The position numbers and the translations under genes were made by a program. 64,000 nucleotides of DNA. It comes from Coffea arabica (lineage: Eukaryota; Streptophyta; Magnoliopsida; Gentianales; Rubiaceae). The notes beneath the pieces were generated by a model. It saw only the letters and a program-made list of their open reading frames with translations, had not been told where the DNA came from and ran no database searches. Below, one piece after another: positions 1 to 64,000 of the stretch. The stretch covers positions 41,998,287 to 42,062,286 of the forward strand of contig NC_092326.1 of assembly GCF_036785885.1 (NCBI RefSeq), given 5' to 3'. Positions within the stretch are counted from its first letter, which is position 1, and each line of letters starts with the position of its first letter.

Positions 1-793
1 TTGAATCTTATGATTGAGGGTTGTCCCTTCGTCAAATTCAAAGGACCATTCCTCCATGTGTGATGATGCAAGGAAACACGAGGCAACTTGGGCTGAAACC
101 GAGAGAGAAGGACTTGCTGTTTTGAATATGGAAGAAAAGACCGATCCAAAAACAACAGACAAAAATTAAACAATAGTTAAAAAAAAAAGCATAATTAGAG
201 TATTTTCCAAAAGATTACTTAAAGTGTTTTGGGACATTTATCTTAAAGACTGATAACTCAAAGAGAATATATTCATATTATCTTCGAGAAGAATTTTATC
301 GTGCAAAGGCAAGTGGACTGCAATTTATTAATTCTTTTCATAAAAACTTTGAGAAGAATTTTATCATGGCAAGGAGAGTAGACTGAAATTTAAGGAAAAA
401 AAATTCACATCAAGACAAAAGAATTAAATAGTTTCTTTTAAATAAGAGGTCTTGAATTCAGAACTATCGTGCCATTTAATCTAATCTAATCCAACCCTAC
501 CTCGAATTAAATAGACTCCACCGTGTCGTTTCTTTTTTCCACAATTACTACGGATCTATCTTCTACTTAATAAGATTTTTGAATATTTCTGTATATAAAA
601 AGAAAAAAAAAAGACTCTATTCAACACGACGTGAAAATCCAAATCGCCGCTCCTCCGTGTTGCAACAACTCTAAATTGAATAGAAAATCAAAACAGACAA
701 CAAAATTACCTCTTAATCTATTATTTTACTAATTCTTTTACCAAATTAGGGGAATAACGCTCAATCAACTTGGCAAAGAATGCCTAAAAAAAA

Positions 794-831
<38 letters not shown>

Positions 832-1430
832 GTATTAAAAATTTTGAAATTAAATCTTCGAATATGAGGATTGAAAAAATTGAGAGGATACAATCATGCA
901 ACGAGTCAATTATCCAAGAGATTAGATGCAAATCAGGAATTGTTAGAATCATGAGGCCCTCAATAACCAATAATAAGTCAGAAAAAGTGTTCCACAAAAA
1001 GTAAGGAATATTTTAAAATAGGAAGAAAAAGAGATCCAAGTTTGGAATCTAAGGAGATGTGCCTTTGACTGGTGCGAAATCCGCAGCCTCTCCGCACCAC
1101 GACTCCTCTCACCTTCTGTCAAATGACGAAAGTGCTGACCCAAAATAATTAAAATCGTTAGCCAATCATCATTTGCCATGTCAGAATTTAACCGGACTCA
1201 AAATCACGTCCAGGTTCAATGAACCTGGAGAGCCACCTCCTCCCTCGCTCCCTTCTTATAGCTTCTCATGTTTTTCCTCTCCCATAACTGCCTGTGACTC
1301 TCATTTCTCTCTGATCCTTAGCCGCTCCGAAGAAAATCATACTAATTCTTTGCAAACCCAGAGATCAAAAACCTTAATTTTTACAGAATTTTACGTCGTT
1401 CCTCATTTTCTTGAAAGGAGAAATAGTAGA
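1..1430. other. Intergenic region upstream of APS reductase
   Basis: AT-rich DNA with no coding region I can support. It contains one perfect dinucleotide microsatellite (listed separately). The last 200 bases before the APS reductase start are pyrimidine-rich and probably hold its promoter and 5' leader; no single element stands out. Confidence 0.6.
800..830. repeat. (TA)n microsatellite
   Basis: About fifteen uninterrupted TA units in otherwise AT-rich intergenic DNA. Such tracts are usually length-polymorphic. Confidence 0.95.
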
Positions 1431-3707
1431 ATGGCTTTGGCTTTTAGTTCTTCACCGGCCATTCATGGTTCTTTATCTTCTTCCCATGAGCAAAGTAAAG
1501 GTAAATTTTGGCTTTTTTTTCCTGTAAGAATTTATGTTGGTTTCTTGGGTTCTCTTTTATTAGTTTTTAATTTGTGGGCTGTTCTTTTGCACCAGTGGGC
1601 TCGCAGTTTGGTTCTTTTCAGCATTTGGATCGGCCGCATATTTTATCATCTTCGCTGAATGTTTCCAGGAGGCGGTCGGCGGCGGTTAAGCCGTTGAATG
1701 CGGCTGAGCCGAAAAGAAATAACTCCATTGTTCCATCCGCAGCAACCATTGTTGCGCCAGGTAATTCATGGAGTCTGGTTATGTTAAAAAATTTTGCCTT
1801 TGTTTCATTTTTCATTTTTAAAAAATTTATTTTTTGATCAGTTTGGGCTTAATAATGTGGTGCAATTACAGAGGTTGGGGACAAAGTTGAGGAAGAGGAT
1901 TACGAGAAATTGGCCAAGGAGCTTGAAAATGCATCACCACTTGAGATTATGGACAAAGCCCTGGCTAAGTTTGGAAATGATATTGCTATAGCTTTCAGGT
2001 GAAGTTGTGTGTTACTTTTTTCTTACTGGCTTGTTTTCTGTTAGTTGCAGAGTGATTTTAGTCCTTTCATATTCAGTCTTAGGGTCCGATTGTATTACTA
2101 CTTTGTGATACATGTATAGTTTTAAATGGAGGAAAATCATGGTGTTTGTGAATATGTATACTTGCTACTACATGGTAATGTTGAACAGACGATTCCCCGG
2201 TTTTACTATTAGATATCAACATAAGGCGAGGTCTGCCTGATACATGGTAAGTCACTTTAATATGGTTCTTGAAGCTCAAGGTGATTTATGTTCTTGTATG
2301 ATCATTTTCGAACAGAATTCTTGTGACATGCTTGCATGATCCTGTGGACAGATTACAAAAATTTGATCATATCAGTAATGTGAAAGGATTATAAACACTA
2401 GATTTAGAGGGCCTTGCAGTCTGGCTTGATGTATTTAACTTAGTGCCTTGATTTATGGTTATGGCAGTTTGATGATTACTTGCTTTGGTATTTTAGACCA
2501 CTGGGTTTTGATGAATTGTAACTTAGACACGTGGATTTTTATTATCTTCTGAACGAATGCGGATGTTTTTGTGCAGTGGTGCAGAAGACGTGGCTTTGAT
2601 TGAGTATGCACGATTGACTGGTAGACCATTCAGAGTATTTAGTTTGGACACTGGGAGGTTGAATCCCGAGACATATAAATTTTTTGATACGGTTGAGAGG
2701 CACTATGGGATTCACATTGAGTACATGTTTCCTGATGCTGTTGAAGTTCAGGCTTTAGTTAGGAGCAAGGGGCTTTTCTCTTTCTATGAAGATGGTCACC
2801 AAGAGTGCTGCCGCGTGAGAAAGGTCAGGCCCCTGAGGAGAGCCCTCAAGGGATTGCGTGCCTGGATCACTGGTCAGCGTAAAGATCAGTCCCCGGGTAC
2901 TCGATCTGAGGTCCCTGTTGTTCAGGTGGATCCTGCTTTTGAGGGCCTGGATGGTGGATTAGGCAGTTTAGTTAAGTGGAACCCTGTGGCAAATGTTGAT
3001 GGCAAGGATATTTGGAATTTCCTGCGGGCCATGAATGTGCCTGTCAACCTTTTGCACTCACAAGGTTACGTCTCAATTGGATGTGAGCCGTGCACAAGGC
3101 CTGTCCTGCCTGGGCAACATGAGAGAGAAGGAAGGTGGTGGTGGGAAGATGCCAGGGCTAAAGAATGCGGTCTACACAAGGGCAACCTGAAGCAGGATAC
3201 TCTGAATGGCAATGGAAATGGGGCTGTCCATGCAAATGGAAGCACAACTGTTGCTGATATTTTTGATACGAAGAATATTGTGAGCTTGAGCAGGCCTGGG
3301 ATTGAGAATTTGCTAAAGTTGGACGATAGAAGAGAGCCTTGGCTTGTTGTGCTTTATGCACCTTGGTGCCAGTTTTGCCAGGTGATTAATCTCACTATAC
3401 CTTTGAAACATTTTATTTGCCTACATTGACCTAATTAGATCATCATTCTCACTATGATTTATATAATGTCAAGCAGGCAATGGAAGGATCATATGTTGAG
3501 TTGGCGGAGAAGTTGGCCGTTTCTGGTGTGAAGGTTGCAAAGTTCAGAGCAGATGGTGACCAAAAAACATTTGCACAGAAAGAATTGCAACTTGGCAGCT
3601 TCCCAACTATTCTCTTTTTCCCCAAGAACTCCACTCGGCCCATAAAGTATCCAACCGAGAATAGAGATGTTGATTCTCTGATGGCCTTCGTGAATGCACT
3701 CCGGTAA
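1431..3707 (+). CDS. APR: 5'-adenylylsulfate (APS) reductase, plastidial
   Basis: Reduces APS to sulfite with glutathione in plastids, the committed step of sulfate assimilation. Five exons: 1431-1500, 1596-1760, 1872-1998, 2577-3381, 3477-3707, giving 465 residues, normal for plant APR. The N-terminus ([18 protein letters not shown]) is Ser-rich and acid-poor, as a plastid transit peptide should be. The reductase domain follows, with [38 protein letters not shown] and [11 protein letters not shown]; the CC and CxxC cysteines ligate the [4Fe-4S] cluster. The C-terminal thioredoxin-fold domain (exon 4 end and exon 5) has the redox site APWCQFC, used in plants like glutaredoxin, and ends [10 protein letters not shown]. 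The start is the first ATG of the transit peptide. Family assignment is near certain; which APR isoform is not resolved. Confidence 0.97.
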
Positions 3708-4689
3708 TGGCATTTAGAATGTCAAACTGATTGAGAAGCTTATTAGGTTTACATTCCTCATCTCCTAGCTCAACCAATTCAAGTTGGAAGAAAGGAATAG
3801 GACACTGGTGTTGCTTGAGGGTGGTACACGTTGGATGATGGCAGACTAGAAGTTTTGGAGAAGTTCACGTTCGCAGTTGCCTTTAGTTTTTGTCTGAGTG
3901 TCTTATTGTATATTGTTCATACGTAGATTTTAGTCCCTTCTGTTTTTGGACTTTCCATGTTCCTTCTAAGGCCTGTTGGAGCTATTTTGGACAATATGTT
4001 CCATACGTGGTTCATTGCAGCTGGCCTTATGGATGTGGAATTATTATGTCTGAATCCTGAGTTTCTCCATTTCTCTGCTCGCTTGATTTTCGATAGTGAA
4101 TCGTTACATCTTACGATGAGAGGACTGAGGAGAGGCGTTATAAAACATGAAATCTACATTCATTATCAATGGGGTGGGCGCTGAAGCCGTCTAGCAAATA
4201 TTAGGAATTTGGATCAAGAACTTAGGTGGCACCTGGATTGATTTATTAATATGTTGGCACAAAGGTTTGCTACTCTTCTGTCCGGATAAATGCTGCCATG
4301 GTGGAGCATTAACAATATACTAAGAGGATCAAGTGACAGTAACCAAATTGGAGTGTTACTTGGAATCATCTGCCCTATAGGAGAAATTTTAAAGAACTCT
4401 TTCTTTTACTCTCTTGAAAATAGTAGGACGATCAACTGATAATTTCAAAAATTGGAGGGTCACTTTGTGTATCATCTGCACTAAAGAATAAAAGCAAAAG
4501 GCAAAGAGGTTGTGGAAACTAACAAGGAATTCGATCATACCGCCAACGCGAAAGTAGCCTTAGGGGTTTAGTCCATTTTCAGATTCTCAGGGACAGAATA
4601 CAAGTGTGATAGAACTTAGGAGGGAATCGACTCTGCCTTAAAGGTGGCCGTTACGTTTTCTTAAGAGGCATAATCTTAAGAGGCTTCGT
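3708..4689. other. Intergenic, APR 3' region
   Basis: Begins with the probable APR 3' untranslated region. One open frame (3957-4184) has no recognisable domain. Nothing else supported. Confidence 0.5.
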
Positions 4690-5115
4690 GGAGTCGCCAA
4701 GTCATGTTCCAACCGAGTTGAGTGGATCTTTAGTCTAATCGAATCCAATCTCAATTTAATTTTATCAAGCTCGAACTCAACGAATTCTAAATGTAACAAC
4801 TAGAGCTTAAAAAAAAATAATTATTTTTTTAAATGAATAAAATAATTATTGTTGTTAACAAATAATAAAATATTAGAAATATATATATAATTTTACTATT
4901 AAAATAAAAAATAAAAATATATATAATCGAGTCGACTTGCGAACTAACGAACTGAATATTTTTGAACTCGAATTCGATTTGATTAGTTTGAGCTCGACTC
5001 AAACTCGATGTTGATCGAGCTTGACTTGAGATTTGACTCGAATTCGATGTTGATCAAGTTCGAGTCGAGTTTTGATTCAAACTGCTCACGAGCGGTTCGA
5101 TTCATTTGCAACCCT
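4690..5115. mobile_element. Degraded hAT-like non-autonomous element
   Basis: The stretch is full of alternating GAGCTCGA/TCGAACTC words, the hallmark of a common plant hAT MITE type. Its right end reads TTGCAACCCT in the + direction, as the right inverted end of such elements does. I could not find a matching left end or target duplication, so it is probably truncated and the left border is approximate. Confidence 0.45.
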
Positions 5116-5118
5116 AAA

Positions 5119-5864
5119 GTAGACATAGCCATGGTTCTAAAATCCTCAGTTCCAATTTAAAAACTTATAATTTTGATTCTTTTGAACGATGAAATTTGAA
5201 CCGACCCGGTTACAGTTCTTGAATCTCCAGTTACGGTTTCGATTCCTTTTGATTATGATTTTAGTTCTTTTAGTTACATGTAAGTACTTGTTATTATAAA
5301 ATTGATTCTAAGTAAATATGACAACGAATATAGAAAAAATTGAATTTTATTGTATTATGATGTGACAAGGAAAAAGAAAAATACATATTTTATTAAAAAA
5401 AACCTCAATTTATATTGAATGTTTTAAATAAAATAAAAAGATACAAAATTTTCTCATTGTTGAAATAGAGAAAAGGGAAAAAAATCTCAATTAATTAATT
5501 ATCGTCATTGCTTGCAAATGTACTAAAATATATTGTGTTCTTCATCTTCATTTTTTTTCCATTTCTCGAAGTCTATATTCTTAACTTTAGTCCAATCATC
5601 TACGCTTGCTCGAAATTTTAATAATTCTAGAGATAATTTTGCTCTTGATTCATCTATATTCTATTTCTTAGAGTGTATTTTTTAGAAGGTTTGAATAGGT
5701 CTTGAACCGTCAGTTCCAATTCTAGTTTTGATTCAAATTTTTTATGAATCTGAACCTAAATCTTTAGCCACGTTCATGGTTTCGGTTCCGATATCTCAAA
5801 TCCGGTTCCGGCTCTAGCTCAATAGATTGATTCGATTCAGGTTCAAATCTCAACCGTGACTACT
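5119..5864. mobile_element. Probable hAT-like MITE (diverged)
   Basis: Both borders read inward as GTAG followed by imperfectly inverted sequence (right end AACCGTGACTAC). The flanks CCCTAAAG and TCCTAAAT could be an 8-bp target duplication with two mismatches. The interior repeats GGTTCCGAT/AACCG words typical of these elements. No coding capacity. Borders are approximate. Confidence 0.4.
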
Positions 5865-6009
5865 CCTAAATTAGGTAGATCTTTTCCCCAGGCTTCCGTT
5901 ATACAATGTCCCTTATATCCGTTCATTAATTACTAATTATCCAGGTAACTCTCATTTTCAGAGCTTTAAGAATTTCATGAATCCCGGGTTTTAATTTCTT
6001 ACTCTTGAT

Positions 6010-6446
6010 TAGAGCTGTTAAATTTCACGAGTAGTTCGAAAGCTTGTTAGAGCTCGGCTTGATAAGGCTCAAGCTCGGCTCGTTAGTTGCGATAAACGAG
6101 TCAAGCTCGAGCTAGAAATGTGCTAGTTTAGTTAACGAGCCGAGTAAACTCGGCTCGTTTGATATCCGAGTAACTCGTTAGACCTCGTTAATAAAGGGCA
6201 TATTTGTCATTTTAGAAGTCAAAAGTATAAAAATTGAAAATTATAGATTTTATTGAGATTAATTTGCACGAGGTTGAGCTCGAACTTGTACGAGCTCGAA
6301 CTCGTGCTCGTGCTCGAGTCGAGTTTGTGATAAACGAGTCGAGCTCGAGCCACATGTACATTTGACGAGCCGAGTTCGAACACATTTTAAAGCTCGTTTG
6401 CCTAACGAGCTCGACAGCCAAATACTCGGCTCGATTAACAGCTCTA
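6010..6446. mobile_element. hAT-superfamily MITE, 437 bp, perfect 8-bp TSD
   Basis: Termini are TAGAGCTGTTAA and TTAACAGCTCTA, a 12-bp perfect inverted repeat. The element is flanked on both sides by CTCTTGAT (6002-6009 and 6447-6454), an exact 8-bp target-site duplication, which together with the TAG terminus indicates hAT. The interior is made of GAGCTCG/CGAGCTC words able to form extended hairpins and has no coding capacity. Perfect duplications suggest it is younger than the two degraded elements beside it. Confidence 0.9.
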
Positions 6447-6728
6447 CTCTTGATAACGCTATTCTAGAATCTTATTAGAAGTATTTCCATTAATCCTATT
6501 TCTTTATAATTCAAGAATTGTTAATGAATTAGGAACAAACTTTTAATTTCCAATTCAAATCATTGACAACTTGATAAAGGAAATCAAAGAGATGCTCGAA
6601 ACCCTTGACGAAGACAGGACGCAAAATTCGCATTGAAAATTGGAAGCAACCCATAATTCCTTGAACTATAATTGAGCTTTTATCAAGCTACATAAACTAT
6701 TATGGTCAACTGCATGTTGCTTCGTCAT

Positions 6729-7130
6729 TCATGGTACAGCTTCTTTTGGGCGGGCATTCAAGTCTTTGGCATCATTTGCAGTTTCAGGCTTTGCTGCAGA
6801 ATTTTCTGGTGGGTGACATTCGCAGATCCTGCTGACACACTTGAAGGAGGTGGTTCCGGGCGGACAAATAAACTGGCAATCATCGTCCGAATTGCAATGG
6901 ACGAAAACAACTCGCCTTGCTTCAACCCCGAATAAAACACCTGCAAAGTTTATTCAACATACACTACTTTAATTAAATTCTTCAGTGGATAAACAGCGTA
7001 AAATCTCCATCATGCTATACTAGAGAGAATCTATTGGAAAAGCGTTTAAATGGAAAAAGTAGAGATGCTGACAAGGTTCCATCACGCAAAGCGCCAGGAG
7101 AAAAACTACTAAGCTAAATGCTGTCTTCAT
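6729..7130 (-). CDS. Secreted cysteine-rich peptide, defensin/NCR-like
   Basis: Two exons on the minus strand, 7130-7073 and 6940-6729 (58 + 212 nt), encoding 89 residues. The N-terminus MKTAFSLVVFLLALCVMEPC continues hydrophobic to VLFGVEA, a signal peptide with likely cleavage after VEA. The mature part has six cysteines spaced C-x5-C-x3-C-x8-C-x4-C-x-C (CNSDDDC, then FIC, then FKC, then SRICEC), close to plant defensin-like and nodule-type cysteine-rich peptides. A 28-residue polar tail after the last cysteine ends in KEAVP and is unusual for this class. The single intron falls inside the signal peptide, as in plant defensin genes. The donor is CTT/GTCAGC (slightly weak), the acceptor TTTGCAG/GT; a TATA-like run lies upstream. 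Role unknown; defence or reproductive signalling is possible. The plus-strand frame across it is a shadow. Confidence 0.72.
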
Positions 7131-7190
7131 ATTTTTCTTTTTCTTCTTGTTTTAACTAAGTTGAAATTGTACGAAGAGCTAATGCAAGCG

Positions 7191-7213
7191 GATATATATG
7201 TATATATATATAG
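7191..7213 (-). promoter_or_regulatory. TATA-like element of the cysteine-rich peptide gene
   Basis: An alternating TA run 61-83 bases upstream of the minus-strand ATG at 7130, a fitting distance for a TATA box with a short leader. It could also be just an AT-rich tract. Confidence 0.4.
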
Positions 7214-7881
7214 CCATACAACTATTTTTGCGGTACACAGAACGTAGTCGAATCTTTAGTTACCACAAATTTGAAAAGGCAAAAAAAAAAAAAAAAAACA
7301 CATAATTATCTCCAAATACTTGTGCCAAAAATAAATAATAAACAAGTGGATGGTAGTGCCATCCATTAAATTGTAATTTAACATGGAAAGAGTGCCAAAA
7401 ACTTTTATATAGGAGTGCCAATATCATTTGCCTTCAATTATTTGGATCTGTATTTTGATAGCCCAATGTTCATTATGGTGGCGTGTATATTCGTGGACTA
7501 ATCCACTCCAATTTTAAATTCGTGTATATTCTCCCATTTTTTGACCCATTATAGAGAATCTAAGCAAGTCATAATTAGCACCAGATTCAATACCAAAGTT
7601 AGCTAATAGTCAACTTTTGGAATAGTTATAATTGTGCATTCTAAGAGTGAAAATATTGTGAATTAATACAATAGATCTCCAAAGATTTTCAATTTATCTA
7701 TATGGCATTTCATCATACACTTGGCAAGAATTTTTTTTTTTTGAGTTATTGTCACTATTTAAGAAATTTCCAAATATATTAAGAATTTTCTCGAAATAGA
7801 CAATCAATAATAAATAGAGAAGAACTTTTATTCACTTTGGAGATTGTAGACAAGTAGTAAAATTTGAACTATTAAAAATAA

Positions 7882-8063
7882 GGATTAACTTTTTATGCAT
7901 TGACAATGTAGTGATTTTTTTACACGAGCAGATTTGTATGTATACCACATGTGCATACTTTAAATTTCAAATTTGAATTCATTTTATGTGACATGATCTA
8001 ATCTTGCTAATGTAAAAAAAAAAAAAAAAAATTTATACATTGATAGTGTATAAAGAGTCATCC
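7882..8063. mobile_element. Tourist-like MITE (PIF/Harbinger), 182 bp
   Basis: Both ends read inward as GGAT followed by similar sequence (CTTTTTATGCATTGACAATG against CTCTTTATACACTATCAATG), about 28 bp of imperfect inverted repeat. The element is flanked by TAA on both sides, the 3-bp duplication typical of Tourist elements. No coding capacity. Confidence 0.65.
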
Positions 8064-8699
8064 TAAAAAAATTGTGGATTCATCTAATACGAATTAGCAA
8101 TTAAACTCCTAAGAGTTGTTATTCATATTTTAATGGGGATTGTACCTCTCAAAAAAGAACGAAGATAAGAGAGAAATTTTAAGAACGAAGATAAGAGAGA
8201 AATTTTAAGCGTGATGAGATTTCCATATTTGAGGTGCACATTGCATCAAGTAGATTAACAAGGAAATAAATTTTGAAACCAGATTAGTTTAGAAATTTTT
8301 TTAAGAAGAAGATTATTGTGGCAATAAACTCCAAATTAGTTGGATGCATGAAAACTAATCATAATTTAGATTTGAAATTCAAAATTATCATTTGTGCCAT
8401 AACAATGTTTCTATTGTGAGGGTCACCGTTATAGTAACTTTTAAACGAGAACATCTGATTTTTGAAAAAAATCTTTCATGTTACATCATTTAATTTTAAT
8501 TCAAAGATGTCTATTAAAATGAATGACGGCAACCTAGTGCATGTGATTATGTGATTTACTATTTAAATTAACTTCTAACACTTTTCTTTCAATAGCAAAC
8601 AATCCTAATTCATTCTTTGTAATTCAAGTGACATATTTTTCATGGACAATTAAATAAAGGAAATGGAAAGGACATAAAGTACATATTTAGGAAAACAAA

Positions 8700-8826
8700 G
8701 TGCAAGCAAACCATACATTCTTGAACCATGATTGAGCTTCAACAAACTTCTAAGCCTGTAATACTATAGATTTTGGTCAGTTACGTATACTTCATTTAGC
8801 TTCTTCTGGACAGGCATTCAACCCAT
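8700..8826 (-). pseudogene. Decayed 3' copy of the cysteine-rich peptide gene
   Basis: On the + strand this stretch aligns with 6640-6767, the C-terminal coding end and 3' flank of the cysteine-rich peptide gene. Shared landmarks in order are CTTGAAC, ATTGAGCTT, GGTCA, AGCTTCTT and the block GGCATTCAA. Read on the minus strand it gives LNACPEEAK then a stop, against LNARPKEAVP in the intact gene. Similarity breaks off at about 8827, so the cysteine core and signal peptide are absent. Best explained as a truncated tandem duplicate. Confidence 0.6.
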
Positions 8827-10576
8827 CCTCCTAAGGATAGCTGACCGTCTTGAATTCTTAATACTAAAAATAAAAAAAAATAAAAAAAAAAAACCTTTAA
8901 GCCTGGGTAAAGTCGCGAGATTTTTTTACTTCAGCCCGTCTAAGACTCAGGAAAGCCCAATTCACAGAGTCCTGAGAAAGCCCATGTTACAGCCCCACTC
9001 GTGGGCCCTGAATTCAAGATTCTCAGCCGTGTGTCCTTTCCTCCATCTCTATGTTTCACTCATCCTGGCTAAAATTCACCACAGTAAATTGTCCAACGAA
9101 TACGAGGCCGACCAAATGTCCGTTGCGTTGCAAATTTGCAATTTGCACACGCACAATGACAGGATTCTTTTGGAATTACCACCTACTCTTTTTTGGCATA
9201 ATGGATTTCAATTTATATACTCACAAGTCACATCTTTTTTTTTTTTAATAGATAATTCCTATTATACTCGTACTCCTACTTTATACTAACTCGCTGAAGG
9301 GAAGAGATGGATCCAAAGAATCCAATAAAGACTAGGAGAAAACTAAATCGCCGCTGGACCCGAATAATGCACGTCTGATGAAATTTTTCAGGAAGGAGGG
9401 CTTGAGTCCCTAGTGGCCATCTCAGCTAGGCTAAATTGGTTCTCACATCCTCTTATCTACCGAACAAAATAATCATTAAAAGGGGATTTAAAACATCAAA
9501 TCCCGTTGTCAGTTCCCCATTCCATACCGGAAATGGGGTCTGACAACCGTTCCTGAAGGCTCACAGTCATGATGTGGTCTCAAAAAAAGGTTCACCTGTA
9601 ATCATTTGTGCCCCGTGTCCTTCCATACCCAACCAACTGTTTCCAGAGGAGTTGGTTATCAGGGAGAGCTTTAAGATTCTTCTTAGGTGTAGGTTAAGGA
9701 ATCCAAACCCTTGACCTGGTCTAGGATTTCTTAGAAATATTACCGGAGGATCCAAAGGTATCTGTTTAGTTCGATGACGGTTCAATCCTCTTCAAATTTT
9801 TCATTGATTCCTTTGAGTTCACTTCTTTCCCTTAGTATAGAGTAGGAGTAGTTACAGAATAGAATTTATCGTATACAAAAAAAAATATCCCCATTCCATA
9901 CCCAACAAAATCCAGCTAGATTTAGACACATGGGGCTACATTCCTGTTCTGGCTCTTTTTTTTTTTTTGGGTAATATATATTCGTGTCCTGTCACTCAAG
10001 AAGTGAGATACTTCTCCAAAGAAAAAAAACAAAATAGGAATAACAGGAGAACTGGAACGGAATCAGAGATCCAGGCTGGAGCTCAGGATCAACGCCCTGA
10101 GAGTACAGAAAAAAAATCCAGAAGAAGCTCCAAGCATCCTCAAGAAAACAAAGAACTGAACCACATAAAAATCTTGATTATTTACGCCATACTATTCAAA
10201 CTTTCTCACTTTTTTCACCAAACGTATGATGAAAAAGCTCAAAGTACCCAAAGCTCCCCCAAAACACCTTTCACCGATTTTAATCGGAAAAGCATGTCGG
10301 TCCCAAGGCCATTATAGTCATTTGGACGCTACGAATTACAATCTGTAATGTCCTGTACCGCTGTCTAGTCGCAACTGGCAGACCTCTTGCTAGAACAATG
10401 TCCCATTTTCTTATCATTCACTATCAATCGAGTTCTACTTTTTCTCCTCTATAACTCCAGATCTTGGAAGTCAAAACCACCCCCAAAAACAGCACAAGTT
10501 TTCCCCAAAAGATAATGCAAAGTTTAGCTGACCAAGAACCAGAAGATGATTCAAGACATCCTCAAACCTTTCTTTA
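8827..10576. other. Intergenic, upstream of GH17 glucanase
   Basis: Low-complexity A-tracts and several open frames (8984-9289, 9967-10317) with no domain, signal peptide or codon pattern I recognise. The final 200 bases before 10577 are the likely glucanase promoter and leader. Confidence 0.5.
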
Positions 10577-13216
10577 ATGGCAAATTCTGAGCTAAGCTTC
10601 TCTGTTCTCTGCATTGTCTGCATTATATTCGCATCACTGTCCTATCTCAACCCAGGTAAAAGTAACCACAACCCATCTTAAAAAAATTCAATCTTGGCAT
10701 GTTTGAACTATTTATTTTACTTGATGTCTTTGGATTTATGAGTGGGTTATTTCTTGCAGGGATAAAGGCACAACAAGGCCACGAAGAGCCATATGTCGGA
10801 GTGAACCTAGGCACAGATGTGTCGAAACTACTTTCGCCAGCAGACTTGGTTGCTTTTTTGCAGTTGCAAAAGATTACTCACTTGAGGCTTTATGATGCAG
10901 ATGCTGATATTCTCAAAGCACTGGCTAAAACCAAGATTAGAGTCATCATCAGTGTGCCCAATAATCAGCTTCTTGCAATTGGATCGTCTAATACCACTGC
11001 AGCCACTTGGGTTGGTAGAAATGTGGCAGCATATTATCCACAAACTTTAATCACTGCCATTGCAGTTGGTGATGAAGTGTTAACAACAATTCCCAGTTCA
11101 GCCCCTTTGCTTGTGCCTGCAATTGAGTCACTTTACAGTGCTTTAGTGGCTGCAAATTTGCATACTGAAATTAAGGTTTCAACTCCTTGTGCTGCCTCTA
11201 TTGTTTTGGACCCTTTTCCACCTTCTCAGGCATTTTTCAACCAATCCTTGAGCTCGGTTATTTCTCAGCTGCTGCAGTTTTTGTCGAGAACCAAATCACC
11301 TATGATGATGAATTTGTATCCTTACTATGTCTTTATGCAGAACAAAGGGGTTGTCCCCTTAGATAATTCACTTTTTAGGCCCTTGACACCATCCAAAGAA
11401 ATGGTTGACCCCAATACTTTGCTCCATTACACCAATGTTCTTGATGCTATGATTGATTCTGTGTATTTTTCAATGAAGAATCTTAATGTTACTGATGTTG
11501 TGATTCTGGTTACTGAGACTGGTTGGCCTTCAAAGGGGGATTCGAAAGAGCCTTATGCTACAATTGACAATGCTGATACTTATAATTCCAATTTGATTAA
11601 GCATGTTTTTGATCGTAGCGGGACACCATTGCATCCAGAAATCACCTCTAGTGCTTATTTGTATGAGTTGTTCAATGAGGATTTGAGGTCACCGCCGGTT
11701 TCTGAGGCTAATTGGGGGCTGTTTTATGGGAATTCGACACCGGTTTACTTGCTTCATGTCTCTGGAAGTGGTACATTTTTAGCTAATGACACTACTAATC
11801 AAACTTATTGTATAGCCGCGGATGGAGTTGATACAAAGACTATGCAAACTGCTTTGGACTGGGCTTGTGGACCTGGAAGGGCGAATTGTTCAGAGATTCA
11901 GCCAGGAGAGAGTTGTTATCAGCCTAATAATGTGAAAGACCATGCTTCTTACGCATTTGATAGCTATTACCAAAAGGAAGGGAAGGCTGGTGGTTCTTGT
12001 GATTTCAAGGGTGTAGCCATGATAACAACCAGTGATCCAAGTAAGTTCTCAATAAGTATAGATACTGCAATCTGACTCCCAAAAGCTACAGATTCAACAT
12101 TGTATTCTGAAACACTTTTTTTTTTTTTGGGAAGACAGAGCATTCAATCATGGACAGTAGTTCATTAAGTGAATACGGTATAACATTATTGTATTGAAAT
12201 TTGAATGTGGACATATGCTGTGGTTGTTGGTTGAAATTAGAGTGGCGTGGTCGGTGGCAAGAGCTTTATTGTTCACTGACTTTGTCATCACGGCGCACTG
12301 CCTGGTTTAGAGATGATCCCTAATGAGGAGGACAGTGTGGTTTCTATCTTTATCGATGCCATATTGTTGTGCTCAGGGAAAATCAGTAAATGTTAGTACG
12401 CCCGAAAGAAAAGGTCAAAAACAGTAAAAAAAAATCCTTATATTCATGAAAGAAAAGGCTGGAGTAGAGGTTAAGATGGTGGTGGCCTAAAGGTAGGAAG
12501 CCCTTTGTAATTTCGTCACTTGGGAGTGCAAAATTGTCTGTTTCATTTTGGTAGCCTTAGGTGACTAGGCTGTCAATTGAATTCTTGGTCTTCCTTGCTA
12601 CTGCCATATTGTCTCACTCCATGTTTCCATGTGTGTAAGTGGGAGAGGAAAAATGAATTTACCTGAGTGTTTCTTCATTTCTTTTCATACCTTTAAGCAT
12701 TTGACATTGCTTCACTTATTTTCACTGTTTTTTGTTTGATCTATGTAGGCAATATGTGGTTCCAATTTCTGCTCTGTAATATTCCTCTCTCATAAATTAT
12801 CATCTGAATTGTGTTTCTTTTCTGGGGAAATTTTGCAGGTCACGGGAGTTGTATATTTCCTGGAAGGTGAGCTGATTGTCTCTGCTTTGTTAGTACATAT
12901 ATTTGTCCTTATCTTGCACATTACCCCACAATAAATTCGAGTAGAACAATTTGCACATGTCTATGAGTTTGTACTTTTAATAATCTTTTCTTAGTATCTT
13001 AATTTTTTCTAATTTGTCTTGTATATATAAAATTTTGAGTGCAGCAAGAAGTTAAGCAATAAAACAAGCCAGCAGGTAGTGAACTCAACACAAGCTAGTG
13101 GTGCAGTTACAATAAGATTCAGCAGTCTTCATGGTACCAGATTAAGTGCCTCCATGGGCTTTGACATCATCTTGGTGGTCACCTTTTGTTTATTTTATTC
13201 ATTGCTCCTTCCATAG
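10577..13216 (+). CDS. Glucan endo-1,3-beta-glucosidase, GH17-X8, GPI-anchored
   Basis: Hydrolyses 1,3-beta-glucan (callose) at the cell surface. Four exons: 10577-10655, 10760-12040, 12839-12866, 13045-13216, giving 519 residues. Order: signal peptide about 1-32 (hydrophobic VLCIVCIIFASLSYL, then GIKAQQ); GH17 barrel about 37-355 with general acid E132 in AVGDEV and nucleophile E279 in VTETGWPSKG; X8/CBM43 domain from QTYCIAADGV to SCIFPG with WACGPG and SCYQPNN cysteine motifs; Ser/Thr-rich spacer; C-terminal hydrophobic tail (FDIILVVTFCLFYSLLLP) expected to be exchanged for a GPI anchor. The 28-nt exon 3 (HGSCIFPG) is required for the last X8 cysteine. If intron 2 is retained, translation stops at 12075 with no anchor signal. 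Likely role: callose turnover at the wall or plasmodesmata; subgroup not certain. Confidence 0.93.
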
Positions 13217-15132
13217 AACAAAGTTGAAGGTACCAATGCATCATTTACTACATTAATCTATTGTTTAAGTTTAGTGTTTGCCTGAATTTATATGGACTCA
13301 TCCTGATAATGCATTGCAGAGCTACTTCTCATTCTTTAGATGCTTATTCTTTTGGGGGTGCACCACATGAGCTATATTTGATGGGCCCTCTGTGAAATGT
13401 TGTATTTCATGTGATTCTTGAAAAGGCTGATGCAATAACAGTCCAGACCAGAGGCAGAGGTATAAAAAAGAAGTGGGGTTCTCGAGCCTTAATTATGTGA
13501 AACTTGAAAGTGGTTGCAACTTCAAGAATCTTTTGCTTGCACCCTTGTTCTTTCTTCTTAATCAGACATTGCTTGAGAAATGGAGAAAGAATAACTGTAC
13601 CTAGCTGTGATCAAATAAAGAAGGATACCAGAGCTTGGCCTTGGCACTCATTGTTTTGCTTCTACTACTTTATTTTGTGAATGTATAACAAGTAGTGCCA
13701 GCAATTATTGTACTTGGGAAAGGGCAAGAATGATCTAAAAGTTCAATCATAAAGATAGGTGGAGGATCCATGTTTTGGTGTGTGTTTATTTGTGTCAGTT
13801 AGTAGGGGAAGCTTTTCTTAAATTCTTGCATTGAAGATAGACTACTGTTACTTGTCTGGTTCTGGTGTGTTGAGCTAGTGAAATGCTCCTTTAGTTTGGT
13901 GCAGTACAACTTAGGCATCATTTTTTTAGCAAAATTTCAACAACCTTTCGGCAAGGTTTTTAGTATCGTATTTGCCCTCATAACATTTATTAGTAATCAT
14001 CAGTGAAGATTGATCCCCAAAAAAAAAAAAGAAAAGGTATTAATCATCAGTGAAGAAGAAGTAAGTACATTGGTGTTGTGTCTGGACTCTGGACATCAGG
14101 TTTGAAAAACAAGGGCAAGATTTAAGTCTGTTTTAATGTTCAAGCAAATACTTGGCCTAGATTCTCACACGCGACACTTTGCCTTGTTTCTCCAAAGTGT
14201 CCAAGGAGTTAAAAAACAACGAAAAGATAGGAAAGTGATAGCTAGTGAAACATGAAACTTGCTTCAATGAAAAATACCATTTGTAGTTCAAATGGAAGGC
14301 TGATCTGCTCCATTTCTCGGTGAAAGAATGCCCCTGGAGATTTTTGTGTTACAATACAGTTTCATAAACTTCAAGAATCAGTAGACTAAATTGAAATACT
14401 ATTCAACATGATGGAACAACAGGTCATGTGTAAGCTAAGCAACATATGAGAAAATTTGTGCCAAACGGTACTACCTTATTTGGATTGCGAGTTTTTCATG
14501 GTTACTTTTTTTTATCTTAGATATATTACTGCATCACTGTTATATATCTGTAAAAACTCTCGAAAGCCCAATTCAAACGGGTTTGGATATCACTAGTGAA
14601 TTGCTCAAGCATTTTACATTGTCTTTAATACGTAAAATTGGGCTCTATTTTTCAAGCTAGAATGGGCTGGCTCATCTTATTTTTACAAAAGCTGTTGTAG
14701 AAATGCAGAGAAAAAAAATGTTACACTGCATTCTTTGTTAATTTTGTCTTTATCCCAACTGCAATAAACCGCAATATTAGAGTAATCCAAATTTCGCAGA
14801 ATAGTATGGGAAAACAAATCCAACATCTCTAATTTTTTTTTTCCCTCAAAATTTTGTCAATTGAGGCTAACTGCCTAAAAGAAGAGAAACCTCCAAATAG
14901 GAGCCCAAAAATTTGGTAGCAGAACCGTGGCTGGTATTGGATTTGATTTGACAGCGTATCCATGTAGTAGTCTAGTCTGCCTGGAGCAACCAAAAAGCGG
15001 CAAAACGCCTACGCGTACGGTTTTAAAATGCGCCAGTTTCTCTCCCCAAAAATCAAACCGACCCCGGCCATCTTCTTTCCCTTCCTCCTCCTCAAAAGCT
15101 CTACTGCAATTCCAAAGACTCAATCTTTACCA
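13217..15132. other. Intergenic between GH17 and TDP2-like genes
   Basis: The probable glucanase 3' untranslated region comes first, then AT-rich spacer. A 16-bp perfect direct repeat around a 31-nt A-rich insert lies at 13994-14056. The last 250 bases contain the TDP2-like promoter and leader, with an in-frame upstream ATG at 15028. No other gene supported. Confidence 0.5.
13994..14056. repeat. 16-bp direct repeat flanking an A-rich micro-insert
   Basis: TAATCATCAGTGAAGA occurs at 13994-14009 and again, perfectly, at 14041-14056. Between the copies is a 31-nt insert with a 12-nt A run. The arrangement resembles a target-site duplication around a severely 5'-truncated retroposed fragment, although a local duplication is also possible. 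Confidence 0.6.
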
Positions 15133-18087
15133 ATGTCTTGGACGTGTTCGGTCTGCACTTTCATCAATCCTTCATCCCACCAAAAACCCACTTGCCAAAT
15201 CTGCCTTTCATCACAGCCCTCATCATCGTTAGCATTATCACAATCACCATCGCCCACAAAGCCCAAATGGGCTTGCAAAGCTTGCACCTTTCTGAACCAG
15301 TATGATAATAGCAGTTGTGAAGTATGTGGGACCAGGGCCTCTGCTTCATTGTTATCTATTCTTGAGAACGATGATGATGATTTTGATGAGCTTGGTTCTG
15401 GTGTTGGCGATGTTTTCTTGCCTTTGAGGGCTTGCAATAGTGGCAGTACAAGTAATAAGAATAAGAGGAAAATTTGGGAGAGCTCAATTGGGGATGCTAA
15501 TGATTTGGCTGATTCTGGTAACGATTTTAGGGGTGCCAAGGCTGCTAGTAGGGAAGTTCAATGTGTAGGTGCGTTATTTGCTTTGTTCGAATTTCTTTTG
15601 GATTTTTGTGTGCTTTTAGGATTTCATTTGTGGGTGTGATGCTTTTGTTGATCTTAATGTTGATTTTTGGTGAAAAAGATTCTTTTTCATGTTCGCTCGC
15701 AAAAGCATTTTGGGAAGCTCCGATTGAACTTTGTGTTTCATTTTGCTGGATTTTAGTGAGCGTGGTGTATTATATGATATTGTGGCTCGCGTGCGTAGTT
15801 TCGGATTTTTGAACTTCGGCTCTGCTTGATCATGCTTTTTATGTCCATTCTTGTCGGATTTCTGGTTTCTTGATTTTAGTTTGTTCTACCGTGCCAGTTT
15901 TTGTTAGTGTTTCAGATAAGGAAAATTGATGTTTTATTTTTGTTGTAAATTAACAATGTACCTTTCGTTTTGCTTTTGTGCTCATATTCTGTACTTGCAA
16001 CTGTTGCTAAAAAAATTGATTCATGTAATTGGCGGTGATTTATGTATCTTTTTGGTGTTGTCTTGGTGAAATGCTCGTACTAAGCATAGCAATCACTTAT
16101 TTTCCCGTTTTCTGTGGTGTCGGTTCTAGATCTTCTTTCACATGTAGATATGACTTTGAGATAAGTTTCCAACTACACGAGTAAAGGTGCAATTTTGAAT
16201 GGTAAACCTGCGGGCAAATTGCAAATCCCATGCCAAATTATGAATTAGAGCTATAAGTTGGCATTTGCAGTTGGTAGTGGGTGTTTCTTCAGGAGTCGGG
16301 AGAATTTGATTCACAATTCTATACCATTTTAAAAGGCTATGCTAAGTGCTCAGTAATTAGACTAGAGAGGATGATGCTTGAGTGCTAGAGCTTAGTTTTT
16401 CTTGGCTTATCCTCCTGTGGATGATACTGCTATATTATTTGTGATATAAGTAATTCTCAATCAACTTGCACAACGGTGATCCTTGTACTAGTTTTCTAGT
16501 TCAAGTAAGAATAAGTACTTTGTAATATCTGTTTTGCTTGCTTTCCTGGAATTTGAGTTTTCTCATGATTCCCATGTGTATATCTATGGCTAATATGCTG
16601 ATATTGTTTGACATGTAACTGGTTTTGGTTTCCTCTTTTTATTTCCTCTAGATTTGTTTCTGGTCCTTTATTCCTGTATATGAAGTTATGAGTCATGCCC
16701 TTTGGACTTTGCAGCAAGTGAAACTGGCTTAGATAGAGGCAATAAACCAGTTAAAATTATGAGTTACAATGTTTGGTTTCGAGAGGAATTGGAGATGCAT
16801 AAGAGGATGGAAGCTCTGGGTGACCTTATTCAGCTGCATTCCCCGGATATAATATGCTTTCAGGTTTTCCACGGCCCACCTCGCTTCCTTCCTCCATCCT
16901 GAGGCACAATTATAAAAAAAATTACTGAAGATGATTCCTTGCTTCAAAATGAGTTTGTACTATACTAACAGATATTTAATCCTGCAGGAGGTTACCCCAA
17001 ACATTTACGAGGTTTTCCAGCAATCCAGCTGGTGGAAGTTGTATCGTTGCTCTGTCTCAGATGACGAGGCATTTACAAGGGCATACTTCTGCTTGCAGGT
17101 AAAAAATTATTTCTCCTAGAAAGTATAAACTCCTTTAATCTATGCTTATTTTTGTGTTTGTAATGGAGAAAGACCTCACATCAGGATTCTGGAAAATATG
17201 GTGCTAGTTCATGTTAAACCTGGACCAGGTCATTGAGTTTGATATGCAGTTGTTAGAATGCTGGAGTTTATCTGTTTGACAATGATTGAGCTTATCTATG
17301 TATGACAAGTAGCTATGCTCTGGTAGCCTGTTAAACCAACCTCCTTAAGGATTTAGTTCAATCCCTTTAGTAACTGGGAATACAGCAGCATGCCTTCCTA
17401 ATTCTTGAATGTCTCTGCTTCATTTCACTTTACTATACCTACATTTTACGAGTTCTTTTTGAAGTTAAAACCTTGTGTGCATATAATTTGCAGTTATGCA
17501 AGCTTTCGGTGAAATCCTACAGCTGTAGACCTTTTGCTAATTCTGTTATGGGAAGAGAGCTTTGTATTGCTGAAGTAAATGTTCAGACTGAAAGGACATT
17601 GATTGTTGCAACTAGCCATCTTGAGAGTCCTTGCCCTGCACCTCCCAAATGGGATCAGATGTACAGCAAGGAACGCGTCAATCAGGCAAAAGAGGCCATA
17701 AAATTTTTGGAGAAGAATCCCAATGTTATCTTTTGTGGTGATATGAACTGGGATGACAAATTGGATGGTCAGTTTCCGTTACTTGATGGATGGGTTGATG
17801 CTTGGGTGCAGCTTCGGCCTTCAGAAAATGGTTGGACATATGACACCAAGTCCAACAAGATGTTAAGTGGCAATCGAACTCTACAAAAACGCTTAGATCG
17901 ATTTGTTTGCAATTTACGAGATTTCAAGATAAGTGAGATTGCGATGATTGGGATGGATGAAATTGCTGGCTTATCATATTGCAAAGAGAAGAAAGTGAAA
18001 AATGAGGTGAAGAAATTGATGCTTCCTGTTTTACCTAGCGATCACTATGGCTTGCTCTTGACAATCTGTCCCCAGCAGCGCAAGTAG
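15133..18087 (+). CDS. TDP2: Tyrosyl-DNA phosphodiesterase 2-like, RanBP2 zinc fingers + EEP nuclease
   Basis: Predicted Mg-dependent 5'-tyrosyl-DNA phosphodiesterase that removes trapped topoisomerase II adducts in the nucleus. Four exons: 15133-15568, 16715-16863, 16988-17098, 17494-18087; 429 residues. Two RanBP2-type zinc fingers lie at the N-terminus: WTCSVCTFIN..CQIC (about 3-24) and WACKACTFLN..CEVC (about 47-65). An acidic linker (ENDDDDFDELG) follows, then the endonuclease/exonuclease/phosphatase domain from about 155: MSYNVWF, FQEVTP, TSHLESP, CGDMNWDD and the terminal LPSDHYGLL, which carry the expected catalytic Asn, Glu, Asp and His. The start is the ATG just before the first zinc finger; an in-frame ATG at 15028 would add 35 residues of Lys/Pro/Phe-rich sequence, possibly organelle-targeting. 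Animal TDP2 has an N-terminal UBA instead of zinc fingers. Confidence 0.9.
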
Positions 18088-19215
18088 GCAGTGCTTCCGG
18101 GCAGAAGATGTTTTGCTGCTATATCTTTTTGTTTGAGAGTTCGTTACCTTGCTGTCCAGGTTTGTGTACATAACATATGGATGGCGCAAAGGGCTAAAAC
18201 CCTTCATGAGCATTGCAACATTTTCAGGGTAACTGTTCGAATGCAATGGAATGCTCGAACATATAGGACCAAATTTATGCTTCGGACAGCTGTTATTATG
18301 TCTTGCTTGTTTTTGTTGTGAAATACTCCATCTCTAGCTGATGCATGTGATACTTGTACGTCTCCATCTCTCGTTTTGTCTTGTATGTTGTGGTACTTGT
18401 TTATCAATGCTTTGTAATAGCACAAAATAACGATTTTATCTCTGCATTAGCACTTTCAGAAGTGCTGAAGTTTCTTTCATTTCTTCATAGTTTCAGATGT
18501 TGCTGGAGCTTCCAACCTAATATAATCATACATAACTCCACAAAGAACATTTCCTGCCCTGGCCTGCGTGAGAAATCTGATATTATGTCCCCTGATCAGC
18601 AATGAGGAAGTAATGTCAAATACGATATATCCCATGTTTTACACAAACTGTATTATCTGTTCCTAAATTCATCACTTGGTTTTCGAGATCTATGTAGTTA
18701 ACATGGACCTGTCAGATAGTAAAATTGCATTAACGCAGCATACTTAAGGAATTCCAAACGTGCTTTGTATCTTGCCATTCTCCTGCGATGAACCTTACCT
18801 TGAAGTCAGAACGGGTAGCTGATGATGCTATGGCCAACCTCAATTTGTAGATTCCGCTAGTTAATGAAATGAGGTTAAACCTGATGCCCCATGTAAAAAT
18901 TGGCCACTCTGCATGGTAGAGAAGCTGTGATGTATTCTACTTTACATACCAAAAGTTGCAGAAGATCACCAATATTTGATTGAACTTCAGCTGGACGAAA
19001 GATGGAAAGTTTAATTTATTTCTTCTGCTCAATGAACAATAGTATGACATGTCCACTCAGTGCTTTTCACAATCTATGTATGCATTAATAATGCAGACAA
19101 GAATGGCTGTTGAACAAGAATTTATAAAAAAGGTATGCAATCAAAACGTAGCATCGTGGATGGAAGAGTGATACGAGACCCTGCATGGAAGAATATGTAA
19201 AAATTGGCGACTCTG
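18088..19215. other. Intergenic after the TDP2-like gene
   Basis: Probable 3' untranslated region followed by spacer up to the tRNA terminator. No coding region supported; open frames here overlap each other on both strands without recognisable features. Confidence 0.5.
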
Positions 19216-19220
19216 AAAAA
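19216..19220 (-). terminator. Pol III terminator of tRNA-Phe
   Basis: A run of five T on the minus strand begins 4 nt after the tRNA 3' end, the normal RNA polymerase III stop signal. Confidence 0.75.
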
Positions 19221-19223
19221 GAA

Positions 19224-19248
19224 TGTGGTGAGCGTGGATCGAACACGC

Positions 19249-19291
<43 letters not shown>

Positions 19292-19296
19292 CCCGC
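19224..19296 (-). tRNA. trnF-GAA (nuclear): tRNA-Phe (GAA)
   Basis: 73-nt cloverleaf on the minus strand without intron or encoded CCA. It has the D-loop AGTTGGGAG, anticodon stem-loop CAGACTGAAGATCTG with GAA at 19263-19261, and T-arm GTTCGATC. A and B box sequences are intact. Against the standard plant nuclear tRNA-Phe as I remember it, the body matches but the 3' acceptor strand reads TCACCACA instead of TCACCGCA. That makes position 71 A opposite C2, an unpaired second base pair. Confidence 0.9.
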
Positions 19297-21278
19297 TTGG
19301 TTGCCGGGAGCATTAACAAATCAAATGACTCGGTAGCAACTGAATGAAATGTCTTGAGATGTTTACTTATATAAGAGAATTTAATTGAGTGCGTTCTATA
19401 CATTCATATTTTGCAACTAACATTCTACTCTGTTACTGTCTGCTTCACAGTTACTTATATTATTTCAGAACATGCCCGGCCCAAGCAATCATTTAGAGTA
19501 TGTAAGAATGTATTAATTCCTGATTGTCAATTAGAGTATTAATTGACAATCAATTCCTGCACAGGATATATAGAGTGGTGAAGTTGATCCAATACAGTTC
19601 TTTACATTAGGTAAACCCTTTTCAGATATTGTTATCATTTACACGAGATATTAATATTTTACACAATTTGTTTGCACATAGGGGTAAAAACAAGTTGAAC
19701 ACTCTAGTGTTCAACTTTGTTTAATTATTTTGACAAGTTAAAATTTTATTTAAATTTTGACTTGTTTACGTCTTGAGTCGAGTTCTATCGAACCTTTATC
19801 GAATCGAATTCGAGTTGAACTCAGATAACTTTTGCTTTTTACATGTAAATTTCACTAGTATACAAATTGAGCCGAACTTAATTAATAGTTTATCAAATAC
19901 AAAATACTGTTCATATTTGATTTGACTAGTTGGAGAATCAAACTCGAATGAGTTTTTATTGAATTGAACTCGATCTGAATATCGAATAGTTTAGTTCATC
20001 TTTCATCCATATTTGCGCATCTCTATTTTTTTTTTCACCAAAAGTTTTAAATAGACCCGTGTGGCTACAAAATTGTTCAATCCTTTGGTACAAAATACAT
20101 TGTGCTTTTATTCCTCTAGCCAACTTTGATTGTAGCTGAGCATCGTCGTAATCATTAATGGCCAACATTATACAAGTTGCATAAATTATATCAAGAGCAA
20201 TCAACGGAAAAGGCAATTAATTACTCTAGGTGACTATGGAGTGTGGTCCATGCCATTACGTATTGAGGGTGCATGTGCATTAGGCATTAACATGCGAAAA
20301 CATATGATATGAAGAATTTAGTCAAGCTTCAAGAATTTGGGACTTTAATGATCGCCATTAGTTGCATGATTCTACGAAGTAAACGCGTTTTCAAGTGTTT
20401 CTCATTTGCTTAAAATATTAAACGAATTCTGGAAGCTTTGTTCTTGTTAATGTCATATTACTCGCAGCTGAAGAATGATCTGCGCTGGCATGCATGATTG
20501 ATTGTTTTAGCTCTGTCATGCAAGAATAATATGCCATATATACCTATTCATTGGTCCAATTTCTTGTTTTTTTTTTCCAATTTCCAAAGAAAATCCCATC
20601 TGTTCTTTGGCTTAAATCATTATAGCACAACTAGTTCAATTAAAAACTCTGCTTACCAAGAGTACTGGAAATCATTATAGCCAGTTTTATATTACTACTA
20701 TTACCTTAGATTTGTTCGAGTTTCTTAGCAGAAGTGGAACTCCACCTTGGATCTCCCTAAACATTTCTGAAACAGCTCATGTAGCACCCTTCAGTAAACG
20801 GACCAAGAAGTTTCTGTAACTAGAGATTAGAGCAATCCTCAGTTTGGGTCTTTGGGTACAATTCACCGTCAACTAATTTGTACACTACCACAATTATTGA
20901 GTTTTATTGCTTAGTCAATATCTTTTTTTATGTTTTCCGCGCTCATGGTACCGCCCTAAGATTCCAGTTATGGCCGCACGTGACGACGCTAAATACGCCA
21001 TTCCAAAAGCTTTTCATCACACTTTTTGGCGGGCAACTAAAATCACCTCTGAATTCTCTGACCACCTGACTTCCTTCACCGCAATTTCTTAATGCTTTTA
21101 ATCACTCTTCACTGACAACTCACTCACAAGCCTCGCCTTACATATCTGTCCCGAATTTTGCCAGAAGACATATACTGACCCATTCATTTTCTTCCTCCCC
21201 CGCCCTTTGACCTTCACCGAAGGAATCCAAGAAAATCTTTCTTTGAGAACAAAATTCTTAGAGAAGGGAAAAAAAGGG
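19297..21278. other. Intergenic between tRNA-Phe and the SKU5-like gene
   Basis: Contains a perfect short hairpin (19522-19551) and, at about 19680-20030, AT-rich DNA with TCGAGTTC/GAACTCGA words like those of the hAT MITEs near 5 kb, but without clear ends. The final 300 bases are the SKU5-like promoter and leader. No gene supported. Confidence 0.5.
19522..19551. repeat. Perfect 11-bp inverted repeat, 8-nt loop
   Basis: GATTGTCAATT pairs with AATTGACAATC across AGAGTATT. No T-run follows and no gene is adjacent, so function is unknown. Confidence 0.6.
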
Positions 21279-24200
21279 ATGAGGGACTGCAAGATTTTGT
21301 GTTCTCTCATTAGCAGTTGCATTCTTCTTGTTTCTGTTCTCAATGGAGCATATGCTGATAACCCATACAGGTTCTACACTTGGAAAATCACTTATGGTGA
21401 TATCTACCCATTGGGTGTCAAACAACAGGTAATGTATATGCACTAAAACATGTTTTTATGTTGTTGATGACTTTGTACTATAATACGCATGTGGCAATGT
21501 GTTTCTTGGATTTGCTCGAATTTTTGGGTGGTTAAGAGTCGGAAGTGTATATGCTGCAGGGAATCTTGATAAATGGGCAGTTTCCAGGGCCACACATTGA
21601 CTGTGTCACCAATGATAACTTGATTATCAGTGTTTACAACTACTTGAACGAGCCTTTCCTTATTTCTTGGTAAGTTTTTCACAGTAATCTCAAAGAACTC
21701 TTTCTCTTAATTAGTACTGAAGGATAATGGGGGATGTTGCAGTTTGTATGGAGTAAAATGTGCAATGTTTCCCCTGCAACAATGGCGATCTGCTTGGCTA
21801 TTTTCCTTTTTTTTTTTTTTTTTGTCTTTAACTTTCATATATTTTTCTGCACAAAGATTGCAAATTGTGCCCCTTAGCTCTCAATGAAGATGATGACACT
21901 CTCAAATGTTGAGGTGTTAAGTGTAATTAATATCAGAATGCGATGGAGCTCGATTTAATAAGGACTAGTAGTGCAAAAAGAAAGCAACTTTATGACGGAA
22001 TTGGTAAGCCAAGCCTTGGAAGTATGGTCGGGCATACTGCTATTGGCCCAGTGGGGCTCGTTCTGGTTAGCCTTTACTTCCCAGTTCCCACACATTTGGT
22101 CTGAAAATGGTGGTCCACGTAACTAGATGTTGTTTTCTGACTATTGTTTCTACAATTAATGATTTTTACAGTGAAGTTAACTCGAGGAAGTTTTCTACGA
22201 TTTTATGGACAACTGTACTCTCTGCACATGCTAGATCTCCAGATCTCGGACATATAATACCACATTTTCTTTCTGTTATTTGCTTATCAGTGTATGGTTG
22301 AGCAATATAAATTATGCCATGAAGTGTTCCATATGTCTATTGTCTAAAGGCAATATTACAGTTGACTATGTATGCCCATTAGAGTCATGGGGAGTGGGAC
22401 GCATCACAAATGCTTGATAATATCATTAAACATTAGGGTATCATACCTCATTTGTCTTGTTGTTCTGGTGAGGATAAGTTGTAGTTTAACATCATCATCC
22501 TTACTGGATGTATTCCATTCTATATTGCTACAAAGTGAGATCTTTGCCTGTTGGAAGGGTCTTCTTGGCCGTGAAACCATGTCGATATTTAATTGCTAAC
22601 TGACAAAAACAACATTTCTTTCCTTTTACTTTTTTTTTTCATCTCGTTCACTCTCTGCTTTACCTCTAATCCTGATATTACATTCTTTTGTTAAGTATGG
22701 CTTTAATTTCTTTTTCATGGAAACATGAATAACTTGAATGGTAATCTAAGATATGTCGATATTGATGTGTTGACTAGCTTGGCACTAGTGTTACAATTAT
22801 TAAAAAAAAAAAGAACCTTAAACGTCTCAATGTTGCTAAGTCAAAAGAAATGTTAAGCGTCAGTTTTTTATATTCCAGCAAATGGATTAAATTGGTGGTA
22901 TTTACTTAATTTTGGATTCAACTGATTACCAGGAAGGCTTATGCTTTTCTCCAGTCCGAAAGTTTTTATTGGAGGCATATAAATTGGAAGTGGACTTCTC
23001 TTGTTAATGAAGTGCATGTTAATGAAGTGCATATACTAACTATGCAGCCCGTGAACATATTCAAATAAGATTAGCATCCAATCTTCCCATTTCTTGCACC
23101 AGTGACTTTCAGAGTGGAGATTTTGCCTTCGTAATCTCAATCACAGACTTACCTAATAGCATCATCATACCTTTATGAAATACAAGAGTTCATGCCATTG
23201 AATGTGCGAAATCAAGAGTGCTTTGTGATGTGCTTCAATTCTTGTTACTTTAGGAATGGCATACAGCATAGGAAAAACTCGTGGCAGGATGGAGTTCAAG
23301 GCACCACCTGCCCAATACCGCCAGGGAAAAACTTCACTTACATACTACAGGCAAAGGACCAGATAGGTACCTATTTCTACTTTCCATCGCTTGGGCTCCA
23401 TAAGGCTGCAGGAGGTTTTGGTTCAATAAAAATTTATAGCCGTCCTCAGATACCGGTACCATTCCCTCCCCCTGCTGGTGATTTTATTGTACTAGCTGGG
23501 GATTGGTTCAAGAAAAGTCACCGAGTAAGCATATCTTGGCTTCAACATATAAGAGACATTTTGTTCTGAATTCTGAATTTTTACTTGGAAACTATATCGA
23601 ACTGATATGTGATATTCCATTTTGATCTTTCAGCAATTAAGGTATATCTTGGATAGCGGTCACAGTCTCCCCTTCCCGGATGGGCTTCTGATTAATGGTC
23701 GCGGATGGAATGGTTACACATTTACAGTTGAGCAAGGTATTTGTTCCGCTTTTAACTGAAATGAACAGGTCTTGAATGCCTGCAGATTATGCCTTCGTCA
23801 TCTCAATGTGAAAATTTTTTGTTTGCAGGTAAAACATACCGGTTTAGAATATCAAATGTTGGGATTGCTACTTCCATTAACTTCAGAATCCAGGGACATT
23901 CAATGAAACTGGTGGAGGTTGAAGGATCTCATACGCTCCAAAACTACTACACCTCCCTTGACATTCATCTTGGGCAGTCCTGTTCTGTCCTAGTCACAGC
24001 AAACCAGCCTGCAAGGGATTACTATATTGTAGTTTCTTCACGTTTTACTTCTCATGTGCTCACAACTACTGCTGTTCTCCACTATAAGAACTCATTTACC
24101 AGAGTTTCTGGTCCTCCCCCTGGAGGACCTACAATTGATATTGCATCGTCCCTGAGCCAGGCTCGCTCCATACGGTAAGTCTTGTTTTACCTAAAATTTA

Positions 24201-25196
24201 TGGTGAAAGCTATCGTTCCTATGGTGGATTGTTATATAATATTCCTATCTGCCATTTTGTTGGGTCAGTATTACCAAATGAAAGTTTTGGATGGTGCTGT
24301 ACCTCATAACAATTCTTTTAATTTGTCATGTCATGTCTTGTGAGATCAGCTGGAACTTAACAGCAAGTGCACCAAGACCTAATCCACAAGGTTCTTACCA
24401 CTATGGACTGATCAAGCCTTCACGCACAATCATTCTTGCAAACTCTGCACCATACATAAATGGGAAGCTGAGATATGCTGTCAACGGTGTCTCATATGTT
24501 CCTGCAGATACTCCTCCGAAGTTGGCTGATTACTTCAAGATTGGGGGAGTCTTCAATCTTGGGAGCATGCCTGATAAACCTTCATGGGGCAATGCCTATT
24601 TTGCAACTGCCGTAATGCATGCAGATTACAGAGCTTTTATTGAGATTGTGTTCCAAAACTGGGAGAACACTGTCCAGTCATGGCATATAGATGGCTTCAA
24701 TTTCTTCGTTGTGGGGTAAGTTAGTTTGCTTGCCTAACAATTTTGGTCAAGATTTGTTTCCCGCATTTGATGCTAAATTATGGATTGAACAGTATGGATG
24801 GTGGGCAGTGGACACCAGCAAGTAGATCAAAATACAATTTGAGAGACACAGTTTCTCGATGTACCACTCAGGTCTGTGAAAATTTACGCGCCAAAAGAAC
24901 TTAATAATATGAACTAACATCAATGTGAAGGCACACTTGCTTGGACACATATCAATTTACTGATGTTTGGATTAATTCAGGTATATCCCAGATCATGGAC
25001 TGCAATTTACCTGGCATTGGACAATGTGGGCATGTGGAACATTAGGTCTGAGAACTGGGAAAGGCAATACTTAGGTCAGCAGTTCTATCTCAGAGTTTAT
25101 ACTCCTTCAAATTCATTGCGAGATGAGTATCCAATCCCAAGGAATGCCCTTCTTTGTGGCCGAGCATCAGGCCGCCACACTAGACCTCTTTTTTGA
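21279..25196 (+). CDS. SKS: SKU5-similar (SKS) multicopper-oxidase-like protein
   Basis: Member of the plant SKU5/NTP303/Bp10 family, secreted or wall-associated proteins linked to cell expansion and pollen growth. Eight exons: 21279-21428, 21560-21669, 23254-23524, 23634-23736, 23829-24174, 24350-24715, 24793-24871, 24981-25196; 546 residues, the usual size. Signal peptide about 1-25 (ILCSLISSCILLVSVLNGAYA). Three cupredoxin domains follow, with ITYGDIYPLG, GQFPGP, WNGIQHRKNSWQDGV, GTYFYFPSLGLHKAAGG and the C-terminal VGMWNIRSENWERQYLGQQFY. Where true oxidases have His-x-His and HCH copper ligands, this protein has FPSLG and NIR, so copper binding is largely lost, as is usual in the family. 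No C-terminal GPI signal is visible (ends SGRHTRPLF). Intron 2 is unusually long (1584 nt). Exact SKS member not resolved. Confidence 0.94.
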
Positions 25197-28100
25197 AGCT
25201 GCGCAGGTCTTCAGAAAACCAGTCACGAGAGGGTGACTACTATTGTTGTTGCAATATTAATTCATCAGCTTCACTGAAGCTATGTATCAGGTTTATTCCT
25301 CCCCTAGCATTTCCTCAATTCTTGGAAAATTTTGGAATATATTCCTTGACAATTTTCAGTAGAAGGTTATTACTTCTTGGTCTGTATTGCTTGCCATCCT
25401 AGCCGAAGTGAAATTGCTGTGGATGCACAAAATATAAGAATCACCACCTAATTGTCTGTTGCGTTTTCTCCTTTTTCTCCAGGAGGAAGGCACTGGTACA
25501 TAGTAATATCTATTTTAAACAAATCCGCACAGTTAGCCAAATAGTAAATATATATCTTCAACTAGAAGATAATAAAAGATCAATATACAAGAACTCAAGT
25601 CAATATAAGGCTCTTAAGTAGCAAAGTAATATCTTCGGAGTAATATAAATGAACTTAATTTGCTGCGAATTTCAAGTTGTTCTAACCTTCTGGTTCCATA
25701 GTATATCTTGAAAAAATATGAACTATTTCAGGAAAATGTTTGTAGTATTTATTTTTAGAGAAGAAAATGCCCAAGAAGTTGGGGTTAAGACGACACAAGC
25801 AAGAGCTCTTGATTGATGCCAAAAGACCGAATTGACTTGTTTAATGAATTTTAAAAGCTCTTGTTATAAAGGCCTTGATAATTTGAGGACTAAATTGAGC
25901 GTTTAAGAAAGTTGAAGCAGCGCTGGAGTAATTAACCGCAGTTGACACCATCGAAGATTGAACCTCATGGTTACGTAACACACAATCACGCATTCGACTT
26001 GAGAACTTCTCTCTTGCAAAGTTTCCAATGAGAGAGTTTCTTTGCTGATTTTGCGCAAATACAAACGACAGATTGAGGATAACAACGAACGTCAAAGCAC
26101 AAAAAATTTGACCCAAAATTTTCCCTAGTCAGCAGAGAAACTGATGAAACAATTCTTGTTTTGGATTATATATATGCACTCATAAACCTGATCTGCCAAG
26201 AAAGAGAAGAGAAATGGAAAGGGATCGGAGTAATATCGATCCTGACGAAATATCCATCTCTTCTCATTCCACCAAACTTCAATTACTCCATACACATACA
26301 TGCTTACGATATCTCAGACACTTGTCCATGCTTCTGCGAAATCCATCCAAAGAATATTCCCCATTTTGGAACCGCTTCTCTGCATTTTCTTCCAAAACTC
26401 TGTCAGCATGGAATTCTCCCACACCACATCCCGACGTCCAAATTTGGTTTCAGCCATTTTGGCTCTAAGCTAGCTAGCCTTCAGGAAACAACTACACAGC
26501 ATCCTCGAAACTGGAGATGTTAATCTACACTACGCAACGCTCATAATCTTTAGAAATTGCACTACCAATCAGTTTTGATTTGATCTCAGGCTAAACGGCC
26601 ATGACGTCTAGCCGTGGACGTGTCTCTCTCAGGGAAGAATGTGTTACATGCGAAGCATGTTCAGAGAGGGAGATGCTAGAACTTGCGAGGTCCAGGCATG
26701 TCATGAATTATGATGATGATGATGATGATCAAGGGGTTGGAATTTGTTAGCATTTCTCTTCGTGTGATGTGAAGAGGGGGTAAAAGTTTTGAGATTTGAT
26801 CAAATGTTGTGCAAAAATTAGATGGAATTAAGAGCTTGTCCTGAGATTAGGCTCTTTTTCATTGCATTGGAGGCTCTTTTTCTCACAATTTTGACCCATT
26901 TTTCACCGTTCAAATGTTTCGTGTAAATTAAATATCAAAATATTTTCAAAAAATACCATTTTTTTAGTATGTTGATCTAAAGATTGAAAGAAAATTAATG
27001 ATATAATGACATAATTTTATAACCTTATATAAATTTAGATATAAGTAAATGGAGATACTCATGGAGGAAAATCCGCTTGAGAGGATCCCAACCCCGTGTC
27101 CTCAAGAGCGAGGAGTTTTCTTGGGGAGTAGGATTTTTGGTATGTTTCCTTAAGGACATGCGTTTCCTTATGTCACCTCATCTTTTTTTCATTTCTCTCA
27201 CGTATGCAATTTGTTGTTTTTTAGCTTTTGTTTACTAATTAGCTTCGTGGATACGTCTTGACACACAAATTGAACGGTAAAAACAGAGATAATTAACTAC
27301 TCTATGTCACTAGTTATTAAATACAATTTGATAAATCTTTGGAAAACATTTAGATTTTAGAATTCCAAATGAATATTATTGGTCCTTTTTTAATTGATTT
27401 AGCTCCAAAAATGGTAAAATATTTCATTTACAAATTAATGAAAAACCGCGTTACACAATCAAGCACAATGGAGACATTAATTAGATTTTTGTTCATATTA
27501 GTTAAAAGTTCTCTTATGCCCTTTTTCGTTTATAATTTACTAATTGTTGAGATGTAATCTACAAATCAATAAAATTCATCTTACACTTTTGCCCGTAATT
27601 CATGAGAAACTAATAAGATTCAAGGTTTAATTAAAGTCATCTTAGACTGCTGCTCATAATCCAACCTCAGGCGATTGAGACACTAGTTGAGTTGATTAAT
27701 TTTGCTCTTACTCAACCACGATTAACAATATTATTAAACGCTTTAATTGTCATTTGACAAAATGATCGATGCCTTGTACAAAGTACTAGCTAGTCGTACT
27801 TAATATATACTAGTATTAATTTGTCAAGACACCAAGAATGGAATGTTTTGATATTGACATAAAGATAGATATATATTGTCCTTGAAAAGTGATACCACTT
27901 ATATGTGTGTGTGTGTATATATGTATATATCATCAATGGGGGAACCTTTCCGGGTCGAAATTCTTTTGTTGCACTTTATCCTTCTCTGCAGATGAACTTT
28001 CAACAAATCATGAATGCAATTTCGAGCTTATCAGGAAAACTCTGAAATTCCGTGAAGAATTTTTCTGCTTCATAATGAAAATTTAGAGACTTAAAAACTG

Positions 28101-28261
28101 ACTCCAAAAAGCTGCACATACCGCCAAAAATGTGACCACAGCTTCACTCATATTTATTCCTTGCTTGTTTTCACATATATGATATACCAACCAACCGAGC
28201 CGAGCACCCCTCTTTGTTTCTCTAGCTCCCTCTCTTTCCCTCTTCAATTTCTTTGGGAGAA
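25197..28261. other. Intergenic between SKS and GARP genes
   Basis: Probable SKS 3' untranslated region, then AT-rich spacer. A minus-strand open frame around 25841-26116 has a hydrophobic leader-like start but no ATG in frame. A 49-codon ATG frame at 26601-26750 carries four cysteines and six consecutive aspartates; neither is convincing. The last few hundred bases are the GARP promoter, with a pyrimidine-rich leader just before 28262. Confidence 0.45.
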
Positions 28262-30312
28262 ATGAGCAATTCTCCATCTTTTCAATCCCTTGATAATTCT
28301 GCAGATACCGATAAGTCGTCGGTTACCATCTTGGAAGAGAAGATGGTTGAAATTCCATCACAAAGCAGTGTTAGAAGTCGTGTGAGACCATATGTCAGAT
28401 CGAAGTTGCCTAGGCTCCGATGGACGCAGGATCTTCACCACTGTTTCGTGCATGCTGTCCAGCGCCTCGGCGGAGAAGACAGTAAGTCAAATTTCTCACA
28501 TCCTCGTGTGTGTGTGTGTGATTGATGCTGGCTTATTTTTCATCTTTTTTCCTTTGTCTCTTGATGGGGTGGTAGGGGCAACTCCTAAGGCAGTGCTACA
28601 GATGATGAATGTTAAGGGTCTCACTGTATCTCATGTGAAGAGTCACCTGCAGGTTTTCACTTGAGCTCTCCTCTACCGGAATGTGGTAGCTTGAAAAAAT
28701 TCTAATACTTGAATGCCGTCAATGAAACATGCAATTCTATTAGAGAATCGAGTTTGGGAATTTTAATGCTATCGTTTCTTCTGATTTCACATCTTACTTT
28801 GCTATGGACAGATGTATAGAAGCATGATGCAAGAGCAGACAATAAAAGGTATGCATTAATTAATCCTTAATTCTTACCTAATAAGGAAAATTCCACCTAA
28901 AAAGGGGATAAAATGGCGAAACGTACTTGTGTACATTTGAGATGGTAGTTTTTGGTAAGTAAAGTTCAACTCAAATACTATACTACCAAGTATTTCGTGT
29001 TGTGAATTGAAAATTGAATTTGATTTTTATTATCATGTTTGTGTTATTATGAAAAAGAAGGGGAAAAAGGACTTCATTTAATGAATAGTTTTTAATTGAA
29101 TTTTTATAACTTTGGTTTCCAATATGTCAACGCAATAGGTGCATGCACGCGCGCGCACACACGCGTACATACACACACACACACACATATATATATATAT
29201 GTATGAGCAACGTATGTCCACGAGCGTGTTATGTTTATCTCTATAATCTTGAAATAACAGCTACACTCACTTAACGATAAACATTCTAAAAAAGGGTCAT
29301 TTAATATTTCACAATAAAGAGCAATTTTTACGTACATCAAAAGTTAAATGGATTTTAGCATTCAACGTTTTTGTGGTACAATAAACGTCACATTAGAGAA
29401 ATATTAGTTGATTCTATAAAGTCCCAATCGGTAGGCTAGGAGTAGGTTTTAGCACAACCGCACAGTAGAAATTTTCTTTTTTTCCGTATGATTTTCAAAT
29501 GAACATTTGCAGACAGATAAGGGCGATAAAATCACAACCCTAGTGCTAGTGATTTGACATTAATCATTACATAGTATGCTGTTGTTTTCAGAAGCAGGAG
29601 TTGTAGCAGGTAAGGGCAATAAGACGCAGAGAGGGATTCAGCAACCATCATACTTCTTCCTTCACCCCACCGGCCCTCCTCAGCCACAATATTACCATTA
29701 CCAGTACAAACATCGCTTGGGTTTCGGGTTTCCTAACTATTACATGAGTACCCCATTTTTGTACCAAAATAATACTCCTACTTCAATTACTTATGGAACT
29801 CAAGTCTACAAGGAGCTGCTTCCCACTGGGCTGCCAAATAATACATGGTTCGTACAAAATCCACATTAACTTTTTTCTTGCATAATTTATATATTCTTTT
29901 GTTGCATTGTTAATCTTGGCAATCTTTGTAGGAAAGAGATGCCCGCAGCAGCTAACATAGAGTATCACAGGAATATGTTCGATATGCAACTTCCCCTTCC
30001 AATTTTCTGCAACGATTTCTTGCGTCGCATTGACGGCCAAGTAAATAATTTGTGTCTCATTCTTCCTGTTGTCTTTTAACATGAGGTACAAACGGATATT
30101 TCTGGTTCTAAACTAGACTTATTTCGCACAATTGTCAGGCTGGTGTGAATGAGAAAAACGAGCAAGTTCCGGATGAAGCCAGCTCCAGTTCTAAGAAGAT
30201 GAAGAAAATAGTAGAGGGTGGATGCAGCACCATATTTTACAAAGAAGCTCCAGGATCATCATCTGCCACCAAAGATGAGAATGATATCAATCTTGAGCTC
30301 ACTCTTGGTTGA
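28262..30312 (+). CDS. GARP-type MYB-like transcription factor with EAR motif
   Basis: Nuclear DNA-binding regulator. Six exons: 28262-28481, 28576-28652, 28812-28848, 29592-29847, 29932-30040, 30139-30312; 290 residues. The single SHAQKYF/GARP-type MYB repeat (about 50-110) runs PRLRWTQDLHHCFVHAVQRL, then GGEDRATPKAVLQMMNVKGL, then TVSHVKSHLQMYRSM, split by two introns in positions common to this family. The middle is Tyr/Pro-rich (PQPQYYHYQYKHR). A basic SSKKMKK stretch may be nuclear-localising. The C-terminus DINLELTLG is an LxLxL EAR repression motif. The start follows a good GAGAA context; a TTG just upstream is not used. It resembles the Arabidopsis At2g38300/At2g40260 and rice MOF1 type more than KANADI or PHR. 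Target genes unknown. Confidence 0.9.
29146..29200. repeat. Compound CG/CA/TA microsatellite in GARP intron 3
   Basis: Alternating purine-pyrimidine tract (CGCGCGCACACA, then CACACA, then TATATA) within the 743-nt third intron. It could adopt Z-DNA and is likely polymorphic. Confidence 0.85.
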
Positions 30313-32042
30313 CTTGAATTTTGTGTAAACTAAAAATTATTTTAGATGACTATGTATTTTAGATTTAGAATATCGCTCAGACTTGACTGAAACTTTTTTC
30401 CTTTTCTGATTCAACTGAAACTTGGTAGAACTATCGTAAGGTTTACATGTTTTTCTAGACATAAGGGATTTATAATTTAATTTAGAGTTTTTTTATTTTT
30501 TAAATAATTTCTTTTTAGCAAGGACGACATAGGATTTAAGAAGCGAAGAGGAATTTGAACACAATATCTCTACTTCCTGAGATTTGTAGTTGTTTGACTG
30601 TTTTATTTTAATTTTTTGTGTGGTAGATAGTTGTTTTTTTGGCAGTAGTTTGACATTAACCTATTTATTTGAGATTTATTAACATTTCGTAAATAAATAA
30701 GAACGGCCTTATAGATAACCAGTACTGCATTTTGGCACCATAAATCTTGTAAGTTGATAGCACTGTTTATGAAGTAATAATTATTTATTACTGAAATTTC
30801 AGGTTTTTTTTTTTGGAGTATATATTGTTATTCTTTTTTCTTTATTCATAAATTGAATACGAAAGCCACTTTTAGAAAGTGTAAAACGTTCTGGTCCTCA
30901 AAGATTTTGTATTACACTCTCCGTGAATTTCATATTCTTTTTGCTAATTATATCCCCTTGGTTTTTGCCAAGTTTATTAGTACTCCTATCTAAAATTTTG
31001 GCCAAATGAAGTCTAAAATGATAGAAGAATACATTAATCTTGTAACCCTTCATCTTAGTCTCGCTCCTGCATGTATTTCATGGGGCTTGCTCTCTTTATT
31101 AATGTTAGGCTTTTTGCCTTTTTGTGAAATCCACCGTTGCTTGTACAAAACATTTGGACATCAAACTTAAGTGGAATTAGTCAATTGCATCAAACTCCTT
31201 ACTCTTCAAAATCATTTGGGAAAAAAAGGATGGTATAATTTGGGGAAAAAAAATTTGCAAATATTATTCTGCTTACATCAGAAATATAATTTTTATTAAT
31301 TATTTTTTTATTTCATATATATTACATCAACAAAAACGCTATAGTATTATTTCAAATAATTTTTTTTTCAAATAATCTCATATCCAAACACAGCATTTGC
31401 ATTTGTTTGACAATGTCACATTGGTGTAAAGTAGCTTATGTGAGACTTTTACTGTGCATCTACCGCAGAAATTTCGAACTACAAAGAATATCTCGTTTTG
31501 TTCTAATTGATGATCAGAAACTAATCTTTCTGGTGTTTAATTTACAAGTACAACCAGCGCAGCTACATATGCTTCTTCTTCACTTAAATTACATGAAAAA
31601 AAAAAAAAAAGTCATGGGCATCAGAATCTTGTCTGTCTCTCATCCTATTGTCAACAAATAAATTCTTAACTCTTAAGAATTTTTTTTTGCTTTACATAAT
31701 AAATTCTGCAAATAACCAGGCATCATATGCAAAGCAAATCCCCTAGCAGGAATATGGAAAAATAAGGGAGGAAACCACAAACCAATCTGCATCCGGGCTT
31801 ACAAGTCACCTTGATGAGTGCTCGAGTAGAATGCAGGCAGGAATTTGGTAAATCATGAGAATAGTACCAATACTTTCACAAAACTGTTCAAACACGAATT
31901 ATAGCTGAAAGATTGACCAACCAAATTCTTTTTAATTATGATTGTGCCAAATTCCCATTTTTGGTCCGCCTTTGTATATATATCCTTCTTTCGAGGTACG
32001 TATTTCTCGCTCAATCACGTTGTGTCCTCGTAGAAGTCGAAA
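30313..32042. other. Intergenic between GARP and glycine-rich protein genes
   Basis: AT-rich, with many homopolymer runs. Open frames here lack recognisable features. The promoter of the downstream glycine-rich protein gene probably occupies the last 200 bases (TATATATAT at 31975-31983). Confidence 0.5.
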
Positions 32043-32510
32043 ATGGCAACCAAAATTCCGTCTCTGGTGCTGATGGCTGCCCTCACTTTCACCATATGTA
32101 CTGCTAGGATGCTACCCACGGGAAAGGCCAAGGCCATCGACCTACAGAAGACTTTCTTTCACCCCTTCCTCCCACCTTTTGGTGGAGGGTTTGGTCATGG
32201 CGGTGCATTTGGAGGTGGCAGCAAAGGCAACGGTGTTGGCTTAGGAAAGGGGTTCGGTACTGGTTTTGGACGCTTCGGTCCAGGTGGTGGCGGGTTCACC
32301 GGTGGGGTTGGCGGTGGTCTTGGTGGTGGAGTAGGATCAGGTTTTGGAAGTGGAGATGCTTCTGGTGGGGTTGGGATTGATCCAGGTCGGATTGGAGGAC
32401 GTGGAACTGCTGGCCGCGCCGATCGTGGTGGCAGAAGTAGTAATGGTGGCGAAGTTGGCGCCTCCGGAGCTGCTGCTGCTTCTGGTGACCGCGGAAATGG
32501 GAAGCCTTGA
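32043..32510 (+). CDS. Secreted glycine-rich protein
   Basis: Intronless, 155 residues. Signal peptide MATKIPSLVLMAALTFTICTA with likely cleavage before RMLPTG. A short non-repetitive segment (KAKAIDLQKTFFHPFLPPF) precedes about 110 residues dominated by GGGFG, GVGGG and GGV repeats. The tail is Ala/Ser-rich with Arg/Asp (GRADRGGRSSNGG, AAAASGDRGNG). Composition fits a class of apoplastic or wall-structural glycine-rich proteins. A long Pro-rich frame on the opposite strand is a mirror of the Gly codons. Sequence specificity is low, so orthology cannot be given. Expression context is unknown. Confidence 0.8.
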   Translation: MATKIPSLVLMAALTFTICTARMLPTGKAKAIDLQKTFFHPFLPPFGGGFGHGGAFGGGSKGNGVGLGKGFGTGFGRFGPGGGGFTGGVGGGLGGGVGSGFGSGDASGGVGIDPGRIGGRGTAGRADRGGRSSNGGEVGASGAAAASGDRGNGKP

Positions 32511-33365
32511 TCTGCCGGAAGATAATATACAGCAGTAGATGTTTGCTGCATGCTTAATCAGTCTGTGACGTTACTATATGTTGTGTTGTTTTTAACATTT
32601 TCGTACCCTCAATACTGTTTTCATGTCGAAGAAATTCTGTCACATGTATGAATAATTAATGTTTTCTGGCATTGCTATATTGATCATTGGTTTCTTCTTT
32701 GTTCTTTAGTCCATCCCCTAAATTTGTATTTGTCTAGCGCTGATATTCCTTCAACCGATCCATTGGTTCGTACGTAGAGCTATTTGTTCTATCGCAGACA
32801 TTTCTAAAAATTGGGGACAAATAGTCGATTTTGAAACAACTTATTGTCAGCCTTTTTTTCGGATATGAATCTATCTGATTTAGAAAGAAAGAACTTAATT
32901 GGATCTCAAAAAGTTACTACATAAATGAGCCAAAATTACAGTACAATACATCAGAGACCTGCAGTGAATCGTTTAGCATCACAGAGTAACCGAGACAACA
33001 AAGCCTGAAACCACATGATACATTCACGTCAGAAATTTGTTGGGTTTCGTACAATTCACAAGTGCATCCTCCAGCTAAAGAAGCAAGAAGGCGTGGGTCT
33101 CACACTTTCGGTGTTAACGCCTTCACCAAATGTATCAAGAGCGTGGACTCAAGCTTGACAAAGCGCGCTTCCCATTCCCCTTTTTAATACATTTTGCATT
33201 TACTACTATTTGTTAATCTGCAAGCTTCCGTCTCATATCCCATTGAGAACAAGTTATTGCTTCCCCAAAATGAGTGAATTCCATTTCTACTATATTTCCA
33301 CAATTACAATGGAAAATTCAGCAATTGTAAGTTAAGAATTTGGTAGATATTAGTAGATTCTCTTT

Positions 33366-33388
33366 TGTGTGTGTGTGTGTGTGTGTGT
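33366..33388. repeat. (TG)n microsatellite
   Basis: Eleven or so uninterrupted TG units followed by a T tract. Confidence 0.9.
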
Positions 33389-33489
33389 TTTTTTTTTTAG
33401 TTTATGTTATTGGCTACCAAGTACTAATAAAAGACTTCTAGTAACTAGAATTGAAATTGAACATTTCTTGACCAAAATGTTGAACTTTA

Positions 33490-33672
33490 ATAATAGAGTT
33501 TATTTTATATACATATATTGACAGTGTATGTATTATTATAGTCGGATGTATGATGCATGAACAAAATTTGGATTTTAAATTTAAATTTAGATGAGTTTCA
33601 TGCAATGCATAGTGATAGTGTATCCATCTAATAAGAACGGTGCATACTGTCATTATATAAAAGATTAATTCT
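33490..33672. mobile_element. Possible Tourist-like MITE
   Basis: The left edge (TTTATATACATATATTGACAG) read inward resembles the reverse complement of the right edge (CTTTTATATAATGACAGTATG). The inner ATTGACAGTGTATG word also resembles the ends of the Tourist-like element at 7882-8063. No certain target duplication; borders approximate. Confidence 0.35.
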
Positions 33673-33713
33673 TAAGAATAACTTTTCACATATGTTTTCA
33701 ACTTAAAAAGTGG

Positions 33714-33766
33714 TAGGGGTAGGGGTAGGGGTAGGGGTAGGGGTAGGGGTGGGGTTGGGGGGGGGG
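33714..33766 (+). repeat. (TAGGGG)6 array plus G-run, G-quadruplex-prone
   Basis: Six perfect TAGGGG units (33714-33749) are followed by TGGGGTT and a ten-base G run. The strand has at least eight G4 tracts with 1-2 nt loops, strong quadruplex potential. It is 298 nt upstream of the UTP6-like ATG. The unit is not the usual plant telomere repeat. Confidence 0.9.
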
Positions 33767-33827
33767 AAGAAATAAGAAAAAGAGAGGGAACTGAAGATAT
33801 GGGTCCTAACAACTAACTTGGGAAGTA

Positions 33828-33935
33828 GGCCCAACTCAGCCCAGTTATAAGGGGAAGAGATCAAGGGTTACACACTGCACCAGCCTTAAGCCCCTCAAAT
33901 CTTTTAGTAAGGGGACAGCCCAATTTCTAGGCCCA
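33828..33935 (+). promoter_or_regulatory. Cluster of four site II elements (TGGGCY, reverse orientation)
   Basis: GGCCCA at 33828 and 33930 and AGCCCA at 33838 and 33917, all on the + strand, are reverse complements of TGGGCC/TGGGCT. Site II elements are known in promoters of plant ribosome-biogenesis and cell-cycle genes, often with a telo box; an AAACCTAA near-match to the telo box lies at about 33979. This fits control of the UTP6-like gene that starts at 34064. Confidence 0.6.
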
Positions 33936-34063
33936 ATCCCACCTCCGTCATCTTCCTCCTTGGAAATCAGAATCAAATAAACCTAACCGCCAAAACCTTC
34001 CCCTCCCAAAACCCCACGAAACAGAGAACCGAAAAAAAAAAAAGAAAGAAAGAGAAAAGAAAA

Positions 34064-37000
34064 ATGGCGGACGTGGTACAGTTCAAGCTGGAGAGGATGC
34101 TGAATGAGCTGGAGGATCTAGAGCGGCGCGGCTTGTTCAGCCGGCGGGAGATAGCCGAGATAGTGAAACAGCGGCGGAAGTTCGAGTACCGGCTAAAGAG
34201 GCCGAGCCCATTGAAGGAAGACTTTTTGGCGTATATCGAATACGAGATGAAGCTGGACGAGCTGCGGCTGCTTAGGAAGAAAGCTCTGTTGAAGCATCAG
34301 ACGGGGAAGGATAAGAAATGGAAGAAATCAGTGGCGGATTACGCGGGTGTCTCCAGAATCGTGGAGATATATCGGCTGGCTACTAACAGGTTTAAGGGAG
34401 ATATTCAGCTTTGGTTTCAGTATTTGGAGTTCTGTAGGCAAAGAAGAAATGGCAGAATGAAAAAGGTATTTTAGATATGTTTTGTTTGGCTCTGTTTTTT
34501 CTTTTTGGGCTGGCTAATTCAATTTAGAAATTTCATTGTTGGTGGTGGATTGGCTTGAAATAGAAGACGGACTTTTGTAACTCTTTGATGTGAAAGGAAT
34601 GGATGAATGAACAGGGATATGCATCCTAGACATCTATATATGAGTATCTAAATTGATGTATAGTCATGTCTAGTTGAGCGCCTGAGACAATGTATTGTTC
34701 TTTAGGAATCAAGTTTTAATCTTTTTAGAGGAAACTGGGTTTCTTTTATACTATTTGGTTCTGATGAAAAATTAGTGGAAGACTAATCATGTGCTCTCCA
34801 ATCTCTGGTTAAGAAGCCAAATTTGCTTTCATATGGCACAAGTTCTAAAATTTGGGGATTAGGGGATATTCAAACCTAAGTTGTTTGTGGTTTTCAAAGA
34901 ACTAGGAATTCAGAATTGAGACTGAGAATCATTTCCTTAAGTCGAGTGTGTAAATATCACACACAGCTCGCTTACGCATGCATAGCTATTATGTAGTCAT
35001 GCGGGATGCTAATTTTGATTCATACATTTTAACATTCTTGTTTCTTCTTATTCTATTCTAGGCACTAGCACAGTTGATCCGTTTTCATCCTAAAGTACCT
35101 GGGGTCTGGATTTATGCTGCTGCTTGGGAGTTTGACCAGAACTTGAATACTGCTGCTGCTCGTGCTCTCATGCAGAATGGTTTGAGAGCATGCCCAACTT
35201 CAGAGGATCTGTGGGTAGAGTATCTTCGCATGGAACTCACATATCTGAACAAGTTGAAAGCTCGAAGGGTTGCTCTAGGAGAGGATGACGGAACATTAAC
35301 TCGTGATCCCCGTGAAGCTGCTGAGAAGCAATGGAGAGCCGAGAACAGTGAACTGTTTATGGCACTTGATGAGGAAAAGGAGGATGCTTTAGAATCTAAT
35401 GCCAATGCTGCATCAGAGGAGAAACCAGATCTATTTCGAGTGAAAGGTTTAAGCATCCTTCGAACTGTTTACAGTGGAGCAATTGAAGCCCTTCCTTCTA
35501 GTTTCAGCCTACGAACTAGATTTCTTGAGATACTGGAAGCAACAGACTTGACTCATTCAGATGATATGCGAGATGAGATACTTGCCGACTTACGAAGGGA
35601 TTTTTCAAAAGAACCAGAATTTTGGGATTGGCTTGCCAGACAGCAAACTTATGAAAGAAGAAGTGGGCAAAAGAAGAATGAAGAAATTTTCCCTGAACAA
35701 TTTAGAAAAACGATCCAGGTGTGTGGCCAAATTAGAAATTATGCATCATATAGTGCTTTGATTTATGGTGTTACTCTATGGTCATCCAATTCTAAGGGTA
35801 GTACTTATGCTTATTGGACAAATAGTATATTGATCCATTGGCTTGCCTTGCCTATAATGATATCACATGAGTAGTTCATCTGTATCAGGTATTTTGGGCT
35901 ACCATTCATCATCTAAGGTTGCATAATCATGACCAAGCAGTTACATTTATGTCCTCCTTCCTGCACTCAATTATGATAATATCAGTTTTTCATCCTCCTT
36001 TTACCCCTCTTAGAGGGGGCTGTGCAACTTCTTTAGTTCTGTACTGCACCATGTGAATGCTGGTATGTCCTGAGGGAAATTCCTAATTTTTCAAAGCCAG
36101 ATTTTGTGCAAGGAAAGTAGGAAGCTAGCATTTATAGCAAAATGATGCTGGAGCCTTATGAGTCTATTTTTTTTTTGGTCAGTTTTTTTTTTCTTTGTCT
36201 ACTGACTTTAGCTATCAGGTGTGTTTCAGCTACACTCTAGTTTACCACCCTAAATCACTGTAAATAAAATATTTTAATTATTTTACTTCTGTGCTTTTAT
36301 GTCAAACATCAGAGGAAGATGATATCTTCTTACAGACTACATCTTGATGCATCTTCTTTCTTGTTCTGAACCTATAGATTTACGAGGAGGGATTGAAAGC
36401 TGTGCCTTCAGCTACAATGTTTGAGTTTTATGTAAAGTTCTTAATGGATGCTATTAGTTGCATAATTGGGGACAACCAACCTGAGGATTCCAGCAAATCT
36501 GGGCAAGGGGTGGATCCTATTTCTCATTTATTGATGGTTTATGAAGAAGCACAAAACTCGGGGTTCATTTCTGAGGATCTTGCTTGTGAGCATGTGTCAT
36601 TTCTATTGCAACTGGGGAAACTACATGAAGCTAGAAAGCTTGTGGAAAAGCTTTGTGCAGGAAAATTCTCAAATTCTGTGAAACTATGGGCTTTGCAAAT
36701 TTCAATAGACATGAGATGTGTTCAAGATCGATCCAATTCTCCTACCAAAGCTAATTTATCATCCATCTTCGATATCCTCATAAATTTTCTAACTCATGTT
36801 GCCATTTCAGAAGCAGAAAAGCTGTGGCGAATGGTATGCTGAAACAATTTTTGGTACCCTATCTTTTAGAATTATGGATCTACTAATTCATGTTCATGTT
36901 ATCATATGTGTATGGGCTTTGGTTGTTAAGAATAGCAGTTGTACTTACCTCATTAGTTTGGGACTGCATTAATTTTCTCACGCAGTTGTACATGTTCATT

Positions 37001-37841
37001 TATGCATGGACGACTGAATTGCATAGATGGCCTTAAGTTCTAACTTCTAATCCATTTATTTTGCATGTTATTCAGGCTTTCAAATATTTCGCACATCATC
37101 AACACTTTTTTGACAAGCTAGTAGAGACTTCAGTAGTTGCACTGACCAAGTTCGGTGGAAGTGATAATGGCTTTTCTCTCGGTTCCACTGTTGTAAATCA
37201 TGTCCTTCAAAGGGATGGGGTTCAGAGAGCAAGAGGGGTTTATAAACGGTATTGCTGATTTCTCTGAGTATAATTGTGTACTTAATATGTATGCATGTAG
37301 TAGTGACTATCATAGGGTGAAAATTATCCCCGTGGAAGAGCCAACATTTAAAACTGTTATACTTGCAGATTGCTTGCGTTGCCTCGTCCAGGGCTAATTC
37401 TATTCCAGAACTGCATTGAATTGGAAATGAACCTTGCTTCTGTGGGAAACAGCGATTGTCTTGTAAATGCTCGAAAATTGTTTGAATCTGCCCTCACAAC
37501 TTATAGCCAAGAACCAAGTTTGTGGAGGGACTATTATACGATGGAGGTTAAGGTAAACTTGTACACTTGATCCCCTATTCCATTTCCGTCCCATTAATGT
37601 GTTGTGTTTTTCAAGATTGTTGGTTATGTCGCTGTACAAAGTTAGTGAGTCAATTTTGTAGCTGCCTCAAAGAAAGCGGAGAAAAGGGTGGACAGTGTTC
37701 AAAAGGTGTATCATCTTGTTATTGATCTTATTTTTCCTGGCTGATTTTCAGATTGGAACACCGGACAAAGCTGCAGCTCTTCATTGGCGTGCGCGAAAGG
37801 CACTTAAATATAATGTTAAACTAGCTACGACAAATTTGTGA
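34064..37841 (+). CDS. UTP6: UTP6-like U3 snoRNP-associated protein (SSU processome)
   Basis: Component of the nucleolar U3 small-subunit processome for 18S rRNA maturation. Six exons: 34064-34465, 35062-35718, 36378-36833, 37076-37248, 37369-37552, 37752-37841; 653 residues, normal for plants. The N-terminus MADVVQFKLERMLNELEDLE and the block RRGLFSRREIAEIVKQRRKF are the conserved UTP6 domain. HAT (half-a-TPR) repeats follow with typical W-x2-Y/L patterns: IQLWFQYLEFCRQR, VPGVWIYAAAWEFDQN, SEDLWVEYLRMEL, EPEFWDWLARQQTYERR and, near the C-terminus, EPSLWRDYYTMEVK then DKAAALHWRARKAL. The initiator ATG follows an A/G-rich leader. Exon junctions are consensus GT-AG. Expression is likely tied to growth through the upstream site II cluster. 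Confidence 0.92.
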
Positions 37842-38414
37842 CAAATGTATATAAGTGGCCAAGCCTCTTAAATTTTGACTCTCTCTTATCCTTTGTTTTT
37901 TTTATTGCTGTAATCAGGGAAATGCTGTTAAACATGAAATTTAAGCTTTACTCTTTTGGTAAAGAAACTGGTATCATCCAGAAACGCTTTTGCTGCTGCC
38001 CCCTTTTTAGTCAGTTGCATAGCTATTCGGTTTTTCTGTTTCTTCCCCTTCTATGAAAAGAATCTTTGACAATCATGGTATACCAATGAAGGCTTAACCG
38101 TTCAATTTCACCATTCTCCCTCTAGGATTCTCAATCAACAGAAGGGATTGCACTCAGAAGTAAAAGAAAAAGACATTTAGACATAATTTTCAAAGGAACA
38201 CAAAGTGTTGCCATCTGAAAGAGTTGTATTGATCTCAACAAATAATGCAGGTCATATATTAAGATGTAAGATGCTTAGATTAGTAAACACTGCTTTTTAC
38301 AACAGCTACTTGTCCAAGAAAGTAGTACATAATGCTCTGCCAGAGCCTCCTATTTACAGCTGACAACTATTATATTTGGGGATTCCAGCAAAACATGGAT
38401 GTGCTCCAATTAGA

Positions 38415-41400
38415 CTACCCTCTTGGCCATTGTGGACTCACAACCTGCATGAATTGTCTGGAAAATGAGAAGATCCCGACTTGGAACAGCAATGTTCAAT
38501 GCGTAATCTCTTTATATGACGAAATTGTCTGAACATGTTTCAGTACTTCCTCTTCAGAGTGTTTATTTGTCAAACATCAGGAGAAGCTTGGAATGAAAAT
38601 GTATAACTGACCTCGAGTGTGCTAAATACTAATCTCATTCTGCTGGCAACAACTGATGGCTCTTCTGCATAGCCCACTACTGCCATCTGCTCTAGCTGAA
38701 GAGTCTTCACAGGAAGCCTAATGCAGACAAAAAGGTTATGATGTAAATGCTTCTAGCTTCAAGAAAATATCATCACTTCATAGCCATGGGGAAAGGCAGT
38801 CATACTACATTAAGATGAAGACATACACAAGGAGTTGACTTTATTCAGTGGACACATTAAGGCCTGTCTCTTAGAGAAAAAGTTACACCAGAGCAGTAGG
38901 GTAAGAAGGATATGTTCATAGATATACCAGCAGGGACAAATTTTGTAAAAAAGAAGAATTACACCGGCAAGACAAATGCACATTGAATATAATCATTTCA
39001 AATGGATGAACCATCTTTTTTCCCTTCTTCAACAAATCATAAAACAGATTAAATAATCTAAAGCAAACAGAAAACAAAGATCTAACATAAAGCTTCTCAA
39101 TAGGGGTAAGTCTGAAATGATAATCCACAATAGGAAAACAAAATCATGATGCCTTTACTTTCAGGAACACATTATATTAATGAGTATACAGAGATTTACT
39201 TCAAAAACTAAAACAAAATTATAGAAGAGAGAGGAATGGAAATCAAACATCAGACCATGCCATTCCCCTCACAAAGTACGCATTTGCTATGATTGCACAA
39301 AAGCCTTTCCAGTGCAGCATCATATCTTCAGAAACTGGAGGTGTGGATGACCATCTAACTATTGTTGGTTGTGGTGTACACAGGATGGTGATGAATATAA
39401 TGCTCAACCACAGAATGCATTCATCAAGCTGCACAAACAAATTATGTGCTGTTAATCTTCAGTTTAAGCAGATGTTGTTGGTAACCAGAGTTACCTGTTA
39501 GCTATCATTTGCAAGACAAAGAAAAGCATTGGTAAGACTACAAGAGCACAGCAATTTGTCTCAAGATGGTCCTTAGAAGTTTAAAATCATCTTAATCAGA
39601 GCCAAATCTTCCACATGGTCATCAACCAACAATCAATTATAAGGCATAAAATAACAGGTGACGTAAAACACTGCTTAGATACTCTATGCATTAACTTCCA
39701 GCCCCAAAATATCGCATCAAACTTCATAAAAGGGTAGCACGACTTTGGACTCATGCTATCACTTCAAGTTGCCAGCAGATAACAAAGCAGTCAATTGTTG
39801 GAGAAGACGAAGTTCAGTCATCTAGTCATTAAACTCATTGATTTTGAGATCACTGACCATCACATACACCACCAGTCTACTAGATAGCGAAGATATTACC
39901 CATAGCACCTTTTAGTTAAATTATACATCAGTGATTGAGGAATAAGACTATTGTCTTGTGAGAAAGTACGACTCTCAATTTATTGACACAAGCAACAATT
40001 CACCTCATTAAGCAATATAAAAACAGCTATACAACTTAAGCCTCCTAAATAAGTGTTCCAAAAAAATAGATGCTGTCACTAACAAAACAGAGGATTTATG
40101 TTAGACAATGTAACCTTGCTTTACGACGTGCAATAGCACATATCATAGTCTGTGGATTTCCTGAATTATGAACATCTGAAGGGGATGAAAATATGAGAAA
40201 GCAACTTTGAACAATAAGAAACGATTAAGTGGATTGATATGAGTTCTTACTCATACAGCCCAAAAGAGATCTTAAAAAGAAAATGATGAGTTTAGGTATT
40301 CAAAAAATTGCAAGCATCAAAGATGTTCACTATTATACCCACAAGAAAAAGTCGCATTGAAACCAAAGCTTCAACGAGAACAATGAATAAGAGAGGTAGG
40401 AAATCTGAATCATTTGTCTTGATTTGGAGGTAATGCTATCCTGGTTGAAAACACAATGTCAGAAAAGAAACCTATATTGTCTACTGACCTGATTAAATTT
40501 GAGAACTTCTTTATGTAGAAGTGCTTTGTTCATATAGGAAAACTTTTAACTCACACAAAACACCAGGAAGTGCTGCTAACTGTCCCAATGAAGGCCTCAG
40601 AGTACCTACTGTCAGCATACATACTCCAGTCACACTTTGCCCAAGCAATATGATCTCATACCTTTCAATTTTAATATGTTATACACTGTCTTCTTTTTTT
40701 CTCTACTTCTTTCTTTGAAATATATCATTGACCTGTTCAAACAGGTGCACCAGCTTACTATTTTGAAAAACTACACTTGCTTCATTGGCATGTTATGTCT
40801 TGGCTGCCCTATATCTGGTCCCTTACTACTCAGCTTCTTATTGCCGTAAAGTAGAAATTTTCTTTTAATTTGAGATTATTGTCAAAAAAATCAAAATGCA
40901 CTTTTCAACTTGGCCCAATAATTGATCATGCACGTTCTATTATCCATACATGACCTTTCCCGCAATATTGAAGTTTGAGCCTCATATTTTAAATGCTTTT
41001 CTACCTGACTTCTCAAATTAAGACTTTCCTGGATTTAATCACTCACTACAACATCTGGATTCACATGGACTATAACATGGTTAAAGAACTTGCTGCCATT
41101 ACCATTGTTGGCAATGTGCCAAAAAGCAAATCAACAACACTATTGCACTGTCTGTTACCTCCTCACTGAATATCTTGTACTTTAGACTGGTGGTTCCACC
41201 ATATGTTTGTAAAGCTTCAATTTCGGCACCAGATTCTTTCAATTGAATTAGTTCTTTCCTTAATCCTTCGTCAGTACATCCCAATGCATAGGCATTTACA
41301 CCAGCACCAATGAACTCCTACAATTACCATTCTAACATCTTATTACAGGAAGCAAATAACTTCATCTCGTGGGAGAAAAAGCAACAAAGAAATAAATATA

Positions 41401-41885
41401 CTTTTAAGTTGTCACCTCCTCCGCGCTCCACAAAACTCCGGTAACGCCTGAACAAGCTGATTGCTATATTACGTGATGAACGGTATTCATCGTCAGGTGA
41501 AACAGAGTCTTGTAAATGGCACTGAAATGATTACATAAGCAATCACATGAAAGAACCAACATAGTCAGAAAGGACAATTAGTTGAAAAAGTTTGTGTGTT
41601 CCCCTTATTAAGGGAAAGAATGCACAACTTAATGCTTACCAGCCATATCTTTGAAGGATTCTGGTATGAGAGGTGATGGACTTTAAGATGAGTAAAGAAA
41701 TCCCGAGAAAAGGAGCAATTTTGTATTCTTTTAGTAAAAGGGTCCCTTGGAGAGTTAGCAGAGCTGACACTACTGCTCAAGGGATTTAGAAGCCTAAGCT
41801 TTCCAGATGCGGTTTCATTCAGTAAATTTGAGTCCAAATAAGCGTGGCAGTTGTTATACATTCCCAGATTGTGAACCGTCAACAT
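38415..41885 (-). CDS. Conserved protein of unknown function, probably plastid-targeted
   Basis: Six exons on the minus strand: 41885-41640, 41521-41402, 41317-41159, 39428-39256, 38717-38612, 38444-38415; all phases fit, giving 277 residues. The first about 80 residues are Ser/Asn/Leu-rich and acid-poor, transit-peptide-like. The mature part is well ordered: DEYRSSRNIAISLFRRYRSF, FIGAGVNAYALGCTDEGLRK, YGGTTSLKYKIFSEE, a hydrophobic segment LWLSIIFITILCTP (possible membrane helix), RWSSTPPVSEDMMLHWKGF, FVRGMAWLPVKTLQLEQMAV and the end FSTLEVVSPQWPRG. I recall near-identical blocks in uncharacterised plastid proteins of other plants but cannot attach a name. An in-frame stop lies 13 codons upstream of the chosen ATG. 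Intron 3 is 1730 nt. Reading past exon 5 into intron 5 would give a different short tail. Confidence 0.8.
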
Positions 41886-43697
41886 GGTTGAACCATGACA
41901 GTTTATCTTCAATCAGTTCCAAACACTCAATCATAAGTTATATGCTAAATTAAGAATAAGAGAACAGTACAATAACCAAATTCCAAAACAAGTTCTTTAT
42001 GCTTTTAGCATTCAAGCATACTCAAAACTAGTCACAAAGATCCGACTGAACAAGTGCAAACACTTTTAAGCAAACAAAAAAGAGACTAGAAGTTTCATTA
42101 TAGCAGGTTCCCAGGTTTCTGCTTATGTGAGCTACACCTGTTAATATATTTGCTTCCAACTTTTACTAAATCTATGGAACTATACACTTCGATAAAAAAC
42201 TACATCCATCTTAGAGATGGATAAAACATTAGCCTTGCTCATATAATATGTTGTGAAACTTTAATCAGTTCCAGTTGACCGAAAGACCCTATCATCATAT
42301 CAGATACCCCTGCAGTATTAGGGAAAAAGTTACAAGCTTTACATAACTGAAGCTTCATTATGCTTAACATTCTGCAAATAAGAGATTTCAATTATCTAAG
42401 TTTCATAATTTTCATAAACATTGAACTTTGGAAACAGCAACAATGAAGTGAATGAATACATAAACCCTGCAACTAGTCACACAAATGCAAGTCAAGATGG
42501 CACCTATATTCATATAGACCAAAACCAGAAAACCATTGCAATTTGCTGCAGCAAATGTAACTTTAAAATTATCGGTAAAGTCATCCTTTAAAATTTAGAA
42601 AAACTAAACGTAACAAAAGAACTTTGGGGGAAAGAGAGAGAGAAACCATTTCTCTGTTAGTTGGACAGCACCCCAGAAAGAATTCGAAGAGCATGGTGAT
42701 TAAAACAAGGAAATTCATCATTTTTCAAACACAGGATAAAAAATGTTATGCTGATTCTAGCTTCTTTTTCGAGCTCACCTTTTAATAAAGCTTGACAAGA
42801 TATAAGTATGGCCTACTGAGTACAATCATCAGTAGTAAAACAATGATCACACATGATTCTTGGCTTTAATTCATAGTTACAGAATAAAAAAAAAGCACTT
42901 TTTTTGAGAAACACATACCTTTAGGCTTTATCAGGTTTTAGATGATCTCATCTGCCAAATACAGAAATAGATTTTCCAATGTAAAGCTTAGTACAAAGAC
43001 AGCTGAATCCAAATAAAAAATGAGGTTAATAGCGATCAGAAAATCGAGATTTAAACGAGCAAAATATATGTAGATGCAAGGAAAGATGCTGCAAGGAAGT
43101 TGAAGAAATATCTAAGGTAGAACCTCAAGGAGAATTATATGGGGGCCACAAATTTCGTGAATGGCTCTCAAAACTTCTTCATTTGAATCACCTAGAAGGC
43201 TCTTTTCAGAAGTGGCGGAAATTTCTGGCTATTGACCAATGGCCTTTCCTAACCTTGGTGTTTTCTGCGCTTCGTTTTGCAAGGCAAAGTGACTAAATGA
43301 TCCAACGTTGTCGCTTTCGTGTAACGTGTTTTACTTTTGTTAGGCTTCAGGATTGAATGCCAGCAGCACATATTTATTTCTTCAAAAAATTAAAATTTCC
43401 AAAAAAAATTATGTAAACTCATCCTTTTCTTTTTGTCCTCTTTTAAAAGCTCGATCACTTTTTCTCAGAGTTTATAGAGTTGTCAATATTGCACTCCATT
43501 CTCCTTTCTAGCAAGATGAAACTAGAAAAAATTGAGAACACAGAGCTGATTGGAAGAAAAGCAAGTTTGGGATTGGGACAAACCCAAAAAATAAATAAAT
43601 AAATAAAACATTGATTGAAACAAATGAAATATGAAAAGGGCAATGTCCAAATGGCACATATTTAAAATTTGGGGAAAAAAAAAAGGTTAAAATGGCA
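41886..43697. other. Upstream region of the unknown plastid-protein gene
   Basis: Probably contains its promoter and perhaps a 5' untranslated exon and intron (candidate leader near 43120-43230). No other coding region supported. Confidence 0.4.
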
Positions 43698-43713
43698 TAT
43701 AACATGTGAAGTA
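43698..43713. repeat. LINE target-site duplication, 3' side
   Basis: TATAACATGTGAAGTA directly abuts the T12 run that is the element's poly(A) tail on the minus strand. It matches 49940-49955 with one mismatch. Confidence 0.9.
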
Positions 43714-43764
43714 TTTTTTTTTTTTCAACAAACGATATCATTTTATAAATATTAACACTTGACC

Positions 43765-46700
43765 TTACACAGAGTAGTTACAAAAAGGGGATACTACCCT
43801 CATCTCTGTCCTAGCTAAATCAGTCAGCCATATTGGGAAATCATTCTCCCATTCAATATCATGTACAAGCTTCACAGCATATTGTGCTAAATGATGGCTG
43901 ATTTGATTTTCAGTTCTAGGTATAAACACAAAGGAACATTTTTCAAAAGCTAGACTTAGTTCCTGCACATCTTCTAAGATAGTTGCAGTCAAGTAGTCAT
44001 ATTCCTTGCGTTTTGTAATCTGCTCAACCACTGATTTGCAGTCTGTATGGACTATAATTTTTGTCCAACCTGCTTGAGTAGCCATCAGCAGAGCATTTCT
44101 CACTGCCCGAGCTTCCACTTCACTTGCCGATCCCTTTCCCTGTGTGACAATTCCCTTTGCCTTCAAAATCTGTCCTTTCCAATTCCTTGCTACTATGCCT
44201 TGTCCAGTCCTAACTCTTTTAGCTGATATTGCAGCATCAGTATACAACCTTATCTCTCCCTTTCCTGTCCGCACCCTCCTGGTAGGTAAGTCATCATGCA
44301 TCCTCCCTGTACTCTCTAGCTGGTCTGTATTCCTAACCTGTTCAGACTCAAGCCATTCATCTTGTGCTTTCCTGACAATTCTTACTGGATCCTGGTTAAC
44401 ATTTTCAAAAAAATTTTTGTTCCTAGCTTTCCAAATTTGCCAAAGGATATTAATCGTAAGACCAACTCTCTCCTGCCCTTGACTCAGTGCCAGCGATTGT
44501 GTGACTTGTTCCCACCATAACCAAAAGTTATATTGCATATCCATTAGTCCATCCCACCTGACCGGTGCAAGCTTCCATGATTCCACAACTTTGTCGCAGA
44601 AGAAAAACAAATGCTCAATGGTTTCCATGTCTTCCCCACAGCATCCACATCTGCCTTCCCCTCTGTGTAGCCTTTTCGATAGTTGTTCATTGACTGGCAG
44701 GCAGTTTTGTAGGCACTTCCACATGAAGTGTTTCAGTTTGGCTTTCACTTTCAAATGCCATAACTGCTTCCACACATTTCGCTTTCGTATCTCCCAACTT
44801 GTTTCTGCATCTTGGCCTGTCCTTGTACCTACCTTTCCTTCCTGTTGCCTTGCTACAGCATAACCAGATTTCACATTATAAATTCCAGATTTGGAATGCC
44901 CCCATACCAACCTATCCTTTCTTCTTCCTATACTTGTTGGAATTCCTTTTATGTGCTCAGCATCTTTTGTGCTAAACCACTTCTGAAGCAATTCATTTTT
45001 CCATTTCCCTGCCTCTATCAGCTCACTCACCCATTCCAACTTGCATTCCACAGGTTTTGTTGTTGAAACAAAGCCAGTATCAGAGCCAACTATCCATCTG
45101 TCCCGCCACACACTGACTGACCTCCCATCTCCAATTCTTTTCCAAAGACCATCACACAGAAAAGAGGCTGCACTATGATTACTCTTCCAACACCATGAGG
45201 CAGAAGAGACCGGATTCTTATCCATCCATTTTTCATCTCTCATATACTTCGCCTTCATTACCTTACTTACTAACAAATTTGGAGCCATTAAGAATCTCCA
45301 AATTTGTTTTGCTAGTAAGGCAGTATTGAAGGCCTCCAAGTCTCTAAAACCTAAACCTCCTCTTCCCTTAACTTCCGATAGCTTCTTCCAGCTTGCCCAA
45401 TGTACACATGTGTCCTTTTCTCCCTTCCCCCACCAGAATCTCGCAATTTTACCTGAGATTTGTCTACACAAACCCCTTGGAAGTCTAAAGCAAGCCATCA
45501 CATATGTTGGCATAGCCATAATCACAGATTTGACCAGAATTTCTTTCCCACCTTGACTCAAGAGTTTTTGTTTCCAACCTTGCAACTTATGTCTGATTTT
45601 GTTCTGCACAAATGCAAAGACCTGAGTCTTCGATCTTCCTATTACCATTGGGAGTCCCAGATAGGTTCCATTCCTAGCCTCTTCAATGTTATGTAATTCC
45701 ACCCTCACTCCTTTCTTTCTTCGGTCAGTGGTATTTTTACTATAAAAGATAGCTGACTTTTCAAAATTTACCACCTGTCCAGATGCTTGACCATATTTTT
45801 CCAAGATGTTTTTGACCTTCCTCGCCTCCTGCTTGGTTGCTTGGCAGCATAGTAGCGAATCATCTGCAAAAAAGAGGTGAGAAACCATCGGACTATCCTT
45901 GCATATTTTGATCCCTGTTATTTCCTTGTTCATCATCGCTTTGTGGATCAAACATGAAAGGCCTTCTGCACATATAATAAACAGGTACGGTGATAGAGGA
46001 TCTCCTTGCCTAAGCCCTCTACTCGGTTGAATATAGCCTACCTTTTGCCCATTTAAGTTGAAGGAGTAAGTCACAGTAGATAGGCAAGACATGATCCATC
46101 TAACAAAAATAGGACAAAACCCCATTTTCATCATAACTCTCCCCACATACTTCCATTCGACTCTATCATAAGCTTTGGATATGTCCAGTTTAAGAGCCAT
46201 AAATCCTATCCTTCCCTTTCTCCTATTTTTCAAAAAATGCAAGATTTCGTGTGCAACTACTACATTATCCAGAATTTGACGGCCTGGGATAAAAGCGGAC
46301 TGAGAGGGACTAATACAATGATGCAGGACCCCTTTCAATCTATTAGCTATAATCTTAGAGATAATTTTATACATGACATTGCACAAGCTTATAGGTCTAA
46401 AATGCACTACCGATTCAGGAGTATCCACTTTTGGAATCAAAGAAATAATAGTGTCATTCACAGCTTTGAGCAAATGGCCAGTATGAAAAAAACTCTTAAT
46501 AGCTTCTACCACATCACTCTTAATAATATCCCAATAGTGTTGAAAAAATAGAGGAGACATACCATCCGTCCCCGGTGCTTTATTAGGGTGCATCGAGAAC
46601 AAAGCTTTTCTGATCTCACTTTCCTCCACTTGTCGTATCAGTTGTTCATTCATATGGCTCAAAATAGTGCTTGGAATATCAGCTAGAATGTCCTCAAAAC

Positions 46701-47925
46701 AGTCCGGATTTGTTGTTGTAAAAAGGTCTTTATAGTGCTGACAAAGTTCCTCCTCGATCTCATGTTCCTCCTTGCACCATGTCCCATCTTTCTTCTGCAA
46801 CGTACTGATCTTGTTTCTCCTCTTCTTTGCCATGACCGACGAATGGAAAAAAGCTGTATTCTTGTCCCCTTCTTTGAGCCACCTGCACCTGGATTTTTGA
46901 CTCCAAAACCTCTCTTCCTCTGCATAGGCTTTAGTCAATTGTGCTTTTAGATCGTCCACTTGTGCTCGTTTCCCATCGTCATTTCTGGCTTTCACTTCTG
47001 CCAAATTTTCCTTTAACATCTTAATTCTAGATTTTGAGTTTCCCTGCACTTTCTTCCTCCATTCCAGAATAGCCATTCGACATTCCTTTATTTTTGTAGC
47101 CACTCTAAACATCCTGGACCCTGACTTCACCTTTGTCCATGCTCCTTGAAACACTCTTTTTGCTTCTGGATATTGTGTCCATCTTTGGTCAAAATAAAAT
47201 CTCCGTTTTGGCCTTCTGGTTTCTGGATTTGTATCCACTAAAAGCATTAGATGATCAGAGGCTTCAGTTTCTATATGAGTACACTGTGCCTTTTCAAATG
47301 TTTGGAGCCATTCGGTGCTGCATAAACATCTATCCAACCTCTCTTTCACTTCCCCATCCCCCTCCCAACAATTGCACCAAGTCCACGGAACCCCTTGGTA
47401 ACCTAAGTCAACCAGATTATTGTCATTTATAAACCTGTTGAACTCCCTAAAACATCTTTCAGCTCTCTCTGTTCCTCCCCACTTCTCCTCACTAGACCGC
47501 AAGTCATTAAAATCACCAACTATGATCCAGTCCTCCCCCCAGTCCCTCATCCTGTCCTCTAAAAATTTCCATTGTGCTTTTCTAATATTACTATCTGTGC
47601 TTGCATAAACACACACTAGCCCCCAGTATCCTTGCGTATCCTTGTCCTCAACTCTAGCATTAATAAACCAATCAGTACTTACTATCTTGTCTAATGTCAC
47701 CTCATTGTTCCAAAATAATGCTAGACCGCCAGCTCTACCTATCGAATTCACAAAATAGCTATTGTCATACTTAATCTTCCTTTGAACCTTACCCATAAAA
47801 CCTTCCTGATTCTTTGTTTCACAAAGGAACACCACCTTAGGAGAGTGGAAGTTTGTCACTTCCTTCAGTTGGGGAATTGTCAAGGGGCCTCCTACACCTC
47901 GACAATTCCACACCACAACCTTCAT
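43765..47925 (-). CDS. LINE ORF2: endonuclease, reverse transcriptase, RNase H
   Basis: 1386-residue polyprotein with no interruption. An apurinic-type endonuclease occupies about 1-235: VVWNCRGVGG, LCETK, VGDFND (136-141) and ASDHLMLL (about 223). Reverse transcriptase spans about 480-760: FRPISLCNVMYKI, LDISKAYDRVEW (catalytic Asp about 581), GLRQGDPLSPYLF and FFADDSLL (FADD about 686-689). A zinc-binding zf-RVT segment follows (LWHLKVKAKLKHFMWKCL, then CGCCGEDMETIEHLFFFC). A C-terminal RNase H domain has LYTDAAIS, VEARAVRNAL and VHTDCKSVV carrying D-E-D, and ends with the RTENQISHHLAQYA helix. It nicks target DNA and copies the element RNA in the nucleus. Its ATG overlaps the ORF1 stop in ATGA. 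Confidence 0.96.
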   Translation of the reverse strand: MKVVVWNCRGVGGPLTIPQLKEVTNFHSPKVVFLCETKNQEGFMGKVQRKIKYDNSYFVNSIGRAGGLALFWNNEVTLDKIVSTDWFINARVEDKDTQGYWGLVCVYASTDSNIRKAQWKFLEDRMRDWGEDWIIVGDFNDLRSSEEKWGGTERAERCFREFNRFINDNNLVDLGYQGVPWTWCNCWEGDGEVKERLDRCLCSTEWLQTFEKAQCTHIETEASDHLMLLVDTNPETRRPKRRFYFDQRWTQYPEAKRVFQGAWTKVKSGSRMFRVATKIKECRMAILEWRKKVQGNSKSRIKMLKENLAEVKARNDDGKRAQVDDLKAQLTKAYAEEERFWSQKSRCRWLKEGDKNTAFFHSSVMAKKRRNKISTLQKKDGTWCKEEHEIEEELCQHYKDLFTTTNPDCFEDILADIPSTILSHMNEQLIRQVEESEIRKALFSMHPNKAPGTDGMSPLFFQHYWDIIKSDVVEAIKSFFHTGHLLKAVNDTIISLIPKVDTPESVVHFRPISLCNVMYKIISKIIANRLKGVLHHCISPSQSAFIPGRQILDNVVVAHEILHFLKNRRKGRIGFMALKLDISKAYDRVEWKYVGRVMMKMGFCPIFVRWIMSCLSTVTYSFNLNGQKVGYIQPSRGLRQGDPLSPYLFIICAEGLSCLIHKAMMNKEITGIKICKDSPMVSHLFFADDSLLCCQATKQEARKVKNILEKYGQASGQVVNFEKSAIFYSKNTTDRRKKGVRVELHNIEEARNGTYLGLPMVIGRSKTQVFAFVQNKIRHKLQGWKQKLLSQGGKEILVKSVIMAMPTYVMACFRLPRGLCRQISGKIARFWWGKGEKDTCVHWASWKKLSEVKGRGGLGFRDLEAFNTALLAKQIWRFLMAPNLLVSKVMKAKYMRDEKWMDKNPVSSASWCWKSNHSAASFLCDGLWKRIGDGRSVSVWRDRWIVGSDTGFVSTTKPVECKLEWVSELIEAGKWKNELLQKWFSTKDAEHIKGIPTSIGRRKDRLVWGHSKSGIYNVKSGYAVARQQEGKVGTRTGQDAETSWEIRKRNVWKQLWHLKVKAKLKHFMWKCLQNCLPVNEQLSKRLHRGEGRCGCCGEDMETIEHLFFFCDKVVESWKLAPVRWDGLMDMQYNFWLWWEQVTQSLALSQGQERVGLTINILWQIWKARNKNFFENVNQDPVRIVRKAQDEWLESEQVRNTDQLESTGRMHDDLPTRRVRTGKGEIRLYTDAAISAKRVRTGQGIVARNWKGQILKAKGIVTQGKGSASEVEARAVRNALLMATQAGWTKIIVHTDCKSVVEQITKRKEYDYLTATILEDVQELSLAFEKCSFVFIPRTENQISHHLAQYAVKLVHDIEWENDFPIWLTDLARTEMRVVSPFCNYSV

Positions 47926-49393
47926 TTACACATTGGAGGCATTGTGGGGCTAGCCTCCATTTCCCCTAGTGAGCCATCATTTATTTGATCCAGTTTCATT
48001 ACCTTTACCTTCGGTACTTTATCATCATCCTCCTCCATCGGCTGTGTCCCCTGAACCATACCATCAGCCTTCCTTTTAGCACTCTCAGCCTGCATTGCCT
48101 GCCCCTTTGTATCCGCCTTTAAGGATGTTTTAGCCGGCCTCCCTCTTCTTTTAAAACTGCTTCTTTTTTCAGATTTGTTATCTACTTCCCCTGGCATAGT
48201 CACTTTCCTTTGCATTTTTTCATTTGTCCCCACCTGCTTAACTGACTCTATCTGCAAATTTTCACCTTCCTTCCTTGAACTGTCCGTATCCATATCCTCA
48301 TTCCCTACTGATGGGATTACTCTGCTTCCACCTTTTAAGCCTTCCAGTACCCTACCCTCCTTTTCACCAATTCCCTCCATTAAAACTACTGCCCAACTTT
48401 CAACCCTTTGGTCTGCCTTTTCATACGGTCTGCTATCCTTTAAGATCTCATCCCACCTCTCTTCAGCTTGTCTCTTCATCATTTTCTCCTTATCCACCCT
48501 TTCCTTTTCCACCAACAGTCTACTATTTTTTCCCCCAACATTTAAAGTATCCCCAGCCGTTTGAACCCCAGATTGAACCTCTCCGCAAGGAGACCCTGCC
48601 CCCAACCTCCTTCCTCCAGTTTCACTTGCTCCTTCTAGACGTCCCTTTAAGGGAGATACCATAATATTTCCAACTCTCATCCAAGCACCATATTGTTCCT
48701 CTCGCTTCTCCCCCCCACCCTTCCTACCCCCGAACAAGACCTATCACTATGCCCTATGATACCACACCTATAACAGAAGTCAGGGCAACGTTCATACCTG
48801 AACTCAACCCACACTGCCTGGTCCTTAAAGTTAATCTTAGTCCCTCTAAGCAGTGGTTTTGTTATATCTACCTCAGCCATAATCTTCATGTGACGGCCCT
48901 CTTTCCCACCACTCCCTGGGATAATCACTCCCCTAACTGATTTAAAGATCCCTCCTATTTTCCTTCCCACTGCTCTGCTCAACCAATGCACCGGTAGGTT
49001 CCAGAGTTGAATCCAAAGAAAGGAATGCTGGAAAAACCTGCTGTTTCTATCAAACCCCTCTACCCACTCCTTCACTATCAGCATCTGGTTGTCTATAACC
49101 CAAGGCCCTCCAGATAAGATCTTTTTCTTCTCCCCTTCATCTCCCAGATGAAACTGAAATAAGTTAGGACCTAACTCATTCACATTCAGCTTTGCAGGGT
49201 ACCCCCATGCATGATTAGTAAAGTTCTTTAGCCCCGTGAAATTAGCTATTTTTTCACCTATCAGCTTTCCTACCAGACTTCCTTGACACTCTGTTACGCC
49301 ATCTTCCAAGTCCTCACCGCTCAGATCTACACCACCTAACTCTGTTTTAGACAAGTCGAAATTTTGAAAGGCTCTTTCTAAAGCATCCGCCAT
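47922..49393 (-). pseudogene. LINE ORF1: DUF4283 + CCHC RNA-binding protein, frameshifted
   Basis: Starts at the ATG of MADALERAFQNFDL. Residues about 35-180 form the DUF4283 domain (IANFTGLKNFTNHAWGYPAK, FHLGDEGEKKKILSGGPWVI, SFLWIQLWNLPVHWLSRAVG), and CYRCGIIGHSDRSC (207-220) is a CCHC zinc knuckle. The frame then closes at 48677, while the expected continuation (EEQYGAWMRVGN, then a long charged Lys/Glu tail ending MEASPTMPPMCK) is in another frame from about 48737 to 47922. The switch lies in a C/G homopolymer region near 48710-48735, so a one-base indel, a sequencing error or ribosomal slippage could each explain it. The protein would bind element RNA and act as its chaperone. Confidence 0.85.
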
Positions 49394-49939
49394 TCCTGTT
49401 ATATGAGCTCCTTGAAAAACCAAGCACTATTTCAGAGCTATGAGTGACCTACTGACAGACCTGTGATGCAAAGCGAAGAAAAACGAAGCTGTGTTATCAG
49501 TACACACTAGAAAACCAACAGAAATACAGAGAGGAACTAGACTGAAAAAAGGAACAAGAAGAACGAAAAGGAAAACAAACAGAGAAAGACAAACTAACAA
49601 ACTATTCCACCACCAACCACATAAAAGCAAAAAGGAAAAGGAAAACAGAACGACGCTCCAACTTCCAACAACTCTCTGAATCAATAGATCCTGTCTTGCC
49701 CACCGCCATTACTCCTCCAACCGATACCGAACCACAACAAACTTAGTCCCCCATTTTGAAGCCGAAAAGAAAGTGGCTTCAGGACAGGGAACATGAAGGC
49801 AAAGGTTGGACAAAGATTTGATATTAGATCTGAAAAGTTAAGCTTTTGAAAATGCTATGTGTTTCAACCTCACCCACTCTCCCACACCGAGGAGGAAACC
49901 TCTAAAGTTAGAGAAAGAAGCTCTCAAAGAGAGAGGAAC

Positions 49940-49955
49940 TATAACATGCGAAGTA
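49940..49955. repeat. LINE target-site duplication, 5' side
   Basis: TATAACATGCGAAGTA, one base different (C for T) from the copy at 43698-43713. It fixes the 5' end of the element at 49939. Confidence 0.9.
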
Positions 49956-50054
49956 GAGGAGCTGCTCTACTAGCAAAAATAATTCCACATAATATTTTAT
50001 TACTTACACCAAAAATATAATTTTTAATTATCTTTTAATCTTTTTAATCACATT

Positions 50055-50063
50055 TTCATTTTA
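50055..50063. repeat. MULE target-site duplication, left
   Basis: TTCATTTTA, identical to 51912-51920. Nine bases is diagnostic of Mutator-like elements. Confidence 0.9.
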
Positions 50064-50340
50064 GGGAAAAGAGTTTCAATGACCCTCCAACTCTTTACCA
50101 GGTAAAATTTTAGCCCTCCAACAATTAACGGTAAAATTTTAGCCCTCAATTTAATAAAATAGAATATTCATAGCCCTTCTGTCAAATCTAGCAATTAAAT
50201 TTGACGGGAAGCATCATCTTGCGAGACGTACGGCCAAATATTAAGGGTATTATAGCCTCTAAGCAAAGAAAAGGTAAAAACACTTTCACCACTGATTTTC
50301 CCTCCAACAATTTCCACCCTTTTTGCTCCAACCCTAGTGC

Positions 50341-50640
50341 GAAAAAGTCAAACTATTAGATCCGAATGCTGCAGCGAAAGTGCTAATTGTTGTGCATCAA
50401 CTGGAACCAAATGGTCACAATTCATTGCTTGCTCTTAGTCAATCTGAGTATTCTGTAGTGCTTGGACATCTTAATGTTCATACAATTTCATAAAACTCAA
50501 ATTTCCCACCATCTGCATCTTAGGCTGTTGGAGGTAAATACATAAAATGGAGTTCTGGTTCTGAAGGTTCTGCCAAAGTACTTGCGGAAGTGACAGAGTA
50601 TCTTGGTGTTGCAATAAATCTCAGACATCAGACATACCTT
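50341..50640 (+). pseudogene. Captured gene fragment of unknown origin in the Pack-MULE
   Basis: Two short frames look protein-like: DPNAAAKVLIVVHQLEPNGH then SLLALSQSEYSVVLGHLNVH up to a stop near 50492, and, after a possible intron remnant ending CATCTTAG, GGKYIKWSSGSEGSAKVLAE then VTEYLGVAIN. The composition is that of coding DNA, with no promoter or start. I do not recognise the parent gene; it should exist intact elsewhere in the genome. Confidence 0.4.
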
Positions 50641-50658
50641 TTTCTTTGTGTCCGGATC

Positions 50659-51250
50659 TATGTTTTCAGAATCGGACCGGATAGCGATTCGGCCGAGGTC
50701 AGGGGTAAGGGGTCAATAGGTTCGACCGGGGGTCAATAGGGGTCGAACCGGATGACGTCATAAATAAAAATTATTTAAAAATTAAAATATTATATATATA
50801 ATATTTAATAATATGTTGATATTAATAAAGGTATATTCATATATATTTGATGTTTCAAATATATTTAATAAGAAAATACAAAGAAATTAGAACAATCAAG
50901 TAGCAATTTATATTATTTAATAAATATTAATAAGTTTAGAATTAAAATTATGAATTAAATTGAAAAATAACATCAAATTTTAGGACAATATTTATAAATA
51001 AAGTATCAAATATTTGAGGTATATCAATAAGTTTTAATAATTTAGGGGGTCAAAACATAATATTAAAAAGTTTGAACTTTTTTTTAAAAAAAACACTGTT
51101 GAACCGGAAAATCGGTTTTTTTCCGGTCAAATCCGGTTTTGACCGACTTTGACCGAGTTTTAAATTTCCGGTTTTTTAGTATGACTCGGACTGGCTACCT
51201 GGCCGGTTTCCGATTCGACCGACCGATCCGGTCCGAGTTTCAAAACAGAG
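50659..51250. mobile_element. hAT-like MITE nested in the Pack-MULE
   Basis: 592-bp AT-rich insert with inverted ends: ATGTTTTCAGAATCGGACCG on the left and, reversed from the right, CTGTTTTGAAACTCGGACCG. Flanks are GTCCGGATC (50650-50658) and GTTCGGATC (51251-51259), an 8-9 bp duplication with one mismatch. The interior near both ends is rich in CCGGTTT/GACCG words. The family recurs at the right edge of this window (from about 63497). Confidence 0.7.
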
Positions 51251-51399
51251 GTTCGGATCAACCAAAGATACATCTGCCTTCGTTGTTGGCAAGTCGTTGA
51301 GAAAAAGAATTCCACCCAAGGGACCCACCATCACATGGCAGCCCAAGTCCTAGGCCTGCTGCCAATGATGCACTATCAAACTCAATTGCTCTCCCACTC

Positions 51400-51570
51400 C
51401 ACTCCTGCTACCCGATGGAAGCTAACGCCGACGAAACAATCCCGAACTCTTTCAAGAGTGAAACATTAGTTGTTGCTGCTCCAATCTGAGCAGCTTTTTG
51501 TAGTAATGTTGTTGCAGACATGGCAGGTTGTGGTGCAGGCGCATACTGCCTACGTTTTTGCCCTGCTGTT
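51400..51570 (-). pseudogene. Captured fragment resembling an IDD C2H2 zinc-finger gene
   Basis: On the minus strand the frame reads [20 protein letters not shown], then [20 protein letters not shown]. The [17 protein letters not shown] block is a conserved C-terminal motif of plant INDETERMINATE DOMAIN (IDD) transcription factors. Only this fragment is present; the zinc fingers are not. It has no start or signal of its own. Confidence 0.65.
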
Positions 51571-51911
51571 CCAAAAATTGATGAATCATGATTTGCCAGC
51601 TGCCCCCAATTTCCACTCCTTCTGCTACTTCAAGCCTTAAATTTATAATTCAGATCTGCGATTTTGACGGGTCAGCCAAAGCTCTCCCTTTCTAGATTTG
51701 CAGGTTCCCTCCTTTAGAGACTGAAATGCCTTGATATTTAGTCGTGCATCTCACGAGATAATGCTTTCCGTCAATTTTAACTGCTGGATCTGACAGAAGG
51801 GGCATGAATATGCTATTTTATTAGATCGAGGGCCAAAACTTTACCGTTAATTAGTAGAGGGCTAAAACTTTACCTGGTAAGGAGTTGGAGGGCCATTGGG
51901 ATTCTTTTTCC

Positions 51912-51920
51912 TTCATTTTA
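51912..51920. repeat. MULE target-site duplication, right
   Basis: TTCATTTTA, exact match to 50055-50063. Confidence 0.9.
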
Positions 51921-53210
51921 TATACGTCATATTTTGAAAAGTACTATCATATAATAATCATTCCAAATAATCTCCTGTCCAAACGCATTCATTTACATAT
52001 TATGATGCAAAACCTCCAGAGCTATGTAACTTCCCGGAGGAAGATGTTTTCCTGTTCAATTGCTACTAGCTGATTACCACTGTGTCACAAAAACTCTCTC
52101 CTACCAACTGAAAAAAAAAAGGTACACTCTATCATTGAAGAAATTGCTTGTTCTTTTTTATAAAGGATCCAGGAGTTCAAGAAGTTGCTTTTGGTTCAAA
52201 CCCCGTCATAGGTTGCCTCCACTAGAGGGCTATCTCACTAATAGGTAGAGTAGATGAGTCTAAATTTGATGTTCAAATTCTGAAAGATTGCTAAATAGAA
52301 GTCCTCAAAAAATAGATATGCGAGTCCTTAAAATACAGGTATTGGAGTACTAATTGAATACTGCAGAGAATACATTTCCTTGTGATGAAATAATTCGGAT
52401 GAGTTTGGCTGACTGACATTAGAGGTTGTAAAACCAATTTCTATGATTCAAATTATTGGAGACCTGATTGAATTCACGCCTCAAGTAGTGAGGGCTCAAA
52501 CTACATTTTCTCTGCAAATCAAGACCTCCCCTTGAACTTCTAAAACCAGAGGTTTCAGCTCATCATGAAAGAACTTATGGCAGCGTGCTGATCACCTTTT
52601 GCCAAATGCGTATGTACAAGAAAAAACATTAATTTTAACAACTTAGGATGTGAGTATGTGACCAAAATTAGAAATAGTGTCGTCCACATAAGAAAGCTGC
52701 TGACTATGCGAAAGGGGTACTAGTGCAATACTCGAAAAGGATTTCTCTCCTCTCTTGTTACTGGTCTCTCACTATTCCAATTTCCAACGTCTCAATTTCC
52801 TAGCTCGTCTCCAACCACCCCCAATCCAAACAATAGACTGAGAAAGAAAAGATATGGAGTATCCAAATTCCCACCACCACTCACTAGAGATGGGTCTCGA
52901 TTTGGCACAGAAAGCCTCCTCCACCCACTACATCCCACCAAACTTCCTCATATTTTAGTCTCGCAATACCTATATGAACAGGTCCCATGTTACTGCTATC
53001 TCTTTATTTATTTCTCTAGTTACATTACATGTACCCCTTTTAGTTTGAGATAAATCTTATAATATCCCCCACAAACATTCACATAAGGACAGTCTTTTCT
53101 CCATTTCCTTATGGGTATTTATATGTAACAGTCACAAGGCTACTACTCCTCTGGGCTCTGAACTAAAAGGAAAAACAAGAAAAGATAAAGATCAGAGCTT
53201 TTAGCTTCCC
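51921..53210. other. Intergenic, GCVT upstream region
   Basis: No coding region supported. The last 200 bases contain an AGATAAAGAT motif (I-box-like, light-related in plants) just before the likely first, untranslated GCVT exon. Confidence 0.45.
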
Positions 53211-53987
53211 AGAGCGGTGAGTATCATGAATCTCTGCACTTATTCTCTGTATTGCCATTGTCATGTTTTTGCATGCTTAAAAATGTGTCAAGTTTGTGTC
53301 TTTATTGCTTCATCTCATCTTCATGTTAACACGATTGGTTTTTGGGTACTTGCGTCAATGTTTGCTTCTGGGTTTCCGAGATCTATGTCGGCATGATTCT
53401 TGGAAATAGTTTCTGTATTGGGATCTGGGATTGCTGTTTTACATCCATATTTGCGTCCTCAAGTGTCAGCGGCAGTCTCTTTATTGTGGAATGCTGAGGT
53501 GAATGTTTTTTCAGGCTTAAATCACGTGGAAAGGTAAAGATTGGATTTTGATTAATGAGGGTCGGAATCCTATTAATCCGAGTTTCTTTTTGTTTGATGG
53601 TTAGGCACAGTCTAAATGAATTAGTTCACCCTCATGGTACACTTATCAGCTGCACGAAATTTTGGGTTTTCCTTGGTTCGTTAATTGGCCTTTCAATTGT
53701 TCCCGTACGCCATTCGACATTGTTAAGGTTATACGTAAACTTAATGATTGAAAGATATTAAGGAATATGATATTGCATACTTATCCACTGGATTTTGCTT
53801 CCCATTGGGATACCTTGATTATACTTATTTTTGGATCATATATCTGGCGGGAGATTGTATTTGTAACTGGTAATCACAAAAGAAATCCGCTTTTTGTTTT
53901 GTTATTTGAATTTTTAAATGGTTAGTTATACTTGTATTGACTGACTATGATAGCGCTGTTGTTGTAGGAATCAGGATTTTAGCAAAG

Positions 53988-56441
53988 ATGAGAGGAGGAT
54001 TGTGGCAACTTGGTCAATCCATAACTCGCCGGCTGGTTCAGGCTGATAAAAAGACTATTGCTAGAAGATGCTTCGCATCAGAGGCTGATCTTAAGAAGAC
54101 AGCTCTGTATGATTTCCATGTTGCCAATGGGGGAAAAATGGTTCCTTTTGCTGGTTGGAGTATGCCAATTCAATACAAGGATTCAATTATGGATTCTACA
54201 GTAAATTGTAGGGAAAATGGTAGCCTCTTTGATGTTTCCCATATGTGTGGCCTCAGCCTTAAGGGAAAGGACACGGTTCCTTTTCTGGAAAAACTTGTCA
54301 TTGCTGATGTAGCTGGACTTGACCCTGGGACTGGAACTTTAACTGTATTCACCAATGAGAAGGGAGGCGCAATTGATGATTCGGTCATTACCAAGGTGAC
54401 AAATGAGCATATATACCTGGTTGTAAATGCAGGATGCAGAGATAAGGATCTTGCACACATTGAGGAGCATATGAAGTCATTCACATCGAAAGGTGGTGAT
54501 GTGTCTTGGCACATCCATGATGAGCGGTCTCTACTTGCCCTTCAGGTAGGTTGTCACTGGCATCTAATGGTTCATTTTGTTCAGTTCTGTCACTAAGCAT
54601 ATTGCGTGATCTCACAGTTCATGAACTCTATTAGCAGAAGCATTCACACAATCTTCCTTAGTATTTTCTAGTCCCTTCTCATTAGCCCAATTACAGCAAG
54701 AAACGGATTGGGTGAAACAATTGTAAAGTGGTGAAGTATCATATGTTGAGAGCTTCTGCCACTATAGGTTACACCAATGGTTTTCCAGCAGATCCATGAT
54801 TAGATTCATTGTGAACTGCTCGCTCTACTACCACCATTGTCCCTTGGCTGTTTGTTCTAATTTGAGATAGACATTTTTTTCCTCTTATTTTTTTTATTTT
54901 CATTTTTCTTTTGCTTGAATGCATTGGTAAATTTGTTAGGCAAATAAACATCAGCTTGGACTCTTTAACTGCTTTAGGCTATGAGCCTATGTAATTTGTA
55001 GTTTTGTGTATTTACTGTTCCTCCTTTTACTTTTGTAGTTTGCAAGTGTCTCTCTCACTAGTGGCAAGATTTGTTACACCTTTCATTGTTCTCCTTGCCT
55101 TTTCATTTTCTCTTTGGTCCACACAATACTTTGGTCCCTGTCATTTTAATTTTAAAGGGATATAGGTTTCAAAACATTCTTGTTTACTTGGTGGTGTTTC
55201 CTCAATATGTTCGGTGCAGGGTCCTCTTGCTACCCCAGTTCTTCAACACCTGACAAAAGATGATCTAAGCAAGCTTTACTTTGGGGAATTCCGGATCTTG
55301 GATATTAATGGGGCAACCTGCTTCCTCACAAGGACAGGGTATGCTGTTTCTTACTGTATCTCTTTGTGTCATTTCAGCATGCATCGTATGGAAACTAAAA
55401 ATAAGAACTTCTACTTGTTGAATATGAACCTAATTATTCCTTCATTTTGTTTTTTTGCAGTTGATGTAATATAGAAACTCAGTACTTAAAAGCTGTTAGA
55501 ACATAAGCTTACGAGTTATTTTTTGGGAGTGAGTTGTAAAATAGCTATCTAACCGTTTAAAAGCTACTGAAAGTTGGTAGTTATACAGAAACAAGAAGGT
55601 GGAGTGAGGTTAAGTGATTAATATGAGTGCTGCATGCTTGATTCACTGTGTTTCCTTCTGCTGACCTGAGCTTAGAAATTTGAAAATTTTTGGTCATCGT
55701 CTTGTAATTACCAGTAAATTAGGTTGAATTTTAAAAGCAGCAGTAGTGTGGTACGACGAATGTTAAAGTGAAAAACATCTCAACGCTTGTGAAAGGAATA
55801 GTTTGCACTTTCTTCTCCTTTATTCCCACCGAACTCATGAATTGGCACCGAGACTGAATATGAATTAATTAGTTGTATTATCTCGAGTTCACAGGTACAC
55901 CGGTGAAGATGGATTTGAAATTTCAGTTCCTTCAGAGAATGCTGTTGATCTTGCAAAAGCAATCTTGGAGAAGTCTGAAGGGAAGGTTAGATTGACAGGT
56001 TTAGGCGCTCGAGACAGTCTTCGGCTTGAGGCTGGGCTGTGCTTGTATGGCAATGACATGGAGCAGCACACCACACCCGTAGAGGCAGGACTCACCTGGG
56101 CTATAGGGAAAAGAAGAAGGGCAGAAGGAGGGTTTCTTGGCGCTGATGTGATACTTAAACAACTTGAAGAGGGTCCACCGGTCAGGCGAGTCGGACTTTT
56201 CTCATCCGGACCACCTGCCAGGAGTCACAGTGAGATTCAGAATGAGAAAGGTGACAATATTGGAGAAGTCACCAGTGGAGGATTTAGCCCCTGCCTTAAG
56301 AAGAACATAGCCATGGGGTATGTAAAATCTGGAAACCACAAGGCTGGAACCAAAGTAAAGATTGTGGTTCGAGGGAAGTCGTATGATGGAGCTGTTACAA
56401 AAATGCCTTTTGTACCTACAAAGTACTACAAGCCATCATAA
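53988..56441 (+). CDS. GCVT: Aminomethyltransferase, glycine cleavage T-protein, mitochondrial
   Basis: T-protein of the mitochondrial glycine decarboxylase complex: transfers the aminomethyl carbon from H-protein to tetrahydrofolate, releasing ammonia, a core photorespiration step. Three coding exons: 53988-54545, 55220-55338, 55895-56441; 407 residues, standard length. The presequence [20 protein letters not shown] with RRCFAS is Arg-rich and mitochondrial. The core shows [110 protein letters not shown] and [14 protein letters not shown], with the folate-binding Asp and Glu residues of the family present. A 5'-UTR intron is likely (donor GCG/GTGAG at 53217, acceptor TTGTAG ending 53967). 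Only one gene copy is seen here. Confidence 0.97.
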
Positions 56442-57453
56442 TTTCTTCTTTTAATACATCATCAACCTTCCAAGTTTTACAGTTGCCCCCTTCCCCTGTC
56501 CCTTTTGAACATCTCTTTGTGAACGCAGAATACTCACAGATGAATCTAATTCTGATCCTGGGATTATGGATGTTTGTTTATCACTCTGCCTTAAATTGGC
56601 GAGGCCTTGTTTGTTTTCTCTTTAAAGCAAGATGGATTATGCTTTATTGACGGCTAATTTATACAGTGGATGTCTTCAATATATATTTCAAGGAGGTAAA
56701 GGAAAGAAAACAGGTGCTGCAAGTGATTGAGTGTATTGGCACAATATCTAAGGTTGTCTGTGTAACTCGGATTAACCCTTGCTTCCATATCATATTAAGG
56801 ATTAAATCACCTACAAACTGAATTGTTTCATTCCCAGGCAACTTATTTTCCTCACCTCATGTGCCTAAGGATTGATTGCGACCAACCTATGTAATTTTCT
56901 CCCCCCACCTCATGGTACTTAAAATAGCTGGATACAATTTATGTAACTTGACCTAGTCCAGCATCCACATTAACTTGATACGAGACCAAGCCCACCCCAA
57001 ACATGGGACAAGATGGTACAAGAATATGCTTTTGGGTCATCAATCACAAAGTCACAATACTTTAAGATTCTTTTGCATAATCTCCTGGAGAATCCGCCAC
57101 ACCTAACTAAACTTTGTCCCCTCTGGCTCTCTTTCTATTCACTTTCTTTTCCTAAGTTACCTAACAACATTGGTCCATCATTTTATGCCTTCTCACGCCC
57201 ATTTACCTAACAACCCCATAGAGTCTCCCCTGTTCAAAGTTCAGACTGTTGTAAACAAAATACGGTGCACGACTATATAATTGTAGTGTGCATCTTGACC
57301 AAAGATATTTTCGTTGGAAAGTCTCTAACTCTCCGACCAATCTTAGAGAGGGCTAAACTAGTACGGATTGACCAGTACTTCGACTACAGTTTTCCTCGCT
57401 TTTCTCTTTCTCTTTCTCTTTCAATCAGGGTCCGGAGTAGAGAAAGAGAAAAG
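56442..57453. other. Intergenic between GCVT and PMP22
   Basis: GCVT 3' region, then the PMP22 promoter ending in a CT-rich leader (TTTCTCTTTCTCTTTCTC near 57400). No further gene supported. Confidence 0.5.
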
Positions 57454-60400
57454 ATGGGATCAGTTGCGAAAAAGAGTTTGGAACAGTATCTGTTTCAGCT
57501 TCAAAAGCACCCATTACGAACAAAGGTTTAATCTTCAACATCCCTTCATCTCTTCTTGAATTTTTTTTTTTTTTGCAATTTACTGCATATTAGTATGTGA
57601 AGTTTCCTTCTTTATTTTTTTTTAAAAAAAGTGTTGACTTTGATATGGGCTTAATCATTTTTCTTGGTTCTCCACTTTAAACTCAGGCGATCACTGCAGG
57701 AGTTTTATCAGCAGTGAGTGATATAGTGTCTCAAAAGCTCTCTGGTATTCAGAAGCTTCAACTCAGACGCCTTCTTCTCAAAGTGGTAATGTGTTGAACT
57801 ATTCATTATAGCTGTTTTTCCTTTGACGCGATGGGTTATGTAGGTAATGAGACTGACTTAATTAAGGTCACATTTGATGGTCCTAAGCCCTTCAAGAAAA
57901 ATGAAAATATGCAGTAGGAATATGTACGTGAAGTTGGCTAATTGACTTTTTTCTTTTCTTTGAAATTCAAATTTAAAATTTAAGAAGGGTAGGGAGAGGA
58001 AGGGGGATGCCAGAATGGGATGTTGAACATTGTTGTCATGTTGATGTTAGAAGGCCTCAACCACTTGGATTAGATCTTGCTTTCCTTTGGTTAGATAACT
58101 CGAACTTGGATCCCCTATCAATTCTAATACATGTTAGAAGATTTTCTTCTCTTATCTGGACTCGAAGTTTTGAACCGTTATTAATATTGTTACTTTTGGT
58201 TTGGTTACTTGAATGAATCCTGAGGAAAATATATTTTCGAAGTGCTTGGTGAATTCCTTGAACTGTTCTCGATTTTAGGATGAATTCTATCTGCATTAAC
58301 ATATTGCTCTGTATTAGCTATGCTAACATCTTGGTGTCTGGATTTACATATCTAAAATTTTTAACCACCTAGCTTAGTTTGAGGGCATTTGCTCCTGCTT
58401 TTGGAGGTTTCAGAGTAAAATCATATTGTAAAAGCATATTACAAGCGGGCAGTTTTAAATTGGATGGCTTGTAAGTTTACCCTATGTTTTATTCCTAATC
58501 CTTTTTATGACTTGCTCTTAAACATAACTCTTGCAATCATCTGGATATACCTGCTGTTAATTTGATGCGTTTTTGTTCTGCACCAGTATTACATAAATTG
58601 TATGGACGTGTAAAATGTCTTTTATTAACCTCTTTTTCCATCATACTTTTAAGTTCTTAAAAGTAACTGACCTTTGATATCTCCATGAAGTTCATATTCT
58701 TAGGAAATTTTGGTGGTTTTCAAGAACTTTGATTTTTCCTTTGATACTTTCTCACGTTGGGAGTTTTATAGCATTTGCACTGTTAATTAGCTTAGTGTTA
58801 GTAAGAAACATGCTTATGGGAGCTGTGGATGCACATAAGATTGCTAAATCAATCTTTAGGAGATTAGTAGTTTGAAGGACATGCATTTTAGCGTGCGCTT
58901 AGAAAGTTGAACTTTTTTTAGTAGGATGAATCCATCTATATGGAATATCAAATATATACTTGAACGCATAGTCCTTATCCTCAATGGCACAGCTAGTTGG
59001 CTGGAAAGAAACCCCTGGAAGATCTTCAGTTCATTTTCATCTATTCTCAATTTAAAGAAGCTGATTCATTGTTGCCCATTGTGCAATTTCTGGTCCTTTT
59101 CCTGTAGTTGTATTTTATCAACTTTTAGAGGTCAGCTTTCAGAACAAATCCATCTTTTATTACATTTTTATTCACCAACCTAGGAAAAATTAAATGTCTT
59201 GGTATTACTAGAGTAATTTACTACAAATGACTCGACTCAACATTTGCATATTAATAATTTTTGGATACAAATACATTGTATGTTTCCCAGCCAACCCCTG
59301 ACTCTCAGATTCAAATTTCTCTATGTGCTTGATGTGACTTGGTTTCTGAAGCTTTGCTTTTCGCATCTTTGATGGAACTTGTGCTCGACTTGACAATATA
59401 CTTGGAAATATGATCGTGCACATCTGATCCTTGTTGAACTAAATTTACAAGTGAGCATCAGCATCTGCAGTGTTTCCTGTTGCACTAATTACTGATATCT
59501 CTTTTCTGATGTTCTTCCAAGCAGATTTTTGGAGCTGCATATCTTGGACCACTGGGGCACTACTTTCACATGTTTCTGGATAAGCTTTTTAAAGGAAAGA
59601 AGGACACCAAAACGGTTGCCAAGAAGGTATAATCTGCCTCTGGACCTTTTCTTTTTCTTTGCCCCCCATAAACTTTATGGAGACATGGTTGATATAAAAA
59701 ACTGAAAATTTGATATTCTCATAAATGATACAGCTGTGAAATTCCTGGTATTCCAGTGTGCACAAATAGTTCAGTCTGTTGAAAATAGTTATACTTCCCT
59801 CACTTTAATGTGCAAGTATGATCTTTAAGTGGTAATCTGGATAAGTGACTGGACTCTCTTACATTTTAACCTGACATGAATCATTACTGTTGTTGCTAAC
59901 TTGCATTGGGCATGTTATCCATGACTGTCATATAATTAAGATTACTAGCAACAATGATGAAACAAAGGACAATGGCAAAATATACCTGTGTAACAAAATG
60001 TCGAATGCCCAAAATCTTTTTCAGGTCGTGCTGGAACAGGTTACTATTTCACCGTGGAACAACTTGTTTTTCATGATTTTCTATGGGTTGGCAATTGAGG
60101 GTAAGTTTGTAGTGTAACCTCTCAACTTGTTCTTAATTTGTTTGTCCTGCATTTACACCAAAAAGAAATGATTTGCTTCCAATGAGATGCCTACTTCTCC
60201 AAAGAAAATGTCAGGGATAACAAAGGAGACTTCTAGAAGTAAGATCCAATCTGCAGGGGTTATTTCTGCCTTCATAAGATTAAATACTTCTGACAGCTCT
60301 TGGTTTTAGAAGTTATAGGATGGGCTCGGAACTGGTGTACTTGCATTGAGATAAGTGGAGCAATAGTTATAGGGATTTGTAGATGCAAGACTGTAAAATT

Positions 60401-61132
60401 TGGGCTAAAAGTTTGAGTTGCTATGTGAAATCTACCAAGCTTCAAATGATGGTGGGTTGGGGGTTATGTATGTTTGTTTGGAAACGCAACTTGTAAATTG
60501 AAGTTGACATAGTGGTAGCTTCTGTCACAACATTGTGTTTAGCTACACTCGAGCCAACAGCTGATGTTGGATAACTGCCATAATAATGTTGCTCGATCTT
60601 TTGCATCACTAGCTTGGCAATTTGTGGAAATCATTCTAAACTACTTGGCAGTGTTCTGGGTAGTGTTCCCCTTGAGTCTTAACATGCCATTTGCTGCAAT
60701 TCCAAATGCACAGGAAGACCTTGGATGCATGTGAAATCCAAAATCAAGAAGGAATATCCAACAGTGCAATATACTGCATGGACGGTATGCCATTTGCCTC
60801 GATAATCTTTCTGCAAATGCAGTTATATTATATGTCATCATTAAAAATGGCAAAGTGTGTGCAGAATGAACTGAACAAATGATTTTGCAGTTCTGGCCCG
60901 TGGTGGGATGGATAAATCACCAGTATCTACCACTGGAGTTGCGAGTTGTCTTCCAGAGTATGGTTGCATTTTGCTGGTAATTCCTTTCTGCCGTCTACCT
61001 CTAATTTTGGGGATGGAATATGCTCTGTTGATTTGATTTCCATCACTATTTGGGGTGTTAATCCTGTTTTACCATTTTAGGGGAATATATTTGAATCTTC
61101 GAGCAAGGTCTTTGGCATTGACGAAAGGCTGA
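57454..61132 (+). CDS. PMP22: Peroxisomal membrane protein PMP22, Mpv17/PMP22 family
   Basis: Small integral membrane protein of the peroxisome; molecular function uncertain, possibly pore-forming. Seven exons: 57454-57525, 57687-57785, 59525-59626, 60025-60100, 60714-60784, 60891-60976, 61081-61132; 185 residues, the family norm. Opens MGSVAKKSLEQYLFQLQKHP, then ITAGVLSAVSDIVSQKL (first membrane segment). Next come FGAAYLGPLGHYFHMFLDKL, VVLEQVTISPWNNLFFMIFY and KIKKEYPTVQYTAWTFWPVV. The family signature is WINHQYLPLELRVVFQSMVA, then FCWGIYLNLRARSL. Basic residues near the N-terminus (KK) and C-terminus are consistent with peroxisomal membrane targeting. Intron 2 is 1739 nt. Distinction from mitochondrial Mpv17 rests on overall likeness to plant PMP22. 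Confidence 0.93.
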
Positions 61133-61429
61133 GCATATGGTTTAGGTCAGGGAGATTAATCTATGGAGCTTATTACTTTTGAGAGGAAACAAAAGGAATG
61201 TATCCTTGGGACATTCTTGCATTGTTTGCTCTTTCCTTCATGTCGTCGCCCGTGTTCTTTCTTGCTTAACATTGATCATGTTAGCAAAAGTTGGCTAGCT
61301 TTTAATTGTGGAGTCATGGAGTACAAATGTGTTGAATCTACGTAGTCGTGTGTGTGGGATCAAGACTAAGAATTGTTAGCTGTCTGTCTTCTGGTTATCA
61401 ATGTGATATTTTCACAAGTTCATTCTCCA

Positions 61430-61700
61430 AAGGTCCTGTTTGATTATTCAATTTAGTACTTAAATATAACGGATTCAGATAGATATTAACATGTTCAAAT
61501 GCATTTGATAACTAAAAATTGAACATCTAAATTAATTAAGTAGAACTAAATTTTTTAGGCAAAACTTGTTTCTAAAAGTAAATGATAAGTTAATCGCTTG
61601 TCACTTAATATAACATAAAGTTTAAATTTAGTACTTAACAATTTAACAATTTAATTGACTCAAATTTCAGTTCTTACTTCAGTTTTATCAAACGCATTCC
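61430..61700. mobile_element. Possible MITE with GTTTGATAA-type ends
   Basis: Left end GGTCCTGTTTGATTATTCAA and, reversed from the right, GGAATGCGTTTGATAAAACT share the GTTTGAT core seen in common plant MITE termini; the interior is repetitive TTAAGTACTAA-like DNA. No target duplication found, so borders are uncertain. Confidence 0.4.
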
Positions 61701-63496
61701 AAGTCATCTTCATCAATTCTGTGTTGGAACCCAAAAATGTATGACCACATCGAATTGGGAAGCATCTATTCTTATTCTTGGTTGGAAAATTGTTCAATTT
61801 TCCAAATTATTGAGTATTTTAGTGATTGCATGTCAGTCTAGTCAAAATTCAAGCAACCTTAATTTGTTCATGGTGCGTTGAAGTCTAGGTACATTTTGAT
61901 TAGAAAAATTCTTCTTGTCATTTCAATTATGAAAATTGCCATAATTCAAATTAAAAAGAAGAGATAAAAAGAAAAAGAAAAGCCTAAATCCTAATTTGCT
62001 TTTGTTAGCATTATTGGGCTAAACGCTCATGATACAACAAAATTGGGCCAAGCCTAATACATTCTCCTACTCTAAATGGGCTGGCTAACTTGGTGACCCA
62101 TTTAGTCCCAGGTTCATACGTCCACACACATGTGAGTTCTGACCCAGGCGATATACTTACTCGGAGTTCACCCCTGTTGTTGGTTTTGCATCACTCCAGA
62201 ACCTATTGATACATTTCCAGAGGTACAAGAATGAAAAAAAGCCCAAAACACAAAAAAAGAAAAAAAAAAAGTCAGATTGATTATTATTATTTTTTTGGTC
62301 TTTTTTTTTTAGGAGACTGGAAGCTGGTTGGTTGTAAAATTATAAAACTTTTTTGAATTGAAAAACTTATTACAATGCAAACATAGACCTCGTCTGACGT
62401 GTACGTGGGGAGATGGACGATGTCTTGACGACTGGTTGAGGAATTGAAGTTGGTCAAGCATTGAATGTTTCGGGTCATGGTACCGGTCCCGTCTGGGGAC
62501 CGCGATCAATTCAATTTGACCAACCCGCGGCACGGGCTGAGAGTTGAGACCATTTCACGCGCGCTCTTGGCCTCTAAGCTTCGCACTTCTTGGAACTTCA
62601 GCTGCTGACACTGACCCCGTCGACTGCCAATCTAAGAAGACACCAGTAAATCACAAACGCTCTAGGGAGGGTCAATACGTGATCATACTACAATCCATTG
62701 ATATTATTATTATTATTATTGGTAATCAAATAGCATTTCAATAAATTCATGAACATTTTGGAAATCTTTTCCTCATCAGTTGATCACCAACTGCTTTGGA
62801 GGTGCTCCTGACTTGGTTGTCTGAAACCCTCATTTGTTGCAATTGGAGTGGAGGGTCTGAATTATTGTCTAAGGGCTTTTCGTTTCACATTCAAATTGAG
62901 TGTTAGGAGAAAAAAAAAAAAAGCATTAATGGTCAATGAAGAAATTCCAAACTAGCATTTAAGATTCCTGATATTATTTGTTCACCATTCGTTTTCTGGT
63001 CTGAATATGCCGTCACTCATCTCATACATTGAGCTATTTATTCATTTATTTTTTACTTTGAAATTGAGACCGCATAATCCACATCGTCTTCGGATTGCCT
63101 GAGGATAATGATGGGATGATTTGGTCTATATTTACTGCCAGGACTTGATGTTATCTTCGGATTACTGCCAGGATTGGTCTATAATCAATCTTTTCTATGT
63201 TTTGTTATCTTGGACTCTGGATGCTTGTCCAATGTTGCAAATCTTGTGTGGTGTAAAAGATCCCAATTTCTCTCCGTCAAATTCATTTGATAATTAGCAA
63301 TATGATTTTTACCTATTTAAGGGCAAGCAAATGGTAAAATTATCTGTTTAGTTAATGAATATAACAAACGATTGTGACCAATATGTTTACATGGAGATAG
63401 TATTAGTTTCAATAGGGTCACAGGTGATAGCAAACAGAGAAGGTGGGATAAGACGTGAGATAGAAATTAAAGAGGAATTCACAAAGGAATTTAATG

Positions 63497-64000
63497 TTTT
63501 AAAAATCGAATTGGACCGGCCGGTTCGACCGATCGAACCAGGAATCGGACAAGTTTTCGATTCAATTCACTATTAGAGTTGATTTATCATAAAAATTGCA
63601 AAAAATCAATTGGACTGTTTTACCCAAATTGACCCATGAACCGCAGTTTTTCATTTTTCCCATTTTTTTAAAAAAATGAACCTATAGTTTTAAACATAAA
63701 ACTCATATGTTGAACCTTCTATTCTCACCCTCAAACTCAAAGATCACCGTTTTATTTTGTAGTTCTATTACATTTTGTTTAATTTCAAAAGTTTCAATGC
63801 ATTTTGTTTAATTTCAGAATACGGTTATGGTTTGTGTAGGATTTAAAATTTTTTTCCTAGTAGGTACAAATTGAGATGAATTTATTTGTTTGAATTTACA
63901 ATTTTAAAAATTTATTTGTGCTTAAAAATATATAACTTTTTATTAGATGATGTCTTAGATTGGTCCATGGGATATCTTATTTTGTACACAAGTGTGTACA
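63497..64000. mobile_element. hAT-like MITE, same family as the nested copy, incomplete in window
   Basis: Begins GTTTTAAAAATCGAATTGGA, CCGGCCGGTTCGACCGATCG, matching the end motif (GTTTTGAAACTCGGACCGG) of the element at 50659-51250. The right end was not found inside the window, so the right border given is just the window edge. Confidence 0.45.

What the first reader, a model, noticed from the sequence alone, without database searches (positions are those of the whole stretch)
6729..7130. A split-gene secreted six-cysteine peptide with NCR-like spacing and a long polar tail
The two exons only show themselves when spliced: signal peptide from the first, then C-x5-C-x3-C-x8-C-x4-C-x-C from the second. 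The C-x5-C-x3-C and C-x4-C-x-C parts match the spacing of nodule-specific cysteine-rich and other defensin-like peptides. Those best known are from legumes; this window looks non-legume. The 28-residue tail after the last cysteine (ending KEAVP) is not standard and may be a propeptide. The exact 89-residue fit across a GT-AG intron inside the signal peptide argues against chance.
Basis: partly seen in the sequence, partly recalled or inferred. Interest (0 to 1): 0.75.

Follow-up and report, generated by a model that had tools for sequence, protein, structure and literature searches.

The report
Six-cysteine defensin-like peptide in coffee
This looks like a genuine two-exon coffee gene for a small secreted, disulfide-rich peptide, a slimmed-down relative of ordinary plant defensins with a loose tail; it resembles legume nodule peptides in form but nothing shows that it does their job.

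Summary
In detail: spliced across a GT-AG intron, window 7130-6729 (minus strand) encodes 89 residues with a signal peptide, C-x5-C-x3-C-x8-C-x4-C-x-C and a 28-residue tail. The genome is Coffea arabica. Chance is unlikely: the exact spacing arose in 0 of 300 random windows, and the homeologous chromosome keeps frame, splice sites, cysteines and tail (dN/dS 0.22, p 0.02-0.06; one in-frame three-base gap at the last codon, against 11 gaps outside). Yet coding bases differ as often as the non-coding ones around (11 of 267, 17 of 436), so constraint is supported, not proven. A tandem relic on the homeolog has lost a cysteine; this chromosome lost that copy. Coffee's own eight-cysteine defensins explain the design: 27 of 30 loci tested give the same phase-1 intron inside the signal peptide, and 24 of 30 space their inner cysteines x5-x3-x9-x6-x1. 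The peptide is a defensin-like protein without the outer cysteine pair, predicted with a cysteine-stabilised alpha-beta fold. 'NCR-like' is fair as shape only: the late-nodulin model stays below cut-off, and there is no gene expansion. The tail is near neutral, unlike class II defensin propeptides. Expression and function are untested. Modest interest.

The parts
7073..7130 (-). Exon 1 (58 coding bases): start codon and most of the signal peptide, MKTAFSLVVFLLALCVMEP plus first base of codon 20
   Evidence: 96.6% identical and no gap against the homeolog
6941..7072 (-). Intron, 132 bases, GT-AG, phase 1 (splits codon 20)
   Evidence: homeolog intron has the same splice sites but two gap events, 39 gapped bases
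6729..6940 (-). Exon 2: end of signal peptide (VLFGVEA), six-cysteine domain and tail, with stop TGA at 6731-6729
   Evidence: 95.6% identical and no gap against the homeolog up to V88; BLAST puts one three-base gap in the coding part, which fits the missing last residue
6813..6917 (-). Predicted mature cysteine core, from R28 (after VEA) to about H62; C35-x5-C41-x3-C45-x8-C54-x4-C59-x-C61
   Evidence: two single-sequence AlphaFold2 models; the cleavage site is inferred from the -3,-1 rule, no predictor was run
6732..6815 (-). 28-residue polar tail after the last cysteine, predicted disordered
   Evidence: pLDDT blocks of 56, 65 and 49; 27 residues in the homeolog
7192..7212 (-). TATA-rich tract about 60-80 bases before the ATG, candidate core promoter
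   Evidence: sequence; present in the homeolog, where 7215-7131 is 96.3% identical while the region beyond is 68.5%. Function inferred
8843..9092 (.). Place where the homeologous chromosome carries a decayed tandem paralog (C18:39001332-39001535); here 250 unrelated bases stand instead

Best explanation
A working nuclear gene of Coffea arabica for a secreted six-cysteine defensin-like (DEFL) peptide. Shown by sequence: two exons, phase-1 intron in the signal peptide, an intact homeolog in the other subgenome, cysteine order of the cysteine-stabilised alpha-beta (CS-alpha-beta) fold. Inferred: the signal peptide is removed after VEA; three disulfides C35-C54, C41-C59, C45-C61 hold a helix against a beta-hairpin (they correspond to the inner three of a plant defensin, whose C1-C8 bond is missing); the tail stays flexible or is trimmed. 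Most likely it goes to the cell wall space or vacuole and acts outside the cell as a mild, nearly neutral defence or microbe-modulating peptide.
For: Gene model and 89 residues. Chance control. Intact homeolog with the same splice sites. 6 synonymous to 5 non-synonymous changes, dN/dS 0.22. Gaps: none up to V88 by MAFFT against 18 events in 732 aligned non-coding bases around, or 9 in 465 if the poorly aligned stretch beyond 7216 is left out; by BLAST one three-base gap in 267 coding bases against 11 events in 436 non-coding. In the same genome 27 of 30 defensin loci tested give a best two-exon model, all 27 with a phase-1 intron inside a signal peptide; 3 gave none. 24 of the 30 have inner-cysteine spacing x5-x3-x9-x6-x1 against x5-x3-x8-x4-x1 here. 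Fold predicted as strand-helix-strand-strand with pLDDT 87, 87, 91 for the first thirty residues and 77 for the next ten; helix and hairpin again in the core model. Foldseek lists small potassium-channel toxins among its best matches, TM 0.74/0.76 to 2k4u. Pfam's two matches, PF07127 and PF00451, are both small cysteine-rich families.
Against: No transcript or protein evidence. The dN/dS test is weak (p 0.018 to 0.065 by method), and the coding part differs from the homeolog as often as the non-coding bases aligned with it (11 of 267 against 17 of 436, Fisher p 1.0) and more than the long flank 1155-6009 (2.6% mismatches). The AlphaFold models rest on one sequence (pTM 0.46 and 0.48; mean pLDDT of the five models 59-77 and 66-83). 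No Foldseek hit reached E 0.001, and unrelated folds such as a Sarcocystis lectin stand at rank 4 in the first search. Pfam scores are under the cut-offs. A defence role has no direct support: the core is neutral (charge -0.1 at pH 7), and strong antimicrobial activity goes with cationic peptides in NCRs (PMC9515463, passages).
Confidence: 0.55

Rival explanations
1. A reproductive signalling DEFL: a LURE- or ES-type peptide secreted by ovule, style or pollen and read by a receptor kinase, species-specific in sequence.
For: DEFLs of flowering plants act in pollen tube guidance and burst (listing and abstract starts of PMC3525529, PMC5673899 and PMC4526917). Low copy number and a neutral charge fit a ligand as well as an antibiotic.
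Against: No expression data. No tandem cluster of intact copies was found; the tandem partner is decayed. Substitutions lean to constraint, not positive selection.
Confidence: 0.2
2. A dying gene: a defensin paralog that still reads open because the two subgenomes parted recently.
For: The coding part differs as often as the non-coding bases around it. The tandem copy on C18 lacks a start codon at the aligned place, is shifted by one base at the splice junction and has lost the fifth cysteine (read by eye); the chromosome of the window lost it. The only other late-nodulin-like locus pair also looks decayed.
Against: Gaps avoid the coding part or keep the frame, six of eleven changes are synonymous, and all six cysteines, both splice sites and the start are kept.
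Confidence: 0.17
3. An NCR-type peptide proper, that is a member of the late-nodulin family serving to control bacteria living in the plant.
For: Six cysteines with NCR-like spacing; Nodulin_late is the best Pfam match, 22.4 and 24.1 bits for the two cores against 15.6 and 12.6 for two of ten cysteine-fixed shuffles and nothing for the other eight; phase-1 intron as in NCR genes (PMC12461094); three NCR-class genes are reported from Arabidopsis (PMC3924332, passages).
Against: Below Pfam's cut-off (30.4); Toxin_2 follows closely; coffee forms no root nodules (established knowledge); no expansion seen. The same intron occurs in ordinary coffee defensins.
Confidence: 0.08

Closest known systems
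Plant defensins (PF00304), including those of the same genome
   Same: Phase-1 intron inside the signal peptide, CxxxC...CxC core, first spacing x5 and second x3; a signal-peptide end GVVEAR in L077 and L078 against FGVEAR here
   Different: Six cysteines, not eight (outer pair missing); shorter loops (x8, x4); neutral; 28-residue tail; no PF00304 match listed
Legume NCR / late nodulin peptides (PF07127)
   Same: Two exons, phase-1 intron, six cysteines as in 'group B' (PMC12461094), small secreted peptide
   Different: Under the family cut-off; host has no root nodules; one intact gene per subgenome found; long tail
Arabidopsis 'NCR-class' genes found by SPADA (PMC3924332, passages seen)
   Same: Few genes, non-legume, with NCR-like cysteine layout
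Scorpion alpha-KTx short toxins (PF00451)
   Same: Predicted fold and cysteine order; among the best Foldseek and phmmer neighbours
   Different: Below cut-off (17.8-20.9 against 25.1 bits); plant gene with plant gene structure; a shared-fold resemblance only
Class II defensins with C-terminal propeptide (NaD1) and Datisca nodule defensins with acidic tail
   Same: Secreted cysteine core followed by a C-terminal extension of 28-40 residues
   Different: Defensin domains and acidic tails there (PMC3922462, PMC3756986, passages); here six cysteines and a tail of charge -1.2, or -0.1 in the homeolog
Coffeetides
   Same: Coffee cysteine-rich microproteins made as precursors
   Different: 37 residues, eight cysteines, hevein-like motif, propeptide before the mature part (PMC10538209, passages)

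Membership tests
Plant defensin-like (DEFL) superfamily | Signal peptide plus two-exon gene with phase-1 intron before the cysteine core | tested here: met
   (signal peptide by inspection of hydropathy); same layout in 27 of 30 coffee defensin loci tested, no model for 3
Plant defensin-like (DEFL) superfamily | CS-alpha-beta cysteine order CxxxC...CxC and strand-helix-strand-strand fold | tested here: inconclusive
   Cysteine order met; fold predicted, from single sequences, with modest pTM
Canonical plant defensin (PF00304) | Eight cysteines with the C1-C8 outer bond | tested here: not met
   Six cysteines in the mature part; C1 and C8 columns empty in the alignment with coffee defensins
Canonical plant defensin (PF00304) | Match to the Pfam model | tested here: not met
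   PF00304 not listed at E <= 1 or E <= 10; locus absent from the 60 genome matches
NCR / late nodulin (PF07127) | Score above the curated cut-off of 30.4 bits | tested here: not met
   18.0 (full), 22.4 (core); homeolog 20.2 and 24.1; 22.8 and 25.2 in the genome scan
NCR / late nodulin (PF07127) | Four or six cysteines and phase-1 intron | tested here: met
   criteria as given in PMC12461094; exact NCR spacings are recalled
NCR / late nodulin (PF07127) | Expression confined to root nodules, action on bacteroids | not testable with these tools
   No expression data; that coffee forms no root nodules is established knowledge
NCR / late nodulin (PF07127) | Large lineage-specific gene family | tested here: not met
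   Three related loci found: two intact homeologs and one relic; one other late-nodulin-like locus pair. Lower bounds, as only best candidates are scored
Class II defensin with propeptide | Acidic C-terminal propeptide of about 33 residues balancing a basic core | tested here: not met
   Tail 28 residues, charge -1.15 (homeolog 27 residues, -0.06); core -0.12; definition from PMC3922462
Scorpion short toxin (PF00451) | Score above the cut-off of 25.1 bits | tested here: not met
   17.8-20.9 bits for the window peptide and its homeolog
Coffeetide / ginsentide | Eight cysteines with an adjacent CC pair | tested here: not met
   Six cysteines, none adjacent; definition from PMC10538209

The most novel reading that the evidence does not exclude
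Rubiaceae kept, from an ancestral six-cysteine defensin, an NCR-like peptide that manages bacteria living in or on the plant, parallel to legume NCRs. The tribe of coffee (Coffeeae) holds genera with bacterial leaf nodules or leaf endophytes (Sericanthe, Tricalysia, Empogona; PMC10405798, passages). Coffee's single gene per subgenome would be the unexpanded state, with the disordered tail as an added control of release or activity. Against it, the same paper cites Burkholderia on leaves of C. arabica only as surface dwellers, not as endophytes.
Probability: 0.04. Interest if true: 0.75.

Novelty: new member of a known kind. Interest (0 to 1): 0.3.

Why it matters
Small split genes of this kind are often missed by gene prediction (abstract of PMC3924332), so a checked model in a major crop is useful. 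It also gives a clear example of how an NCR-like six-cysteine layout can exist in a non-legume: same intron and kind of signal peptide as the local defensins, outer cysteine pair absent. If intact orthologues are found across Rubiaceae it becomes a test case for whether NCR-like peptides existed before, and apart from, root nodules.

Tried and rejected
Chance open frame: rejected. Canonical defensin: rejected on cysteine number and Pfam. NCR membership: not met on score. Coffeetide: rejected. Two weak hits on C20/C19 to the other late-nodulin-like locus (E 1.1, 1.9) looked like homeologs but, from the surrounding frames, appear to lie in a P-loop GTPase-like gene (GPPGSGKTTYCNG; judged by eye, no search): not taken as relatives. 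The PF07127 hit over the cut-off on C22 (32.0 bits in the genome scan, 29.6 for the piece scanned alone) has five of six cysteines and no phase-1 first exon among the candidates sought in the roughly 1.5 kb held upstream; its C21 homeolog is frame-shifted and had one candidate (L071 893-978), not followed: read as relics. The acceptor look-up for these two loci failed (string not found) and is not used. A five-cysteine frame beside the C21 copy matches no Pfam family. NCBIfam: nothing. The bacterial promoter/terminator scan is not informative for a plant gene. The paper search by assembly size found nothing relevant.

Withdrawn on checking: a test (p 0.036) compared non-synonymous changes with a flank rate of 5.3% that includes gaps. 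The mismatch rate of that flank is 2.6%, and coding and non-coding bases of the gene's own alignment differ equally. I dropped that test, lowered the best explanation from 0.60 to 0.55 and raised the dying-gene rival from 0.10 to 0.17.

Limits: the genome search scores best candidates only; no other plant genome is held; no RNA-seq; no signal-peptide predictor was run; orthologues in C. canephora or C. eugenioides could not be examined. The intron-phase count used a home-made scoring of splice sites and signal hydrophobicity on the 30 loci held of 38 matches over the cut-off; several are near-identical copies, so 27 is not 27 independent cases.

Full report
Where it is. The window lies in a genome of 1,197,963,845 bases in 131 contigs. 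Of contigs C1-C22 I saw the lengths of 15, all 41-77 Mb; the seven sampled beyond (C23-C28, C30) are under 170 kb. A 1,198 Mb HiFi assembly of Coffea arabica ET-39, 2n = 4x = 44, is described in PMC11018527 (passages seen). On contig C1 an exon of a Methyltransf_7 gene (L067) differs at one of 128 residues from the solved 3,7-dimethylxanthine methyltransferase 2efj. I therefore take the genome as C. arabica and C17/C18 as homeologs from its two subgenomes.

The gene. On the minus strand, 7130-7073 joined to 6940-6729 gives MKTAFSLVVFLLALCVMEPCVLFGVEA followed by RRVVFVHC-NSDDD-C-QFI-C-PPGTTSFK-C-VSRI-C-E-C and 28 further residues ending KEAVP. The intron is 132 bases, GT-AG, phase 1. The hydrophobic N-terminus and the end VEA make a standard signal peptide by inspection (hydropathy; no predictor run).

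Not chance. The exact six-cysteine pattern occurs once in the six frames of the window and 0 times in 300 first-order Markov windows; a relaxed pattern once in the window and once in the 300; a spliced model with a signal peptide 0 of 300. Homology adds to this. A second copy on C18 is syntenic: window 1155-6009 aligns to that region at 94.7%, gaps counted. The C18 gene has the same start, splice sites, six cysteines and tail, and lacks the last residue (88 residues). Between them lie 6 synonymous and 5 non-synonymous changes, dN 0.025, dS 0.11, ratio 0.22; p is 0.018 by sites and 0.023-0.065 by the transition bias assumed. The non-synonymous changes are F43Y, S51Y, V55I, S67F and D79H: none touches a cysteine. 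MAFFT puts no gap in the coding part up to V88, against 18 events in 732 aligned non-coding bases, or 9 in 465 without the poorly aligned stretch beyond 7216. BLAST puts one three-base gap in 267 coding bases and 11 events in 436 non-coding ones.

Against strong constraint: in that BLAST alignment 11 of 267 coding bases and 17 of 436 non-coding bases mismatch, no difference (Fisher p 1.0), and the long flank differs less, 2.6%. So the case for selection rests on the kind of changes and on the gaps, not on their number.

Copy number. DNA and protein searches of the genome find three loci: these two and, about 2.1 kb away on C18, a decayed tandem copy. That copy aligns through exon 2 but has tyrosine at the fifth cysteine, no start codon at the aligned place and a one-base shift at the splice junction (by eye). 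At 71% DNA identity it is older than the subgenome split, and the matching place in the window (8843-9092) holds 250 unrelated bases, so this chromosome lost it. The counts are lower bounds.

What it is. Coffee's own canonical defensins give the key. PF00304 has 38 matches over cut-off in the genome. Of the 30 loci held, 27 yield a best two-exon model and all 27 put the intron in phase 1 inside the signal peptide; 3 gave no model. Of the same 30, 29 show the eight-cysteine pattern, 24 with inner spacing x5-x3-x9-x6-x1, 4 with x5-x3-x10-x8-x1 and 1 with x5-x3-x9-x9-x1; one is incomplete. The window peptide, x5-x3-x8-x4-x1, aligns to cysteines 2-7 and lacks 1 and 8. Two of those defensins (L077, L078) also have a similar signal-peptide end (GVVEAR against FGVEAR). 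The simplest reading is a defensin-like peptide without the outer disulfide. Whether the pair was lost or never gained cannot be told without other species.

Fold. AlphaFold2 without an alignment gives strand-helix-strand-strand for residues 29-89 with a loose tail (mean pLDDT 76.7, pTM 0.46) and helix plus hairpin with a two-residue first strand for the 38-residue core (82.9, 0.48). Foldseek hits are weak (best E 1.1 and 0.40; none under 0.001). For the core they include ADWX-1 2k4u with TM 0.74/0.76 and kaliotoxin 2ktx with 0.71/0.71 at ranks 2 and 3; the plant defensin SPE10 3psm is 18th of 36. Unrelated folds appear too, a Sarcocystis lectin at rank 4 in the first search. phmmer against solved structures gives six short scorpion peptides at E 0.021 to 3.2 for the core. 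This fits a shared small fold, not a shared function.

NCR-like or NCR. PF07127 is the best Pfam match and PF00451 the second; both are under their cut-offs. Ten shuffles that keep the cysteines in place score 15.6, 12.6 and nothing for eight, so the 22.4 and 24.1 bits of the two cores are more than cysteine spacing, but modestly. A six-frame scan of the genome with PF07127 lists 17 matches at E up to 10: one over cut-off on C22, its C21 homeolog second, the C18 homeolog third and the window gene fifth. The C22/C21 pair looks decayed. Literature seen: NCR and defensin genes share the phase-1 two-exon layout (PMC12461094, passages and section 2.1); three NCR-class genes were found in Arabidopsis (PMC3924332, passages); NCRs and actinorhizal nodule defensins are placed in one subclade of defensins (PMC9387825, passages). 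So an NCR-like gene outside legumes has precedent. Searches joining coffee with late-nodulin, NCR, DEFL or defensin terms (listing 6 of 7, 20 of 60 and 10 of 13 papers) showed no title about this gene; only listings were seen, except coffeetides (PMC10538209, passages). That is no proof that it is unpublished.

The tail. It is kept in frame in both homeologs, with two amino-acid changes and a one-residue difference in length. It is near neutral, not acidic, unlike the NaD1 and Datisca extensions (PMC3922462, PMC3756986, passages). Such tails differ in role: NaD1's sends the peptide to the vacuole, while that of DgDef1 did not in tobacco (PMC9387825). What this one does is untested.

How it probably works. 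Shown: gene structure, intact homeolog, cysteine layout. Inferred: secretion, three disulfides C1-C4, C2-C5, C3-C6, extracellular or vacuolar action. A defence or microbe-modulating role is the default for this superfamily and my first choice; a reproductive signal and a gene on its way out are the main rivals. The neutral charge argues against a strong membrane-attacking antibiotic.

Verdict. Observation confirmed; interpretation partly right; a new member of a known kind, of modest interest.

Noticed in passing
window 6010-6444: 435-base insertion about 285 bases past the stop codon, with a 9-base target duplication, short inverted ends and an empty site on C18: a MITE-like element specific to this subgenome copy.
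   Followed up: partly
window 43765-49423, minus strand: Non-LTR (LINE-type) retrotransposon: 1386-codon open frame with endonuclease, reverse transcriptase, zf-RVT and RNase H-like domains, and a neighbouring frame with DUF4283 and a zinc knuckle.
   Followed up: no
L047/L070 (C22:57711967-57712155) and L048/L071 (C21:40832887-40833048): Late-nodulin-like locus pair, five of six cysteines; the C22 frame passes the PF07127 cut-off in the genome scan (32.0 bits), the C21 copy is frame-shifted. Another five-cysteine frame lies nearby in L071 (832-991 of the reverse strand).
   Followed up: partly
genome contigs C3/C4 near 8.13-8.18 Mb, C7/C8 near 47-50.7 Mb, C11/C12 and C21/C22: Groups of canonical defensin genes, 38 matches over the PF00304 cut-off; 27 of the 30 tested fit a phase-1 intron in the signal peptide.
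   Followed up: partly
window around 6445-9528 against C18: Divergence between the homeologs varies along the locus: 2.6% mismatches in 1155-6009, about 4% around the gene, 10.8% in 9093-9528 beside the lost paralog. Not explained.
   Followed up: no
window 19224-19296, minus strand: tRNA-Phe gene (anticodon GAA), the only Rfam match at gathering threshold in the window.
   Followed up: no
window 2557-3429, 10699-12075, 53937-54596: Neighbouring coding pieces: PAPS-reductase domain, glycosyl hydrolase 17 with X8 domain, aminomethyltransferase (GCV_T) domain.
   Followed up: no
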